From positions 50,261,632-50,325,631 of the forward strand of contig OX359246.1 in assembly GCA_947179485.1 (NCBI GenBank): a stretch of 64,000 bases of DNA, in the 5' to 3' direction. Position 1 is the first letter of the stretch; every line of letters begins with the position of its first letter. A program made the translations under genes and the position numbers. The notes beneath the pieces were generated by a model. It saw only the letters and a program-made list of their open reading frames with translations. It did not search any database and had not been told where the DNA came from. Positions 1 through 64,000 of this stretch are shown here, in pieces. This stretch comes from Allacma fusca. Lineage: Eukaryota; Arthropoda; Collembola; Symphypleona; Sminthuridae.

Positions 1-230
1 GTCTTCTCTTAATATAAATGGGTAGTCACCGTTTGTTATTATGAATGTATCCCGTGACAATATTACAGCCCTTGCTTCTGTATAATGCTTTGGCATGCCA
101 GTAGCCCATTTAGTCTTTATGGTAATTTGTACTCGCGAATCTATAAAGCGCGTTTAGAAGAGAGGGAAGTTTTGAAATAATCGCTTCATCACGCGCGTTT
201 TATATTTTAGAGAATTAGAGATTGACTAGT
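1..230 (-). repeat. Dispersed repeat, copy 1 (unrecognised)
   Basis: This segment is clearly similar to 8828-9045, and its GTACTCGCGAAT/AAAGCGC core recurs near 63240-63310. On the minus strand a frame is open through about 50 codons and contains KHYTEARAVILSR, matched by KHYTVASAVILSR in the second copy. That suggests a shared coding origin. I do not recognise the family, and the left end lies outside the window. Confidence 0.5.
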
Positions 231-689
231 ACAGGAATTCATATTAGCGCAACACTTTTCACTTGCTATAGATACTTACTAAAGTCCATGGTTCCTACAA
301 ATCAATCCTTACTTCCTAATGATATTTTCTGGGGATATAAAGATCAAATGTATGGATGTTGTAGGCTTGTAATTAAAAAGTAGTGAGCTAAATGACTTCA
401 GCAATACAAATTCTGAGAATTTATCTGACGTTAAATATAAAAATTATTACAGTGAGTACTTTCAATTCCGTTTGCTTTTTCATAGTAAGAATCACATACT
501 TAGGTGTACAAAGTTCAGTCATTAAAATTCTCCTCTTATCAAATTCTTCAGTGCTGTAACCGAAAGCAGTTTTTCTCACTACCAGACTTAATTTAGTTCA
601 AATTTGATGATTTATGTCTCATGTTTATAATAATTATGATTAGCGCTTTTAAAAGAATATCTAAAATTGCGTTATATTGCGAGCTTCCA
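231..689. other. Unassigned AT-rich stretch
   Basis: No convincing reading frame, repeat unit or splice-flanked exon is visible here. Confidence 0.4.
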
Positions 690-830
690 GTAGGCCGCAA
701 GCAGTTGGTATATAGTCGAGAAGCACAGCGAGCTGAGCGAGCTGAAAAACTCTCCTCTGCGACAGAGTTTCAGCTTTCAGCCCGCTGTGCTTCTCGGCTT
801 GGTGTATATACCACCGACTTGCTTGGGGGT
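690..830. repeat. Long imperfect palindrome (foldback)
   Basis: Two arms of roughly 60 bp are inverted copies. GGTATATA..GAGAAGCACAGCG near 707-730 is answered by CGCTGTGCTTCTCG..TATATACC at 783-812, and the similarity extends outward to AAGCAGTT/GACTTGCTT. The short loop lies near 765. An open frame at 621-896 runs through it, but this is probably incidental. It may be a small foldback element; no flanking target duplication was recognised. Confidence 0.7.
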
Positions 831-1141
831 GTTTTTTTGAAAACGGCCACCCGTGAATGCAACTATTTTTTGAAACACATTTATTGCGCCCAGTAGATGA
901 AAAGTTTGTTTACAAAAATATCTACATCTTTTTTTTCGGTAAATCCGAATAGGAAGGTTAAAAAACCGAAAAAACCCGAAAACTTCAATAATTTATTTTA
1001 GCTATACCGATTTGAATATTAAAACTTGGGCTATCTCAAACACATTGTCTAACCATCTACTACACTCGTGATTTTTTTTGGTATCATTGAATCAAAATTT
1101 CGGATTTAAAAAAAAATCACATGGACCATTCCGGAATTTAT

Positions 1142-1259
1142 TTTGACTGCCGGCACACGCAAATCTGCACTTTTTAAAAACTCTAAACTCATGGGAAGCA
1201 AGAAGCTTACATTTTAAATTTTTTTAAAAGTGCTGATTTGAGTGTGCCGGCAGTCAAAT
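1142..1259. repeat. Second foldback, TTGACTGCCGGCACAC arms
   Basis: The left arm at 1142-1180 (TTTGACTGCCGGCACACGCA...GCACTTTT) is matched inversely by 1222-1259 (AAAAGTGCTG...GTGTGCCGGCAGTCAAA). About 40 bp separate the arms. It could form a hairpin of nearly 40 bp and looks like a miniature foldback element. Confidence 0.75.
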
Positions 1260-2000
1260 CGGGGGAAATCCGAAACGGGTAATTTATATACATACCTAGT
1301 TAAGGCCTTGTACACATATTACCATGCACGTATGGATTGTATGCGTATACATACAGCCAGCATGCAAGCATTGCTTGCTCGCTGTAGTAGACGAGGAGAG
1401 GAGATTCCTGCCAACGTAATACACGGGCAGCGCCTTCGCTGTAAACAGAAAGCCCTATCACACTCCATTCCTTGGGACCGTGCCGCAGCTCAACTAGTCC
1501 CAAATTCTTTTTTTAATAATTTGGGATTGGTTGGTAACAACCCGATAATATTTAGCCTCAATATTACCCACACTATTTAAAATTTCTGTATGTACATTAT
1601 ATGCGCATATTTCAAAAAAATGTTTCACTATGGGAATGGCTGTTTTGAAAAAAACACACCCTTGGCTATATAGTGAAATAATATAGTACATAGTGGCTTG
1701 CTATACAGTGAAATGAGTTGCGAAAGTTTGAATAATTGTAAAGCCAAGGCCGCGAAAGTTTAAATCAACGGACAGGAAGTGGTCAATAATAATAAAGGGT
1801 CAGTACTAGCAGAAAGCCTTGCTAAGCAGGGATAATTACTTATAGGTTCGGGATACTCTTAGGGGACGCTAGAATATGCATGAGTATAATTAGATTTAAA
1901 GACTTGAAATATTAGAATAATTCAAGCAAATTCAAATATTCTGCCCATGCCCCACGATCACGACTGGGAGTTAGTCCCGCTTTAATGTACAAATGTTAAT
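1260..2000. other. Unassigned stretch
   Basis: Short open frames on both strands around 1300-1690 are not supported by any recognisable motif. I see nothing definite in it. Confidence 0.4.
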
Positions 2001-2204
2001 TTATCCTTTGAAAATTTCCTTAAATACATTTGTTGTAAATATTTCATTTCTGCCAGCAAGTATTTTCACTTGATGTTCACTATCGACAATTTTGACTTTA
2101 ACTTTGTTTCCTGATGTAGCTCTTGAAAATGCAACATATAATTGTCCATGTGTAAAAACTGATTGAAAACCCATGTGAACCAATGGGTCACCTCTCCTTT
2201 CCAC
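2001..2204 (-). pseudogene. Helitron/PIF1-type helicase, C-terminal remnant
   Basis: The minus frame of about 67 codons contains FTHGQLYVAFSRATS followed by VKVKIVD and a tail ending TTNVFKEIFKG. These are the hallmarks of the last helicase motif and C-terminus of Helitron-encoded PIF1 helicases (family pattern HGQLYVALSR.TS...NVVYKEV). In an intact Helitron the RepHel protein unwinds DNA during rolling-circle transposition. Only the final 60 or so residues remain. The 5' side is replaced by tandem repeats, so this is a truncated copy. The Helitron 3' end (hairpin plus CTRR) was not located with confidence. Confidence 0.75.
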
Positions 2205-2310
2205 CCTTGGTAAAACCTATGGGTCACCTTTCCTTCCCACCCATGTTACAACCAATGGGTCACCTCTACTTTCCACACTTGTTTAAACCAATGGGTAAAC
2301 ACCACGTCTC
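2170..2310. repeat. About 50-bp tandem repeat, 3-4 units
   Basis: The motif ACCAATGGGTCACCTCTCCT recurs with spacing of about 50 bp (ATGGGTCACC near 2184, 2219 and 2255, then a degenerate ATGGGTAAAC), each followed by CTTTCCACCC-like sequence. It overlaps the 5' edge of the helicase remnant. Confidence 0.6.
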
Positions 2311-2589
2311 ATAGCAGTTTAAAAATGGGTAAATCCAAATAATATTAAAATTAAAGTCCAACAATATCCAAGGAAAAGTTCCCACAATACCTGAACAAAA
2401 TAAATCCTACTATATCCGGAGAAACATCCAGACAATTCCCAAAGAAAGTGTAAAAATATCCATAAATCCAGAGATGCCCATCCACATTTTCGTTACGTTA
2501 CGTTACACTATTACTATAGGTTTTAATTATCATTACATTACTAAATGGAAGATTTTTTTCATTTTCCCTGCTGGTCATGATGTCCCTGT

Positions 2590-2920
2590 TCGAGGAAAAT
2601 TTAAAACTCCCTGTTGACAAAATAATTGTCGTAATACACCCGAACAAATTCAAAAATCCCTGCTGAAAAAAAGGTCAACAAATTTGAAAATCCCTGCTGA
2701 CAAAAAATCAGTTTCGTAAATCACCGTAACAATTTCGAAAATCCCTGTTGACAAAAATCATTTTCAGTAAAACGCCTCAACAATTTCAAAAATCCCTGCT
2801 GACAAAAATTGTTTTCCATAAAACACCTCAGCAATTTCGAAAATCCCTGCAAAAAAAAGGGCAACCGATTTGAAAATCCGTTTGCAATTCCGTTTGAAAA
2901 TTTCCCTGCTGAAAAATTTT
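2590..2920. repeat. About 50-bp tandem repeat, about 7 units
   Basis: A unit containing TTCGAAAATCCCTGCTGACA followed by an A-rich run and GTAAAACACCTCAACA recurs roughly every 35-53 bp (near 2606, 2650, 2684, 2737, 2787, 2837 and 2898). Units differ by substitutions and small indels. The open frames crossing it on both strands are products of the repeat and not genes. Confidence 0.7.
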
Positions 2921-3388
2921 TTTCCCTGGGAAGATTCTTCCCGTCTTCCCACATAAATCCGACCCCTGAGTGTGTATCTCAAAGTTATCGCAACGAAAGG
3001 ATACATCATGAATTTTTTCCGCACCGTGACATTAATATTTCGGGTTTTTTAAGAAAATTACAACATAAATTTGTGTACCTTTCGATTTTTTTTCTCTACG
3101 AGCCCACTCTAATGTGCACAATTTTAAAAGCTGAAATGACAAGGCTGCAATTGTACTCCAATTTGAAATTAAAAAATGTTGCACATTACAGTGGACTCAC
3201 CTTCAAAATTGAGAAAAACCGAAACGTAATTTATATACATACATAAATAAGGGTCCATGCAAGTGTGCTTGTACGTACACACTCAGGATTGTCAAGTGGA
3301 GGTGAGAGGCGCGCTGTCACGCAGCGTAACGAGTATGTAGCCCTTACATGTACACAAATAACCGCATGGCGCAGCAACCCGTTCGTTC
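2921..3388. other. Unassigned stretch
   Basis: Between the tandem repeat and the LINE insertion no gene or repeat structure is evident. An open frame to 3246 continues out of the repeat without recognisable motifs. Confidence 0.35.
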
Positions 3389-3405
3389 TTCCCTCACGAC
3401 ATATA

Positions 3406-3702
3406 ATAATAATAATCTTTATTCAGGTCGATCATTTGGCCTAGGCCCTTACAACCTTATTAGCAATTCGTATTAAGTGTTATGTTAAATAAATTGATTA
3501 AAAGCTATTCTTAAAATATTAAAATAAATCCTTCACTTTTCACTCGCAGTCAGTCATAAGATCCAGGTAAAATTGTCTAGTTTTGATTGCGTAGCACCAA
3601 AATATGTATATGTTTACGTATTCTTGTTTGGTCAATTTGTCTTTAAACATTTCGCTGATAAAATTGTCTCTATAGCACTGTACTGAACTATGTTTCAGCA
3701 GG
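3406..3702 (-). mobile_element. 5'-truncated LINE fragment with 17-bp target duplication
   Basis: The insertion is bracketed by exact copies of TTCCCTCACGACATATA (3389-3405 and 3703-3719). Read on the minus strand it encodes a short reverse-transcriptase-type C-terminal tail (DKLTKQEYVNIYMFWCYAI). It then carries an untranslated region with AATAAA and ends in (ATT)n. A long target duplication, 5' truncation and a 3' simple tail are classic results of target-primed reverse transcription. Confidence 0.8.
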
Positions 3703-3719
3703 TTCCCTCACGACATATA

Positions 3720-4546
3720 GTCCCATTTATTTTTTGTTATACTGTTTAAATGGCTGGTCCTACACCAATCAAAATTGGTATGAGGGTTGACCACGGTATT
3801 TAAACAGCATTTTACATGTATGTACATTGAAGGTAAAAAAATCAACCTTGCACTGACCGCTTTGAGAAAAACAAACTATTGTTGCTTCGTCAGAAGCATG
3901 CTTGCGATTGAAAAATTCCGTTCACTCCGTACCTACACTAGTTGGGCAAATTGTGAGATAATTACACGCAGCTGGAGTAAGCACTTATGTTTCTTATGTG
4001 GAAAAAATCCCGTCCCGACCACCGTACCGTATCAGCACCGATAACAGATTGAAATATTTAATCCAAAATTTTAAGTATAAGTTCACATTCTGTATATTCA
4101 TTGGTTTATACTCAAGTACACATTACACGTAAACAAAAAAAATATTTCACACTTTCCACACACTAATCTAATCTACAATAATTATCAGGTGCTCTAATCA
4201 ACTTTTTTTACACGCTGGAATCCTCGTTTTTCGACCCAGCCATGCTTTTAAACAATACATTGGTACAAGTAACACGTTAGACCTGGTTTCGTGATTGATT
4301 TCCTGACTTTCGACGTCCAATATTCTTTCGTTGGGTCTTGGGTTTCCATGACAAAGTAGAATTTCCTTCATCTTAATTAAAATCCTAATTTATGAGCCAT
4401 GCAAAAAAATACTAGACAAGAAGTAAAGAAGAGTTCACATGGGATAGTGCAAATCTGTGCTGAATGCAAAGCTCACATTGTTAAAAAGTAATTAGAACCA
4501 TGTACATTCTGGTTTCGCATTTTCTGCTACACATTTTCCCGCCAGG
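3720..4546. other. Unassigned stretch
   Basis: One open frame (3787-4044, plus) has no recognisable motif. No structured repeat is seen. Confidence 0.35.
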
Positions 4547-4749
4547 CTATGGTACGTGTTTGGGACTATCGGTACGAACACTTCGGTTTCGGGAAATATA
4601 GCTTGTCATACCTTTCCCGATCAGTACTACATTACCGGTTTCATTTTGGTACCGAAACCCATAACGAATACTCTCCGATTTTATCGGATCAGATTCAGTT
4701 TTCCCGTTTCCGTTCCGGTAGTGCAAACGGGACATTTTCGTGGTACCGG
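4547..4749. repeat. Left piece of an older GGTATCGG-word element
   Basis: The words CGGTACGAA, GGTTTCGGG, TCCCGATC and GGTACCG recur in both orientations. Similar text (GGTATCGTCCCGTTCCGAT, then ACCGATTCCGTCGGTATTCC) resumes at 6056-6080 and 6767-6800. This implies one older repeat split by the two younger insertions at 4750-6055 and 6081-6766. Confidence 0.55.
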
Positions 4750-6055
4750 CAGTGCTCGGCACGGGTACGAAAAATCGGTACCCGTACCCGTATCCGTACC
4801 CGAAGTGCGGGTATTTCAATAACTGGTATCTATACCCGTACCCATACCCGAGTATCCGGGTACAAATTTTTCGTACCCGTACCCGCAATGTAATCTCAAC
4901 CCATGTACCTATACCCGTATTGTACCCTAACCCGAAAATACGCGAAAATTGTACCCATACTCGGGTATCTCAGTGTCGTACCCGTACTCGTACCCGGGTA
5001 CTTTATCCATATTTGTTTTAATGTAATAGTAATAGTACGGTATATGTAATAATGTATGACACCTGAGTGGGTAATTTTGACTAGCTAGAGAGGTATTTGA
5101 CATTGTATATTTTTATTGAAGAGTAGAAAACTATAAGCGTTTTTGATTAGAAGTAAAACTATCCCCATTTGATTGTTTATGGGCTGATGGGCGAAGTATT
5201 TAATAGCACCCAGTCCATATGTACATGCATTTTTGGCTTGGGACTTGGCTACTCGATTTTTCACTTTTTGATTTATTCTGACCTTTTACATTAATTTTCT
5301 CATCTCAGTAGTTCTGTGTACAAGTAACTCATTAATATCTTGTTACAAATATCCGCCTTTTCCTAATCAACTACCAATTACAAAATATATCTTGCCATCC
5401 AACTCATCGGAACTCTAATTTTTAAATTGTATTCATTGTGGCTAATGAAGTATCATGTGCACACGTGTCAATCAGACTATTTATGCAATTAGTGACAAAA
5501 TACTACATTATGAAGACGTTTTGTATAAAATTTCGTTGAATCCTATTCTCCACTTCTATTTTGATATTATTCCTCGTCTGTTTATTAATTATTCTTCCTA
5601 AAACATGTTTTCATAAAAATATATATTATAGATATATATTTTAGCAACACAGTCTGAAATACAGTTATTGCATGTTTTAAGGTTAAAAGTGTATTAACAA
5701 TAAGCTATATGTATTCCGACAAAAATACCGACAGAATTTTCCAACGGAAGTTCCATTATTTTCATAAAATTCATTAAAATGTCTCAAATCTCAACATATC
5801 CAAATACTCGGGTACAATGGTCGCGGGTACGGGTAAATGACACCATTATACCCGTACCCGGTGGGTATATACCCATTTTGAAATCCTTGTACCCGTACCC
5901 ATACCCGTACCCGTACCCGAGATTTTGAGCCGACCAAAGTGTACCCGGGTAGTACCCGGAATTGTTCGGGTACACAAAATCCGTACCCGGGTAGTACCCA
6001 TACCCGTACCCATACCCGTTTACCCGAGTATTACCCATACCCGTGCCGAGCACTG
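4750..6055. mobile_element. Non-autonomous hAT element built of TACCCG words
   Basis: Ends are CAGTGCTCGGCACGGGTAC and its inverse GTGCCGAGCACTG, with an exact 8-bp duplication GGTACCGG at 4742-4749 and 6056-6063. CAGTG-type ends and an 8-bp duplication are hAT hallmarks. Both arms consist of TACCCG/CGGGTA repeated in many variants. The centre (about 5020-5790) is unrelated AT-rich DNA with no transposase. Open frames on both strands in the arms are repeat artefacts. Confidence 0.88.
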
Positions 6056-6080
6056 GGTACCGGTATCGTCCCGTTCCGAT

Positions 6081-6766
6081 TAGTGCATCGCATGGGTTCA
6101 GGTCGCACCCGGGTATTTGGGTTCAGGTCCAGGTTCAGGTTCAGTATGGGTGCAAGTATTTTATACCCAAAAATTTTGGGTCCTTTCTGGGTACAATATT
6201 TTTTACTCGTGAAATTGGGTACAGGTTCAGGTTCAGGACCAGGTACAGAGAAAAACCTGTTTTGATTTTACCTGTCAGGACCAGGTGTAACACATGAAAA
6301 ACCTGAACCTGATCACAAAAGACCTGAAATGTTTGGGTTCATTAATTGAATCTTAAAGGCCGGAGAATTTCAAGCTTCCAAGATGATTTCCATCGCAAAA
6401 ACAATGGCAGGGTGTCCCAGGAACCAGAGAACTTCTATTCTTATTCATTTTAAATATATTTTGTAATATTTCTACTTTTAATACAAGATAAAATTTTAAA
6501 AAAGTTCGGATTCTCAAGTACCCAAACATGTTCAGGTCCGGTTCAAAATACCCGGGTTCAGGTAGTCTTTTGGGTACTTTTTCAGGTTCAGGTACTAATC
6601 AGGTGCGGGTACTACAAAAATGCAATTGGGTCAGGTTCAGGATCGAAATATTTTAACCTGTTAAATGGGTACATTTTCAGGTACAGGTTCACACTTTTGA
6701 GGTACCCAAAGTTTGGGTCCAGGTTCAGGTTCAGGTTCGACTGTTTTGAACCCATGCGATGCACTA
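6081..6766. mobile_element. Non-autonomous hAT element built of GGTTCAGGT words, copy 1
   Basis: The terminal inverted repeat TAGTGCATCGCATGGGTTCA is mirrored at the right end, and the 8-bp duplication GTTCCGAT flanks it (6073-6080, 6767-6774). The arms are tandem variants of GGTTCAGGT. A unique core (about 6350-6430, including ATTTCAAGCTTCCAAGATG) is shared in inverse orientation with the copy at 8233-8819. Confidence 0.9.
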
Positions 6767-6799
6767 GTTCCGATACCGATTCCGTCGGTATTCCAGATC

Positions 6800-7497
6800 C
6801 GATAAGAAACTCTAGTAAGCACCCTCGTTTTGTCAATGGGCCGGATTCTTGGAAGTCCTTCAACTCGTCATAAAGTGATGAAGAGCAAGATTTTTACATT
6901 ACTGGGGGGATGCTGTGGAAATTAGTGTAGATACCAGGGCTGGTCATTCGAATCGGAATTAGAATTGGAATCGGTATTTCATTCCTATTTTGTGGTATTT
7001 TATCGGAATTGGTATTTTTAAATATATTTTTTCAAGTATTTAAATCTATATTGAATCGAAAAGAAATATCTGAATTAGAATTAGTATTCAAAATATATTT
7101 GAATACTGTATCCAATGCTTAGATATACAAAAAATCCGTGACATTTTGAAGCTTATCTCGTAAATTCTAACATCAAAGGAAGTTTTCAGTCAGCCATTAC
7201 ATAACTTTTTTAAATTACTTATTGGAATACAAAATTTAGGATTACGTTTGACTCCATAAAATGACGCAGAGCAACGATACTAATTTTTTTCTGGAAATGA
7301 ATTTGCTACAATCTGTTAGCACTGAACTCATTTGTCAGTAATTTTCTCAATTGATAAAAAGGGGTCTAATTTTGTCAGGGGAAAAAGCATGCAGCTCACG
7401 TTTTTAGTACTAGAGTATCCCTGAAAAACAAAGTGAATCAACAAGTTATATACGGCTATGGTACTTATGTAGATTAAGCAGTTATGCCTTTATAAAA
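6800..7497. other. Mostly unassigned; GAATCGGAATTGG words at 6935-7110
   Basis: CAGGGCTGGTCATTCGAATC near 6939 looks like a hAT-type end and is followed by GAATTGGAATCGG words. This may be another word-repeat element, but no right end was found before the assembly gap. Confidence 0.35.
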
Positions 7498-7697
7498 NNN
7501 NNNNNNNNNNNNNNNNNNNNNNNNNNNNNNNNNNNNNNNNNNNNNNNNNNNNNNNNNNNNNNNNNNNNNNNNNNNNNNNNNNNNNNNNNNNNNNNNNNNN
7601 NNNNNNNNNNNNNNNNNNNNNNNNNNNNNNNNNNNNNNNNNNNNNNNNNNNNNNNNNNNNNNNNNNNNNNNNNNNNNNNNNNNNNNNNNNNNNNNNN
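7498..7697. other. Assembly gap (200 N)
   Basis: Exactly 200 undetermined bases, the usual placeholder for a scaffold gap of unknown size. Confidence 0.99.
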
Positions 7698-8232
7698 CAC
7701 ACACTGGAAGGTTCTTCTGACATAGATACGCGGACTTTGCTCACCTTGGAATTACAATTTCGATACCAAACCGACTGGGGACTTACAACAAACAAATTAT
7801 CACGTGAACTTCATTGATAATTCCGTAATTTTAGAAGATGGGACAATCATAGACAGGACTATGTTATACAAGATAATAGACTTCAGCGTTAACTATTGTT
7901 TTCCCAACTAACATGTACTATATTGGAGCTCAGTGGAGCTGAAAGGATGAGAGTGAAACTACTCCCAACTACTTCATTAATTATTTCATTAGGACTAATA
8001 CGAGAGATTTTAAGTCAGATTTTATAAAAAATTCGGTTCATAAAATTGATATTTAGTTACAATAAAGTGACTGAAATGAATGAAATATCTTGCATTTGCA
8101 TTGTTTACATAGTAAGCATACTTGGGGGTTCTCTTGTATATTACTTGAGTGACGTCACAGCTATGAGCAGCCGATCCCAGCACTCATCGAGACAACCTTC
8201 TGTATTAAAGTAGCCTTGACTTTAATAGGAAC
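7698..8232. other. Unassigned stretch
   Basis: No recognisable gene. A single CRE-like palindrome GTGACGTCAC lies near 8150. Confidence 0.35.
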
Positions 8233-8819
8233 TCGTACATCGCATGGGTTCAAAACAGTCGAACATGTACCTGGACCTGGACCCAAACTTTGGGTACCTC
8301 AAAAGCGTGAACCTGTACCTGACCAGTACCTGAACCCGAAAAAGTACCCAAAAGACGACCTGAACATGTTTTGGGTACTTGAGAATCAGAACTTTTTTAT
8401 TATCTTATGTTGTGTTAAAAGTACAATTGGGTATTTGCAGTACAAAATATATTTAAATTGAATAAGAATACCTGTTCACTGGTTTCTGGGACACCCTGCC
8501 ATTGCTTTTGCGATGGAAATCATCTTGGAAGCTTGAAATTCTCCGGCCTTTAACTTTCAATCAATGAACTTAAACATTTCAGGTCTTTTGCGATCAGGTT
8601 CAGGTCTTTCATTTGTTACACCTGGTCCTGACAGGTAAAATCAAAACGGGGTTTTTTCTGTACCTTAACCTGAACCCTTACCCAATTTCACGGGTATAAA
8701 ATACTGTACCCAGAAAGGACACAAAATTATTGGGTTCAAAATACATGCACCCATACTGAACCTGAACCTGGACCTGAACCCAAATACCCGGGTGCGACCT
8801 GAACCCATGCGATGCACTA
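8233..8819. mobile_element. Non-autonomous hAT element of GGTTCAGGT words, copy 2
   Basis: The ends TCGTACATCGCATGGGTTCA (two mismatches to copy 1) and TGAACCCATGCGATGCACTA are flanked by the 8-bp duplication ATAGGAAC (8225-8232, 8820-8827). The internal segment at about 8488-8560 is the inverse of 6350-6430. Same family as 6081-6766, in opposite orientation. Confidence 0.9.
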
Positions 8820-8827
8820 ATAGGAAC

Positions 8828-9045
8828 CTGTCTTCTCTTTAATATAAATGGGTAATCACTGATAATGTTGTTATAAATGTAGCCCGTGACAATATCACCG
8901 CACTTGCAACTGTATAATGCTTTGGAATACCAGCAAGCCATTTAGCCTGTATGGTAATTTGTACTCGCGAACCTATAAAGCGCGTGTAGGAGAGAGAAGT
9001 TTTAAAATATTCACTTCATCACACGCATTTTATATTTTAGAGGTT
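8828..9045 (-). repeat. Dispersed repeat, copy 2
   Basis: Matches 1-230 over its length with scattered substitutions (TATAAATGGGTAATCAC, CCCGTGACAATATCAC, TAATTTGTACTCGCGAA, TTTTATATTTTAGAG). The hAT copy at 8233-8819 lies immediately beside it. Function unknown. Confidence 0.55.
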
Positions 9046-9223
9046 CACTAATCAGACTTGCTAAGATTTTGAAATTTTACTACACTGTCCCTCAATGACT
9101 TTTATGGGGGGATAATATTCCCGTGTACCCTGGTTGGTACTATGCATCACATTCAGTGCATTTTGCCGTACTAATTATTAAAATGCTGAAGCTGCTGTAC
9201 TACAGTTTGTCCATTTCTTTACA

Positions 9224-9540
9224 GCGTAAACGATCCAACAGTTCTGATGAAAAATATGACACTAGATCGGATGTGAGCATAGTGTATGGCTTGATTCTTG
9301 AGCAGCAAATGAAGAATGTGAATCTTAACATTATATTTGAAGTAAAACTTTTTTTAAACGATTTTGCTATTTATATGAAAATATATAATTATAAATATAT
9401 AACATTAACATCTGAATTGTTTTCTATCCCAATGTTTTACAGGGTTTCAGGTCACAAGTTGAGGTCAGTGAATTTTCCAGTGTCTCAAGACCCAAGAAAA
9501 GAAATTCGACTTCGAACAATAAACGAAAAGTAGAATTTTT
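9224..9540 (+). CDS. Possible two small exons of an unrecognised gene
   Basis: CATTTCTTTACAG before 9224 and CAATGTTTTACAG before 9443 look like 3' splice sites. After each, open sequence rich in Arg, Lys and Ser follows, the second including KKRNSTSNNKRK, which resembles a nuclear localisation signal. The donor between them (near 9315) is weak and no upstream start was identified. The call rests on splice-like context only. Confidence 0.25.
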
Positions 9541-9565
9541 GTAAGCAACAATTATTTGGTAGCAT

Positions 9566-9844
9566 TTATTTATGTACTTTGATGACCCTTCTACTGTAGC
9601 TAAACGAATTAATTTTGGTTGTAATTAGCATTCGCTTCCGCCAAACCATAGCAGAACTACAACACTTGGGATTTATTAGGCATTCCACGTCGACAGTGCA
9701 TTCAGACGAGGTAACAAGATTACATTTTGGATTATAACATGTAGTTTTGTAAACTACCGGTTTGCACTTCCAAGGACTCATTTCAATAATGTTGTTCCAC
9801 TTATCTTTCGGACCATCTGTTTGCGAATTCGATGTTTGAGACAA
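9566..9844 (-). CDS. Cysteine-rich open frame, unrecognised
   Basis: An ATG-initiated minus frame of 92 codons with a cluster of cysteines (KPVVYKTTCYNPKC, SSECTVDVEC, NPKCC). The pattern resembles a small disulfide-rich or zinc-binding domain but matches no family I can name. There is no obvious signal peptide. It could be chance or an exon fragment. Confidence 0.25.
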   Translation of the reverse strand: MSQTSNSQTDGPKDKWNNIIEMSPWKCKPVVYKTTCYNPKCNLVTSSECTVDVECLINPKCCSSAMVWRKRMLITTKINSFSYSRRVIKVHK

Positions 9845-10595
9845 TACATTAAAAGTACGCTGAATTAAGATGATAAATACTCGTTTGTATCATTAATTTG
9901 AATTATTTGCAACCAGATTTACTGTTACACTTTGTCGTCTAAAGGATGTTTGACAATTAAAGCTGCCAGATGCCTATTTTTGTTGTAGACTAACTACTAT
10001 TTAGAAAGGCAGTTTACTAAAAATCATGGGATCTACTAAGTCTACCATTCGATTAAAAAAACTTCTAAACTCTACTTTTTTACACTTGCCTAAAATAATT
10101 GTAAAATTATTCTGTTCTAGGAAATGTGAGCACGATCAAGCGACACTTATCCGACATTTTAGAACTTGGTACCTGTAAATTGTCGAATCATTAACGTCTT
10201 TCCATGTAAAAGTAGGTCTATCATTTGAACTCAAATTCTGTTCATTGTTTCATTTCTGCAGCATACACAAAATATGAGGACAGAACCTAATCAGATTTCC
10301 TTTCCAAACTGGTCATGTTTTAAATTCTTTCGGTTTACCCGAGGTAAAAGTTGAAATACCTCAGAACTTTATTTGTGTAGGATCATTGGTAGAAGCGATA
10401 GTCGGTACAGGTTTTAGTGCCGTGGATGCGGCTGAATTCACCAAGGGAGCGTTCATATATTATGTCATTCAAATTTTGAGAATTTCTACCCCCCCTCCCT
10501 AAATCACATTCAATCAAACTTGCTCCTAAACCCAGCTCCATCATAACGTCATTTGTTGCTGAAGCCATCTTAGGTATGGTGGTAACGTATTTGAG
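9845..10595. other. Unassigned stretch
   Basis: An ATG-started minus frame at 10383-10568 (61 codons) has no recognisable motif. Otherwise AT-rich, with nothing definite. Confidence 0.35.
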
Positions 10596-10603
10596 GTCGC
10601 GGT

Positions 10604-11089
10604 TAGGGATGCCAATGGTCTGGTCTGATCCAGATTTTATGAAACTGGTCTGATCCAGATTTTATGAAACTGGTCTGTTCCAAAGCACAGACCAGACCAT
10701 TGGTCTGGTCCAGTTTTTCGGACCAGACCAGTGGTCTGATCCAGTCATTCGGACCAGACCAAAGACCATGGTCCGGACCATGGTCCAGAAAACCATTCAG
10801 AGCAATTGAATAATCACATTTTATCCAGTCAAATTTTTTTTATCCTCAGAAATGACATTTTTAATTTGTTCCACAGGATTTCGTTAACTCATAAATTTAT
10901 ATTTTGCGTACTTTTGGGACCATGGTGCTGTGGTCTGGTCTGGTCTGGTCCTGAAGCTGGACCAATTGTATCTGGTCTGGTCCAAGTGTTAGACCAGACC
11001 GAACCAGACCATACAAGTCTAGGACCAGACCGGACCAGACCAATAACGGACCATTATTAATGGTCCGGACCAGACCATTGGCATCTCTA
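10604..11089. mobile_element. Non-autonomous hAT element built of GGTCTGGTCC words
   Basis: Left end TAGGGATGCCAATGGTCTGG and right end CCAGACCATTGGCATCTCTA are inverse with one or two mismatches. The 8-bp duplication GTCGCGGT is exact (10596-10603, 11090-11097). The arms are runs of GGTCTGGTCC/GGACCAGACC, with a short AT-rich core at 10800-10915. A truncated relative lies at 44092-44177. Confidence 0.92.
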
Positions 11090-11097
11090 GTCGCGGT

Positions 11098-11440
11098 TAT
11101 CATATTGATTGAAGATTTCTGCGCGATATTTATTTATAGTTTCATACTTTCCTCTACCTGAGCCAGAAGAGTATTAATTTGATTGCGAATGCAAGGGTGA
11201 CATTGGTACTATTATCTGCTGAAGAAAACTACTCAATCAGTTTTCCAAAATTTTGACAAAGCTAGTTGATTCTCACTTCCAGCAAGAAATTGTTGCTGAC
11301 ATCATGTTTTCATCAGCCCCAATTCCCCCTCATTATTTTCTGGCAAATATTTTCAGCCCCCACCGTACCAAGCACATGACGTAATTTTTGAATTCCCTCA
11401 AAAAACCAATTGTATGTTCTAAGTTCTAAGAACGATAATA
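11098..11440. other. Unassigned stretch
   Basis: No gene or repeat recognised. Confidence 0.35.
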
Positions 11441-11640
11441 CCATAAGTCACAAAGGTGGGCGCCTCCCCTACATGTTGGGCCTACAAGTAGGCAACAAAA
11501 AAATTCCCATGTTAATTGTAGGCATTATAGGATAGGGGGATAACTTGTTGTGTAGAACTTGTTGGACATAATAACTTATCCATATAAATGTAGGCTAAAT
11601 GTAGGCGCACATTTTACATGCATTTATACGTTAGGTTGAT

Positions 11641-12979
11641 GTACGCACTATGCTGTGGACATTTTCTACTGTTTAAATAGTGCTTCCTTAAATTTTTTAC
11701 TAAAATTGCTGAAAAACTAGGCAATTGTTGTTTTTAACTGCAGTCATAAGTTAACAATTTGCTTAGTTTTCACGTAGTATTAAAATTAGTTATCCTCAGG
11801 GTGCCGGAATGGGGTTATGTGCATTTTCAAAGGAAAAGAACACTTCAAAAGTTCTGCAGTACATTCCCTAATAGTGATAAATAATGCTTGTTAATGTAAT
11901 GATAATGTAAATAATAATGTAATAATCTTATAATAATGTTTGTTTGCGATAAAGTTTTCCCAGGTGATGTCCAGGGCGGAGGAGAACTACCAATGCGTCT
12001 ATTAGCGCTATCATACATACTATATATGACTTATTGTTAGTGTAGGTACTTTAATTATGTATGATATACCTAAGTTTGGGATGAATTAATAAAACGTATA
12101 ACGCCGGGTGAACCCCAATGTGACATAGGGAAAACACTTGTGTAGGGAGACAACTCAGGCGTTCCTATATCAGTATAGATTTCCTATAGACTGTTTGTTC
12201 GTGGTAGAGTTTGTCTGGATGAATTGAGTTGAATTATGGAGTAGGCAATTATTTTAAGGCTCAACAATGTTCAAAACAATATTGATTTGTAAGCGAACTT
12301 GGACATAGCAACAACCCAAGCGTTGGAAGAATAGTATCTCCTTTTGATGGAAATACGAGCTCTTTTATAGGTTGAGTTTTGAGTTTACACAATAGATATT
12401 TGTAGAAATAATTTGGATAATTTGCAGGGTGAGACAGGGAAAATGTACCCGAGAGGGCCATTAAACCCGTCCATATTTTTAAGGGTTTCGTTTACATTTC
12501 CTTTTCACAATAGTCCCCAAGTAACAATATTTGTCGTAAAATTGCTGGCGAACTGTTGGTCGTAAAGTATATATGCTGGACTCGCTTCAGCGGCGGAATC
12601 CAGCTCTGATACCGCAACGGTAAGGTCTCGTATAATTGTGGGACATGTTCCAGCAAAATTCCTAAACGTTGCATTTTATTAGCCGATATTTAGGTAACGC
12701 TGCAGGACGCCCATTAGTAAACGGCCATAAGTCTAACCGCCGGTTATTCGTTGGAAACGAATGCAACGAACCCGGAAAGATTCCCATGCTGAAACGTCAA
12801 CGGCAATAATGAGCGGTTTTAAACGAAATGATATTGTTATATAGCCGTTACATTATTCAAAAACCCTTTGGCAGCACTCGTTTATTGCAGGCACACTTTA
12901 AGTCTTATTGTGAGTCTGGGAGTGTAGCGGTGTGTAGGAGTTTGATCAATTGTAAGTCAAATTTATTGTAACGTGAATA
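11641..12979. other. Left arm of the composite element, no gene recognised
   Basis: Open frames at 12261-12461 and 12492-12674 (minus) show no motifs. This probably holds the promoter region of the DUF4806-type gene, but no clear TATA element stands out. Confidence 0.35.
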
Positions 12980-15963
12980 ATGGGAAAAAAATACTCAGTT
13001 GTGGAGTTTTTGAAATATAAATCAGTTGCATTGATTTCAAATTGTTGGGTTTACGAAGAAAAGTCTATTCTTAAGTGCTATTGGCCTAAACTCAAAGGGA
13101 AACAATTGTCAGCAGCAATAAAGAATTGTACTCCTCCATTGAAAGACACCTGGAAATCGTACGAAATTCGGTTATACCGCTCGTTGGGTTAGTAATTTAT
13201 TATTTTAGAATAAATGATATTGTTTCAATGGACTAATTTTATGCAGGCATAAATTGTATTTTCAAATTTGATGATATATATAAAGCTATAAATATTTGTA
13301 AAACAAAGGTATGTTATAATCATATGTTAAAATAATCTACAAATATCATCCTGCAGTCCTGAATGAAATTTTTCTTTATGACAAATGACTATGAGGCAGG
13401 GCTTACATGGGCCAAGAAAGCTGAAGAAACTTCAAACCTGGAATCGGAGTACGAGCCTGAAGCGATCCAGCCTCAAAAGCGTATAAGAAGTTCTTACCAA
13501 CGTGAAGATTTTCTATACAACTTTGGCCCGTCCGAGAATAATTTTACTTCGTCAGATAGGCAGGACGCTGATCTAATCCCAAATCCGAATAATTCTTTGT
13601 ATCCTCCAGATACCGAGTTTTTGGTACCCGCCACAAATCTTTACCAGCGTATGTATATATCTAATGTGTTCATTGTTACTTTGTTTAATAGATGATAAGA
13701 TAGGGGTTATTGTATTTAACGAATGTATTATGATTATATATGATAACGAGTATATACGTTTAAAGTTAATGATTCCATCTAGTAGCACAGGAAACTGATT
13801 TTGTCATTTCCAATTTGCCGGAACTGTCGATTCCATCAGCCGCATTCGAAGTCACGGCTTTGTCCAGTCCAGTCACCATAAATGAGGCCAATTATAGCTC
13901 CTCACGGGTCGAGTAGTTATCCATACCGTACTCGTACTTGGAACCGTACTCGAATTGTCGGGTCAAATTCCCGCTTAACCCGGACTTGTGTCTTCAAGTT
14001 CGAGTAAAAAATCCAGTACTCGGAGGACGGTATTATATTTCTAAATTTTTTACCGAACTTGGACCGTACTTACGAGTATAAAACGTTTATACCGACCGAC
14101 CCGTACTTGAACTCGTACTCGAACCGTACTCGAGTATCAAGTACACCGAAGAAAATTTTTTTAGATGTTATTTTTTGTTAAACAGATATTGACATAGAAA
14201 ACAAATAGTAGATTCAACTAACAAGAATTTGTAACTGCAACTTACGAACAGTGTTTGCAATGAAAATTTTATCCAACGAGATTAAAATGCCGATGCACAA
14301 TAGATCAAGATTTGATTCTGCCAGTCATATCGACTGGATTGTCTTCAGTCAGGTCAATCTCATTCTAACCTGCATTAATTATGCCCTATTCTCCTGTTCC
14401 ATTATATTTTGCGGCGATAGGTAAGTACTTACAATTAATAACTGCAGTAGTACTCAATTCGGAGTTGTAACAATAACTTACGCTGTAGGTGTAACGTTTC
14501 ATGCTATTCGCAGTAATTTTGAATTTAACCGCTTTTCCTTTTTTGCTTCGGAATAACAACAACTTTTTTTGTAATCAAGGAAATATGGATGTGGACTTTG
14601 TGCTGGAGGAAATTACTCGAGTATCAAATGTAAATCCAAGTACGGGTTCAAGTACTTTTGAATTTATGTCCCGAACTCGTACTCGTGCTTTGGTTCAAGT
14701 ACTTTGAACGTACTCGTACTCGCTCTGATACTCGTTAGAAATATACTCAAGTTCGAGTACGAAAACAGATACTCGACCGACGAGTACAAGTACCAATTTA
14801 AGTTGATACCGTACTCGACCCGTACTCGTACTCGAACTCCAAACTCGAGTATCTACTCGTACTCGTGAGGAGCTATAAGGCCAATGCAGCAGAGCCCTAT
14901 CAGGACCTAAAATCAAAAATCGCCTGTAATTTTTTTATGCCTCAATAAGCATTTTCACAAAGATAATTCATATTGTATTCACGGGATGAAATAGCCAGTA
15001 TGCATTAATAAATCTAGTCGGTATATCACTCATGTGGAGAAATCGTGGAGGTAACTAGCGTTGCGTAAATTAACTGTATGTACAGGAATCTCTGTTCCGA
15101 AGATAGCAACTCAATTATTCAAGATTTGCAAATGTATGAACGAGCATTGCATTTCTGTTATATAAATAATAGACACGCTAATGTATTTCGGCCTTTTTAT
15201 TTAGTGTATGGGAAAGTTAATAATTCTATTTACGTATTTAGCCCTGCGAGCCCTTGTAGCTGAACATCTGGTTACAATCAAGGAAGGCGTTCGTGATTTA
15301 ACTCACCATAACGTCATTCCTGGGACCCGAATCAACACAGATTTTGAAGAATTACTCGATCTCATTCCAATTTCTGGAAAATCAGAACTCGAAGAATTTG
15401 ATTTGTGGCTAAATCAGGACGGCAAACTAAAGATACTTGTGAGAAATTCTCTAAAACATTTATATTATTTTAACATCGATGCTGATCATATTTTGATGAA
15501 TGAAATTCCATGCTAGAAAGTTTTTAACAATTAAAAATATTAAAAATTTCGATGAACTTTGCGAATAGAAGCGGTATCTGGGATCCCTTGGAGGTAATAC
15601 CGTCGGCCAAGTTACACGGGGAATTTTGATGAAATTATTTTCACGCTCATTTGCAATTTATATCAATTACACTGGCACTAACAGGAAACTGGCTTTTCAA
15701 AATTTGCCCCTGCACAGAATTGTTATTGGTAAAATTATACTTCTTAATTTTATTGTATAATTCATGTTAGTCATGTTGTGTACGCATTTGAATTTTATGG
15801 TTGTGTATTTGATGTTACTATAGCAAGCACCAGAATAAATCTTCCGATTAGTGAGTTGTCTGAAAAAACTATCAATTTGGAAATTCAAAAGTGGTTCCGA
15901 GGAGCCAGTGACAGACATGGGGGACGAAAGAGGCCACGAAGCGGAAATGTCGGAACGAACTAA
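12980..15963 (+). pseudogene. DUF4806-family gene, multi-exon, interrupted by a hAT element
   Basis: Exon A starts at ATG 12980 and ends at 13187 before GTTAGT. It encodes YSVVEFLKYKSVALIS...KCYWP...WKSYEIRLY, the N-terminal pattern of arthropod DUF4806 proteins. Exon C (about 13357-13648) encodes DYEAGLTWAKKAEETSNLES. Exon D is 13783-13892 plus 14886-14925, exon E 15242-15438 (SELEEFDLWL), exon F 15569-15728 (SLGGNTVGQVTRGILMKLF) and exon G 15824-15963 (EIQKWFRGASDR...). Phases agree from exon D through G. A 62-nt exon B at 13247-13308 is possible, but either join to exon C carries a break (an in-frame TGA or a frameshift). The hAT insertion lies inside exon D. The function of DUF4806 proteins is unknown; here it sits inside a transposon. 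Confidence 0.75.
13893..14877. mobile_element. Non-autonomous hAT element built of ACTCGTACTCG words
   Basis: Ends TATAGCTCCTCACGGGTCGAG-like and CTCGTGAGGAGCTATA are inverted. The 8-bp duplication AGGCCAAT is exact (13885-13892, 14878-14885). The arms consist of CGTACTCG/CGAGTACG words and the core (about 14160-14640) is AT-rich. The insertion interrupts a coding exon of the DUF4806 gene: removing the element plus one duplication restores an open frame across the junction. Confidence 0.92.
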
Positions 15964-17782
15964 GCGAAGACGACGAGCTGAAGAAATTCAAAAAATGTCA
16001 CACTATAATTATTGGAAACCACCTTCTAGTACTATGTCTCCTCTTATAAGCAGATGTAATAATTCTAGTCTCGATCCACATTTAGCAAGTTTAACCAGCA
16101 ACAACAGCAAAAACTTCGAATATGATAGTTATTGTAGTTCGCGAGAATCAGGTTCTGAAAGTTCAGGTGATGATAGCAGCGTTGACAATTTCAGGGAAGA
16201 GTTGAGGAATTGGAGTCTACATTATAACATAAGCAGTCAGGCAAATTCGTCGTTACTAAAACGTTTGCTGAAGTATTTCCCTGCAGCTGACATTCCAAGC
16301 GATTCTCGGACATTACTTCAAACTCCAACACATGTAGAAATTTCGCCAATTGGGTCTGGTGAATTTTATTACGTTGGTGTCAAACCTGGTCTCGTAAAAA
16401 AACTCAAAACGGGTTATATTCCGACCCGAACTCCAAAATTACTTCAGAAAATTCATATTTTAAAAGAACGTGTAATTTCATTAGTCATTAAAATTGATCG
16501 TGTCCCAATCCGCAAATCTTCAAACAAACAAATATGGCCCATTTTAGCAAAGGTTAATGAAACTGTGGATGATTCGCCTTTCGAGATTGCCCTTTACTTA
16601 GGACAATCGAAGCCTAATAACGTTGCTGATTTTTTACGCCAGTTTATAACTGAAATGCAGGAGCTTAAAACTACCGGATTCGAATTTTTTGGATGTACTT
16701 ACTATGTACATATTTCTACACTTATTGCCGATGCCCCAGCTCGCAGTTTTATAAAGAGTTGTAAAAATCACAACGCCTACAATGGCTGTGAAAGATGTAT
16801 TCAGGAAGGCGAATGGTTGAACCGTGTTGCTTTTTGAATACCAATGCAAGGTTACGGACAGATGAAGAATTTGCAAATCAGGCGGACCCAGATCATCACA
16901 ACGGCATCTCTCCATTGACACAACTGAACTTTAAACTTATTAGTCAAATTCCCCTTGACCCCATGCATCTCGTATTTCTGGGGGTAACCCGAAAACTTTT
17001 ATTTATATGGACAAGAGGGAAGGTTCCTTATAAACTCAGGTCTGAAATTGTCAACAAACTATCAAACAACTTGATGTTCCTAGCATCTTATATGCCGAGA
17101 GAAATTGTTAGGAAGCCTAGATCTCTGAGAGCATTAGAGCACTTTAAAGCGACAGAATTTAGGACCTTTTTGCTTTATACAGGACCTGTGGCTTTAAAAC
17201 CAATTTTAGATGCGGAAAGGTACAAACATTTTATTCTTCTTCATAGTGCTATATTCATACTTGTATGTAGAACTGAATCCTCAGAATTTATTACTCTTGC
17301 AAGCCAATTATTAGCAGAATTTGTTAAGACTTCGCAAAAGTGCTATGGAAGAGAATTTTGTGTTTATAATTCTCATTCGCTTACTCATTTAGGTTTTGAT
17401 GCTCAGAGACATTTTCCTTTAGACTCACTTAGTGCTTGGCCATACGAGAATCATATGCAGACCTTTAAGCGCTTATTGCGAGGAAAACAAGGATTTAGTT
17501 CAACTAGTTAACAGATTACTGGAAAGGGCGAATGTTGAATACAAGCCAAAGGAACCTAGCGTAGTAATTTACACCAGATGTAGACAAAAATTGCTTCGAA
17601 TTTATGACACTTTAGTTTCTCATGAGGACGGTAATAATTGTTTTTGGACGCGTGTTTATAAAGTTGTTATTGTTAATATAGAAGGACCTGTTGGTGTTGT
17701 TAAAGATTTTCAAAGTATTATTATTAATGTAAAATGTTTTGAGCGAACCAGAGGGGTAGATATGTATTCAATTGAGTACTAA
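15917..17782 (+). pseudogene. Transposase_21-like (CACTA-type) transposase, two frameshifts
   Basis: The first ATG is 15917 (MGDERGHEAEM..). After a basic and serine-rich N-terminus come FREELRNWSLHYNIS, RTLLQTPTHVEI, SGEFYYVGVKPGL and RVPIRKSSNKQIWPIL. PFEIALYLGQSKPNN, DAPARSFIKSCKNHNAYNGC and PLDPMHLVFLGVTRKLL follow, and the end is LDSLSAWPYENHMQTFKRLL. This is the conserved order of arthropod Transposase_21/Tnp2-like proteins. Frames change near 16833 (after an oligo-T run) and near 17490, so this copy is probably inactive. The start overlaps the last 47 nt of the DUF4806 gene in another frame. AATAAA near 18019 may serve as its poly(A) signal. Confidence 0.8.
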
Positions 17783-18831
17783 GATTGGTATTTTTAGTTG
17801 TCATTCAGACTACTTATCTGCTCCTTACTCAATACCTGTCTCTCAATTGTTCCGTAAATGCATTCTATTTCCTGCAGATGATATGTGTAAAAACTTTATT
17901 TGTTTTCCGTTCTCTCAACCCCTTTGGGGTTTTCAAGGACAGACACCATGATGTGTTCAGAATTTAAATTTGTGGTTGTATTTGTAATAACTAGAATTTG
18001 TGTACATTTATTTGAGTTAATAAAAACGTATTGTTGGATTGATAATTTTTAGCTTGTTTTAATTTTATAGCATGTGGAAGAATATTACAGAATGCAAATT
18101 GTATATAATAACACACGGTGAATACCCAACAGTAAAACGACAATGCCATTACAACAAATCTTAACTGATCCATTATAAACACGATTAGCTGCCTTAAGAT
18201 ATCATGCATCAGTACCTTAATGTTACCGCGTCGGCACAGTCACGGACAATATTACGTCCTGATGATAGACGTGCGGCCAAAATCATAGACTGGGCCATAA
18301 GATTTAAGCTGCTAATGGCCCAGCAGCGGACCTTAATATTTTGTTACTTATCCGCACAACGAAAATGACAGTTGATCTACATGCATAGCAAAAAATGTTC
18401 CTAGATTATAAAAAATGCGACAAAACTGAACCTTAATTAGGTAGTCAGGATAGTAAGGTATTGCAACGATTTAAATAAATTGATATCCTAAGGAGCAATC
18501 CTAAGGAAGTTCACTTGAGCAATAATAATATTAATATACATATATACCCCACACTACCGATGGAGAGTTGACTGTGCACTTGAGACAAGACTCGCAGTCA
18601 CTCAATTTCTCAGTTACTATAAATAAACGCTAATTTTACATAAGCAGATTTAGCTGATAATAATGGGACTGACCCACTACTTGGTGGCATAACAAATGTT
18701 TAAATGTAATATGAGAACCGTTAACAGGCGTAAACACCGTTACATATTACTTATAGGCGCAAATATAGGCTAAGATTATGTGGGCGTAAATTTAGGCTAG
18801 ATTTTTTCAAGAATATGTAGGCGTATATGTA
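17783..18831. other. Right arm of the composite element
   Basis: Non-coding. TAGGC words accumulate from about 18690 to the mariner insertion at 18832 and continue beyond it at 21433-21610. Confidence 0.5.
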
Positions 18832-19110
18832 CTGTCGACGCAAATGGGAATGAGTGTTGGCCAATTAAGACCAGGTGTGTAACGCACGCCTCCATTCTCT
18901 CCGATTGGCTCAAGCTCTCCAGGAAAACATTTATAATTTCTGGTGGGCTAATAAACGTATATATGCACACGCAATGTAATTACCTTGCAGCTTGATTCTG
19001 TACACATTGTCAATGCTGGTAATTAATTAAGGGCAATGTGCAGTGGTTAATTATGCTCTAATAATTTCGAGTACAATAAATATAATATTTACATTATATT
19101 CCCAGTGTTA
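18832..19110. repeat. Left terminal inverted repeat of the mariner-type element
   Basis: Starts CTGTCGACGC and ends CCCAGTGTTA, and is matched inversely by 21154-21432. Confidence 0.92.
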
Positions 19111-19261
19111 TCTGAGTGGTTAGTGACAAGTAATATTCTGTAGCTGTGTAGAATAATTATAAATCACTACAGTCGAGTGAGACAGTATGAGGGTTACCGC
19201 TTGAGTACTGAGTATTTAGGTCATCGGATTGTGACAAATACTTAAATGGACAACGTCAAAA

Positions 19262-20920
19262 ATGGATAAAATACCCAAATCGCAATTAACGGTAAGAGAA
19301 AGGTTGATTTTGAAGAAAGTGTACGAGTATTTGCAGGAAGTCAAACATGATATTCAGACGGTTGTGCCTCCAAACAGTAATTATTGGAAAAAATATGACA
19401 AACCATATAATAAAGTGGTGGAAATATTCAGCATTAGTAATCCAACTGTGACAAGAGTAACCAAGCAAGAATCAAGAAAATGTTGCTCCAAAAAGACCCA
19501 GAATTGGGAACAAATTAATTGAGTGCGATTCCTTCACAATTGCGGAAATTAGGAGGGTAACATTAGAATTTTATGGCATTCGGATGTATCCCACGACTAA
19601 ATTAATTTGGGAGAAATGCCTACAAAATCCGTATTTTCCACGAGTATATAGGAGTGTCCACATTACGGAAATGGATGAAAAAGGCCAAATTCAAGTTTAC
19701 TCGGATGAACAAAAAACCGGTGTACTTGGAACGTCAAGATATATTACTCCATAGGGAAAAATATCTGCGTTCAGTGAAGTCATTCCGGGAAAGTAATTAT
19801 AATATTATTTATGTTGACGAGACTTGGGCAAATCCCGACCAGGCTCCTGGAAAATGCTGGCTGTTTCGACTTGACAAACAGGAGTTTCGACAATTTAAAG
19901 ACGTCGGCTCCCATAACAAAACGTTGATAGATTTTCAGGGCTACACAGGAAAGTATTCATTAACAAAACATTTTTATCTACAACATATGTGCAAATTATT
20001 GCCATTTCTTTCTACACTCAATTGAACGATGAATGAACAGGAGGATGGAAAGTCAACGGTGGAGCCGGAAGAGTCATCATCAATCATGAGGGAAACCAAC
20101 ACGGATTTGTTCCAGGGGTGGGAGACATATTCATTTCCAAGAAGGATTGTAAGGACTATCACAGTTCAATGAATGGGGAGCATTATGTGAATTGGTTTGT
20201 CAAACTTGTTGATGCAATTCCACCTAACTCTGTGATAGTTTTGGACCAGGCTCCATATCATAGACTTCGTGTAAGGTTTATATAGCCACAGTATAGCCCC
20301 CAATTAAATAAATACTGTATATGTTTAAAAAATGTTTCTGAGTGTCCCTCTGAATATAGGTTCCAAACAGTGTTATGCCTAAGTATTACTGGCTTAAAAA
20401 GGACATTGTCGCAAACTTAGAACTCCGTTCCATGCAGATTCCCACAAATTCTAGCCAAACCAAAAAATCTCTTATATCACTTTCTGAGCAATTTCCAGTC
20501 ACTATGAAATTCCAGGTCGAGGAAATTGCCGAGAGAAGTGGCAAAACTATTAAGGTGTTGTGGCTTCCTGTGGCACATTGCGAACTAAATCCAATAGAAT
20601 TGGTGTGGAGTTGGGTAAAATCATCAATAGGAAAGCACAACACACATGGCGGGATCAAAAATGTTCTTCAAGTAACAACAGAAGTTGTCAATTTAGTTAC
20701 TCCAGACTTATGGGATGCCTGTGTAAAGCATGTTATTAAATTAGAGAACGAAATGTGGGAGAGGGATAATCTTGTGGAACGGAATTTCATTGAACAAATA
20801 CAGGAACCAATTATTATTAATTTACGTGCTGATGATGAATCCAGTGATAATGACGATGATGATGATGATGATTATGCTGACGATTACTCAAATGATGCTA
20901 AATTACTTGATGATGTATGA
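19262..20920 (+). pseudogene. Tc1/mariner-type DDE transposase with one intron
   Basis: The catalytic motifs are present: IIYVDETW (first Asp), SVIVLDQAPYH (second Asp) and LPVAHCELNPIELVWS (final acidic residue). The enzyme would cut and rejoin the element ends at TA sites. The N-terminal part (19262-19522) holds the DNA-binding region. Frames are broken near 19500, 19650 and 20020, so this copy is inactive. A GT-AG intron (20271-20359, GTAAGG...AATATAG) keeps phase between APYHRLR and VPNSVMP. The C-terminus ends in an Asp-rich run from a GAT microsatellite near 20850. Confidence 0.85.
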
Positions 20921-21153
20921 CTGACATAATTTATTTTTTTCCTGAAGCTTTACAAATGACAATTAAACTTATTAATTCTTAGTAATATAGGTTACATTGC
21001 TTGCTTGCTCGTTGTAATGTGGACAAATGGAAAATTATATAAATTTTGTTTCACCGCTTACTGGTACTGTAAGCTCAGATTTGGCTTACCTGACTATTTA
21101 CCTACATCGTCCCAAAACAATAATCTACTGCAGATTGGGAGGACGTACTATAA

Positions 21154-21432
21154 TAACACTGGGAATATAATGTAAATATTATATTTATTGTACTCGAAAT
21201 TATTAGAGCATAATTAACCACTGCACATTGCCCTTAATTAATTACCAGCATTGACAATGTGTACAGAATCAAGCTGCAAGGTAATTACATTGCGTGTGCA
21301 TATATACGTTTATTAGCCCGCCAGAAATTATAAATGTTTTCCTGGAGAGCTTGAGCCAATCGGAGAGAATGGAGGCGTGCGTTACACACCTGGTCTTAAT
21401 TGGCCAACACTCATTCCCATTTGCGTCGACAG
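21154..21432. repeat. Right terminal inverted repeat of the mariner-type element
   Basis: Inverse of 18832-19110, with the same length (279 bp) and only a few mismatches. Confidence 0.92.
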
Positions 21433-21696
21433 TAGGCTATAGTTTACTTTTTAAAAAAATAGGCTTCTAGACAGGCTATCCAGGAATAATCCTTCCATAT
21501 ATGTCGGTATAATTTTTTTGGCGACACTTATGTAGGCATAATGTAGGTAGTATCGTGTAATAAAAATATATGCAGGATATAGGCAAGGCAAACCATTTTG
21601 CCCACCTTTGCCATAAGACTTAATAAAGATGTCTTAGGTAGATTAAATGGTGATCCAAAAACATACCGATAGTTATTGAAATCTATTTCAGCCTAG

Positions 21697-22195
21697 TTAT
21701 CGTAGTATTCCTGGTTTGATTCCCGTACGTTTGTAGGCGGCTATTTGATAGTTTTCAATGCCTTTTGCAGTTGTGATCCGATTTCCAGATCTAATCGCAG
21801 GTTGATTGTTTTTCATGGTCGACGGGAAGTACCTATTACATTTCCCGTATCTGGTAAATCTTGCTCCGGTGTCCTCCTGAATGTTAACCAAAACCCTGAT
21901 TCTGTCCAGATGTCGACGTCGTCGTTCATGTCTGCCAATGTGCCGTCCGGGAACCTTCGTGGTGAATGGCCATGTGGGTTCCTTGTCCGTTCTTCGAGGT
22001 ACCGTAATCGTCGCTGCACTGGTTCCAAGCCGTGGTATTCCCGTTCTCGGTCCGGGTGAGTGAAAATGGTCGTTTTAGCGCGTTCCCGTTCCCATCCAGG
22101 GCCGACCATCCATCCGTGCTCGCCGATGTGAAAGTTTGCTCTGCACAGATCGATGAAACGAACGTAGGGGTGGTCGTGGTATCTGGGTAGTTCAT
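21697..22195 (-). CDS. Relatively GC-rich overlapping minus-strand open frames, unrecognised
   Basis: Three partly overlapping minus frames (22195-21926, 22109-21813, 21891-21697) look like one coding region with two frame changes. The middle frame includes LEPVQRRLRYLEERTRNPHG and DGTLADMNDDVDIWTESGFW. Base composition is noticeably richer in G and C than the surroundings. It may be a gag-like or other element ORF, but I do not recognise the family. Confidence 0.35.
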
Positions 22196-22675
22196 CTGGT
22201 TTCCGTAATTCCTGCTGTTGAGAAGTGAAATGGCATAGTTTTGCTACTGTAGCAGTAGTAATTGTTACTGCTATTAGTTTTAATTGAAGAAAGTGAAATT
22301 ATTTTATTTAGCTATTTTTGTCATTTCTAAGTTATTTGACAATAGCAAAAGTATTGAATATTACTTTCATAGTAATAATTGTAAGGCAAGTATTATAAAA
22401 TGTAGCATAGCAAGCGTATGTAAGTATTAGTACATTGATCTGGTTAAGATGCAACGGTGACTAGCGCTTGTAACAGAATGCATTAAGACTCGGAACTGTT
22501 AACATCTCAATAAATACTCTTGTTAATCTTTAGAATAGTAATTCTTGTATTCGGGCAAGTCAATTACTTAATTACACGTGCAATCTGCAACTTTCATTGT
22601 AAATCAAGCTACATCGGGATTTTACCCGAAATACATACACGTAAATTACAAAGTCACTACGTAGATGATATTACG
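22196..22675. other. Unassigned stretch left of the BEL/Pao relic
   Basis: Could include LTR sequence (AATAAATACTCTTGTTAATC near 22510), but no matching second LTR was found. Confidence 0.3.
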
Positions 22676-24960
22676 TGGACAGCCATCAAAGCCAACTAGG
22701 TGCTGCAAGAATAGCAGTAGACATCATTGAGGTTCATAGCCGTGGTGGTTTTCATTTTTACAATGGGTTTCACGTTCGAAATATGTTTTAGAAGTCATTC
22801 TTGAATCAATGCTGGCTTCAAAACTTAATGATTTAAACGTTGTCAATCTACCTGATGAACGAATCTTGGGAATCAAATGGAGTCCAACAGACAACTTGTT
22901 TCATTTCGCCTTCATGTTTCACACGGTGCCTTTTGTGTACTTAACAGTACTCGATGCCCGACGAAGAAAGAAGTTACAAGTCTGGTGTCATCAATGTTCG
23001 ACACTTTCGGGTTTTTGCATTCGTTCATAATCCAAGCAAACATTCTCCAACATAACATGGAGAATGATGGAGATTGGGACAAGCCCATACAAACAGAAAT
23101 TCAATTGAAATGGCAGCAATGGATGGAAGACCTTAGAAAGTTAGGCAATACTCATCCCAAGTTGTTACAATCTAAATAGAAGTAAGGCCACCGACGTTGA
23201 ACGTCATATTTCTACAGATGCTAGTACGCAAGCCATGCTCCTGTTATTTACGCTAGTTTTGTAAATGGAAATCATTATTCGGTATTCATTGTATTTGGTA
23301 AAACTGAAGTTACCCCTTAAAAGCCCATCAGTATCCCTCGAATAAAACTTCAAGCAGCATTTTTCAGCATCAAATCCAGAGTACAACTTTATACTGATTC
23401 TTCATACGTTTTATGCTGGCTTAGATCCGGTGCGAGAAGTTTTCCTATTTTCGTGGGTAATTGGGTAGGAGAAATCGAAGAAACAACCAATTCTAGCAAA
23501 TGGAGATGGGTTCCAACGAAAGGAAATCCAGCCTATGATGCCACAAGAAATGTTTTTCCCTCTGATTTGTCCTCTTCTAGACGATGTTTACTGGGTCCTT
23601 CATTTCTCCTCCTTCCTGAAAATCACTGGCCGGCACATCTGACCCCAAGGCAGACAAGAGAGAATCAGAACTCAAACAAGTAAATATTCCTATTACAGCT
23701 ACTCAAGAAAAGAAACTTCTCAGTTTCGAATCGGTTTTCAAATTCGCTTAAACTGTTGCGAGTTACGGTGTGTTGTCATAGGTTTACTTTGAAGCTGACG
23801 AAATCATCAGTGGAGACGGGTCACTAAAAGCAAACGAAATTGCTGCAGTTGAAAATGTTTGATTGCTTAAATTCCAAGAAGAGTCCTTTTTGCGGCGGTC
23901 CAATGTCTACAAAATAAAAATGGTATTCCAAAATCGAGACGATAACGAAACCTAACACCATTTCTTAATGAAAATTGAATTCTAAGACTTGAGCAGAATT
24001 TTTAATGTTCAAGTTCACAACTTGGTTAAGTTGCCAGCTAGTCTTGATCCTCATCATTGATGCACGAAATTATTACTTCTCTGGAATCACATTCAAATTC
24101 GCCACATTGGACAAAAAATGTTAGTTAATGAACTGGATCACGGAATACCGTGAAAGTAACCTGGAGAAATTGTCAACATTGTAAGAATGATCGAGGCCAT
24201 TTGGAACATTCTGCGATGGCTGAACTCCCTGAAATGAGAGTAACCAAATTCAACCCAGCATTCACTGATACCGGAAAGGATTGTTTTGGTCCAATTACTG
24301 TTAAACATGGCAGAAGAAGGGAAACGAACTGCTAAATACTGTTTAATCTTTTCTCGTCTCACAACTTATGCTGTACATATTGAAGTACTGGACAGTCTCA
24401 ATACAGATTCCGCAAATATAGGTATTCGAAGATTTATTAGCCGTCGAGCCCAACCAGTCTGTTTCTACTCCGACAACAGGACCAACTTGAAAGGTGCTAA
24501 AAGATACCAAGTAAATTTCAAATTTCTGACAAATTGGCCATCAAACGAATTAATTGGAAATTTATTCCACCAAAATCTCCACACCTGGTTGGTGCATGGG
24601 AGCGTAAAGTGCAATCAATCAAAGAAGCAGTACATACGTTAATGTGCGAAGCAGAAAATCTGGTCACCCAGTGACTAGCGTGAGTTTTAATCCAGATGAT
24701 GCAGAAGCAATCACACCAAATCATTTCCTCATCAGAACTTCCTCAAACGTGCAAACTCCATCGGTCTTCTCCGATGATGATTTGATCCTACGAAAACAAT
24801 GGAAAGTATCGCAAAGATTTTCCTGGCAACGATGGATAAAAAAATATTTCCCCTTTCTGCAAAAAAAGAGAAGTGGAATACCGAAAAAAGGCCGATTCAA
24901 CTTAATTATGTGGTAATATTTGTTGACTATCAATAACCTCTAAATGTTTGGACTTAAAGA
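22676..24960 (+). pseudogene. BEL/Pao retrotransposon pol relic
   Basis: The family order is present in fragments. The end of reverse transcriptase reads VHSRGGFHFYNGF, ILGIKWSPTDNLF, EVTSLVSSMFDTFGFL and IQLKWQQWMEDLRKL. RNase H follows (LYTDSSYVLCWLRSG), with FVGNWVGEIEETTNSSKWRW. The zinc and integrase core is at about 24150-24500 (DCFGPITVKHGRRR, TTYAVHIEVLDSLNTDS, RFISRRAQPVCFYSDN), and the integrase tail includes LRKQWKVSQRF and HPGKDGRIRSAD. Frames change repeatedly and segments are deleted, so this is a dead copy. The gag-protease part and definite LTRs were not seen. Confidence 0.85.
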
Positions 24961-25266
24961 ATAGTCATTACTGTTCATCCGGGGAAAGACGGCCGAATCC
25001 GATCAGCTGATGGTAAATAATTGTCTTCGTCGTACGACGACATGATTTGTTCCAAATCTTCGGGAAGTGTCGTCGAGTTGCATGGTGGCAAGTCACTTTT
25101 TTAGGTGTGGGTAGAAGCATATATGTTGGTTTTTTAGGGGACAAACCAGGACACACCTCCTTTAAAAGCAAATTCTTAAAAACAACGAACGTGAAGAAAT
25201 TAATACAGTACTTGATAGAGTATCCCATACACCAGAAGTAATACATGATAGACATTTTAACAAGAA

Positions 25267-25728
25267 ATGATCGTTGTGAAAATAGTTATTAGAGCAGAGA
25301 CCTACGATGAATTAAGTAGACAAAGTGATCGTGAATTACCAACAAGAAATCCACAGAATACCGAAATTTCCACCAGTGAATGCAAATTAAAAACTACTCA
25401 ATCCACTCGACCTTCAGAAAGCATAAACACCCGTGAACATCCTCTGCAGAACCAGCCAAACCTGTGGTCAACACCGGCTTTCTCCAACCGAGGAGTTGTA
25501 GTACTCCAAAGGACACTAAGCCTGGTGGATGAGACATCGGAACAGGAAGGTATAACTACATCGCCAGTACGAAACGAGTTATTCACATTGGAGTCAAGCT
25601 CCGCGGAAATCGAAACTCGGGCAGGTATAGAGATACCTTTAGGTTTCCTCCAGGCATTGACCAACACGGCAGGATTCCAAGGAAACTACAACAAAAATTT
25701 TCTTGCACGGGAATTAAATGACCGGTGA
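25267..25728 (+). CDS. Unrecognised open frame, 153 codons
   Basis: Polar, low-complexity, Ser/Thr/Glu-rich sequence (RELPTRNPQNTEISTSEC, SVDETSEQEGITTSP-like). It lies downstream of the BEL relic in the same orientation. No domain recognised; it could be a decayed element ORF. Confidence 0.25.
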   Translation: MIVVKIVIRAETYDELSRQSDRELPTRNPQNTEISTSECKLKTTQSTRPSESINTREHPLQNQPNLWSTPAFSNRGVVVLQRTLSLVDETSEQEGITTSPVRNELFTLESSSAEIETRAGIEIPLGFLQALTNTAGFQGNYNKNFLARELNDR

Positions 25729-25945
25729 ATACGAATACATCACAAGTTTGCACGCATTTCTTATATGTAGAGGTACGATGCAGTGGACTCATTTTTTCCT
25801 TATACTTGCTGAAGTTATCTATAGTAGAGATAACCAACAAGCACCGAGTAGTGAGGTTACAGAAGAACTATGTGTACAGGCTATTGAGTGGGGTAGAGAC
25901 TATGCAAGAATCCCAGGTGACGTAAGTAAAAACCTTCTTGAATGA

Positions 25946-27170
25946 AGAGTACCGTACATAAGAAACCACTGCAGGCATCGGGGAGAACAAATTTTCTTCA
26001 GCCATTCAAGCCGTACATGATGTTTCAAAAGTAAGTTTTTGCAAATATAATATATATAGTTGTCACATTGACAGAATTGAATCTCATAGCACAGAGCACA
26101 TCACTCGTGGTAGACATGAAGATGAACGGACAGAGACAACCGGATTTGACCGGATCTTCCGTCGCAATGAAATTCCGTCTCTCAGAGGAATCACCGTCTC
26201 CTCGCTTTCTTTTTCTGGAAATACAAACCTGCTCTCTCAATAAAATATCGCGTACTCTCTCTCTCTGTCTCGCCCTATATCGCAATTCAAATCCGATCGG
26301 GGTTTATCAATAAAATCTCGGTCGCTTTCGCTCTTTCGCGCTAATATAAACCTACTCGATTAAGCACAACTGCCAAAGCTGTAGTGAGAACCTCAGAACG
26401 GTATCCTAATTGGCTGGCACCATGTGATAACATGTCCCTTCGTGGCTTAACACGTATTGCTGATCAAACATGATTATACTACGAATTATAATTTCACTGT
26501 AATTTATAGTAGCTCAGTTAGCAGGAAATTAATTAAATGAGATAAGTGAAATTATTTGGATTGCCGTACAATTGTGCGGGTTGGGCATCAGAGTTGTCTA
26601 TGTGACATCACATTCGTTCATCCATAAGAAGTTAGACAGTTTCCAAGTACCCGTTCCTTCATCCTTCGGTAAAATGAAGCCTTCTGAATATTGACCCTTC
26701 CTACGCCCTTCCTTTATTCAAAACCTGTTATAATCTTTCAGCCTTCAAAAAATATTTGAATGCCCTTCTTGCGTTACCTTGTGTTCATTTATTCGTCACA
26801 CAACTTTTAACACAAGTAACAAAATCAGAGCTTTAAACTTCTAACTATTTACCGCTGAAAAACTAATAATTAGCTTGCAGTTAATTGCAATTATTGCAGA
26901 TTATCAGTATGTACTTACGTGTTCCCAGTATTATCCTTAAATGTAGTCTCCTATAATGGGGTAAACAATCCCGAAAGAACCCTCAGGCATTTTCGGAGAT
27001 CGATTGCCCGGAGATACCTGAATACGTCCGACTGAGATTAGGGTTGATTATTAGCGTACATATGGGGAAGTGGAGAACAAAACGCTCCTTATGTACTTCT
27101 CAGTTGTACTTCACACATGACACATGTACTATATTCACCTATTACCGCAACTCAGTTCTCGATTTTGAGA
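25946..27170. other. Unassigned stretch
   Basis: A pyrimidine-rich patch with CTCTCTCTCTGTCTCGCCC (about 26250-26275) and two CAATAAAATCTCG-like segments are seen. No gene. Confidence 0.35.
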
Positions 27171-27176
27171 TCAAAC

Positions 27177-27350
27177 CGAATGAGCAACTGAACGAGCAAC
27201 TGAACGAGCAACCTAATGAGCAACTGAATCAGCAACCGAATGAACAACTGAATCAGCAACCGAAGGAACAACTGAATCAGCAACCGAATGAACAACTGAA
27301 TCAGCAACCGAATGAACAACTGAATCAGCAACCGAATGAGCAACTGAATG
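27177..27350 (+). repeat. 24-bp coding-like minisatellite (NEQLNQQP)
   Basis: About seven tandem units of AATGAGCAACTGAATCAGCAACCG encode Gln/Asn-rich text in the plus frame 27044-27499. The minus frame is also open, as expected for a repeat of length divisible by three. The flanking frame (KSRKLRTKIS...) has no recognised domain. Confidence 0.75.
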
Positions 27351-27359
27351 AGAAATCCC

Positions 27360-28345
27360 GAAAACTTCGGACGAAGATATCAACTGACCCAACGACTAAC
27401 GGTTTGAATTGGATTACAGGAAACACAAATGATAAAAAATGTGCAATAGATCGTAGTACAAGACAAGAAGCGGCGAACCGGATTCCCAACCCAACATAGC
27501 AAAAAATTAAACATTTCAACAAATCGAAATGTTATCTTGTATCAGTAATAATAACCAATTATGGACTTACCAATGAGGGTATTCTGGGAGTGTCTTCCGA
27601 AGGAAGTTCTCCCTCAAATGAATGTTGTTGACTCTAACTTTCAGTACTACTGTTTCTAAAAGTAAACTCGAAATACGAACTTCATTACAGATTGGTCAGG
27701 TTTAGTGATAGCATCATCTTTTGAAAATCATACTACAAAGATTCTACAACTGCATATTTAAGCCAAAAATGCCGCTGAAACGTTAAATCCGTGACCCCAT
27801 CTGTAGTGTTTGCAAGAAAAATATTTTTATGGAAGGAGCAATTACATTTGTTTGTTTTAAGGATCAATCGTTGAATGCAATAAAAACCGTCAACGGCGAA
27901 GAGTACTGTGATATTATGAAAGAGTTTGATTAAGAGTTTCCACTCAATTGGTCACCTGATTCAATTATACGCATTGCAAACGCGAGTGATGGAAAACCAT
28001 CTTGAGAGCATTGGATGCTTATCAAATGCTTTCTACACTATTCGGAAAACCAATTGGAACGTAAGCGTGCCAACCCAGCAAATGACTTCCTTGACGTTAA
28101 AATAAAGTGTTCTGCGGCATTTTGAACCAACTACTACTGATCACTCAATCAAGTCGAGTGCAAGCCACGGTCGGCTTTTGCATATACCGAACATATGTGT
28201 TCCGGATTTAAATTTTCGGTGTCTGAATCCACCAATATTCATAAACAACAATTAGTAAAACCACAACGGTCAGAACAGAAGACTGGGTGGGTACCCTTTT
28301 CATAAGTTAAATAGTCACCAGCAGTGACTACTCCAAAGTCTATAC
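27360..28345. other. Unassigned stretch
   Basis: Short broken plus-strand frames (for example CVFARKIFLWKEQLH-like near 27815) suggest decayed coding DNA, but nothing can be identified. Confidence 0.3.
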
Positions 28346-28348
28346 TTG

Positions 28349-29469
28349 GGGATATGCCACAAATGACGTCATGCATTTAGTCAGTCAGACAATATTCTGT
28401 GCATGATTTAACATGACGTGCTCATTCAGTTTCTTTTCCAAAACATGACGTCATTTTTCCGCACCTATTTACCCCAGATTCTTTGTTACTCCTACATAAA
28501 ATCCCGTGCGAATTCGTAAGTTTAAATATCGACTTCATCATCCAAAATCATTAGTACAACAATGACATGACAACATCAATAATTCACAGTCACAACAAAG
28601 AGTTATATCAATAAGTAATACATGGGACAGAGTAACTGATGTTAGTTTTTTTAACAGAAAATTTCAGTACAATTTAAGTAACGGTGAATTAAAATTGTGC
28701 TATAACAATTTTAATTTGAAATGTGTGAAGATTTATTGATCCAGCTAACTTTATTGATCGTATCCAGCTAGCTTTGGAAAAGTAAATGTCCCAAATAAAC
28801 GCACATTTGTTATACATTCTTACAGTAGTGTAAGGTAAAAATCTCGCCATCTATTGTGACTTCATAGTTTTTTAAACTTTCTTTTGCAGCTGTAATAATG
28901 AGCCAATTGACCGGATGTTGCGAAAAGCTATTTCGTGCTATTTGAGTGAATTTTCTAATTAAAAATGCTTGTAAGTAAAACAAACAGGAGTAAGTTGATT
29001 TTCAAAATTTTATAGGTGAAATTGTTTTTCTACTGTAAAATGTGTTTGTTACATTATATAATAAATTTATTGACCGAATGAGCGACCCACTTCAAATTAC
29101 CTTTGACCTATATGATTTTACCCATGAATTAGTACAATTACCTCATGATTTTTGTTTCTCACTTGTTCACAGTAGAAGTCATTGTTAATCTTCTAATTTT
29201 ATTGTGGTTATTACCGATGGCTAATAACAAAATCGCGACGATAAAAACTACGTAAAAAAGCGAATAATTGCTGATCATTAATATTTAGTGTGAAACCAAA
29301 CGCAGTTTTAAATCATGAAGCAGTAGATGGCATTATATTTTACCTATATATCCATACTTATATGACGTCATATACAGTCAGTCAGCCTTCGATGTGACGA
29401 CGAATGATCAACCAGTCAGTCAGCCGTAATTTGCAAGATTTTTGCATGACGTCATTTGTGGCACATCCC
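28349..29469. mobile_element. MITE-like element with CRE palindromes in its ends
   Basis: Ends GGGATATGCCACAAATGACG and its inverse (CGTCATTTGTGGCACATCCC) are flanked by TTG on both sides (28346-28348, 29470-29472), consistent with a 3-bp target duplication. Subterminal regions carry four TGACGTCA palindromes (28364, 28446, 29363, 29447) and AGTCAGTCAG repeats. There is no transposase inside. PIF/Harbinger-like elements use 3-bp targets, but the superfamily is not certain. Confidence 0.72.
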
Positions 29470-29589
29470 TTGGAGAAAACTGGCACGAATCTTTTTGTCA
29501 GTCACAAACAACAACTGAAGATGAAGCTCCATCCACTACTGCTCAGGCGTATGGAAATCAGCAAAATTTACCTCTGAAAAAACGTGCGT

Positions 29590-30060
29590 ACCCGTGAGAA
29601 TCAACTACGCTAAAAATCTTAAATGTTGTGGAGGAGGAAAGGATTTGTGGAAGTGAAAATGAAAGTTGTCTAGTGTCGGGAGAAACAATTCGATTCGTGG
29701 ACAGTAAAGGTACATCTCTTTCAAAAGATTTTTCATAATGAATAAGGTTATTCTTGACGCGTAATTCTTCCACGATAGATGCTTATGCACCTGTTTATTA
29801 GGAAAAGTTGAACCAATCGAGAACATCCCGTCGTTAAAATCTACCAAAGATTTAAAGTTCGTGGGAAAACTGGATAAAATTGAGGACGTGGAAGAGATCA
29901 CTCCTGACATTACTACTACCGCCTGCATCAACAATTCTGATGAGGAGGCGAAGGAGATGTAACAAATCGTGACGAGATAATTCAAGCCGTGAACAGGAGC
30001 ATCCCAGCTTGGGAAGGAGAGGCACCGTCTGCCGGCACATACAATTTTGAAGACTGATTT
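29590..30060 (+). pseudogene. Acidic coding relic, unrecognised
   Basis: Plus-strand frames give NVVEEERICGSENESC, then KLDKIEDVEEITPDI and NNSDEEAKEM before a stop near 29960. The composition looks protein-coding and acidic but fits no family I know. A 160-codon minus frame over the same DNA is hydrophobic and unconvincing. Confidence 0.25.
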
Positions 30061-31302
30061 CAGCTGCGTACAGCCCTTTAAGGGCAAATAAAAACTTTAA
30101 GGTGTAAAGTTGGATTTGCGTATGACTATGCCTGCATTTTTATGTTTTTGTACAATATGGAGCGAGTTTCAGTAATTCAATGTGGTTCATGTATATTTTT
30201 TAATGGTTTGCAAGTAAATTTTTCCAATAAAAATTGAGATGGAAAATGCCAATAATTTCTGAATAATTTTTATTTCATCAAATTTTGGACAGCTAAATAT
30301 AAGTGCACATTACTCATAACTTTCCAAATGAATTAAAAGGCGTATATAATAGGCAAATCAGAAATACTAAAGCCTTTCTAGGTATTACTACTACTGAGAT
30401 TCTCTGCATACAATTCAAGGAGTGCATATCAGCAGCATGTTCAATCCTACTTTTGACTCGCATCTCCTTCCCCCAGTTTTACATCCTCTCCCTCATTTCC
30501 AGTTTGTTTTGAAACGAACTGAGATGTAAAAAATCGAAGTTGTCTTTTCACGATGAAAGCCTCCAGATTTGCAGATGCAGCAAGGGATAATCCAATTACA
30601 GGTCCAGGCCGTCCTATAGTTAATAATCGTGTATATACACTATATGCCTGCTGACTTGAAGCACAACTGAATCACGATTTTACCAACAAAAATGTGAGAT
30701 TTGTATTTAATTTGATTGTATTATGTATGAATTTCTAGGGACACGCTTCATACCAACAATGATAACAATGCTGTCATTTCTGTTGAAAACGGGCTTCAAA
30801 TACTCGAATTAGCCATAGGTTGACCTGTTATCCTACAAAAACACGTGTGCGTAGCTGCTGGATTAAATAATAGATGTACCGATTTTGTCCGCGATGTTAT
30901 CTTTGAAACTCAAACTAGCGACGAAGGGGAGCTTGATTTATCTATTTCCAAGGAAAAAATGTGCGGTTTATTCTGATGAAATTCCTTAACTACTGAGGTA
31001 ACCATTACGTGACCACGCCCAAAGAAAGAGGGGTTCGAATATTTCGTCAGTGGGATTTATAGTTTGATGAGCTTACAGGGAAATATATTTCAGGGAAATT
31101 TTTGTTGGATTTGGGATATGCACATACTGGACATCGATCCCACGGAAGAAATATGGATCGTGTCGCTATATACCTAGACACTGCTCAATTTTGTGTAGGT
31201 CTTGACTACGTTATACGGAGTAGATGCAAGTATCCTCGTCAATAGCTGTACTTGATGAATGCATTTAAGCCGATCGGTTCCTATCGAAAGGCAAACTTAA
31301 CG
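30061..31302. other. Unassigned, with plus-strand coding-like pieces
   Basis: From 30553 a broken plus frame (ASRFADAARDNPITGPGRP, later VCVAAGLNNRCTDFVRDVIF and GKFLLDLGYAHTGHRSHGRN) looks like decayed protein-coding DNA, split by in-frame stops. Not recognised. The hAT element at 31311 ends this region. Confidence 0.3.
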
Positions 31303-31310
31303 GTCCGACT

Positions 31311-31875
31311 CATAGATGGGCATTTTTAATCCCTCGCCCTCGCCCATGAGGTATGTAACAAAATCTTGTCGCACTCGCTCTCACCCGTTACCCTCACGAC
31401 ACCTTGCGCTGGAACTCGCACTCAGACTCGTGAGGGCCTACTATAAGTCATAAGGACTCTCCCTCCGCCTTATGAGTCCATAAGTACAGCATAACTGACA
31501 GTGCATTGCAATCTAGCTATCACCCAGTTAAGATCTTCAAACATTCACTTAATTCTTCAGACCTTTAGCTAATTCTTCTGAACTTTAGCTAATTCTTAAG
31601 ATATTTAGACTCATTTATGGCAAAAAAGGCGGAAATACGAGAATTATTTATAAATTATATTTATTTAATACTGCTATTCGAACTTCATGAGGACTACATT
31701 TTAGTACTCACCCTCGCCCTCGTTTTCGTACGTACATTTTGCTATGCCTCGCCCTCATTTGTTGAGGGCCCTTCTTTTATGATAGGAACTCGCTCTCATC
31801 CCTCAAAAATTGAGGTCGAGGGTGAGCGATGAGGGCGAGGCAAGAACTCATACCTCGTGAGGGTGCCCATCAATG
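31311..31875. mobile_element. Non-autonomous hAT element built of CCCTCGCC words
   Basis: Ends CATAGATGGGCA and TGCCCATCAATG are inverted with one mismatch, starting CA and ending TG. The 8-bp duplication GTCCGACT is exact (31303-31310, 31876-31883). The arms contain CTCGCCCTCGC and GAGGGCGAGG words; the core (about 31480-31690) is AT-rich. Confidence 0.9.
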
Positions 31876-31883
31876 GTCCGACT

Positions 31884-34786
31884 ACGCTTCAAAAATACAA
31901 GAAGAGACCTTTAGCTTTAAAGCGCCAGGTTTTTGAATGATACGAGCATTAAATGATTAAGCGTGTAAATAAATGCAATTATTAGGAACCAGTAATTTGT
32001 ACATAATATATTTTATTTAGATCTGTGGTTTAATTTAAAATGACCATACGGGAGCGACTAATTGTAATCATTTCCATCATGTTAGATTCTGTACAAATTC
32101 AAGTTATGGAAAGAGAGCCTTCTCACCGTTAAATTATACAGCGTATGGTTGAGGGAGCGTGTCAAGTTAATATCCAGAGATTTGAGTTAACCTTTCTCAA
32201 CGACGTTTTATATGTAACATGGTTACAAAAATGTTTCAATGTATAGGAAGGAACTCCCTTGTTTTTCATTTCCACAGAATGATTGTATAATAGCAAGCTG
32301 TACTTTAAAGATACAATTTCTCGAATGTCTAAATTCTCAATCTTCCACGTTCCAGACTCGTCTGCCTGTACTTTACTCGCAAAAAGTTTTTATTATTCAT
32401 CAAAGTTCTACCTTACGCTGCATTGCAAATCAACTTCTCATCAGATCTTTCCGACTCAGTTTTAGCTATTTTACGTTTTTCTCTATTCTCCTGAATAAAC
32501 GCGTTCAGTGAACGAAAATCCACAATGTATTTTTTGAATTTTCATTCGTTTGGACAAATAGTAAGCAAGTGTTGTGTAGTGAACTACATACCTGAAACGA
32601 GTGTAACAGTGAAGTAAAAGTTTGGTAGAACGAACGCACACTCGCGTTCCCAAGCTTCGCAAGGTTCTCCCTTTGGCTCTTAGATAACCATTCGGAATGT
32701 AATCACCGCTTCTCAGGGCAGGGAGGGAGGAAAACGGTAGCATCTCCTTTGGATATTTCACATTTGGACCTCAGCGGAACTATCCTATTACCACAAGAGA
32801 ACTCATAGTTTTTATACAGCTTTTTTAAGTACATGTCTCTTGCAGATATGGTAATTTGTACATATTTTTGACCACTTTTTGCAATTACGTCTACATCTTC
32901 GTAATCAAAAAGGGTCGAGTTCATATACTTTAGTAAAACATGGTAGTCAAAATTACAACCCCTCATGCACTATAAGTGGAATTTCGAACTTATGTCGGAT
33001 TTTTAAATTACATATCGTACAAATTGTAGAAACATATTAGCCATCAGTGTGATTATGGTTGTAGCATTTTATAAAAAATTTCCGGGTGGAATCGGGATCG
33101 CTTGCCTTTTTTGCTTGCTCAATGGTTGTGTACATGTATCCGGAATGTTATCCTCTTCCGAGCTTCCTTCTAGTAATTCTCCATCTCCATTAAACAATTC
33201 CAACATGCCCGTCTTCTCACTGCTCGTAAATGCCTCTGTTTTGGTAAACTCGCGGTTACAGTGATGACAGTGTGTGGTCTGTTCATTCTTCTTTAATTCA
33301 TCTGCTGTATAAGTAACCATGTAATTCGTTGAACGTACTTGAAATATTATTTTCTGTTATTATTATTCCCAGTTAAACGCTGTCTTGAAAAAATGTGCTA
33401 CTACATTTCTTTGTCGTGGTATTCTAAGGCTAGTCACTCAGCTCGATTATCATTATTTTGTAACACATCCATTGAGAAACTACAACGAACATAGTCGCAA
33501 CGCTTTAAAGTGTTTCGTTATCGCTGTTTTGCAACTTCTTCCAATGGTCTGCTAAAACACATACCTCAAATGTTGCAAAGTATGGGTAGGGGTGTAGCAT
33601 TTCCAGTCGTTGGTATTTTAGTTTGATTTTCTTCCGGGAATTCGTACTTTCTTCCTTCCATTGATTTATTTTCACTTGAGGTTGATTGATCTTTTGAGGT
33701 TGGTAAATGAACATGTCTGAGAATGTTTGAGTTGCTTTCCTTTCGTACTAAATTTCCTGTAGCTTTTACTGCAATAAAAGTGATTTAAGAATTGTTTAAT
33801 ATTTGTAAGGAGAATGTAATGAAATAGTTCTTCGGGAGGGTTTTGGAATTTCTTGTGCACAAGGAAAATATTGATTTTATTTACGGATTCATATTGACTG
33901 TTTCGTATCATAATGATATTCTTATATCTGTTTGTAAAAATATTGATTGAAACATTGTTTGAAACTTCAAATGAAGGAATAGGCGTAAGGAATAGGCGTG
34001 TTGCTACCTATAGAAAAGTGCTTCGTTATCTATACGTTGTTAATATTCTGTGTATATATGTAGTGAACCTTTTCTTATCTTCACTCTAGCTGCATGACCG
34101 TATAGTTACCAAAGGAGTTTCCTGTCCAGTTCCGCCATTTTTCCCACACTGCATTTTTTCTGATTTTATTTTGAAGTGCTGAAATCTGAAATTTAGAGCT
34201 ACCCTGGGTTTTGTGCTGCACTTAGGTGAATGTGCTGCAGTGTTTACTCCCGAAGTTCCGCCATTTCGAACATTTCGCCATAAGCTTGAAACAGGAATAT
34301 TTATTATGTAAGTGTTAAACCAATTTTTCGAATTTTCAGAAAACGAATGTAATTATTTGTGAGCTCATCTTCTGCTAAATCAACGAGTTCAAATTGTAAC
34401 ACCTGCTGGAAAATTGTTGCCGGTAACTTACGCTCAGGTCAATTCAAAGTGTCATCTTTCCTCCCAACAAAGTTCCGCGTGGATTTCGTTTCTGTTCCGC
34501 CGCCCCGTGTTTGTCTTTTGAGTCTGTAGCACCCATAATTTTGAGCCATAACCATAACAACCATAACAAGCAGCCTGTTCCTGGTCCAATATAAGTCCTG
34601 GAGAGGAAGTACCCGGTTGGAAATTCATTGTATCCCTCCACTGATCCTCATCCGTCTAAGGCAGCTAGCTATACACCAGGTCATTAGGTCGGCAATATTA
34701 CGTTGGCTAAAGTGTAAAACGTTTAAGGTATTTCCCGGGTCCTCTTTTAGGCGAGTACAAACAAAACATATTTTTATTAACTCATC
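31884..34786. other. Unassigned stretch with a few minus-strand open frames
   Basis: Minus frames at 32703-32966 (DYHVLLKYMNSTLFDYEDVD) and 33069-33320 (THCHHCNREFTKTEAF, a possible C-x2-C finger half, then an acidic tail) may be decayed genes. GTTCCGCCATTT recurs near 34129 and 34254. No family recognised. Confidence 0.3.
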
Positions 34787-35178
34787 ATGTCGAAGAAGAC
34801 AAGGAACCATAAAACAAATACCAAAAAGTTTGATTGTCTGCAAGACTCAGAGTCTGAAGACGAAGGCACCTACGTTGACGATGACATCCCAATCACTAAT
34901 ACACCAGATAAAGACCAAACTATTTCCTCTATTCAAGTTGTCCTCAGCCTACAGACTACTGAAGTGGAAAATGCATGCACATTAAATCTCGGCGATGTGG
35001 CTGTAAAGTATTCCGTAATCCAGTACTGGTAGGAGGACTCCTAAAGAATGCATACCATCCAAAGGGTTCCAACTTCCGAGTGCAGCCAGACCTATCTTCA
35101 GACCAGCGGGCGGTTTGAAAACACCTCCATACTTTTGCAAACGACCTGTGTCCCAAACCCCTGACAATACTTGCGTAC

Positions 35179-35912
35179 TTGATAATTTGTTTAAATTACA
35201 ATAGAATAAGTAGTGATTATGCAAGAAACGCGAACAGAAATTATTTGTTAAACTTAATTGAAGAATTCGGACTCATGGTAGTAAACGGGAGGTGTAAATC
35301 TGATTGTGCCGGTGAATACACTTATGTAGACAAGTTAAAAATAAGCCATGATTTGACTATTAATGCAAAGCCGCAGCTAAAAAACTGAAATCTAGTTATA
35401 GGATCTGTCGGAAGCTAAAAATCAATCGTAGTCACGAAATCTATTTGTCTTGTAGATAAGAACACAAAACGAAAAAGCAGGATAGGTATAATGTTGTGCA
35501 AGACTTATTATCTAATTGTAAAAGCAGTACAGAATAATAATGTTAATTCGGTCAATATTAAACGTTGGGAGACTTTTTATGAAGAGTTTATGCACATAAG
35601 GCCGGTTACAGATATGTGTGAAATCTTTTTTAACCCCCACATGGATATTCCCTTCTCGTTAGACGAAGTCAGTATTGCCAACTTAAGTGCAGGCAAATCC
35701 CTAGGCCCAGATTTTATCCCCAATGTACTCCTGAAGCAGCTCCCCGATAATATTCTTCATTGTTTACTGTGAATACACAACTCTTCACTTATGACAGTAG
35801 ATTCCCCACTTGTTTGGTCAGAAATAGAAGTTGTGATGTTGTTTAGGAAGGGTGACAGGGATTTACCAGTCAATTGGAGGGGTATATCCCTAATTAATAC
35901 AGTGGCGAAACT
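35179..35912 (+). pseudogene. Non-LTR retrotransposon fragment (endonuclease end and start of RT)
   Basis: NANRNYLLNLIEEFGLMVVN and GEYTYVDKL match the C-terminal part of the apurinic endonuclease domain. IPFSLDEVSIANLSAGKSLG with PDFIPNVLLKQLP and LFRKGDRDLPVNWRGIS match the start of reverse transcriptase (motifs 0-2a). The frame is broken several times and stops near 35912, before the catalytic motif, so the element is truncated. Confidence 0.75.
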
Positions 35913-36439
35913 GTGATGGCATATTAGTAATCCTAAATTATTTCAATGATCAAATGTTTATTATTCCTAATAGTTGAATGATCCCTTATTCAGATTTGCT
36001 TGTTATGACCCATAATACGATAGTACGTCATTGATATACGTATATGTCATGTCTGTAATATTCCATTGTTGTAATGTTATATTCAGCTTGTTTATTTAGT
36101 GTATGACTCAAAGTACCTTGTCAAGTTTTAGCCTTATCAGGCATGACTAATGTGGTCCAGGAAAAAGGACTTATAATATTTATACGCATGAGTCACAGAT
36201 ATGAAGGCATTTCTCACTGGACCCTTTTAGAATGCCTTTCACTTTTCCTACTCGGGTTTGCTGTAAAAATACCCAACCCTTTCCCATTCTCAATACACTT
36301 CGTTTTCAACTGTTCTACTAGTAACTTGTTTTTGTAAATAAATACTTTTCAGCCTCTTTTGAAATAGCGTTTTTCATTAAAGTTTATTAATTCATATTTC
36401 ATCACAAAACCTAGTGAAAGAAGACACGTTAAAAAAGAA

Positions 36440-36960
36440 CTTCTTCCAAAATATATTTGGGTCAAAGTAATTGAGGAAACTTTATCAAAGTATGGTTTTC
36501 AATTTGTATTTACTCAACAATGTACTTACACATTATATGCTAATATTTCTAAAATACTTATTGTAATTAATGAATCTGACTACGATAACGATATTCAGCG
36601 CGCTGTGCGGTCGACAAGCAATCCAATATATAAACACGTCTACGATATTTTAATATTATAATGAGGTATGTATTTTTGCGTATCAACGCACAAATTAGAA
36701 CGAATTTTGGAATGATCTCGTACACGTACCAACAAATCTAGACAAAAACGTTTGTATCTACTGTGGTCCACCACACAGATATGATCTAAACCATTTTCTG
36801 TTAGTATGTAAGAAAAACAAATCTCCTAGGCTTAAGCACAATATAAACGAAATATTCAACGACTTGGTCCTTATGTTAAGGTCCTTAAATAGTTCCAACC
36901 AAGATTATATAAAACAATTCTGTTATTAAATCTTCGATTGTATAAAAGGTATAGTATTGT
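36440..36960 (+). pseudogene. LINE C-terminal fragment with CCHC-like knuckle
   Basis: Pieces include KYGFQFVFTQQCTYTLYANI and, near 36755-36940, CIYCGPPHRYDLNHFLLVCK, the C-x2-C...H...C pattern that ends many LINE ORF2 proteins. AATAAA-like sequence follows near 36990. It probably belongs to the same lineage as the fragment at 35179-35912, although unrelated DNA lies between. Confidence 0.55.
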
Positions 36961-37980
36961 AAATGTTCATGATGTGGCCCAAGTGAAATAAACCCTGCCC
37001 TTATTTAGTCGATTCATTGATGGATTGATTACTACTACTAATAATAATATGAATAATAATACAAACATCTTACCAACAAGCCCGTACGATTGTAATGCGT
37101 GGTCAGTAGTGGCGACTGGATCGGATCGGATGAACTACTTGCGTCGCTCAGAGAAACATCTTGTGAAAAAGATAAATATTTGATATTTGAACGTTCGTCT
37201 CATTAGATGGAGATATATCTGCTGCTGTATTTGTCCAACAAATACAAATAATTAATGCAAGACTAACAATGACGGGACCAGAGTTAAAAAGTACTGCTTA
37301 CTCCTCTAGTTAAAGTGGATGACTACAAGTTTCTTCTTCGGTGCTTATGCGTAGTTGCATAATAGTTTTGGATTTTACTTTTTTACTTGATTTCATCTTC
37401 TTCCAGGTTTCCCCTTGCCATAACCTCGTTGGTTTTTCCTCGGTCTCAGAGTTCTTTTACCAGATTCGGTATCTAGATTTGTAGATCCGATTTCAATAGT
37501 TTTATGGAATCTTTGTGTTACTAGAGGAGTACTCGTGTTAGCTGAGGTGGCCGTTAGCTGTGGTAGTGTAGATGGCCACACACCTAAAACTTTTGAAGCG
37601 TCGTCAATAGTTTTCTAATTGGGAATTTTGCGTTTGTGAATCAATGCGGATTCACAACAGCAAATTTGTATAAATTTTGATTTGACTTTATTTTTGGGAT
37701 AATTTGCTCAATTGTCATTATTTTGATTTACAACAACAGCAGATGATTGTTGAAAAATGTTTTACAAGTTTATCCTCACTAAAATCTATTTTCTCAACTC
37801 CTTGTAACGCCTTCTTTTTTAATATTATCTGAACCTCCTAAGTCGTCCATTCAGGCTTCTGTGTTAATGTTTGCAGCTGTTGAAGACGAATTTGCTTCAG
37901 TTTCTTTTTTTATAAATTTTCATTAGCGACTCCTATAGTCCACGAGAAATAACGCGCATGTCCTTCGCCATCGCAACTCT
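36961..37980. other. Unassigned stretch
   Basis: A short Lys/Arg-rich minus frame at 37393-37581 (SGKRTLRPRKNQRGYG) could be a remnant of a basic core protein of the adjacent Polinton relic, but that is a guess. Confidence 0.3.
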
Positions 37981-38290
37981 ATTAACTAGAAAACAAAATA
38001 AGATCACCATGAAACACTTTCAAAAACACCGTAGATAAAATTTGTTTCGCAATTGTACTATTTGTAATGAAAATCCGTTTCAAAATTTCAGGAATAATTA
38101 TCCGTTTTTGCGCTTTATCTATAAACTTGCACACGTTAATGTTTTCATTTGCTGAAAATATCAAAATTTAAAATAATTCCACTAATGCACTGAACTCTTC
38201 CGGAGATGCGATTGAGATTAAATTATTAACAGTAGATGGTTTCGCTTGTGCTAATCTTAATAAAAAATCTCTTCGAATCGGTTGGAGGTT
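37981..38290 (-). pseudogene. Possible small Polinton-associated protein remnant
   Basis: The minus frame reads ISIASPEEFSALVEL, stops, then NENINVCKFIDKAQKRI. This is reminiscent of a short helical protein often found beside Polinton genes (pattern ..ELKALVECA.NILNGNI..). It lies downstream of the ATPase relic on the same strand, which fits. Weak call. Confidence 0.35.
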
Positions 38291-38296
38291 TTCATG

Positions 38297-38951
38297 TTAT
38301 AGTGGCGTGTCAACTTCCACATTATCTACAGGGAAAACTGAATTACGTACCCAATATGGATAATGTTGGTTTTTTGGATGCATATCCATACACAGATAAC
38401 CGTATTGCTTAACTGTTATGGCTTTACTGTATGTTGAGGTTATAAATGAAGTTTGACAAGGACAAATTTGTTTAGCGGTATTTGTTATTATGCTTTTGTC
38501 ACGGATGTTATCAAATAAAATTAAAATCAGAGTATTCAGATTGACATCGCGAAGTCCTTTTACAAAAGGATTTTGCAGAATTAGAATAATACTAGTACCT
38601 CGATGGCGACTGTTTAATAAAATATTTTGTAACAAGTTAAAAATTTTCTCGTTTTGAAAATGCATCCTGTTGGTCGTCAATCACAATTAAACGTCGTCCT
38701 TTTGTAAGCTGCTTGATATCTCGCAAGTTGTTTGTAAATGTAATGTTTTTATCTTCTTCTTTCAGTTCATATAAATCCTTTTAACAGTTGATATACACCC
38801 AAATAACTCTTTCGAAAACATCGTTAAGACGACGAACAATTTCCATAGGTGTATGCGTTTACCCTCTCGTTGTTACACCTACCATAGATATTGTCGCTGG
38901 ATGAGGCATTTTAAAAATAATTAAATTGTCTTCTTTTACGTTAAGTTCCAT
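38297..38951 (-). pseudogene. Packaging ATPase (FtsK/A32-like), decayed, of an older Polinton relic
   Basis: From ATG 38951 the frame gives MPHPATISMVGVTTRG, then TAA at 38859-38861 exactly where the Walker A lysine of G-x-T-x-x-G-K-T is expected. LIVIDDQ is Walker B. After a frame change near 38670 the C-terminal half reads RGTSIILILQNPFVKGLRDV with NTAKQICPCQTSF, as in Polinton and adintovirus packaging ATPases. At least two stops and one frameshift make it dead. It is diverged from the ATPase at 50246-50896, so it represents a separate, older element. Confidence 0.75.
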
Positions 38952-39199
38952 GATGTGTAACTTCAAGACAAATACATACGTCGCACTAAAATTGTTTTCT
39001 ACATATTATGTACGTTTTATTTAAATACGTTTATAAATCTAACACTTGGCCCGAAATGTCTTACGCAACTACACATATACACAATCTTTATTTAGAGCGG
39101 TTTAGAGACGTTTATATTTACAAATCTTTTTAAAAAGTTTAAAAAAGGGAATCATTATATCTAAAACTTGATCTAAAACGGAAAATAGTCTTTTCAAAT

Positions 39200-39590
39200 T
39201 ATAATACTAAAATACGATCATAAATAAATGAAATACAATAAGCTCCGCATAAAAACAAAGTATAACTTTGGAGCGGTCTGCAATTTTCGTTTTTGATAAA
39301 TTTCCTTGGGAGCTTTATGTTTTCATAACACGTGATACACATTCCAAAACTCATAATGTCAAGTGCTTATTTTATAAATACATACCCAATGTTTACCAGG
39401 TGATTTTCTTACATCCGTATTTACAATAAGTATTGTTGGACATGTTGCAAAAGTATGAAATTTGTTGAATTCATGAGCAGCCACAACATGAAATGGGATT
39501 ACATAGGGATATGAGATTTAATATTTCGTAATCTGATTATGTAGCTAAAAATGCGTTTTACATCTTCTGTGTTCATGCTGTTCAATAGTC
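39200..39590 (-). pseudogene. Adenain-like cysteine protease relic
   Basis: In changing minus frames the region gives FHTFATCPTILIVNTDV with KSPGKHWVCIY (catalytic His in the HW context) and then LQSYTLFLCGAYCISFIYDR at about 39220-39262 (Gln and the CGAYC catalytic Cys). This is the order of the adenovirus-type maturation protease found in Polintons. Frame changes make it non-functional. It lies directly between the capsid remnant and the ATPase relic. Confidence 0.7.
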
Positions 39591-39593
39591 TAA

Positions 39594-39780
39594 TATAACT
39601 ATTCTGTTCAATTTCCATTAAATTTTGGTATTGGCTTTTAACAACAACTTGAACAGGTTCATCCGGTGGTGCCTTGAATCGTAATTTAATCTTGATGCTA
39701 CCTCATCGATTTACTGACAATGCGTCACCTTGGTTTGGTAACAGGTGTAGCGCCACCAAAACGTTATCTAAAATGACAAT
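39594..39780 (-). pseudogene. Major capsid protein C-terminal remnant (older Polinton)
   Basis: KIKLRFKAPPDEPVQVVVKS followed by YQNLMEIEQNSYI fits the last beta-strands of the double jelly-roll capsid proteins of Polintons (pattern LRFxxPxxxPVxVxV...xxxIxxN). It is immediately upstream of the protease relic, the same capsid-protease order as in the young element at 56.2-58.0 kb. Only about 50 residues are visible. Confidence 0.5.
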
Positions 39781-39999
39781 CAAAGATTACATTTAAAATG
39801 ATAGCACATATTGTTTAGTATTTGGGTTATGGGCGAAAGCCTACAACGCCTTAAATTGAATAAACAAAATAAATAAATATATTCCTACCTTCCTTGAAGT
39901 TATCCCTGCTTATTCCATTGCCTAAAAGTTCCGAACCAGCCTTGTTACGCAGCAATCGTAAAGCTAGCAAGAAATTATCTTGTCCAGCTTAAGGCTCGC

Positions 40000-40260
40000 A
40001 TCGGATAGGATAAATCTGATCGATAATGGTTAGGATAACCGTCGGATAGGTTACGATAATTATAATTTTTAACCGACTCTTATCCGAACGGATAGGATAT
40101 ACAGAATATATCCGAAATATTCTAGCGGATAGAATCGGATTTAGCTAACAGTGTTTTCCGTACGGATATGATAATTTATGTGAGTAATTTGGATAACCTA
40201 TCCGATATCCGCGGTTATCCGACGATAGTACCACCATCTACTATCCGCAGAGGCTACCAA
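40000..40260. repeat. Word-repeat block of ATCCGATAGG type
   Basis: CGGATAGGATAA, TTATCCGAACGGATAGG, CGGATATCCG-like words recur in both orientations, as in the hAT word-repeat elements. Neither terminal repeats nor a target duplication were identified. Confidence 0.6.
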
Positions 40261-40448
40261 GAGTAACGTCAAAAAAGAGACGGCCACGGCATGGTTCAAC
40301 TTTTCAAGCGTAAGTGCTTTCTGTTGTAACAAACGTGTGAGCGCATCGTGCTGGTATTTAGAGCTGTAAAGCAAGTAGTTGAAGCATTGATGGTTTCCGT
40401 CGATTCCGATTTATTCGTTATTCATTAATTAGTGTAACAGAGTGATTA

Positions 40449-41640
40449 GTGCGCTGCACTGTACAATTATTGTCGTATCAACTAAAAATATCAGACAAAG
40501 CATCTGTAATAGTTGGACCACCAGAGTCAAATCCTTCCTCTGAAAACGGAGAACCGGAGCCGAAAAAAGCAAAAGCGAATACTGGAAACATTTCACGGAT
40601 TCACCGGATGGGCAAGAGCAAAGTGCAACTATTGTAGATAATACGTAAGAAATATTTTGCATTTTGAGTAGTATCATTAGTCTACTGTCTGAGCTATGAA
40701 AACATAGTGAATGAAAATTAACGATGCCAATTAACTTTTTAATATAAAAAAATTGCGAATTGCAAACTGTGTTTGAATACAGGAGGTACAAGCGGACCAA
40801 AGGGAGAGGCAGTACTAGCAACTTTGGTTATCATCTGGCAACTAAACATCCGCAAAAGCTGCCAAAGGAAGCTACTAAGGAATTGCCCAAATGTGAAACG
40901 TCTGTACTGTTCTTGCTACAGCAACATGCAAACAATACGAAACATGAGATGTAGGAGAGTTTTGATTCCAACAAGTGTAGAGTGCGATGTTTTGCCCATA
41001 TTATAAACTTTTGTGTTCAAGATATGCTAAAATCTTTAAAATCGGAGCAACCTGAAATGTCTGACTATGTTGAATGCGATCTTCCGGTAATGGGAATATC
41101 GAAGACATTATCTCAGTTGCGAGCTCTTATGAAGAAAATACTCGAAGTACTCTGCGACACTTCGAGAAGCTCTTCACCAGCTTTGTGATAAGCTTGGTAC
41201 AAAGAAACTTGTACCTATATTTGATGTTAAGCATCGTTGGAATTCTTCGGACGAAATGATTTCTCGCGGTCAAGAACTAAAGGGGCCCTTAAATGCATTA
41301 TAGATATGTCAGAGAGAAAAGTTTGGGAAAACTTTTGATCACGGATACTCAGTGGGAAGATCTGCAAAAACTGAAGTCTATCTTAAGGAAATTCCATACA
41401 GCTACACTCAAATGCAGTCGGGATAATGCTACTCTATCGCTAATAATTCCCATGTATACTTGCCTTGTTAATCGATATGATCTGATGGATGAACAATTGG
41501 AGCAAGTTTGGCTCTTCAATTTACCAAGCAAGTTTATCATTACAGTGCTGCTTACTGTACTCTATGGCAACCCATTCTCATCAGCCCATCATCTCTCACA
41601 GCTCGTGCATGCGTACTTGACTATTTCTGGCCTTAAATAC
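40449..41640 (+). pseudogene. hAT transposase relic (BED finger and catalytic-domain pieces)
   Basis: Near 40610-40860 CNYC and CLNTGGTSGPKGRGSTSNFG with YHLATKHPQK fit a BED zinc finger. It is followed by CDVFAHIINFCVQDMLKSL (the RCxAHxxNL block), a RWNS motif near 41240, and WEDLQKLKSILRKFHTATLK. In intact elements this domain cuts hAT ends. Stops and frame changes are frequent. The C-terminal dimerisation region is missing, and the hAT element at 41715 lies just beyond. Confidence 0.75.
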
Positions 41641-41714
41641 TAATTAAAGGACTGAGCTATCCCCCAGAGTTGAATTTAGTACAATCTAAATATTCCATGA
41701 AATGTAGCATAGAC

Positions 41715-43860
41715 CACTGCACGGACTGGGTACGGGTAATACTCGAGTAAATGGGTAAGGGTATGGGTACTACCCGGATACAGAAGTTGCGTACTCACAA
41801 ATACGCGGGTACTACCCGGATACAGAAGTTGCGTACTCACAAATACGCGGGTACTACCCGGATTCAGAAGTTGCGTACTCACAAATACGCGGGTACTACC
41901 CGGATACAGAAGTTGCGTACTCAAAAATACGCGGGTACTACCCGGATACAGAAGTTGCGTACTCAAAAATACGCGGGTACTACCCGGATACAGAAGTTGC
42001 GTACTCACAAATACGCGGGTACTACCCGGATACAGAAGTTGCGTACTCACAAATACGCGGGTACTACCCGGATACAGAAGTTGCGTACTCACAAATACGC
42101 GGGTACTACCCGGATGCAGAAGTTGCATACTCACAAATACGCGGGTACTACCCGGATACAGAAGTTGCATACTCACAAATACGCGGGTACTACCCGGATA
42201 CAGAAGTTGCATACTCACAAATACGCGGGTACTACCCGGATACAGAAGTTGCATACTCACAAATACGCGGGTACTACGCGGATACAGAAGTTGCATACTC
42301 ACAAATACGCGGGTACTACCCGGATACAGAAGTTGCATACTCACAAATACGCGGGTACTACCCGGATACAGAAGTTGCATACTCACAAATACGCGGGTAC
42401 TACCCGGATACAGAAGTTGCATACTCACAAATACGCGGGTACTACCCGTATACAGAAGTTGCGTACTCACAAATACGCGGGTACTACCCGGATACAGAAG
42501 TTGCGTACTCACAAATACGCGGGTACTACCCGGATACAGAAGTTGCATACTCACAAATACGCGGGTACTACCCGGATACAGAAGTTGCATACTCACAAAT
42601 ACGCGAGTACTACCCGGGTACTCTGGATTTTAGTCAATAAATTGGGTATAGGTACGGGTAAGGATATGGGTACTCACTCAGTGGAAATTGGGTAGTACCC
42701 AGTAGATATGGGTAGCACTACGTAAAATATATGTACCCATGCATGCTGTAAACGAGTATATTTGGGTACTTCAAGGATTCCTAGTGGGATGGATTAATAT
42801 GGCTAAGACGTGGAGTTTGGCGTAATCCTACTTTCCTCGTATCAGTAAAAGACCCATGAGGCTTCGTTTCCTTTTCTGATTACTGGTGGTTGTTGCATTT
42901 TAACTCAATTGAGTACTACGATCAGTGAATCAATTTGAGTATTGTTGATAATTTTGGCGTACAAAGCTGTCGTGAGGCTCCACATGAGTCTAATTTAGTC
43001 TAACTTGGTCAAAAATTGTCCTCTCAGGCACCACATATGTGAGAAAAAGTTCAGGAAGTTTTGTTTGTAAACCTATGCAAAATAAATATTCAATCTTGCT
43101 CCTATGTTTACGCCCTGAAACCACATTATTTGACCAGGAAAAATGATGAACAACTAAAATTATCCATATATTTTTAAAATACCGTTCAAATATACTGTTT
43201 TGTAATTGAACTTGTGTTAAAAGATTTTTTAGAAAAACATTTAGTCAGCAGCAATTTTTTTAGATGCTGTGGAAGTCTTAAAGCAAGTTTTTGATTATGG
43301 AGAGTTTGGTATTCAATAATTCGTCCCAACTGATTATCCTTACACCATACAATAATTTTTCAGTAACCAATTCACGCAAATGTATTTCATTGCATTCATC
43401 TTGCTATTATTAGCGTTTGAATTTCTTCGTCGTTTACTAAATATAAGCCTTAAATGGCTTTAAATGATTTTTTAAACAACTTGAAATATTATACCCTTAA
43501 TTCCAGGGGAAATGCCGAAAATCTCGGAAAAGTTTCATCGGTGACCAAATCTTAACATATTGCAAATTTTTGGTATTTTCAAAGTACAGGTAAATATCAT
43601 TTTCAGTCACCAAATCCTGCAGTACCCGAGTAATACCCGGGTACAAACATTAGGTACTCGGGTACGGTTACAGGTTTTGGGTACATTACGGGTACGGGTA
43701 AATTGTGGGTACAGGTACAACATTTTAGCTTCACGTATGGGTACGGGCACTAAAAAAATTACCCGGGTACTGGGGTATGGGTACGGGTATAGGTACAGCA
43801 TTTCGTAGTACCCGATAAGTGGGTACGGGTACACGGTTTCTGTACCCAGTCCGAGCACTG
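41715..43860. mobile_element. Non-autonomous hAT element with 42-bp minisatellite
   Basis: Left end CACTGCACGGACTGGGTACG and right end GTACCCAGTCCGAGCACTG are inverted. The 8-bp duplication GCATAGAC is exact (41707-41714, 43861-43868). It belongs to the same TACCCG-word group as 4750-6055 (shared CAGTGCTCGG end). The left arm has expanded into twenty 42-bp units, the right arm keeps dispersed words, and the core (42780-43600) is AT-rich without a transposase. Confidence 0.92.
41764..42620. repeat. 42-bp minisatellite, 20 units
   Basis: The unit contains GGGTACTACCCGGATACAG followed by AAGTTGCGTACTCACAAATACGC. Units differ at a few sites (GCGTACT/GCATACT, ACAAAT/AAAAAT), with shared variants in adjacent units indicating local duplication. 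Because 42 is divisible by three, frames of over 300 codons are open on both strands; these are not genes. Confidence 0.95.
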
Positions 43861-44091
43861 GCATAGACCCAAGGAATGAAAACCATCTCACCAGACATAT
43901 TTAATCAAAGAGTCCATCCATAAATTTGTGCTCGGATTGTTTTTGTAATGCTTTCTTTTTATTTGTAATTTACTTTTGCTTATTAATGTATAGCTTCTAT
44001 TTAGGAATATTTAGATTGTACTGTAAGGCAACTGAGGGTTAACAGAGTCCCTGAATTAGTACTTAAGGCAAGAAATAGTCAAGTCCGATAA

Positions 44092-44177
44092 ACTGGACCA
44101 GACCAATCGTCTGGTCTGAGATTTGGACCAGACCAGTTTCATAAAATCTGGATCAGACCAGACCATTGGCATAACTA
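44092..44177. mobile_element. Truncated GGACCAGACC-word hAT fragment
   Basis: GACCAGACC words, then CAGACCATTGGCATAACTA as right end, closely resemble the right end of 10604-11089. The left end is missing. Confidence 0.75.
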
Positions 44178-44229
44178 GTTTCTAGAATGGGTGTGGCTGA
44201 AGTGCGAACAAGAGAGGGAGAAGAACGTA

Positions 44230-44305
44230 CAAAGGAAGTTGGAACTAGGCTACTTGAATCGGTACTTGAAAGTGCAAGTTCGGGTTCAAGTAAAATCCAT
44301 GCCCA
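44230..44305. repeat. Left piece of a CAAGTTC-word hAT element, target of the Polinton
   Basis: ACTTGAATCGGTACTTGAAA and GCAAGTTCGGGTTCAAGT words precede the Polinton. The same word text resumes after it at 62320-62529, where it ends in GAACTTGAGCGCAGCTCTG. The Polinton therefore inserted within this older element. The left terminus was not found. Confidence 0.65.
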
Positions 44306-44370
44306 AGTAGTGTATCTATTTAAGCCCATCCATATTAAAACGCCCCATGCTGTAGGTATAGGTGACCTTG
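44306..44370. repeat. Left terminal inverted repeat of the Polinton
   Basis: Starts AGTAGTGTATCTATTTAAGC and ends at GTGACCTTG; two differences from the right repeat. Short compared with the several-hundred-bp repeats of many Polintons. Confidence 0.93.
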
Positions 44371-44460
44371 TTTTGCTCCCGATGTGACCTCTCTGGGTAT
44401 ATGTATGATGTATATATACATGTAGATATATATACAAACATACATAGCTGTATATGGAAT

Positions 44461-45010
44461 AAAAAACAAGTGCAGTCAAAAAAACAAGTGCAGCTAAAAA
44501 AACAAGTGCAGCTAAACACAAAAAAACAAGGGCAGCAATAAAAAAAATGTTCAAGTGTGCTGTTGCGGCTGCAAAGTGTCTATGTGTAAAGAAGGTAAAC
44601 GCTAAGAATGTATACTGTCAGGTACCCTTCGGAAAGAGAAAAAAGGTTCAAGTGTGCTGTTGTGGCTGCAAAGGTTCTATGCGTGAAGAAGGTAAACGCT
44701 AAGAATGTATACTGTCAGGTACCCTTCGGGAAGAGAAAATATTTAGAAGTGTATATAAAATATAAGTGCAGCAATAAAACAAATGTTCAAGTGTGCTGTT
44801 GCGGCTACAAAGGTTTCAATGCGTAAAGAAAGTAAACGCTAAGAATGTATACTGTCAGGTACCCTTCGGAAAGAGAGAAAAAAGGTTCAAGTGTGCTGTT
44901 ATGACTGCAAAGGTTTCAATGCGTAAAGAAGGTAAACGCTAAGAATGTATACTGTTCGGAAAGAGAAAATATTTAGAAGTGCATATAAAATACAAGTGCA
45001 GCAATAAATA
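44461..45010. repeat. Subterminal tandem repeats in the Polinton left end
   Basis: First come four short AAAAACAAGTGCAGCTAA-type units (44461-44540). Then about four larger units of 100-130 bp follow, each with TTCAAGTGTGCTGTTG, GTAAACGCTAAGAATGTATA and CAGGTACCCTTCGG (near 44550, 44645, 44785 and 44887). No equivalent array is visible at the right end. It could bind element proteins or be simple expansion. Confidence 0.8.
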
Positions 45011-45331
45011 AAAAAGGTCCAAGTGTGCTGTAGAAGAAAGGAAAGTCTAACTGTAAATAAGGCAAAGTCAGAGGTTGTATGATATGAACCCTCTTGAAAA
45101 CCAAAATAATAAAAACAAAATAAGCTGCAAACGCATTCTGGTTGGTCCTTTAAGGTTAAGTGTACGATCAAAATTGGAAATATAAGTAAGGGTCCGCACT
45201 TATTGTCAAGTTGTCGAAAGCTGTTGCGTGAACTGTTGAGTCCCCAGTTTTTTTGTGGAAGTAAAAAATATTGTCACTAGTATTCAATTCTTGAGTTCAA
45301 AACTCTCTTTTATTTCGAAATTTTGAAAAAA

Positions 45332-46099
45332 ATGGCTAACAATCAAGCCGGGCAATCAAGTAGCAGGGGTGGAAATTCTATTAGAGTCCCGCTTCCCAAT
45401 GAGCTTGTGGAAGCTGTGGACGGGGTCAACGTGCTAGTGAAGAAGTTTGTTTGCATTTGCAAACAAGGATTTAATTTTCTTCGAGATCTCCGAGACCACT
45501 TTGCCCAGAACAAGGAATGTCAAATTAAACATTCGGATTCCACGCAGTGGCCTGAGAAAAACATGAGTTTTTTCCCACGAAAATTCTTGTGTAAGTGCAA
45601 TACTGCGATCTTCAAACTTGATGACTTAACCAAGCATTTCAGAGAGAAATGCCGTGAAAATATACTCAGAGAGAGTTACCTCGCTGAAAAGAGGGCACGG
45701 GCGGCGGCACTCAGAGCTTTTGAGGAGACCAAACGGAGGGAAGAAGATGAGGCCAAGCGGGAGATGCGGAAGCGTACTGCTCCAATAACAACTGTTATCG
45801 TTCCCCGTAAAAAAAGACGTAAGTGTAGCAGTAATAATTTACTTGTTTTTAAAGTTTAGCCTTACTTTTGAGAAAGTATGTGACAAATTATGTGAATAAA
45901 TTAACTGGATGAATTTTAAACGATATTATTTTATTATTTTCAGATTTGGATGGTATGGACACTGACGATGAAGAGGACCTGTGGGAAGCTGCCCGCGTTG
46001 CAGAAATAGTGGAAGAATTGGCCAAAGAACCAACCCAACCTCCCCCCACTCCAGCTCCTGCTCAGGCACTCATCCCGGAGGGTATTCATGAGGACGAAG
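45332..46099 (+). CDS. Zinc-finger protein of the Polinton, two exons
   Basis: ATG 45332 gives MANNQAGQSSS. Exon 1 ends at 45818 before GTAAGT; exon 2 begins at 45944 after TTATTATTTTCAG, and the reading phase is kept across the 125-bp intron. Exon 1 carries two similar degenerate fingers (FVCICKQGFNFLRDLRDHF...C and FLCKCNTAIFKLDDLTKHF...C), then an Arg/Glu-rich helix and the nuclear signal PRKKRRK. Exon 2 is acidic (MDTDDEEDLWEAARVAEIVE) and proline-rich, reaching a second possible donor at 46100. The protein may regulate transcription or bind element DNA, or this may be a 5' exon set spliced towards the polymerase. Not a family I can name. Confidence 0.6.
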
Positions 46100-46265
46100 G
46101 TAATTTTTTAAATGGTCTAAAAACACTGTTTACGCTTTAAAAACACTATTTGCAAAAACAATTACCGAGTGCAAATTCCAATTTGCGAAAGACTTCTCGA
46201 GTTAAATCAAGAAACATCGTCATCAAGACAATACCCCACCACAAGGTCCTTCCAAATCTTATTAG

Positions 46266-49200
46266 TGCCCTTATTGTGCGTGTTATTTATATACTATGTC
46301 CCTATGTAATGCTTATAAAAAAATTCATGAGGCTAAAAATTACAGATGCAATCAGTGTAGTATAACGTTTAGGGATAGAAAGGTTTATGATGAACATATT
46401 AAGATTCATGATATTGAAATTATTGATCAAGTAGTGAAGGATGTTGTTAACAGTAGGAATGTACATGAAAAGGTGCGCAAGAAGCGCAATGTTAAAAAGA
46501 CTAATAAATTCTCATTTAAACTGTATTCAACTAGCTCTAACATATCTATCTAACAACAACATTAAAATCATATAGAGTAGATTTGAGTAATATATCCCAT
46601 GCTACCGATATACGCGGTTTAATGCAGTCTGTTAAACTGCACTTAGTTGACCAGATTCAAAAGGATTTAAAACTTTTTACTAATATTAAAATTATCGTCC
46701 ATATAAATTGTATATTTGAAAAATTAGATAGTGAGGGTAGCGCCCAAAGAATTGTAAAATGGATGTCATCCTTACCGCATGTCATTCTCATGAAAGTAAC
46801 ATAGACACTACTATAGAATCTATTACGCAAAAATTAGTGTTAATGATAGAAGACTTTTGCGAAAATGGTTCCGGTTTAGTATTAGTTGATATCCCAATCT
46901 TTGATATGGTAATTTCTAAGTATCAACCCCTGCGGGGTGGTACATATGCAAAACTGCCGTACTTACTTCAAAGTGCAGTAGATATTAATAAGAAATGTTT
47001 ATTTGTAAATGTAAATAATAGTGCTCAAGCTTATAATGTAGAAAAATTAACAGTTAGCCAACAACACAACAAAAGTGACAGGGACTTAGACTTTTGTTTT
47101 CTTTTTTCTATAGCAGCAGGTATACGCAATCTAAGTCATGAGCAAATGCACCGGTATAGACATATTATCAGTCAGTTAGACCTTACAGGCATTCACATGC
47201 CTATGACGTTGGAGCAGGTACCTAGGTTTGAGAGACAGAACCCTTTTATTTCTGTCAACATTTTTGGGTTCAGAGACACAGGCGTAACCTCAGAACATAG
47301 GAATTTAAAAAATCTTAGTGCTAGAGAGCAAAGTATTAGGCGGCGAAAAATGATACACTCAAATATATTTCCTTTGTATATAAGCAAGACCTGCAACCAA
47401 GCAGATGTTAGGGATACTAGTAGGAAGCAGGATGCAGATAGGAAGCACAGGGTAACTATTGATAAAAGCAAGCATTACATTTTAGACTTGCTAATGATCA
47501 TACAGAATGATGAGCAGGAAGAGAACATTATAGACCCCAGTCAGTCGATCCCTTCACGAGTTGACGACAGTGTCAACGAACATTTTGTATTATGCAGAGA
47601 TCTGAATAGCTTATTCTGTAATCCGCAGATAAGAACTAGGGTTCATCTGTGCAGGTTTTGCTTACACTCATTTAGGTCAACTGACACTTTAAGCTCGCAT
47701 ATTGAAAGATGTTCTCAAATAGGGGCTCAGAAATCTATTTTCAACTCTGACCCTGAAGCTAAAATTTGTTTTTAGGCTTTTCAATATATGGTCCCAGCTC
47801 CTAATGTAATATATTTGGACTATGAGTCCAAACTTGTACCGAAAGACCCGACGACTGCAAATAGATATGGCACAGTTCCGAATCCCCATGCCTACCAATT
47901 TCAGTCAACTACTACTGCTGGGTCTAGGGAATATACAGAAGAGCACATACCATGCTCGTATTCATAAATTTGTGTTGGACCCAACGGCGAGCTCCGTCAC
48001 AAGAGCACATATCACATTCAAAGCGACGATGAGAATCTGATGGACGCATTTTTTGCGGACATAAATCCTTTCTCAGCTGCTGCAATAGATGAGATGGAGC
48101 TTCGTCAGAAGCAGGCTTCTAGTAATAGACGGTATCCACCTGATATGTCTGGGTTTAGTAGGTATGTATGTTATTTTTGCGAGGGTCTCATTAATCCTGA
48201 GGGTGAGGACGGTGAACGGGGCGTAGAGCATCATGATCATTTTACTCATATGTACCTAGGGCAAGCTCATAGCAAATGTAATATTCAGGCTAGCTGGTGT
48301 AAACAGATTCCTGTAGTGGTTCATAATCTGTGCGGTTACGATAGTCATCCTATTGTAACCAATCTAGATCATGAAACCATAGAGTCATGTAGCGTTATTC
48401 CACTCAGTTCCGAGAAATTTTTATCCATAGAAATTAATAAGAAACTAGTATTTATTGATAGTTTAAAATTTCTGAGTTGTTCATTAGATAAGCTTGCTGC
48501 AGTGTTAGGGGAGAAAGGGTCGGAAAAGTTTAGGCTTACCAAGGAGGTGTTTAGTCAGGATTATCCAAATACGCTAGACCATCAGCATCTGGTTTTTAAG
48601 AAGGGCATATTTCCTTATGAAGCCATTACTTCTTTTGCTGACTTGGAAAAAAAGGAGCTACCCCCTATAGAGGCCTTTTATTCCAAATTAAAGAATGAGC
48701 ATATTAGTCAAGCTGATTATCAGCATGCTCAGAGCGTTTGGGAAGCATTTGGGATAAAGGACATGGGTGACTACTGCAATTTTTATTATAAGTTACATGT
48801 TACCCTGTTGGCGGGTGTTTTTCAAAATTTCCGACATCTTTTCCTAACATCCTTCAACTTGGACCCGGCTCACTTTTTTAGTTTGCCAATGATAAGTTGG
48901 CAGGCTGCATTAAAGCATAGCAAGGTCGAGTTGGATTACATTAGAGATAGCGACATGCATATATTTTTAGAGGCGGCTCTTAGGGGCGGTTACGCCGGTT
49001 CTGGCTCTAAAAGATATGCGGACGCTAACAATAAGTATGTCCCGGAAACATATGACAAATCCCGAGACTGTGAATATATTATGTACTGGGATGCTAATGC
49101 GTTGTATGCAAAGGCAATGGATTCGTATCTACCCACAAAAAAATTTGCTTGGGTCTCAGAGTAGGAAGTTATGTACTCTTCCAGAGTTGAAAATATTTTG

Positions 49201-50144
49201 AACTTGCCAGATGACGGTCAGGAGGGCTACTTTTTGAGGTAGACCTTTCTGTACCTGAGGACAAGCATGAATATTTCAACGACTATCCACTGGCGCCGCG
49301 AAAACGATGCGTGGATATCAGTGAAATGGCTCTTCTCCAAGTCGAAATGCAAAGTCAGTTGAAACTAACTCATGGTTCTATGAAAGTAGGAAAGCTAGTG
49401 GCAGATTTGCACCCAAAGAATAAATATGTTGTTCATTTTAGAGCCCTTAAAAAGTATACTGAATTAGGCATGACGCTAGATAAGGTTCATAGAATTTTAA
49501 AATTTTACCAGTCAGATTGGTTAATCCTTTATTGATTTATGCACCGAGCGTAGGAAGGTAGCAACATCTGAATTTGAGAAGGATTTCTATAAATACATTT
49601 GCAACAGTTGCTTTGGAAAATCGATTGAATCAGTTAGAAATAGATATAAAGATATGATGGATGACTGCTGTTTGACTTGTCTAATTTTAAGCCTTGTAGT
49701 AGTGTAAGTGCTGAGTGGGCCCCTTTTTATGTGGAAACTAATAAAAAAGTTAGAGGTGTAATGAAGTATGTCTCTGCAGGGCATCCGATTAAGTCTTTTA
49801 GAATTTTAAAATGCAAAATGTATGCTTACTTAACATGTGATGGTATAGTTGATTAGAAAGCAAAGGTTATTCCAAAATCGTATATTAAGAATCATGTTAG
49901 TTTTAATGATTATGATAGAGCATTAATAGAGTCAGCGGAATCTACTAAAGTTAAATATAGAAAAATATCGTCTGTAGGGCATAGGTTATATAATGTAAAT
50001 TAGCAAAAACGGGGTCTAAATTCTTTTGATAATAAAAGGTATCACAGTAGTTTTAATTATAGCTTAGCGTATGGACATAAGAGTATTGTAGATTATAATA
50101 ACCTGGATGCTTTTTTAAGAACATGTGAAGATAATCCAAAATGA
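46266..50144 (+). pseudogene. polB: Protein-primed DNA polymerase B, palm motif C deleted
   Basis: A classical C2H2 finger (YRCNQCSITFRDRKVYDEHI) is followed by the N-terminal domain (YQPLRGGTYAKLPYLLQSAV, FERQNPFISVNIFGF). Next come exonuclease motifs (VIYLDYES near 47810; VVHNLCGYDSH) and a zinc/HNH-like patch (YVCYFCEG...HHDHFTH...CN). The TPR1-like region includes KGIFPYEAITSF, and palm motif A is YWDANALYAKAM near 49085. Motif B is CNSCFGKSIESV near 49600 and the thumb is LAYGHKSIVDY. Between the motif B region and YKDMMDD (about 49640-49660) roughly 90 residues, including YTDTDS motif C, are absent. Stops (for example TAG at 47773 and 49162) and several frameshifts confirm inactivity. 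It would have copied the linear element from a terminal protein. Confidence 0.92.
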
Positions 50145-50245
50145 TGTGATGTTTATGTGAAATATATAAATTATGTGCAAATAAAAACAAATACAAAATC
50201 CTATCATTTTCAATTTAATCATTCATTGTGTTTAATTGTTTCATC

Positions 50246-50896
50246 ATGGACGCACCTACATTTGACTACACTCTGCATGCGCCATTTAACTTTGTTATTT
50301 CGGGGCCTACAATGAGCGGTAAGTCGAATCTCACCAAGAGTATTATTACTCGAAGGGATGAAATCATTTTTCCGAACATAGAGCATGTCGTGGTTTGCTA
50401 TGGTATTGATCAGCCCAACGAATTTGCTTCAATGAAGCAGCAATTTCCAGAGATTCAGTTTCATCATGGATTACCAAAAGAGTATGGCGACGACATGCTA
50501 AACCCATATCTTTATATGTTAGATGACCTAATAGAGGAGGCTTCAAAGTCGAAAGATGTCATGCAAGCCTTTGTTAGAGGAAGCCATCATCGGAATTGTT
50601 CTATTATCTTCATAACGCAAAACTTTTTTCATGATGGACTTAGACCTTTAAAAACCAATTCCAAGTACATTTGTTTATTCAAAAATCCAAGGGAAACACA
50701 AGTCGTGAATAAAATTGGAATGCAAATGAACTGTGGGAAAAAGCACTCGCTCATGGAGGAAGCGTACAAGGAGTGCATTTCAGTTCCTCATGGATACCTT
50801 ATTATTGATTGGAGTCAGACACAAAACGATAATTATAGACTCAGAAGCAATGTATTTCCAGATCCGAATTGTATTGTATTTATTAATCAGAAATAA
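50246..50896 (+). CDS. Genome-packaging ATPase (A32/FtsK-HerA type)
   Basis: Intact 216-residue frame from ATG 50246. Walker A is GPTMSGKSN at residues 20-28; Walker B is LYMLDDL, with the acidic pair at 93-94. RGSHHRNCSIIFITQNFF is the sensor-like segment typical of adintovirus and Polinton ATPases, and HGYLIIDW lies near the end. The enzyme pumps DNA into capsids. Length is normal for the family. The stop TAA at 50894-50896 is embedded in an AATAAA poly(A) signal (50892-50897), and the gene converges on the zinc-ribbon gene only 17 bp away. Confidence 0.93.
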   Translation: MDAPTFDYTLHAPFNFVISGPTMSGKSNLTKSIITRRDEIIFPNIEHVVVCYGIDQPNEFASMKQQFPEIQFHHGLPKEYGDDMLNPYLYMLDDLIEEASKSKDVMQAFVRGSHHRNCSIIFITQNFFHDGLRPLKTNSKYICLFKNPRETQVVNKIGMQMNCGKKHSLMEEAYKECISVPHGYLIIDWSQTQNDNYRLRSNVFPDPNCIVFINQK

Positions 50897-50913
50897 AAGG
50901 TTGTATAAATGAT

Positions 50914-51641
50914 TCAAAAATTAATAATGTAATGCATAGCAATATCCTTGAAATCAGTCATCAGCATGGTTATGGTACTTTGATTTTGAGTTAGAGTAAT
51001 TTGACTCTCGTCACACGATTTACATCCCCAATCAATTTGAGCAAACGTAGTCTTCGTAATGTCTTGCCTATCATATTCATCCTTGCATGCGGAGCAGAAG
51101 CTTGGCAAAGGTTTGGAATAAATCTTGTCAGATCGCAAAGCGCGCTTTTGCCTGGTAGGAACATCAGTTCCCTTCATTTTTTGCATGATGCTTTTCACAA
51201 CGGCAGCGTTCTTAACGGGTGCAGCTGGTTTCCGCTTATTGTATACCAACTTCTTGTTACATCCCAGCGAGGTAACTTCAGAAGTCATGGGGGGATTCTT
51301 GTCCCAGTCAAATGTTCCACAAATATCCTGTCCAATTGAACTATCCGGTTCTCTAACAGAGTCCGCTACAACTTCTGTGAATTACAAAAATTATTTAATA
51401 CCTCAACTTAAATATTATGCATGCTTCCAAACGAGGTACGAGGGAAGGGTGGGACGATGGGTAAGGTTTGGGATTTTTTCCCCCTCCCCCTCCTTTTTCG
51501 CCAAATAGTAACGGAAGCGCGGCGGCGGCGGCGGCGGGGAGCAGGGGCGGAAGGTTATCAGTGGGGACGGGATTTTGTCCACTTACTATTAATGGTGTGT
51601 TCAATTTCCATCGCGGCCTTAACCAGCTGTGCTTGAGCCAT
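50914..51641 (-). CDS. Zinc-ribbon protein of the Polinton, two exons
   Basis: Exon 1 (51641-51587) encodes MAQAQLVKAAMEIEHTIN and ends before GTAAGT. Exon 2 (51374-50914) follows a TTTTTGTAATTCACAG acceptor. Phases match across the 212-bp intron (51375-51586), giving 171 residues. The second half has FCSACKDEYDRQDITK followed by WGCKSC, a C-x2-C...C-x2-C ribbon (near residues 111-138), and an upstream Lys/Arg-rich segment. It may be a transcription factor or nucleic-acid-binding protein; no specific family recognised. A GGC trinucleotide patch lies inside the intron. Confidence 0.7.
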
Positions 51642-51895
51642 TACTGCTGCTGCTGTTAATGTGAGAAATGTTTGAAGTTCGCACGAATGAACAATGGTTA
51701 TGGAGGTAAATCGATAGTAGGCAGTTAATGCCGATTGTCAGAAAAAAGAAAAAAATTGAGATGATTATTTGAAAAGCCATGCGGGTGAGATGTGTTCAAT
51801 GGTTGTCGCTGGAATGATTTAAGAAATGCGTCGACTGCTGTATTTATGCTCAGAATATTGTCGTTTATTATTGTTGTTGTTTTTTCTGGACAAGG

Positions 51896-52624
51896 TTAAA
51901 AATTTTCTGGAAAGTTTGGGTCGCGATTGAAACCCTTGTTTAGACGTATCCGCCCATCAACATGGGCCATACAGTCCATCAACGTATCATGAATGTCACT
52001 TATTTGACCCCGGCATGTGTTGTAGTAGTACACAAGGTTACTGATAATCTCAGGTGTCTGCTCCATCTTCCAATTAACACGCATCTTTTTCCCATTCAGA
52101 GTGGTTCGCTGAACGTTCATAAACAAACGTTGACCATCTTCAGAACGAGAGTACCATACCTTGGGGCGATTAGGATCCTTGGGATGCCCATGGAGTTTGA
52201 AATAGGGTTTACGATAAACTTCGGGTTTCGGTCGACCAAACCCCGCCTCATCATCACCACGTGCAGTCTCGTTCAATTCCTCCGGAATAGTTTCTAAGGA
52301 TGGGAACCGCTTACTTGTTGGACCGTCCAGCTGCGTTTCTTGACATTTCAACGTTGCAGCTTCCACTTCCTCATCCAATTCGTTGGTGGAGACCTTGTCC
52401 GTAGTAGTTAAGTCCATTGGAACATCATTGGCTGATGGAGTTGTTTTAACAGATATATCCGTTGGAGTATCATCGGCAGAGACCTTGCTTTGAACCGATA
52501 AATCCATTGGAGTATCAGGTTCACTGCTGCAGACCTTGCATTTAACAGACAAATCCATTACAGGTTCAGATCGAGTGAACTCACCATCAACAGCTTTGAT
52601 ACATTGGTTAATTTCAGTATCCAT
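51896..52624 (-). CDS. E1A-like 'oncoid' with LxCxE and PxDLS motifs
   Basis: From ATG 52624 an intact 242-residue frame begins MDTEINQCIK. A VMDLS sequence (residues 22-26) is followed by three 15-residue repeats carrying PMDLS (39-43), PTDIS (54-58) and PMDLT (69-73). PMDLS is an exact CtBP-binding PxDLS motif. After an acidic run (NELDEEVEAA) comes LKCQE at 92-96, an exact LxCxE retinoblastoma-binding motif. Adenovirus E1A carries the same pair, and LxCxE-bearing 'oncoids' have been described for adintoviruses. The C-terminal half (YFKLHGHPKDPNRPKVWYS, NVQRTTLNGKKMRVNWKME) is probably a folded domain I do not recognise. An upstream in-frame ATG at 52699 also exists, but a TTCAAATTTTTCAG acceptor just before 52646 suggests a spliced leader. 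Role inferred: driving host cells to S phase for DNA replication. Confidence 0.65.
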   Translation of the reverse strand: MDTEINQCIKAVDGEFTRSEPVMDLSVKCKVCSSEPDTPMDLSVQSKVSADDTPTDISVKTTPSANDVPMDLTTTDKVSTNELDEEVEAATLKCQETQLDGPTSKRFPSLETIPEELNETARGDDEAGFGRPKPEVYRKPYFKLHGHPKDPNRPKVWYSRSEDGQRLFMNVQRTTLNGKKMRVNWKMEQTPEIISNLVYYYNTCRGQISDIHDTLMDCMAHVDGRIRLNKGFNRDPNFPENF

Positions 52625-52645
52625 TTTCTTGTTGAGTTCTCTGAA

Positions 52646-53150
52646 AAATTTGAACAGCGTAAACAATAACGTAAAGGTTTTCAAGATACAGCCATGCATT
52701 TCAGCAATGATATTAATATTAGTAACAAATTTTCAACCAAAGGCATGCCTGCAGACGTTTTTGCAGGTATGCACTTACTTTAACGTTTTTCCTGGTGTAA
52801 CTGCTGTTTTAATGCGGATAATAGGAATATTGTAGTAACAAATAGTTCTTGAACTCAAATGTATGTTATGCAAGTTGAGATGTCAGAAGTTGAATGATAC
52901 AAATTGCAGGAACAAGCGCGGTATTTATGCTCCATTTTTTAGGTTCATAACCTTGGAGTCGTCAAAAAACGTTTTCAAAAAACCGTGGAACCCTCAAACA
53001 AGGGCATTCTCAAACGTTTGCACCATCCCGTTTTCCTCTGACAATCATGTTCAGATCTTTCTTCAATCATGTTAATTCTCAGCATATAGTTTTCAGGACA
53101 AATCAAACAATATAGAAACTTGTTTTTGAATCCTAACACATAATACCTTA
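52646..53150. other. Intergenic region upstream of the oncoid-like gene
   Basis: On the minus strand it contains GGAGCATAAATACCGCGCTT near 52915 (TATA-like) and a possible splice acceptor at about 52646, so it probably holds the oncoid promoter and a leader exon. No coding sequence recognised. Confidence 0.4.
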
Positions 53151-54085
53151 TTAATAATTAACCTTTGAAAGTTCTTGACTGTAAAACCCGTCTTCCATAT
53201 CTGCATTATCTTCAGGATCGGTTAAGTTATACATGCGAGGGTTTGAATTTCCTATTCTATTTACGGTAAAAACCTTTGGTTTAAATCGTTTGGAATAACC
53301 TTTCTCAAAACAATTTTTATCAATAGAAATGAGAACGCGATCGCCAACATTAAATTTGGGCTTATCATAGGATTTTAGTTCCTTATTTCCATACAGGTGG
53401 AACCACACCTCCATTTCATTTTTGGAGTTAACATTTACCGGCTTAAGTTTTATCAGCTGGAATGAACTGTGTTATTATAGTTTCGAACTAACTTTTGCAG
53501 AACATGAACAAATCTGTAGCTTCCTTTATGCTGTACATATCGACTTATTTTTTCCATAATCGTTCGATTAAATCTTTCAACGATACACGCTTTCAGTTCG
53601 GATTGAACATGAAAGATTTCAATTCCATTATTCGTGCAAAATTCTTTGAAATCTTTTTTAAATTCACCCCCTTTGTCACATTGAATTCTCTTTGGCTTTC
53701 TTCCTGAATTCTTTAATATTTTCTTGAAAACTGCTAATACATCAATGCTATTTTTTGTTTTCACTGGGTGGACAAATGCATATTTACTAAAAGCATCGAT
53801 GATGCTTAGAAGATACCTGTGATTGTTATTAAATTTAGAGTAAGCTGTTATGTCTATTAAATCAATATACCACTGCTCATCTATTCCATGAACTACAACC
53901 TGACGTCTTGTAAATTTACGTACTGCAGGCTTGTTTTCAGCATACACCGGAATACCACTTAGAATTCTTTGAATTGTGGATCTACATTCACCACCTTTAT
54001 AATGTTTCATAAACGTGTCCAAACCTGAAAAACTACCCCTGAATTTCGGGTTCAAATACAGACGCTTAATTTTTGCATCCGACAT
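53151..54085 (-). pseudogene. Polinton integrase (retroviral-type, rve), one frameshift
   Basis: ATG 54085 opens a 210-codon frame with the catalytic triad of the RNase H fold: WYIDLID (Asp75), IQCDKGGEF (Asp137) and CIVERFNRT (Glu170). One frame change at about 53455-53465, just after NNTVHSS, leads into the C-terminal part (53414-53151). That part holds the chromo/SH3-like segment KPKFNVGDRVLISIDKNCFE with GYSKRFKPKVFTVNRIG and a typical FYSQELSKV ending. The enzyme would join the element's AG ends to host DNA and create the 6-bp duplication. A single shift late in the protein suggests recent decay. Confidence 0.93.
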
Positions 54086-54206
54086 TGTGCACTGACGTTG
54101 TACAAATATAGTTTATAATAATTGTACACTGGCTTATGTAAGTCAGATAATGCAGAGAGCTGTATTAGTTCACATGTATTGTGTTTAACGTGCACAAAAA
54201 TAAAGC
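54086..54206. promoter_or_regulatory. Divergent promoter region between integrase and pX-like gene
   Basis: About 120 bp separate the divergent start codons at 54085 (minus) and 54207 (plus). TATAGTTTATAATAATTG near 54106-54123 could serve as TATA elements in either direction. Inferred from layout only. Confidence 0.4.
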
Positions 54207-54341
54207 ATGAAGCGGTTACTTAAACACCGAGCATTTTTATTGACAAAAAAACGTAAAGTTCTTCAGCGTGGTGGAGGTTTCTTCATACCTATTCTAGCTT
54301 CTTTAGCAACAACGTTACTGTCAAACGTGCTCGCGAATTAA
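54207..54341 (+). CDS. Adenovirus pX/mu-like small basic-hydrophobic protein
   Basis: A 44-codon frame too short for most gene finders. It starts MKRLLKHRAFLLTKKRK, continues with a glycine-flanked arginine (LQRGGGFF) and ends in a hydrophobic helix (PILASLATTLLSNVLAN). A basic N-terminus followed by a GG-F-hydrophobic tail is the design of pX-like core peptides in Polintons and adintoviruses, which condense DNA or help disrupt membranes. It sits 5 nt before the ATG of the next core gene. Confidence 0.65.
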   Translation: MKRLLKHRAFLLTKKRKVLQRGGGFFIPILASLATTLLSNVLAN

Positions 54342-54346
54342 TTAAC

Positions 54347-56012
54347 ATGGCTAAGCGAATGAAGCTTATTCCAGAATCACTGTACAATGTGCTAATGTCC
54401 AAAACTAACGATAGTAACATCTCATCAAAGATATTAAATTCACGTAAGCTTACCAACGATGTAAAACAAGCTTTATATGGCAAATATGCTAGACAGATGA
54501 GACATAGAAAGCATCATGACGATAATCAGCCTTTGCTTGTTAAATTGATTAACCAGCAATGGAATATGATGCAGTCACCTCTTCAAAAATATAATTTCAA
54601 TGCAACGAGATATCAAGACAATCCAATTACTAGTATCGTTCCTTATGATAAACCACAGAGTAGTAGTAGTAGGCAAAATACCTACCACAAACCATATTAT
54701 TCGAATAGTTATGTCGATGATTCTGAGAGTGAAGATGATGCTGATTATCGGTCTAATACTAACGATCACCCACTGAATTTAATGGAGGTGTTTCTCAAAG
54801 CAATGAGAACATGGATGTTGAAGTTTCCAAAAACATGAGAATGCGTAAAGCTTCCCGGATATCATAGAAGGTTATTACGAAACCTTAGCAAGAACACAAC
54901 GTAAGAGACACGATAATGGTAAGGCAGGACCAAAACGAAAACGTGTATTAATTCGACTTCCAGATGACACAACTAAGTCCCTCCTTTCAAAAGTTATGGC
55001 TAAGGAAAATAATGATGAATCTATTAATTTGTCAAACCGTATCAAGCTAATTCCCAAATGGGAAGAAACTGACAAAATCAAGCATAAGAACAATAATCCC
55101 CCAGCAGAGCGTCTTAAATACATTCCAAATTTACCGAGAAGGTCTAAACGAAAGGTTCGCCATGATGATGATAATGATACTTTAGCTGTGAAACGGTTTA
55201 AAAATATTCCACAATTATTAGGGTCTGCAAGGACTAAACGCAAACGTTACCCCATGAAACGTATTAAACCAAAGCTAGTGGATTTTACAAAACCTAAAAT
55301 AATAGATTCTAAAAATACCAAACGCAAAGCATCCTATGACATCGATTATGATGAAGATGAAGCTTCAACTTCAAAACGTTTCAAGAACATTCCGAAATTA
55401 TTAGGGTCTTCAAAGACTAAACGCAAACGTTTCCCTGTGAAACGTATCAAACCAAAACTAGTGGATTTTACAAAATTTAAAATAGTGGATTCTACAAATA
55501 CTCAAATTGGGGATTCTAGAAATACTAAACGAAGAGCATCCTATGACATCGATTATGATGACGATAAAGCCTCAACTTCGAAACGTATCAAGTCCATTCC
55601 GAAACTATTAGGGTCTTCAAAGACTAAACGCAAACGTTTCCCAATGAAACGCATCAAACCGAAGCTAGTGGATTTCACAAAAACTAAATTAGCGGATTCT
55701 ACAAAAACTCAAACTGCGGATTCTAGAAATACCAAACGCAAAGCTTCCTATGATATCGATTATGATGACGATGAAGCTTCAACTTCAAAACGTTTCAAGC
55801 CCATCCCGAAATTATTAGGAACCTCAAAGACTAAACGCAAACGTTACCCTATGAGACGCGTCAAACCAAAACTAGTGGATTTTACAAAAACTGAAATGAT
55901 GGATACTACAAATACTCAACTACTGGACTCTAGAAATACTAAGCGCAAAAATTTCGATGATAATGATTATGATGATGAAACTCCGCCGGTTAACGTTTCA
56001 AATTCAACCTAG
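54347..56012 (+). pseudogene. Repeat-rich core protein, frame broken between 54.8 and 54.9 kb
   Basis: The first frame (54347-54838) starts MAKRMKLIPESLYNVLM and includes KLTNDVKQALYGKYARQM, resembling the N-terminus of a conserved Polinton protein of the type M..RM.LIPE. After two single-base frame changes (about 54785 and 54845-54865) a long frame continues to 56012. It contains four tandem units of 60-70 residues with KRFKNIPKLLG, TKRKRFP.KRIKPKLVDFTK and KRKASYDIDYDDDEASTS. Each unit alternates strongly basic and strongly acidic text. It probably acts in the virion core or scaffold; the repeat expansion looks lineage-specific. AATAAA follows at 56018. Confidence 0.7.
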
Positions 56013-56186
56013 TGGGAAATAAAGGTTATGCCAAGGATGATATGTCAGTACCCAACAGGACGAGAAATTATATGCCTAGACAATGCAAATCAAAAAATAT
56101 CAAATATGGTAAAGGAATCATACGCAGAATATTATCCAGATGGAAAAATTTTGATTAACAAGATTTATTCATTTTTTCAAACTTCG

Positions 56187-56693
56187 TTACATTCTGAATA
56201 ATTGTCTTATTACAGCAATATCTTTTAATAAATATTGCCTTGATGCAATAAAATATGACACGTACTTGTCATTACGAGTAAAATTATTTGTAAATTCACA
56301 ATAAATCTTCGTGGGATTACATCGCTGTAGACGTTTGTACAAAAAATACAATACATAATTCCCGCAAACAATCGACCCCCAATTCTGCAGCTGTTTAATA
56401 TTTTCTCTCACCCAAACCTTGCATCGCTTAGCAAAGATTTTGAAATCTTTCGAGTAGTGGCTTAGGCCAAACCCATACGAATCGAAAAACTCCAAGCAAC
56501 TGGTTTTACTCTCCTTGTAGAACGCCAGCCAATGATCACCAGGTTTTGTACTAGGTTCTGAATTAACCACTAGACATAGTGGAAATCTATCAAGCTTCAC
56601 ATATTTCAATTCATCGCATGATATTACATCAAAATGAGCATTTCTAGTTTTACATATTACATTAAGATAATTATAAACTTGATCGGTATTCAT
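56187..56693 (-). CDS. Adenain-like maturation cysteine protease
   Basis: Intact 168-residue frame from ATG 56693. The catalytic set is His54 (PGDHWLAFY), Asp71 (LEFFDSYG), Gln103 in QLQNWGS and Cys110 (VCGNYVLYFL), the standard order of the adenovirus protease and Polinton PRO. It would cleave capsid and core precursors. The length is somewhat short but includes all motifs. Its ATG overlaps the stop of the capsid gene as ATGA, so both may be read from one transcript by reinitiation. No frame damage is seen. Confidence 0.93.
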   Translation of the reverse strand: MNTDQVYNYLNVICKTRNAHFDVISCDELKYVKLDRFPLCLVVNSEPSTKPGDHWLAFYKESKTSCLEFFDSYGFGLSHYSKDFKIFAKRCKVWVRENIKQLQNWGSIVCGNYVLYFLYKRLQRCNPTKIYCEFTNNFTRNDKYVSYFIASRQYLLKDIAVIRQLFRM

Positions 56694-58023
56694 CCCTGCA
56701 TGGCTTCATGGGAGTAATCAGTAAAGTACACAGATTTATTTTTGTCAATGCTCAAAATGCTCTGGGACTCTGTATAACAAAGAATCGTTAAAGGGGTTGT
56801 TGTGGCAGTTCTAAACCGGAGCTCAATCTTGATATTTCCAAATCTGGGCAGGGCACGTGCGTCACTAATCGGGGCAATCTCATATACATAGAGTGCGCGG
56901 TTGTTTATAAAATCGCTGACGCTAAATTCAATACTCGCATCCTTATTATCAATTCCAATTGCTCTGTAAAGATTGCTAACAGCTTCTTGAACTCGAATAC
57001 TATCTTCTCTAAAGTCCAAATCCAAAGGATAAGCCTTGTTTGTATCACCATTAACTGATACATTTGTGAGATAAATCACGGCTGCCGAAAAGGAATGGAT
57101 TAGTTATTCCGGTGCCATTTATATTTGCACTGCGTACAATAGCGAGCACAAGTCGTTCGGGTAACTGAACACCTTTGAAAACACCCTCTTCAATTCTTGA
57201 TAAGGTACCAGTGGGCAATGAAATACTTTTTACATCCACTTTGTTTAATTACAGATTTGCAACATCACCTCCTTCCCATTGCCTTATGTGCTCAATTGCT
57301 GCAGCCGCCAGCAAGTTTGTGTCTCGTAACTTGTAGCTTTGCTTCCAAAATGCTTAGTCTGTATCGAGGTGTGGGTACTCCTGCAACTGTACTTGCTGGA
57401 CAATGAAGCGCGAAACCATCCGTGGATCGATGAAATACAATTTTTAAATCAACTCCAGGTGGTAAAAAATCTGGTTGGGCAAATAGATCCACATGAAGCC
57501 GGCCAATAACTTCAAAAATCTTACTACCCTTACTCATTTCAAATCGTGATTTATAAGATCCACCCGCCAAAACGTTAGTTGATTCAGGATCGTTGTTTTT
57601 AAAATATCCAGCACATTGTGATTGAGTTTCATTGTACTCCTTGCAAAATAACAACAGTCTTTCGAACATGCATCTATAGGCATAGTAAGGATGTGTGGGT
57701 GTAATCAATGTTTCATTCAAGTACACAGAGCACTGTGAAAAAATTGAATGAAGAATATTTTTAACGGGTGCTACTACAGTTGCAGCACCGTTTGCAGCCA
57801 TTTTATCATCTAATATCCGCAGTCGTAAATATAGCCTGGTTTTACTAGGCTCAATATAATGGGCGTCAGTACTATTAACAATAAAAGTTAGTGGAACTGC
57901 AGTTTCAGATAATGGACAATTAGGATAAACATCACATGATTGTGTAGTTAGAATGCTCATGTCGTACCCCTCACGTTTAAAAATGTCCAGTTCACTTCGT
58001 AGATAATGATGATCTGCAGCCAT
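56690..58023 (-). pseudogene. Major capsid protein (double jelly-roll), damaged
   Basis: ATG 58023 begins MAADHHYLRSELDIF. The first 243 codons contain VPLTFIVNSTDAHYIEPSKT, RLYLRLRILD and YLNETLITPTHPYYAYRCMF, the pattern of the 'F54H12.2-like' capsid proteins of Polintons. Later pieces carry SISLPTGTLSRI, QLPERLVLAIVRS and NPFLFGSRDL, then VSVNGDTNKAYPLDLDF and IKIELRFRTATTTPLTILCY. Damage: a frame change near 57290, TAA at 57249-57251, and a frame change between 57051 and 57079. The protein would form hexon-like trimers of the icosahedral shell. Its start overlaps the upstream core gene by 32 nt. Confidence 0.9.
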
Positions 58024-58561
58024 GATTATGAAAAGATGTTTCGACTGTTTTCACGCTTTCTTTTATTTTTTTCCGCTTCTGCACGCGTAGTTTCAAGAGC
58101 CCACGACCAGTCTTACGCCTTTTAGTTTTTTTCTTGATTCCACGACCGATTTTTGAACTCCGTTTAATTTTCTTATAATTGAATAGCCGATCTTCATCAA
58201 GCTTTCGTTTCCGACTAAACCCAGATCCCGACTGATTGATAATATCATTTCCTACTCCTTTAAGTGCAGTGAGCCCTCTGTCTCGCAACGCCTCACTTAA
58301 GGGGCGACCTCCGTCCAAAACATCCATTGCAACATTTCTTAAAGCTGTTTTTGCATGTGGGAAGATATACTTTGCAGCAAAAGGTATTAATCGCCTGGCA
58401 ATAGACCCAAAAAATGATTCTAACCCACTGCCTTTTTGGCGAATGTTCGATCCGCGATAAAACAGTAATCCACGCCCGTATTGAACTCCGCTCCCATATT
58501 GTGGTCTATGAATCCTGTAAAACTTACTCTCCTTATCTGAACACTTATATCTCTTAGTCAT
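57992..58561 (-). CDS. pVI/core-like virion protein
   Basis: Intact 189-residue frame from ATG 58561 (MTKRYKCSDKE). Gly-rich N-terminal half (RPQYGSGVQYGRGLLFYRGS), an amphipathic middle (LESFFGSIARRLIPFAAKYI, then DRGLTALKGVGNDIINQSGS) and a very basic C-terminus (IKKKTKRRKTGRGLL). This composition matches the minor core proteins lying between penton and capsid genes of adintoviruses and Polintons, comparable with adenovirus pVI/pVII. The 3' end overlaps the capsid start in another frame. Confidence 0.75.
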   Translation of the reverse strand: MTKRYKCSDKESKFYRIHRPQYGSGVQYGRGLLFYRGSNIRQKGSGLESFFGSIARRLIPFAAKYIFPHAKTALRNVAMDVLDGGRPLSEALRDRGLTALKGVGNDIINQSGSGFSRKRKLDEDRLFNYKKIKRSSKIGRGIKKKTKRRKTGRGLLKLRVQKRKKIKESVKTVETSFHNHGCRSSLSTK

Positions 58562-58648
58562 TATTAATTTTTTGTGTTATTGTTGTTTCATCAATCGCGT
58601 TAGCTTCGCTGTTCCCGAAAATGCAGTGTGCACTTAAAGTCACCAACT

Positions 58649-60085
58649 TCAAATGGGGGGCGGTTCTCCCGATTCATTCATTATATACACATGTATGCTA
58701 TCAATTGAATGTGATTTTAATGGGAGATATGTTAGATTTTGAAATTCATGTTCAAACGTACAACCGTTATTATACTTGAGAGGCATGCTTTTTAAAAGCG
58801 GAGCATATGCATCTCCAACAAGTTGGTTTACTATAGGGTCACAGTATACAAATAGAAGATCGTTTGCAAAGTCCTTGTAGAACCTGTGACGCGCTCTAAA
58901 TCTTGTAAATGGGGTTGATTGGAGATTACGTGAGCCCGTATTCCCTCCCTGAAATCCCAAGTAATACTCCACTAACGAGGAAAAGTTATAGTTATTCAAT
59001 TTTGAGTTTTTTTTGTACTCTATAATCATTCTACCGGATTTTATCTGCCACTCAAACCGAAGTACTTCACTTAATGTAGCCATCATTTGTTGAAATGAAG
59101 TATGGTCATATCCAGCCGTAATAACATCCTTAGAATCGGGTTTAGAGATGGCGATTTCATCGTCCTTAAATAGATAGATCTTCCTATGGTCCCCGTACGT
59201 ATGTACCCACTGTTTTTCTTTGTCATTATAAAAATGCAAAGTGTCATACGGATAGTTATCAAATCCCAGGTTCATATACAATCGTCTGTAAATTGTTACT
59301 GCTACAACTTCATCTTTGGATGCATTTGTAAGATAGCTAAGAACGTTGTAGTCTCTGCCTAACAGGCTCACTACTTTGTCTTTATACGATAAAGATTTTG
59401 TAAGGTTCTTTCTGGATGATACCATGTAGAAATTTGGAGATTCCCACACAAAATCGATTGTTTAAACTTTTCTTCTTACTTCTACACGAAACATCTTCTG
59501 TGATGGCGCAAACAGGATTGGTATTTTTATTATATTATGCGAACCAGTGCGAGTTTTTATGTCATTGTCCAAAATTGCTGGTGCCGCGATCGGGTCCATT
59601 TCATACATACCATCCTGAATCCTGAAAACATTCTTTAATCGATCAGCCAGTTCGAAATCATAAATCAATTTTTGATTGCCGCTTTCCTTTGTGATTTCCA
59701 TGTAAGATGCCGCATTCAGCTTATATAAATCTCTTGTTATACCGGATAAATATTCACAAAACATATGTTCCGCTGAAAAGATTGAAGGCGCGAATATCTT
59801 ACACTTTAATGTGTCTCCTTCGATCCATTTAACAGGGCTCAGATCCAGTAAAGAGGTTGATATTAAGTCTGATTCTGAACATTAGATTGATGCAGTGCCC
59901 AACTCCTCACCCTCTCTAATAAATACATCCGTAGATGTGTATGTACATGAAGATAGCGCAACCTCGTATTCTCGAGAGTCCAACTCAAGTCTTGTAGCTA
60001 ACTTGTTTCGAAAATTAGTTATAGTGTTTTCAGGGTAATAATTATAAGATGCATCGCTAAGCAAGGTAACTGTGAATCCCGCCAT
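58649..60085 (-). pseudogene. Penton (minor capsid) protein with two in-frame stops
   Basis: A single frame of 479 codons runs from ATG 60085 to 58649 with no frameshift, interrupted only by TAA at 59882-59884 and TAA at 59462-59464. The N-terminus (FTVTLLSDASYNYYPENTIT, NFRNKLATRLELDSREYEVA) is the typical penton start, with strand pattern YPENTxxNFxxxL...YEVAL. The C-terminal part has ANDLLFVYCDPIVNQLVGDA and LPLKSHSIDSIHVYIMNESG, the family's characteristic last jelly-roll strands. The protein would occupy the fivefold vertices. Loss by point nonsense alone suggests recent inactivation. Confidence 0.85.
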
Positions 60086-60197
60086 GATGACATTGCATGA
60101 TTGAATGAATGATTAATACAACATCATAATATTTATATACAAGAGAGAAATTATGTTTTTATTATCATTTATCTATTTTTTTGTTTTTTACAATTGT

Positions 60198-61754
60198 TTA
60201 AAAAACAATGTCATGCTGAGATTCTGTTGAAAAAACACGTGATTCTTCCAATTGACGATCCGCATCTTTCTTCATACAGCAAGAGGGAAGGCACCATGGA
60301 CGTTTGAAAGCTTCATTTACATTAACAGATCCAAACCCGCCGCAGTAAACACAAAACGCCGTGCCTCCACCCTGTGCAACGTAATACAGCTCCGCCATTG
60401 AGTATTCTTCACCTATTAACCCATCACCATCATCATTATCATTGTAACAATCCCAATGTGTTTTCAACGAATTTATACGATAAGCCAAATCCATTGCTGC
60501 TGGAAATTTTGGTAAGTCTGTGATTGCTGTTTCTTTCGGCGTATCAAGATGATTCACCAGGTAGAACGACATATGGTTTTGGTACGCTGAGAAAGAAATA
60601 GCTGGATCATAGGGTAGTACGGTTTGCAAGCCTTTAATTCTAGCTGCCCACATAGACATCAAATATTCAAATTCTTCGCAATTGCACAGAAACGTTGGAT
60701 GGTATTTACTTGGAAACTGTAGGCACTCATGCTCCATCATTATCTCCGCTATTTGACCCATCAGGTCATAAACAAAACGCTTTCGGGACCAATAACACCT
60801 TGCTAGCTCTTCATGTTTCTTGTTAATCCTCAAATCACAGGTTTTCTTAATACGATTGTAAGCCTGTCGGGGAGCCTTCTTTTCTGCAACTGTGTCTTCA
60901 ATCTTAGAATGAAATGTTGGTAAGATTCCCTCCTGCAACATGTCTTGCCGTTCAAGTTCTTTTTCAGGGTCTACAAGACGATTCTTCAGTGCACAAGTAG
61001 GTAGACACCATGGTCGTTTGTTAGGACTGTGATTTCTAAATGAGCCATAACCCCCGCAATAAACACAGTATGCAGTACCCCCAGGTTGTGCCACGTAATA
61101 TATTTGGGACATATCTCTGCCTTTACGATCGGTGTAGGGCTTTCCATTATAGTAATGATTATCATTCCAGTTAGCACTAAATTATTTTAACCGATAAACA
61201 AAATCCATTGCTCTCGGAAATTTTGGAAGTTCATTTACTAGTAATTGTTTAGCTGGAGAAATATGATTCAGTAGAAACTGTGGAAACATATTGCGATAGT
61301 TACCATAGTTGCGGGATTTGTCCTTGTGCATTCTGAACCAATGAACTTTGATTCTCCAATTTCGTCTTAGAAACTCGAATTCTTTACAGTTGCAGAGTAG
61401 CGACGGTTGTAGTTGGTTGAACGGTTGTTGTCATACGTGGTAGAACATTATCGTTGCCAAATACAGAATATATTCATGTAGATACCGTTTTTGTAACCAA
61501 TATTGTTTTGCCTCAGATGCAAGTTCGGGATCAATCTTCATATCCAAATTTTCCTTCACACCAGAGATTTGTTTAGGGGCTTCTCGTAAGTCGTCTTGTT
61601 TTTATTCCCCATGAGACGTATTGGATGGGCCAATGTCTTCATCGTCCTCGATAAATACTGTTTCAATCCGAGGAAATTTTGTTGGAGATGGGTCCCCCAA
61701 CGGTAGCTCAATTACATCAGGGGATGTAGGTGAGTTTTCAAAAGTGACAGACAT
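60198..61754 (-). pseudogene. Duplicated zinc-module protein of the Polinton, three in-frame stops
   Basis: One frame of 519 codons runs from ATG 61754 to 60198 without frameshift, with stops at 61602-61604 (TAA), 61431-61433 (TGA) and 61182-61184 (TAA). Two copies of a region of about 190 residues follow each other. Each has an Arg/Tyr helix (YWLQKRYLHEYI / YWSRKRFVYDLM), LLCNCKEFEFL / FLCNCEEFEYL and ELPKFPRAMDFVYR / DLPKFPAAMDLAYR. Each copy is closed by a zinc-like module, YYVAQ.GGTA.CVYCGG.GS then KRPWCLP.C. The last uninterrupted frame is 61112-60198. A TATATATA box lies about 110 nt upstream of the ATG (near 61865). I do not recognise the family. Confidence 0.65.
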
Positions 61755-62248
61755 TTTGAAACAAAATTTCCAAAAAAAAACAAAACTTGTTTTATTTGGA
61801 GCAGTAGTAGCACGGAGAGAATTGAGGAGCGAATGATGGACTACTCCAGCAAAAACAAACCCCATATATATAGGGGGAAACAAATTGTTTTTTGTTTTTT
61901 TCATTTACCACTTACCGCTTTTTGAACGATCTTATTCAACCTGTAAACGTTTTCTATCAAGGTTAACAAGTTTCGAACCATGTATTTCTATTTCTATTTC
62001 AACGCATTAACTACTCTGCCACACGATGTGGCATTAGTTACAATGTGTTTAATCGCTGATATATACATAACTGTCATAAATTCTCAAGATAGACAGCTGT
62101 ACTTGTAAATATTCTGTTTCCAAAGGACCCGCCACTTATTCAAACTCTTTATACATCATATATAGTGACGTACTTATATTATATATACTATTACATATAT
62201 ATATATTAACCTTGGGGGTATTGAGGTCATGACCTAAAAAAACATTAC
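61755..62248. promoter_or_regulatory. Right end of the Polinton: promoter and AT-rich spacer
   Basis: Reading inward on the minus strand, TATATATGGG near 61865 is a plausible TATA box for the duplicated zinc-module gene. The rest to the inverted repeat is AT-rich with TATATA runs (62155-62210) and no coding sequence. Confidence 0.5.
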
Positions 62249-62313
62249 CAAGGTCGCCTATACCTACAGCATGGGGCGTTTTAACATGGATGGGCTTAAA
62301 TAGATACACTACT
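62249..62313. repeat. Right terminal inverted repeat of the Polinton
   Basis: Inverse of 44306-44370 with two mismatches; ends GATACACTACT and is followed by the target duplication TGCCCA. Confidence 0.93.
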
Positions 62314-62319
62314 TGCCCA

Positions 62320-62529
62320 GACCCGAACTTGAATTTGATCCTTTGTTCAAGTCAATTCAGTGGGCTTGCACTTGGACCAGAACGGACTTAAAGTTCCACG
62401 TTCGGATCCAGCAAATACTTGGACTTGATCCGGTTGAACCAAGTAGAAACGCTCGTGATCCCGAACTTGCTCCGAACTTGACCAGACTTGATACTTGTCA
62501 AGTACTACTTGAACTTGAGCGCAGCTCTG
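62320..62529. mobile_element. Right part of the CAAGTTC-word hAT element
   Basis: ACTTGAACTTG, CCCGAACTTGA and CAAGTCAATT words lead to the right end CTTGAGCGCAGCTCTG at 62529. This is inverse to the left end of the copy starting at 63632. It continues the element interrupted by the Polinton. Confidence 0.75.
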
Positions 62530-63631
62530 GTACTGATAAACTGTTCATCCTGATTTAGTAATAATGTTTATTATTGTTAAAAGAGTTGTTTCATAATGCA
62601 TTATTAAAAAATAATTCGTAACTCAAATCAAAAGTTCTAATTTTTACATTAATTAATACAATTTGCATAATTAATATTTTATGCTATTGAAACCAAAATT
62701 AATTTCTTAATAGCATCCTATTTATTTACGTCCAAACTTGAACGTATATAGATATTAAGCCGTGGGAAAGGGGCGTTACGTGTGAAAATTATCGGCGCGA
62801 AGTCAAATATAACGTTCTAAGTTTACGGAACGTCAAAATGGCAAAAAGAATCCTAATAACATAATTTGACGATGATGAAAATTAAATCTTCGCTCTCCCT
62901 CACAAACGCACTCCGACTGGTTTCCGAGTACCAATTACAGCAAATACAGCACCAGGCTAAAAATTTGCGTTGCGTATATACATATGTATCGTCCATTGGC
63001 GAAGCCGATGGCTGTTTATGCTCGTATTTACTATTCACTCCATGAATAGAACTACTAATTTGAAAGAGTGGGCCGTCTTCGACTTGGTGTAACGAGTAGC
63101 ATAGCCACCGCCTGCGTCGGTGGAAGCGTGGAAGCATGATATATAAAGCAATGGGAGAGGACGCGGAGCGACAATTCTAGCTAAATCCAAAGCGTGCTGT
63201 GTGCTCTCCCAATGTATTACATATAACATGCTACATGCTATATAAGCGCTTCATGGCAATGTGTACTCGCAAATCTAAAAAGCGCAATTAGGAGAGAGCG
63301 AAGATTTAAAAACGGCCAACTTCCACTGTCATCATGATCTTCAAATTATTAGTACGAGCACTGCACAGCCAGCAATTGCTGGCTAAGTAAAGTAAACTAG
63401 TAAAAGCCCTGTGCTTCACAGTGGCAATTCGTTTAATATAGCTAGTTGGCGATTCATCATCAAAGAATTATGGTACAACGCTCCAACCCACTAAAGTTCT
63501 ATCTCAAACTCGGTATTTGGCTATACACGTGAAATTTAACTAATCACTTGATCAATTTAATACCAACATTGTTATTGAGTTTTACTTTCCCGGCCACTAA
63601 CCATGTACCATGCATATGACATGCAATATAC
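62530..63631. other. Unassigned stretch with third copy of the dispersed repeat
   Basis: GTGTACTCGCAAATCTAAAA with AGCGCAATTAGGAGAGAG at about 63258-63297 resembles parts of 1-230 and 8828-9045. A minus frame at 62853-63137 has no recognisable motif. Nothing else definite. Confidence 0.4.
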
Positions 63632-64000
63632 CAGAGCTGCGCTCAAGTTCAAGTAGACCATGAGTATTTCAAGTCATGGTCAAGTTCGGGTCATGGTCAA
63701 GTAAAATATAATGGATACTTGAACATTCAAGGCATGGTGAAGTTATTTATTCTACTTGACCCTGAGATTTGAAATCAAGTAGTTATCATGGTCAAGACAA
63801 AAAATTCTACTTGAGAGTCAAGTCATGTTCATGGTCAAGTAAAAATGTATAAATCCTTGACCATGAACCATGAGTATTTCAAGTACTTATTCAAGTAACG
63901 AAACGTTACGCATATCGAAGTTGTGGCACTATATATTTCAATAGGTTTTCTTTCATAATGTTATCGTTACTCCGAGACTCCGTATCCATACATGTTCTTC
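63632..64000. mobile_element. Left end of another CAAGTTC-word hAT element, running off the window
   Basis: Starts CAGAGCTGCGCTCAAGTTCA, the inverse of the right end at 62529. It continues with words such as CATGGTCAAGT and TATTTCAAGT to about 63895. No right end lies within the window. Confidence 0.7.

Follow-up and report, generated by a model that had tools for sequence, protein, structure and literature searches.

The window analysed here, a stretch of 64,000 nucleotides from the genome of the springtail Allacma fusca, carries a Polinton with an accessory gene whose product probably docks the host corepressor CtBP through tandem short motifs, resembling EBNA3A and RAI2 rather than adenovirus E1A. 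We give this reading a probability of roughly two in three, judging from the sequences and from the analogy with better-known proteins. Support comes from the D-L-S cores of two motifs, which have changed only silently, from the position of the gene, which is the same in six families, and from a conserved CtBP exon of the host (L112), in which 82 of 97 aligned residues are identical to CtBP1 of 3ga0. The original prediction had proposed an E1A-like protein that pairs a retinoblastoma (Rb)-binding LxCxE motif with repeated PxDLS motifs for CtBP. Its multiplied putative CtBP-docking sites are supported by selection across four families together with the conserved host exon; the pairing with Rb is not.

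The Polinton element and its gene content

The accessory gene lies within an 18,008-bp element (44306-62313) of A. fusca that is a Polinton. Polinton/Maverick elements are marked by terminal inverted repeats with AG ends and by a 6-bp target-site duplication, and all of these are present: both ends read AGTAGTGTATCTATT inwards, the inverted repeats occupy 44306-44370 (plus strand) and 62249-62313 (minus strand), with the arms 44304-44370 and 62249-62315 being 97% complementary, and the duplicated target site TGCCCA flanks the element at 44300-44305 and 62314-62319. Together with a type B DNA polymerase and an integrase, which identify the element as a Polinton, these features bear out the earlier call of a Polinton; the call of an invertebrate host was right as well. 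The DNA polymerase B region (46741-49856, plus strand) is recognized through its piece 47968-49161 (PF03175, 3e-10), and the pieces 46741-47772 and 49665-49853, which had no polymerase match, are placed in it by position only; in the window copy the polymerase frame is split into several. The integrase (53151-54112, minus strand; rve, PF00665, 1.6e-13 on 53453-54112) adjoins the accessory gene and is likewise broken into two frames here, while a single frame holds both parts in the stretches read for the six families of the accessory gene described below (F1-F6, one stretch per family). Given these interrupted frames, and the single-frame integrase elsewhere, the window insertion looks decayed, with its accessory gene still intact.

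Other genes of the element were assigned with less certainty. The presumed packaging ATPase (50219-50896, plus strand) matched Pox_A32 (5.9e-4) and Adeno_IVa2, both below the Pfam cut-off, and a Peptidase_C5 match (5.6e-3) to an adenovirus-type protease also fell below it; a double jelly-roll major capsid protein was looked for too, and the presumed structural ORFs that were scanned gave no convincing Pfam match. Between the ATPase and the accessory gene lies a Cys-containing ORF (50914-51381, minus strand), which was seen in the F1-F5 stretches and not found in the F6 stretch. The accessory gene itself sits between integrase and ATPase in six of six families (one stretch each).

Several further features of the window were recorded. 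A Lys/Arg-rich ORF (54849-56012), whose four tandem repeats lie 183, 207, and 207 nt apart, may encode a protein of the virion core or one that condenses DNA; the F1 and F3 stretches contain a match to it, the F4 stretch a partial one, and those of F2, F5, and F6 none. Another ORF (60198-61181) carries a Cys-rich module twice (CVYCGGxGS ... RPWCLPxC) and matched no Pfam family above the cut-off. Outside the element, about 1.5 kb to its left, a minisatellite (41639-42778) of about 20 copies of a 42-bp unit is open in several frames on both strands.

Architecture of the accessory protein

The gene had been placed at 51896-52624 as a 242-aa protein, and the minus-strand frame there is indeed open, but its conserved start is 25 codons further upstream: the frame runs from an ATG at 52699 to a stop at 51896-51898 (51896-52699, minus strand; 267 aa). 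Residues 1-25 are recognizable in all six families and have a pN/pS of 0.05 across the F1-F4 representatives, and this purifying selection indicates that the protein is 267 aa long, not 242. The 25-residue extension is hydrophobic with a conserved Cys. The inner ATG (52624) may begin a second isoform, with both ATGs in use; a database record of the F6 homologue starts at the inner ATG.

The protein appears to have three parts: an N-terminal helix and a C-terminal domain of predicted beta-beta-beta-alpha structure, both conserved, and between them a linker that is largely disordered. For each part dN/dS was estimated from six pairs of F1-F4 representatives. The N-terminal part (residues 1-41; 52577-52699, minus strand) has a dN/dS of 0.03-0.07, and a low-confidence structure model places a helix over residues 2-37. 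The motif-bearing linker (residues 42-161; 52217-52576, minus strand) evolves fast, with a dN/dS of 0.49-0.96, and is modelled at pLDDT <50 and mostly without secondary structure, apart from one low-confidence helix at 106-120. The C-terminal domain (residues 162-267; 51899-52216, minus strand) is again constrained (dN/dS 0.06-0.13), and its predicted fold comes from a weak model (mean pLDDT 57).

Neither conserved domain matches a Pfam family, and searches of Pfam and NCBIfam found no family for the window protein; other family members gave sub-threshold Pfam matches only, mutually unrelated and at best 0.0074. A sequence search of solved structures returned two and four weak matches to unrelated proteins, and Foldseek found no match at E ≤0.001 against viral models or the PDB. 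When the C-terminal model was compared with PUR-alpha, PC4, and whirly folds, the matches were below the tool's meaningful level, and unrelated chains scored about equally (a WNK1 domain 4.5, ribosomal proteins near 4). As the AlphaFold models are weak (mean pLDDT 41.8 and 57.1), nucleic-acid binding by this domain stays a lead. A likeness by eye of TSKRFPSLET to the ORF at 61602-61904 was set aside, since F2-F4 do not retain these residues.

Six families in one genome

The genome yielded 107 matches to the protein, covered by 103 fetched loci (larger stretches around six loci, L049-L054, are left out of this count), which were assigned to families F1-F6 by best match. A copy was called intact if it reached at least 93% of the family representative with an aligned start Met and a stop, and 83 of the 103 loci have such full-length frames, encoding 46 distinct proteins; the 20 broken loci were excluded from motif counts. 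By family, intact copies number 17 of 20 loci in F1, to which the window copy belongs, 12 of 13 in F2, 6 of 11 in F3, 23 of 24 in F4, 24 of 34 in F5, and the single locus of F6. F1 is recent, with four distinct proteins among its 17 intact copies. At one F5 locus (L038, C9:17092000-17094200), the integrase end and the accessory gene, the latter without its N-terminus, form one open frame of 371 aa, a fusion that perhaps arose by deletion.

No homologue outside A. fusca was found in the annotated or collected sequence searched. Within that scope, a single-sequence search outside the genome confirmed none of 138 candidates at E ≤10, and a search with profile A1 returned one match at E ≤1 among 1,734 candidates, which came from A. 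fusca itself and agrees at every residue with positions 28-197 of the F6 protein in L047. In the collected viral contigs (viral_contigs), 25 pattern matches were checked and none was confirmed.

CtBP-type motifs and the apparent selection acting on them

Four motifs of CtBP type, all on the minus strand, line the window copy's linker. The first, VMDLS (residues 47-51; 52547-52561), keeps its D-L-S amino acids unchanged in the F1-F4 representatives, and the second, PMDLS (residues 64-68; 52496-52510), follows 12 residues later within an MDLSV that is invariant in the same representatives. The third, PTDIS (residues 79-83; 52451-52465), is private to the window copy and reads PTDLS in 16 of the 17 intact F1 copies; the fourth, PMDLT (residues 94-98; 52406-52420), corresponds to SMDLS, LIDLS, and LIDLP in the F2, F3, and F4 representatives, respectively. 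The original prediction had located PMDLS correctly (39-43 in the shorter frame) and had listed PTDIS and PMDLT, but it left out VMDLS, which together with PMDLS makes up the conserved pair.

Every one of the 59 intact copies in F1-F4 and F6 has at least one [PVAS]xDL[ST] motif. The linkers of F1-F4 hold two to four putative docking motifs, of which two (sites 1 and 2) are conserved and lie 10-12 residues apart in the F1-F4 representatives having both, with no secondary structure between them in the low-confidence model. Beside the F1 set (VMDLS, PMDLS, PTDLS, and PMDLT), F2 has VMDLS, AMDLS, PTDLS, and SMDLS, F3 has AMDLS and PMDLS, and F4 has VLDLS and SMDLS. There are two exceptions: AMDLS is absent from one of the 12 intact F2 copies, and SMDLS reads SMDVS in one of the 23 intact F4 copies. 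Several sites carry V, A, or S instead of P in front of xDLS, a departure from the consensus that has precedent. The single F6 motif is a PMDLS aligned with site 2, and none of the 24 intact F5 copies has any [PVAS]xDL[ST], although both terminal domains are kept there.

Codon changes were counted among four family representatives (L002, L009, L019, and L016); L002 stands for F1 and agrees with the window copy in both sites. In the two aligned D-L-S triads there were 0 nonsynonymous and 5 synonymous changes, compared with 129.5 nonsynonymous and 57.5 synonymous changes in the other 74 ungapped linker columns (Fisher p 0.003). With four families and six codons, these numbers are small; counts pooled over pairs are not independent of one another, and the parsimony-like count is the one to be preferred. 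The whole xMDLSV hexamers, with their first two positions variable, showed 4.5 nonsynonymous and 7.5 synonymous changes (p 0.022). Moreover, each of the 12 lowest-pN windows among 45 six-codon linker windows overlaps the two motifs, and the 86 ungapped linker columns include 19 invariant ones, of which 9 belong to the 12 motif columns. The two D-L-S sites therefore appear to be kept by selection inside an otherwise drifting linker. A dN/dS test showing the motif region to be unconstrained had been named as grounds for refuting the original prediction; the linker is nearly unconstrained overall, yet its two aligned D-L-S triads show silent changes only.

An unrooted tree of integrase and ATPase groups F5 and F6 together, apart from F1-F4. 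Since the PMDLS of F6 aligns with site 2, the most economical history for this unrooted tree would be one ancestral motif that was lost in F5 and multiplied in F1-F4, a parallel gain being possible as well. F5 keeps the C-terminal domain without either motif, PxDLS or LxCxE, in 24 of 24 intact copies, the very kind of homologue that had been proposed as grounds for refutation, and hence the core of the protein needs neither motif. To judge from these copies, docking is not essential to the core role of the gene, whether F5 lost the motifs or never had them.

Alternative explanations

The motifs might dock something else. In that case the MDLSV repeats would bind a non-CtBP partner, either a host or an element protein, and the accessory protein would serve mainly as a nucleic-acid-binding factor in replication or in the virion through its C-terminal domain. 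We regard this as unlikely, since the conserved D-L-S-V, followed downstream at site 1 by K or Q and then K, is a close fit to the known CtBP motif, and since VLDLS and ALDLS are described as CtBP binders (PMC2883600). The fold comparison above, in which unrelated chains did about as well as nucleic-acid-binding ones, argues against the second half of this explanation.

Adenovirus E1A carries an LxCxE motif that binds Rb, and an E1A-like dual oncoprotein, with a linker binding both Rb and CtBP and pushing host cells into S phase for replication of the element, is the rival closest to the original prediction, which had spoken of a cell-cycle-deregulating early protein. The match it relied on, LKCQE, is where it was said to be (92-96, or residues 117-121 of the full frame; 52337-52351, minus strand) and is preceded by acidic residues in the window copy; all 17 intact F1 copies have it along with the CtBP-type motif, and adintoviruses are said to have genes similar to those of Rb-interacting proteins (PMC10812802). 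Beyond F1, LxCxE is missing from all 66 intact homologues in the five related families; the representatives read ANCRD or ENCRD (F2), KFRE or KCRE (F3), and TQYRD (F4) at its place, and among the 20 broken loci only two, both F1, have it in their aligned frames. Its four ungapped columns changed much as the rest of the linker did (6 nonsynonymous, 4 synonymous; Fisher p 0.51), the F1 copies being too alike for a selection test within the family. When the linker of the window copy was shuffled 20,000 times, 425 of the shuffled versions also contained the motif, and a second LxCxE, LFCKE, in an ORF (57292-58050) among the presumed structural genes is a reminder of the chance rate. The Rb half thus lacks support beyond one young lineage, its motif is probably a lineage-specific, accidental match, and we consider the dual oncoprotein very improbable. 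Nor did the Pfam matches obtained at E ≤1 for 14 members include an E1A family; with LxCxE not conserved and no E1A homology seen, the accessory protein is, as far as sequence comparison can tell, not an E1A.

Chance or low-complexity drift, by which repeat expansion in a non-functional linker came to resemble CtBP motifs, is barely credible: it would suit the high dN/dS of the linker, the differing repeat number between families, and the lone F6 motif, which shuffled linkers contain not infrequently (501 of 20,000), whereas the silent-only change of the D-L-S triads, the motif counts of F1, F2, F3, and F4, reached in 0, 0, 21, and 35 of 20,000 linker shuffles, respectively, and the absence of [PVAS]xDL[ST] from the element's 19 other ORFs and ORF pieces examined (3,869 aa) all tell against it. 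For the window copy, none of 20,000 shuffled linkers reached three such motifs, whereas an LxCxE came up in 425.

Proposed mechanism and significance

On the preferred reading, that of a Polinton protein with tandem CtBP-docking motifs, the motifs would bind host CtBP at several places at once, as the two-site proteins EBNA3A and RAI2 do. The corepressor might thereby be cross-linked and disabled, which would favor expression of the integrated element; alternatively, CtBP might be recruited to nucleic acid that the C-terminal domain would bind. The stronger version of the first option, a multivalent trap in which tandem xDLS motifs cross-link the corepressor as in RAI2 and lift silencing of the integrated element, is drawn from analogy, and we offer it tentatively, as a doubtful though specific proposal.

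Many Polintons are thought to be viruses, and to our knowledge little is known of the effects of their accessory genes on animal hosts. The gene described here encodes a putative corepressor-docking accessory protein of an invertebrate Polinton for which selection on the motif has been measured, and a tempting analogy with E1A is corrected at the same time. A docking motif marked by silent versus coding change points to a concrete, testable host target, CtBP, and a single genome offers a ready-made test series of 83 natural copies, all intact and ranging from zero to four motifs. If the trap reading were true, the loss and multiplication of viral corepressor docking would be traceable inside a single genome, as motif number varies from none in F5 and one in F6 to two to four in F1-F4.

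Comparison with known systems

In the literature searched, no paper joined polinton with CtBP or adintovirus with LXCXE, the founding adintovirus paper being outside that scope, and a search combining PxDLS, CtBP, and E1A with insect viruses gave nothing on topic. Adintoviruses, relatives of Polintons, are described as having genes that resemble Rb-interacting proteins of small tumor viruses (PMC10812802), and finding an LxCxE in a Polinton would therefore be no novelty in kind. The Oncoid class of adintovirus genes is defined solely by short motifs according to a later preprint (PMC11071296), and the springtail protein is likewise a Polinton-related accessory protein recognized by short linear motifs; Oncoids are likened to Rb-interacting and antiapoptotic proteins, whereas the selected motif here is of CtBP type (PMC10812802, PMC11071296).

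Adenovirus E1A, which is linked to CtBP (PMC2883600), shares a PxDLS-type CtBP motif with the springtail family and an LxCxE with F1 only, but the family differs from it in its unconserved LxCxE, its several xDLS copies, and its two conserved domains, for which Pfam has no matching family. The PMDLS form of the motif has precedents: changing it in p300 is reported to abolish binding to CtBPs (PMC7053340), and in the fly the PMDLS of Knirps recruits CtBP (PMC9890238). Knirps is thus an arthropod precedent, although Drosophila Knirps and Snail are host transcription factors, not proteins of an element (PMC9890238).

The closest likenesses are with EBNA3A and RAI2. EBNA3A of Epstein-Barr virus is, like the springtail protein, a viral or virus-like product with two non-consensus xDLS sites, ALDLS and VLDLS, which are reported to bind CtBP and to synergize (PMC2883600); F4 has the same VLDLS, and F2 and F3 have AMDLS. 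The virus is unrelated, and the likeness is drawn without a claim of sequence homology or of equal spacing. Human RAI2 also has two xDLS motifs in a disordered stretch, both ALDLS and 21 residues apart, and is reported to bind CtBP and form foci even after 11 linker residues are removed (PMC11187106), which by subtraction leaves a spacing of 10 in the shortened, still active form, compared with 10-12 in the springtail protein. RAI2 differs in being a host protein described as having no folded domain structure, whereas the springtail motifs lie between two conserved domains of a mobile element's protein; the abstract of the same study states that RAI2-like motifs occur in many organisms, including pathogenic viruses (PMC11187106).
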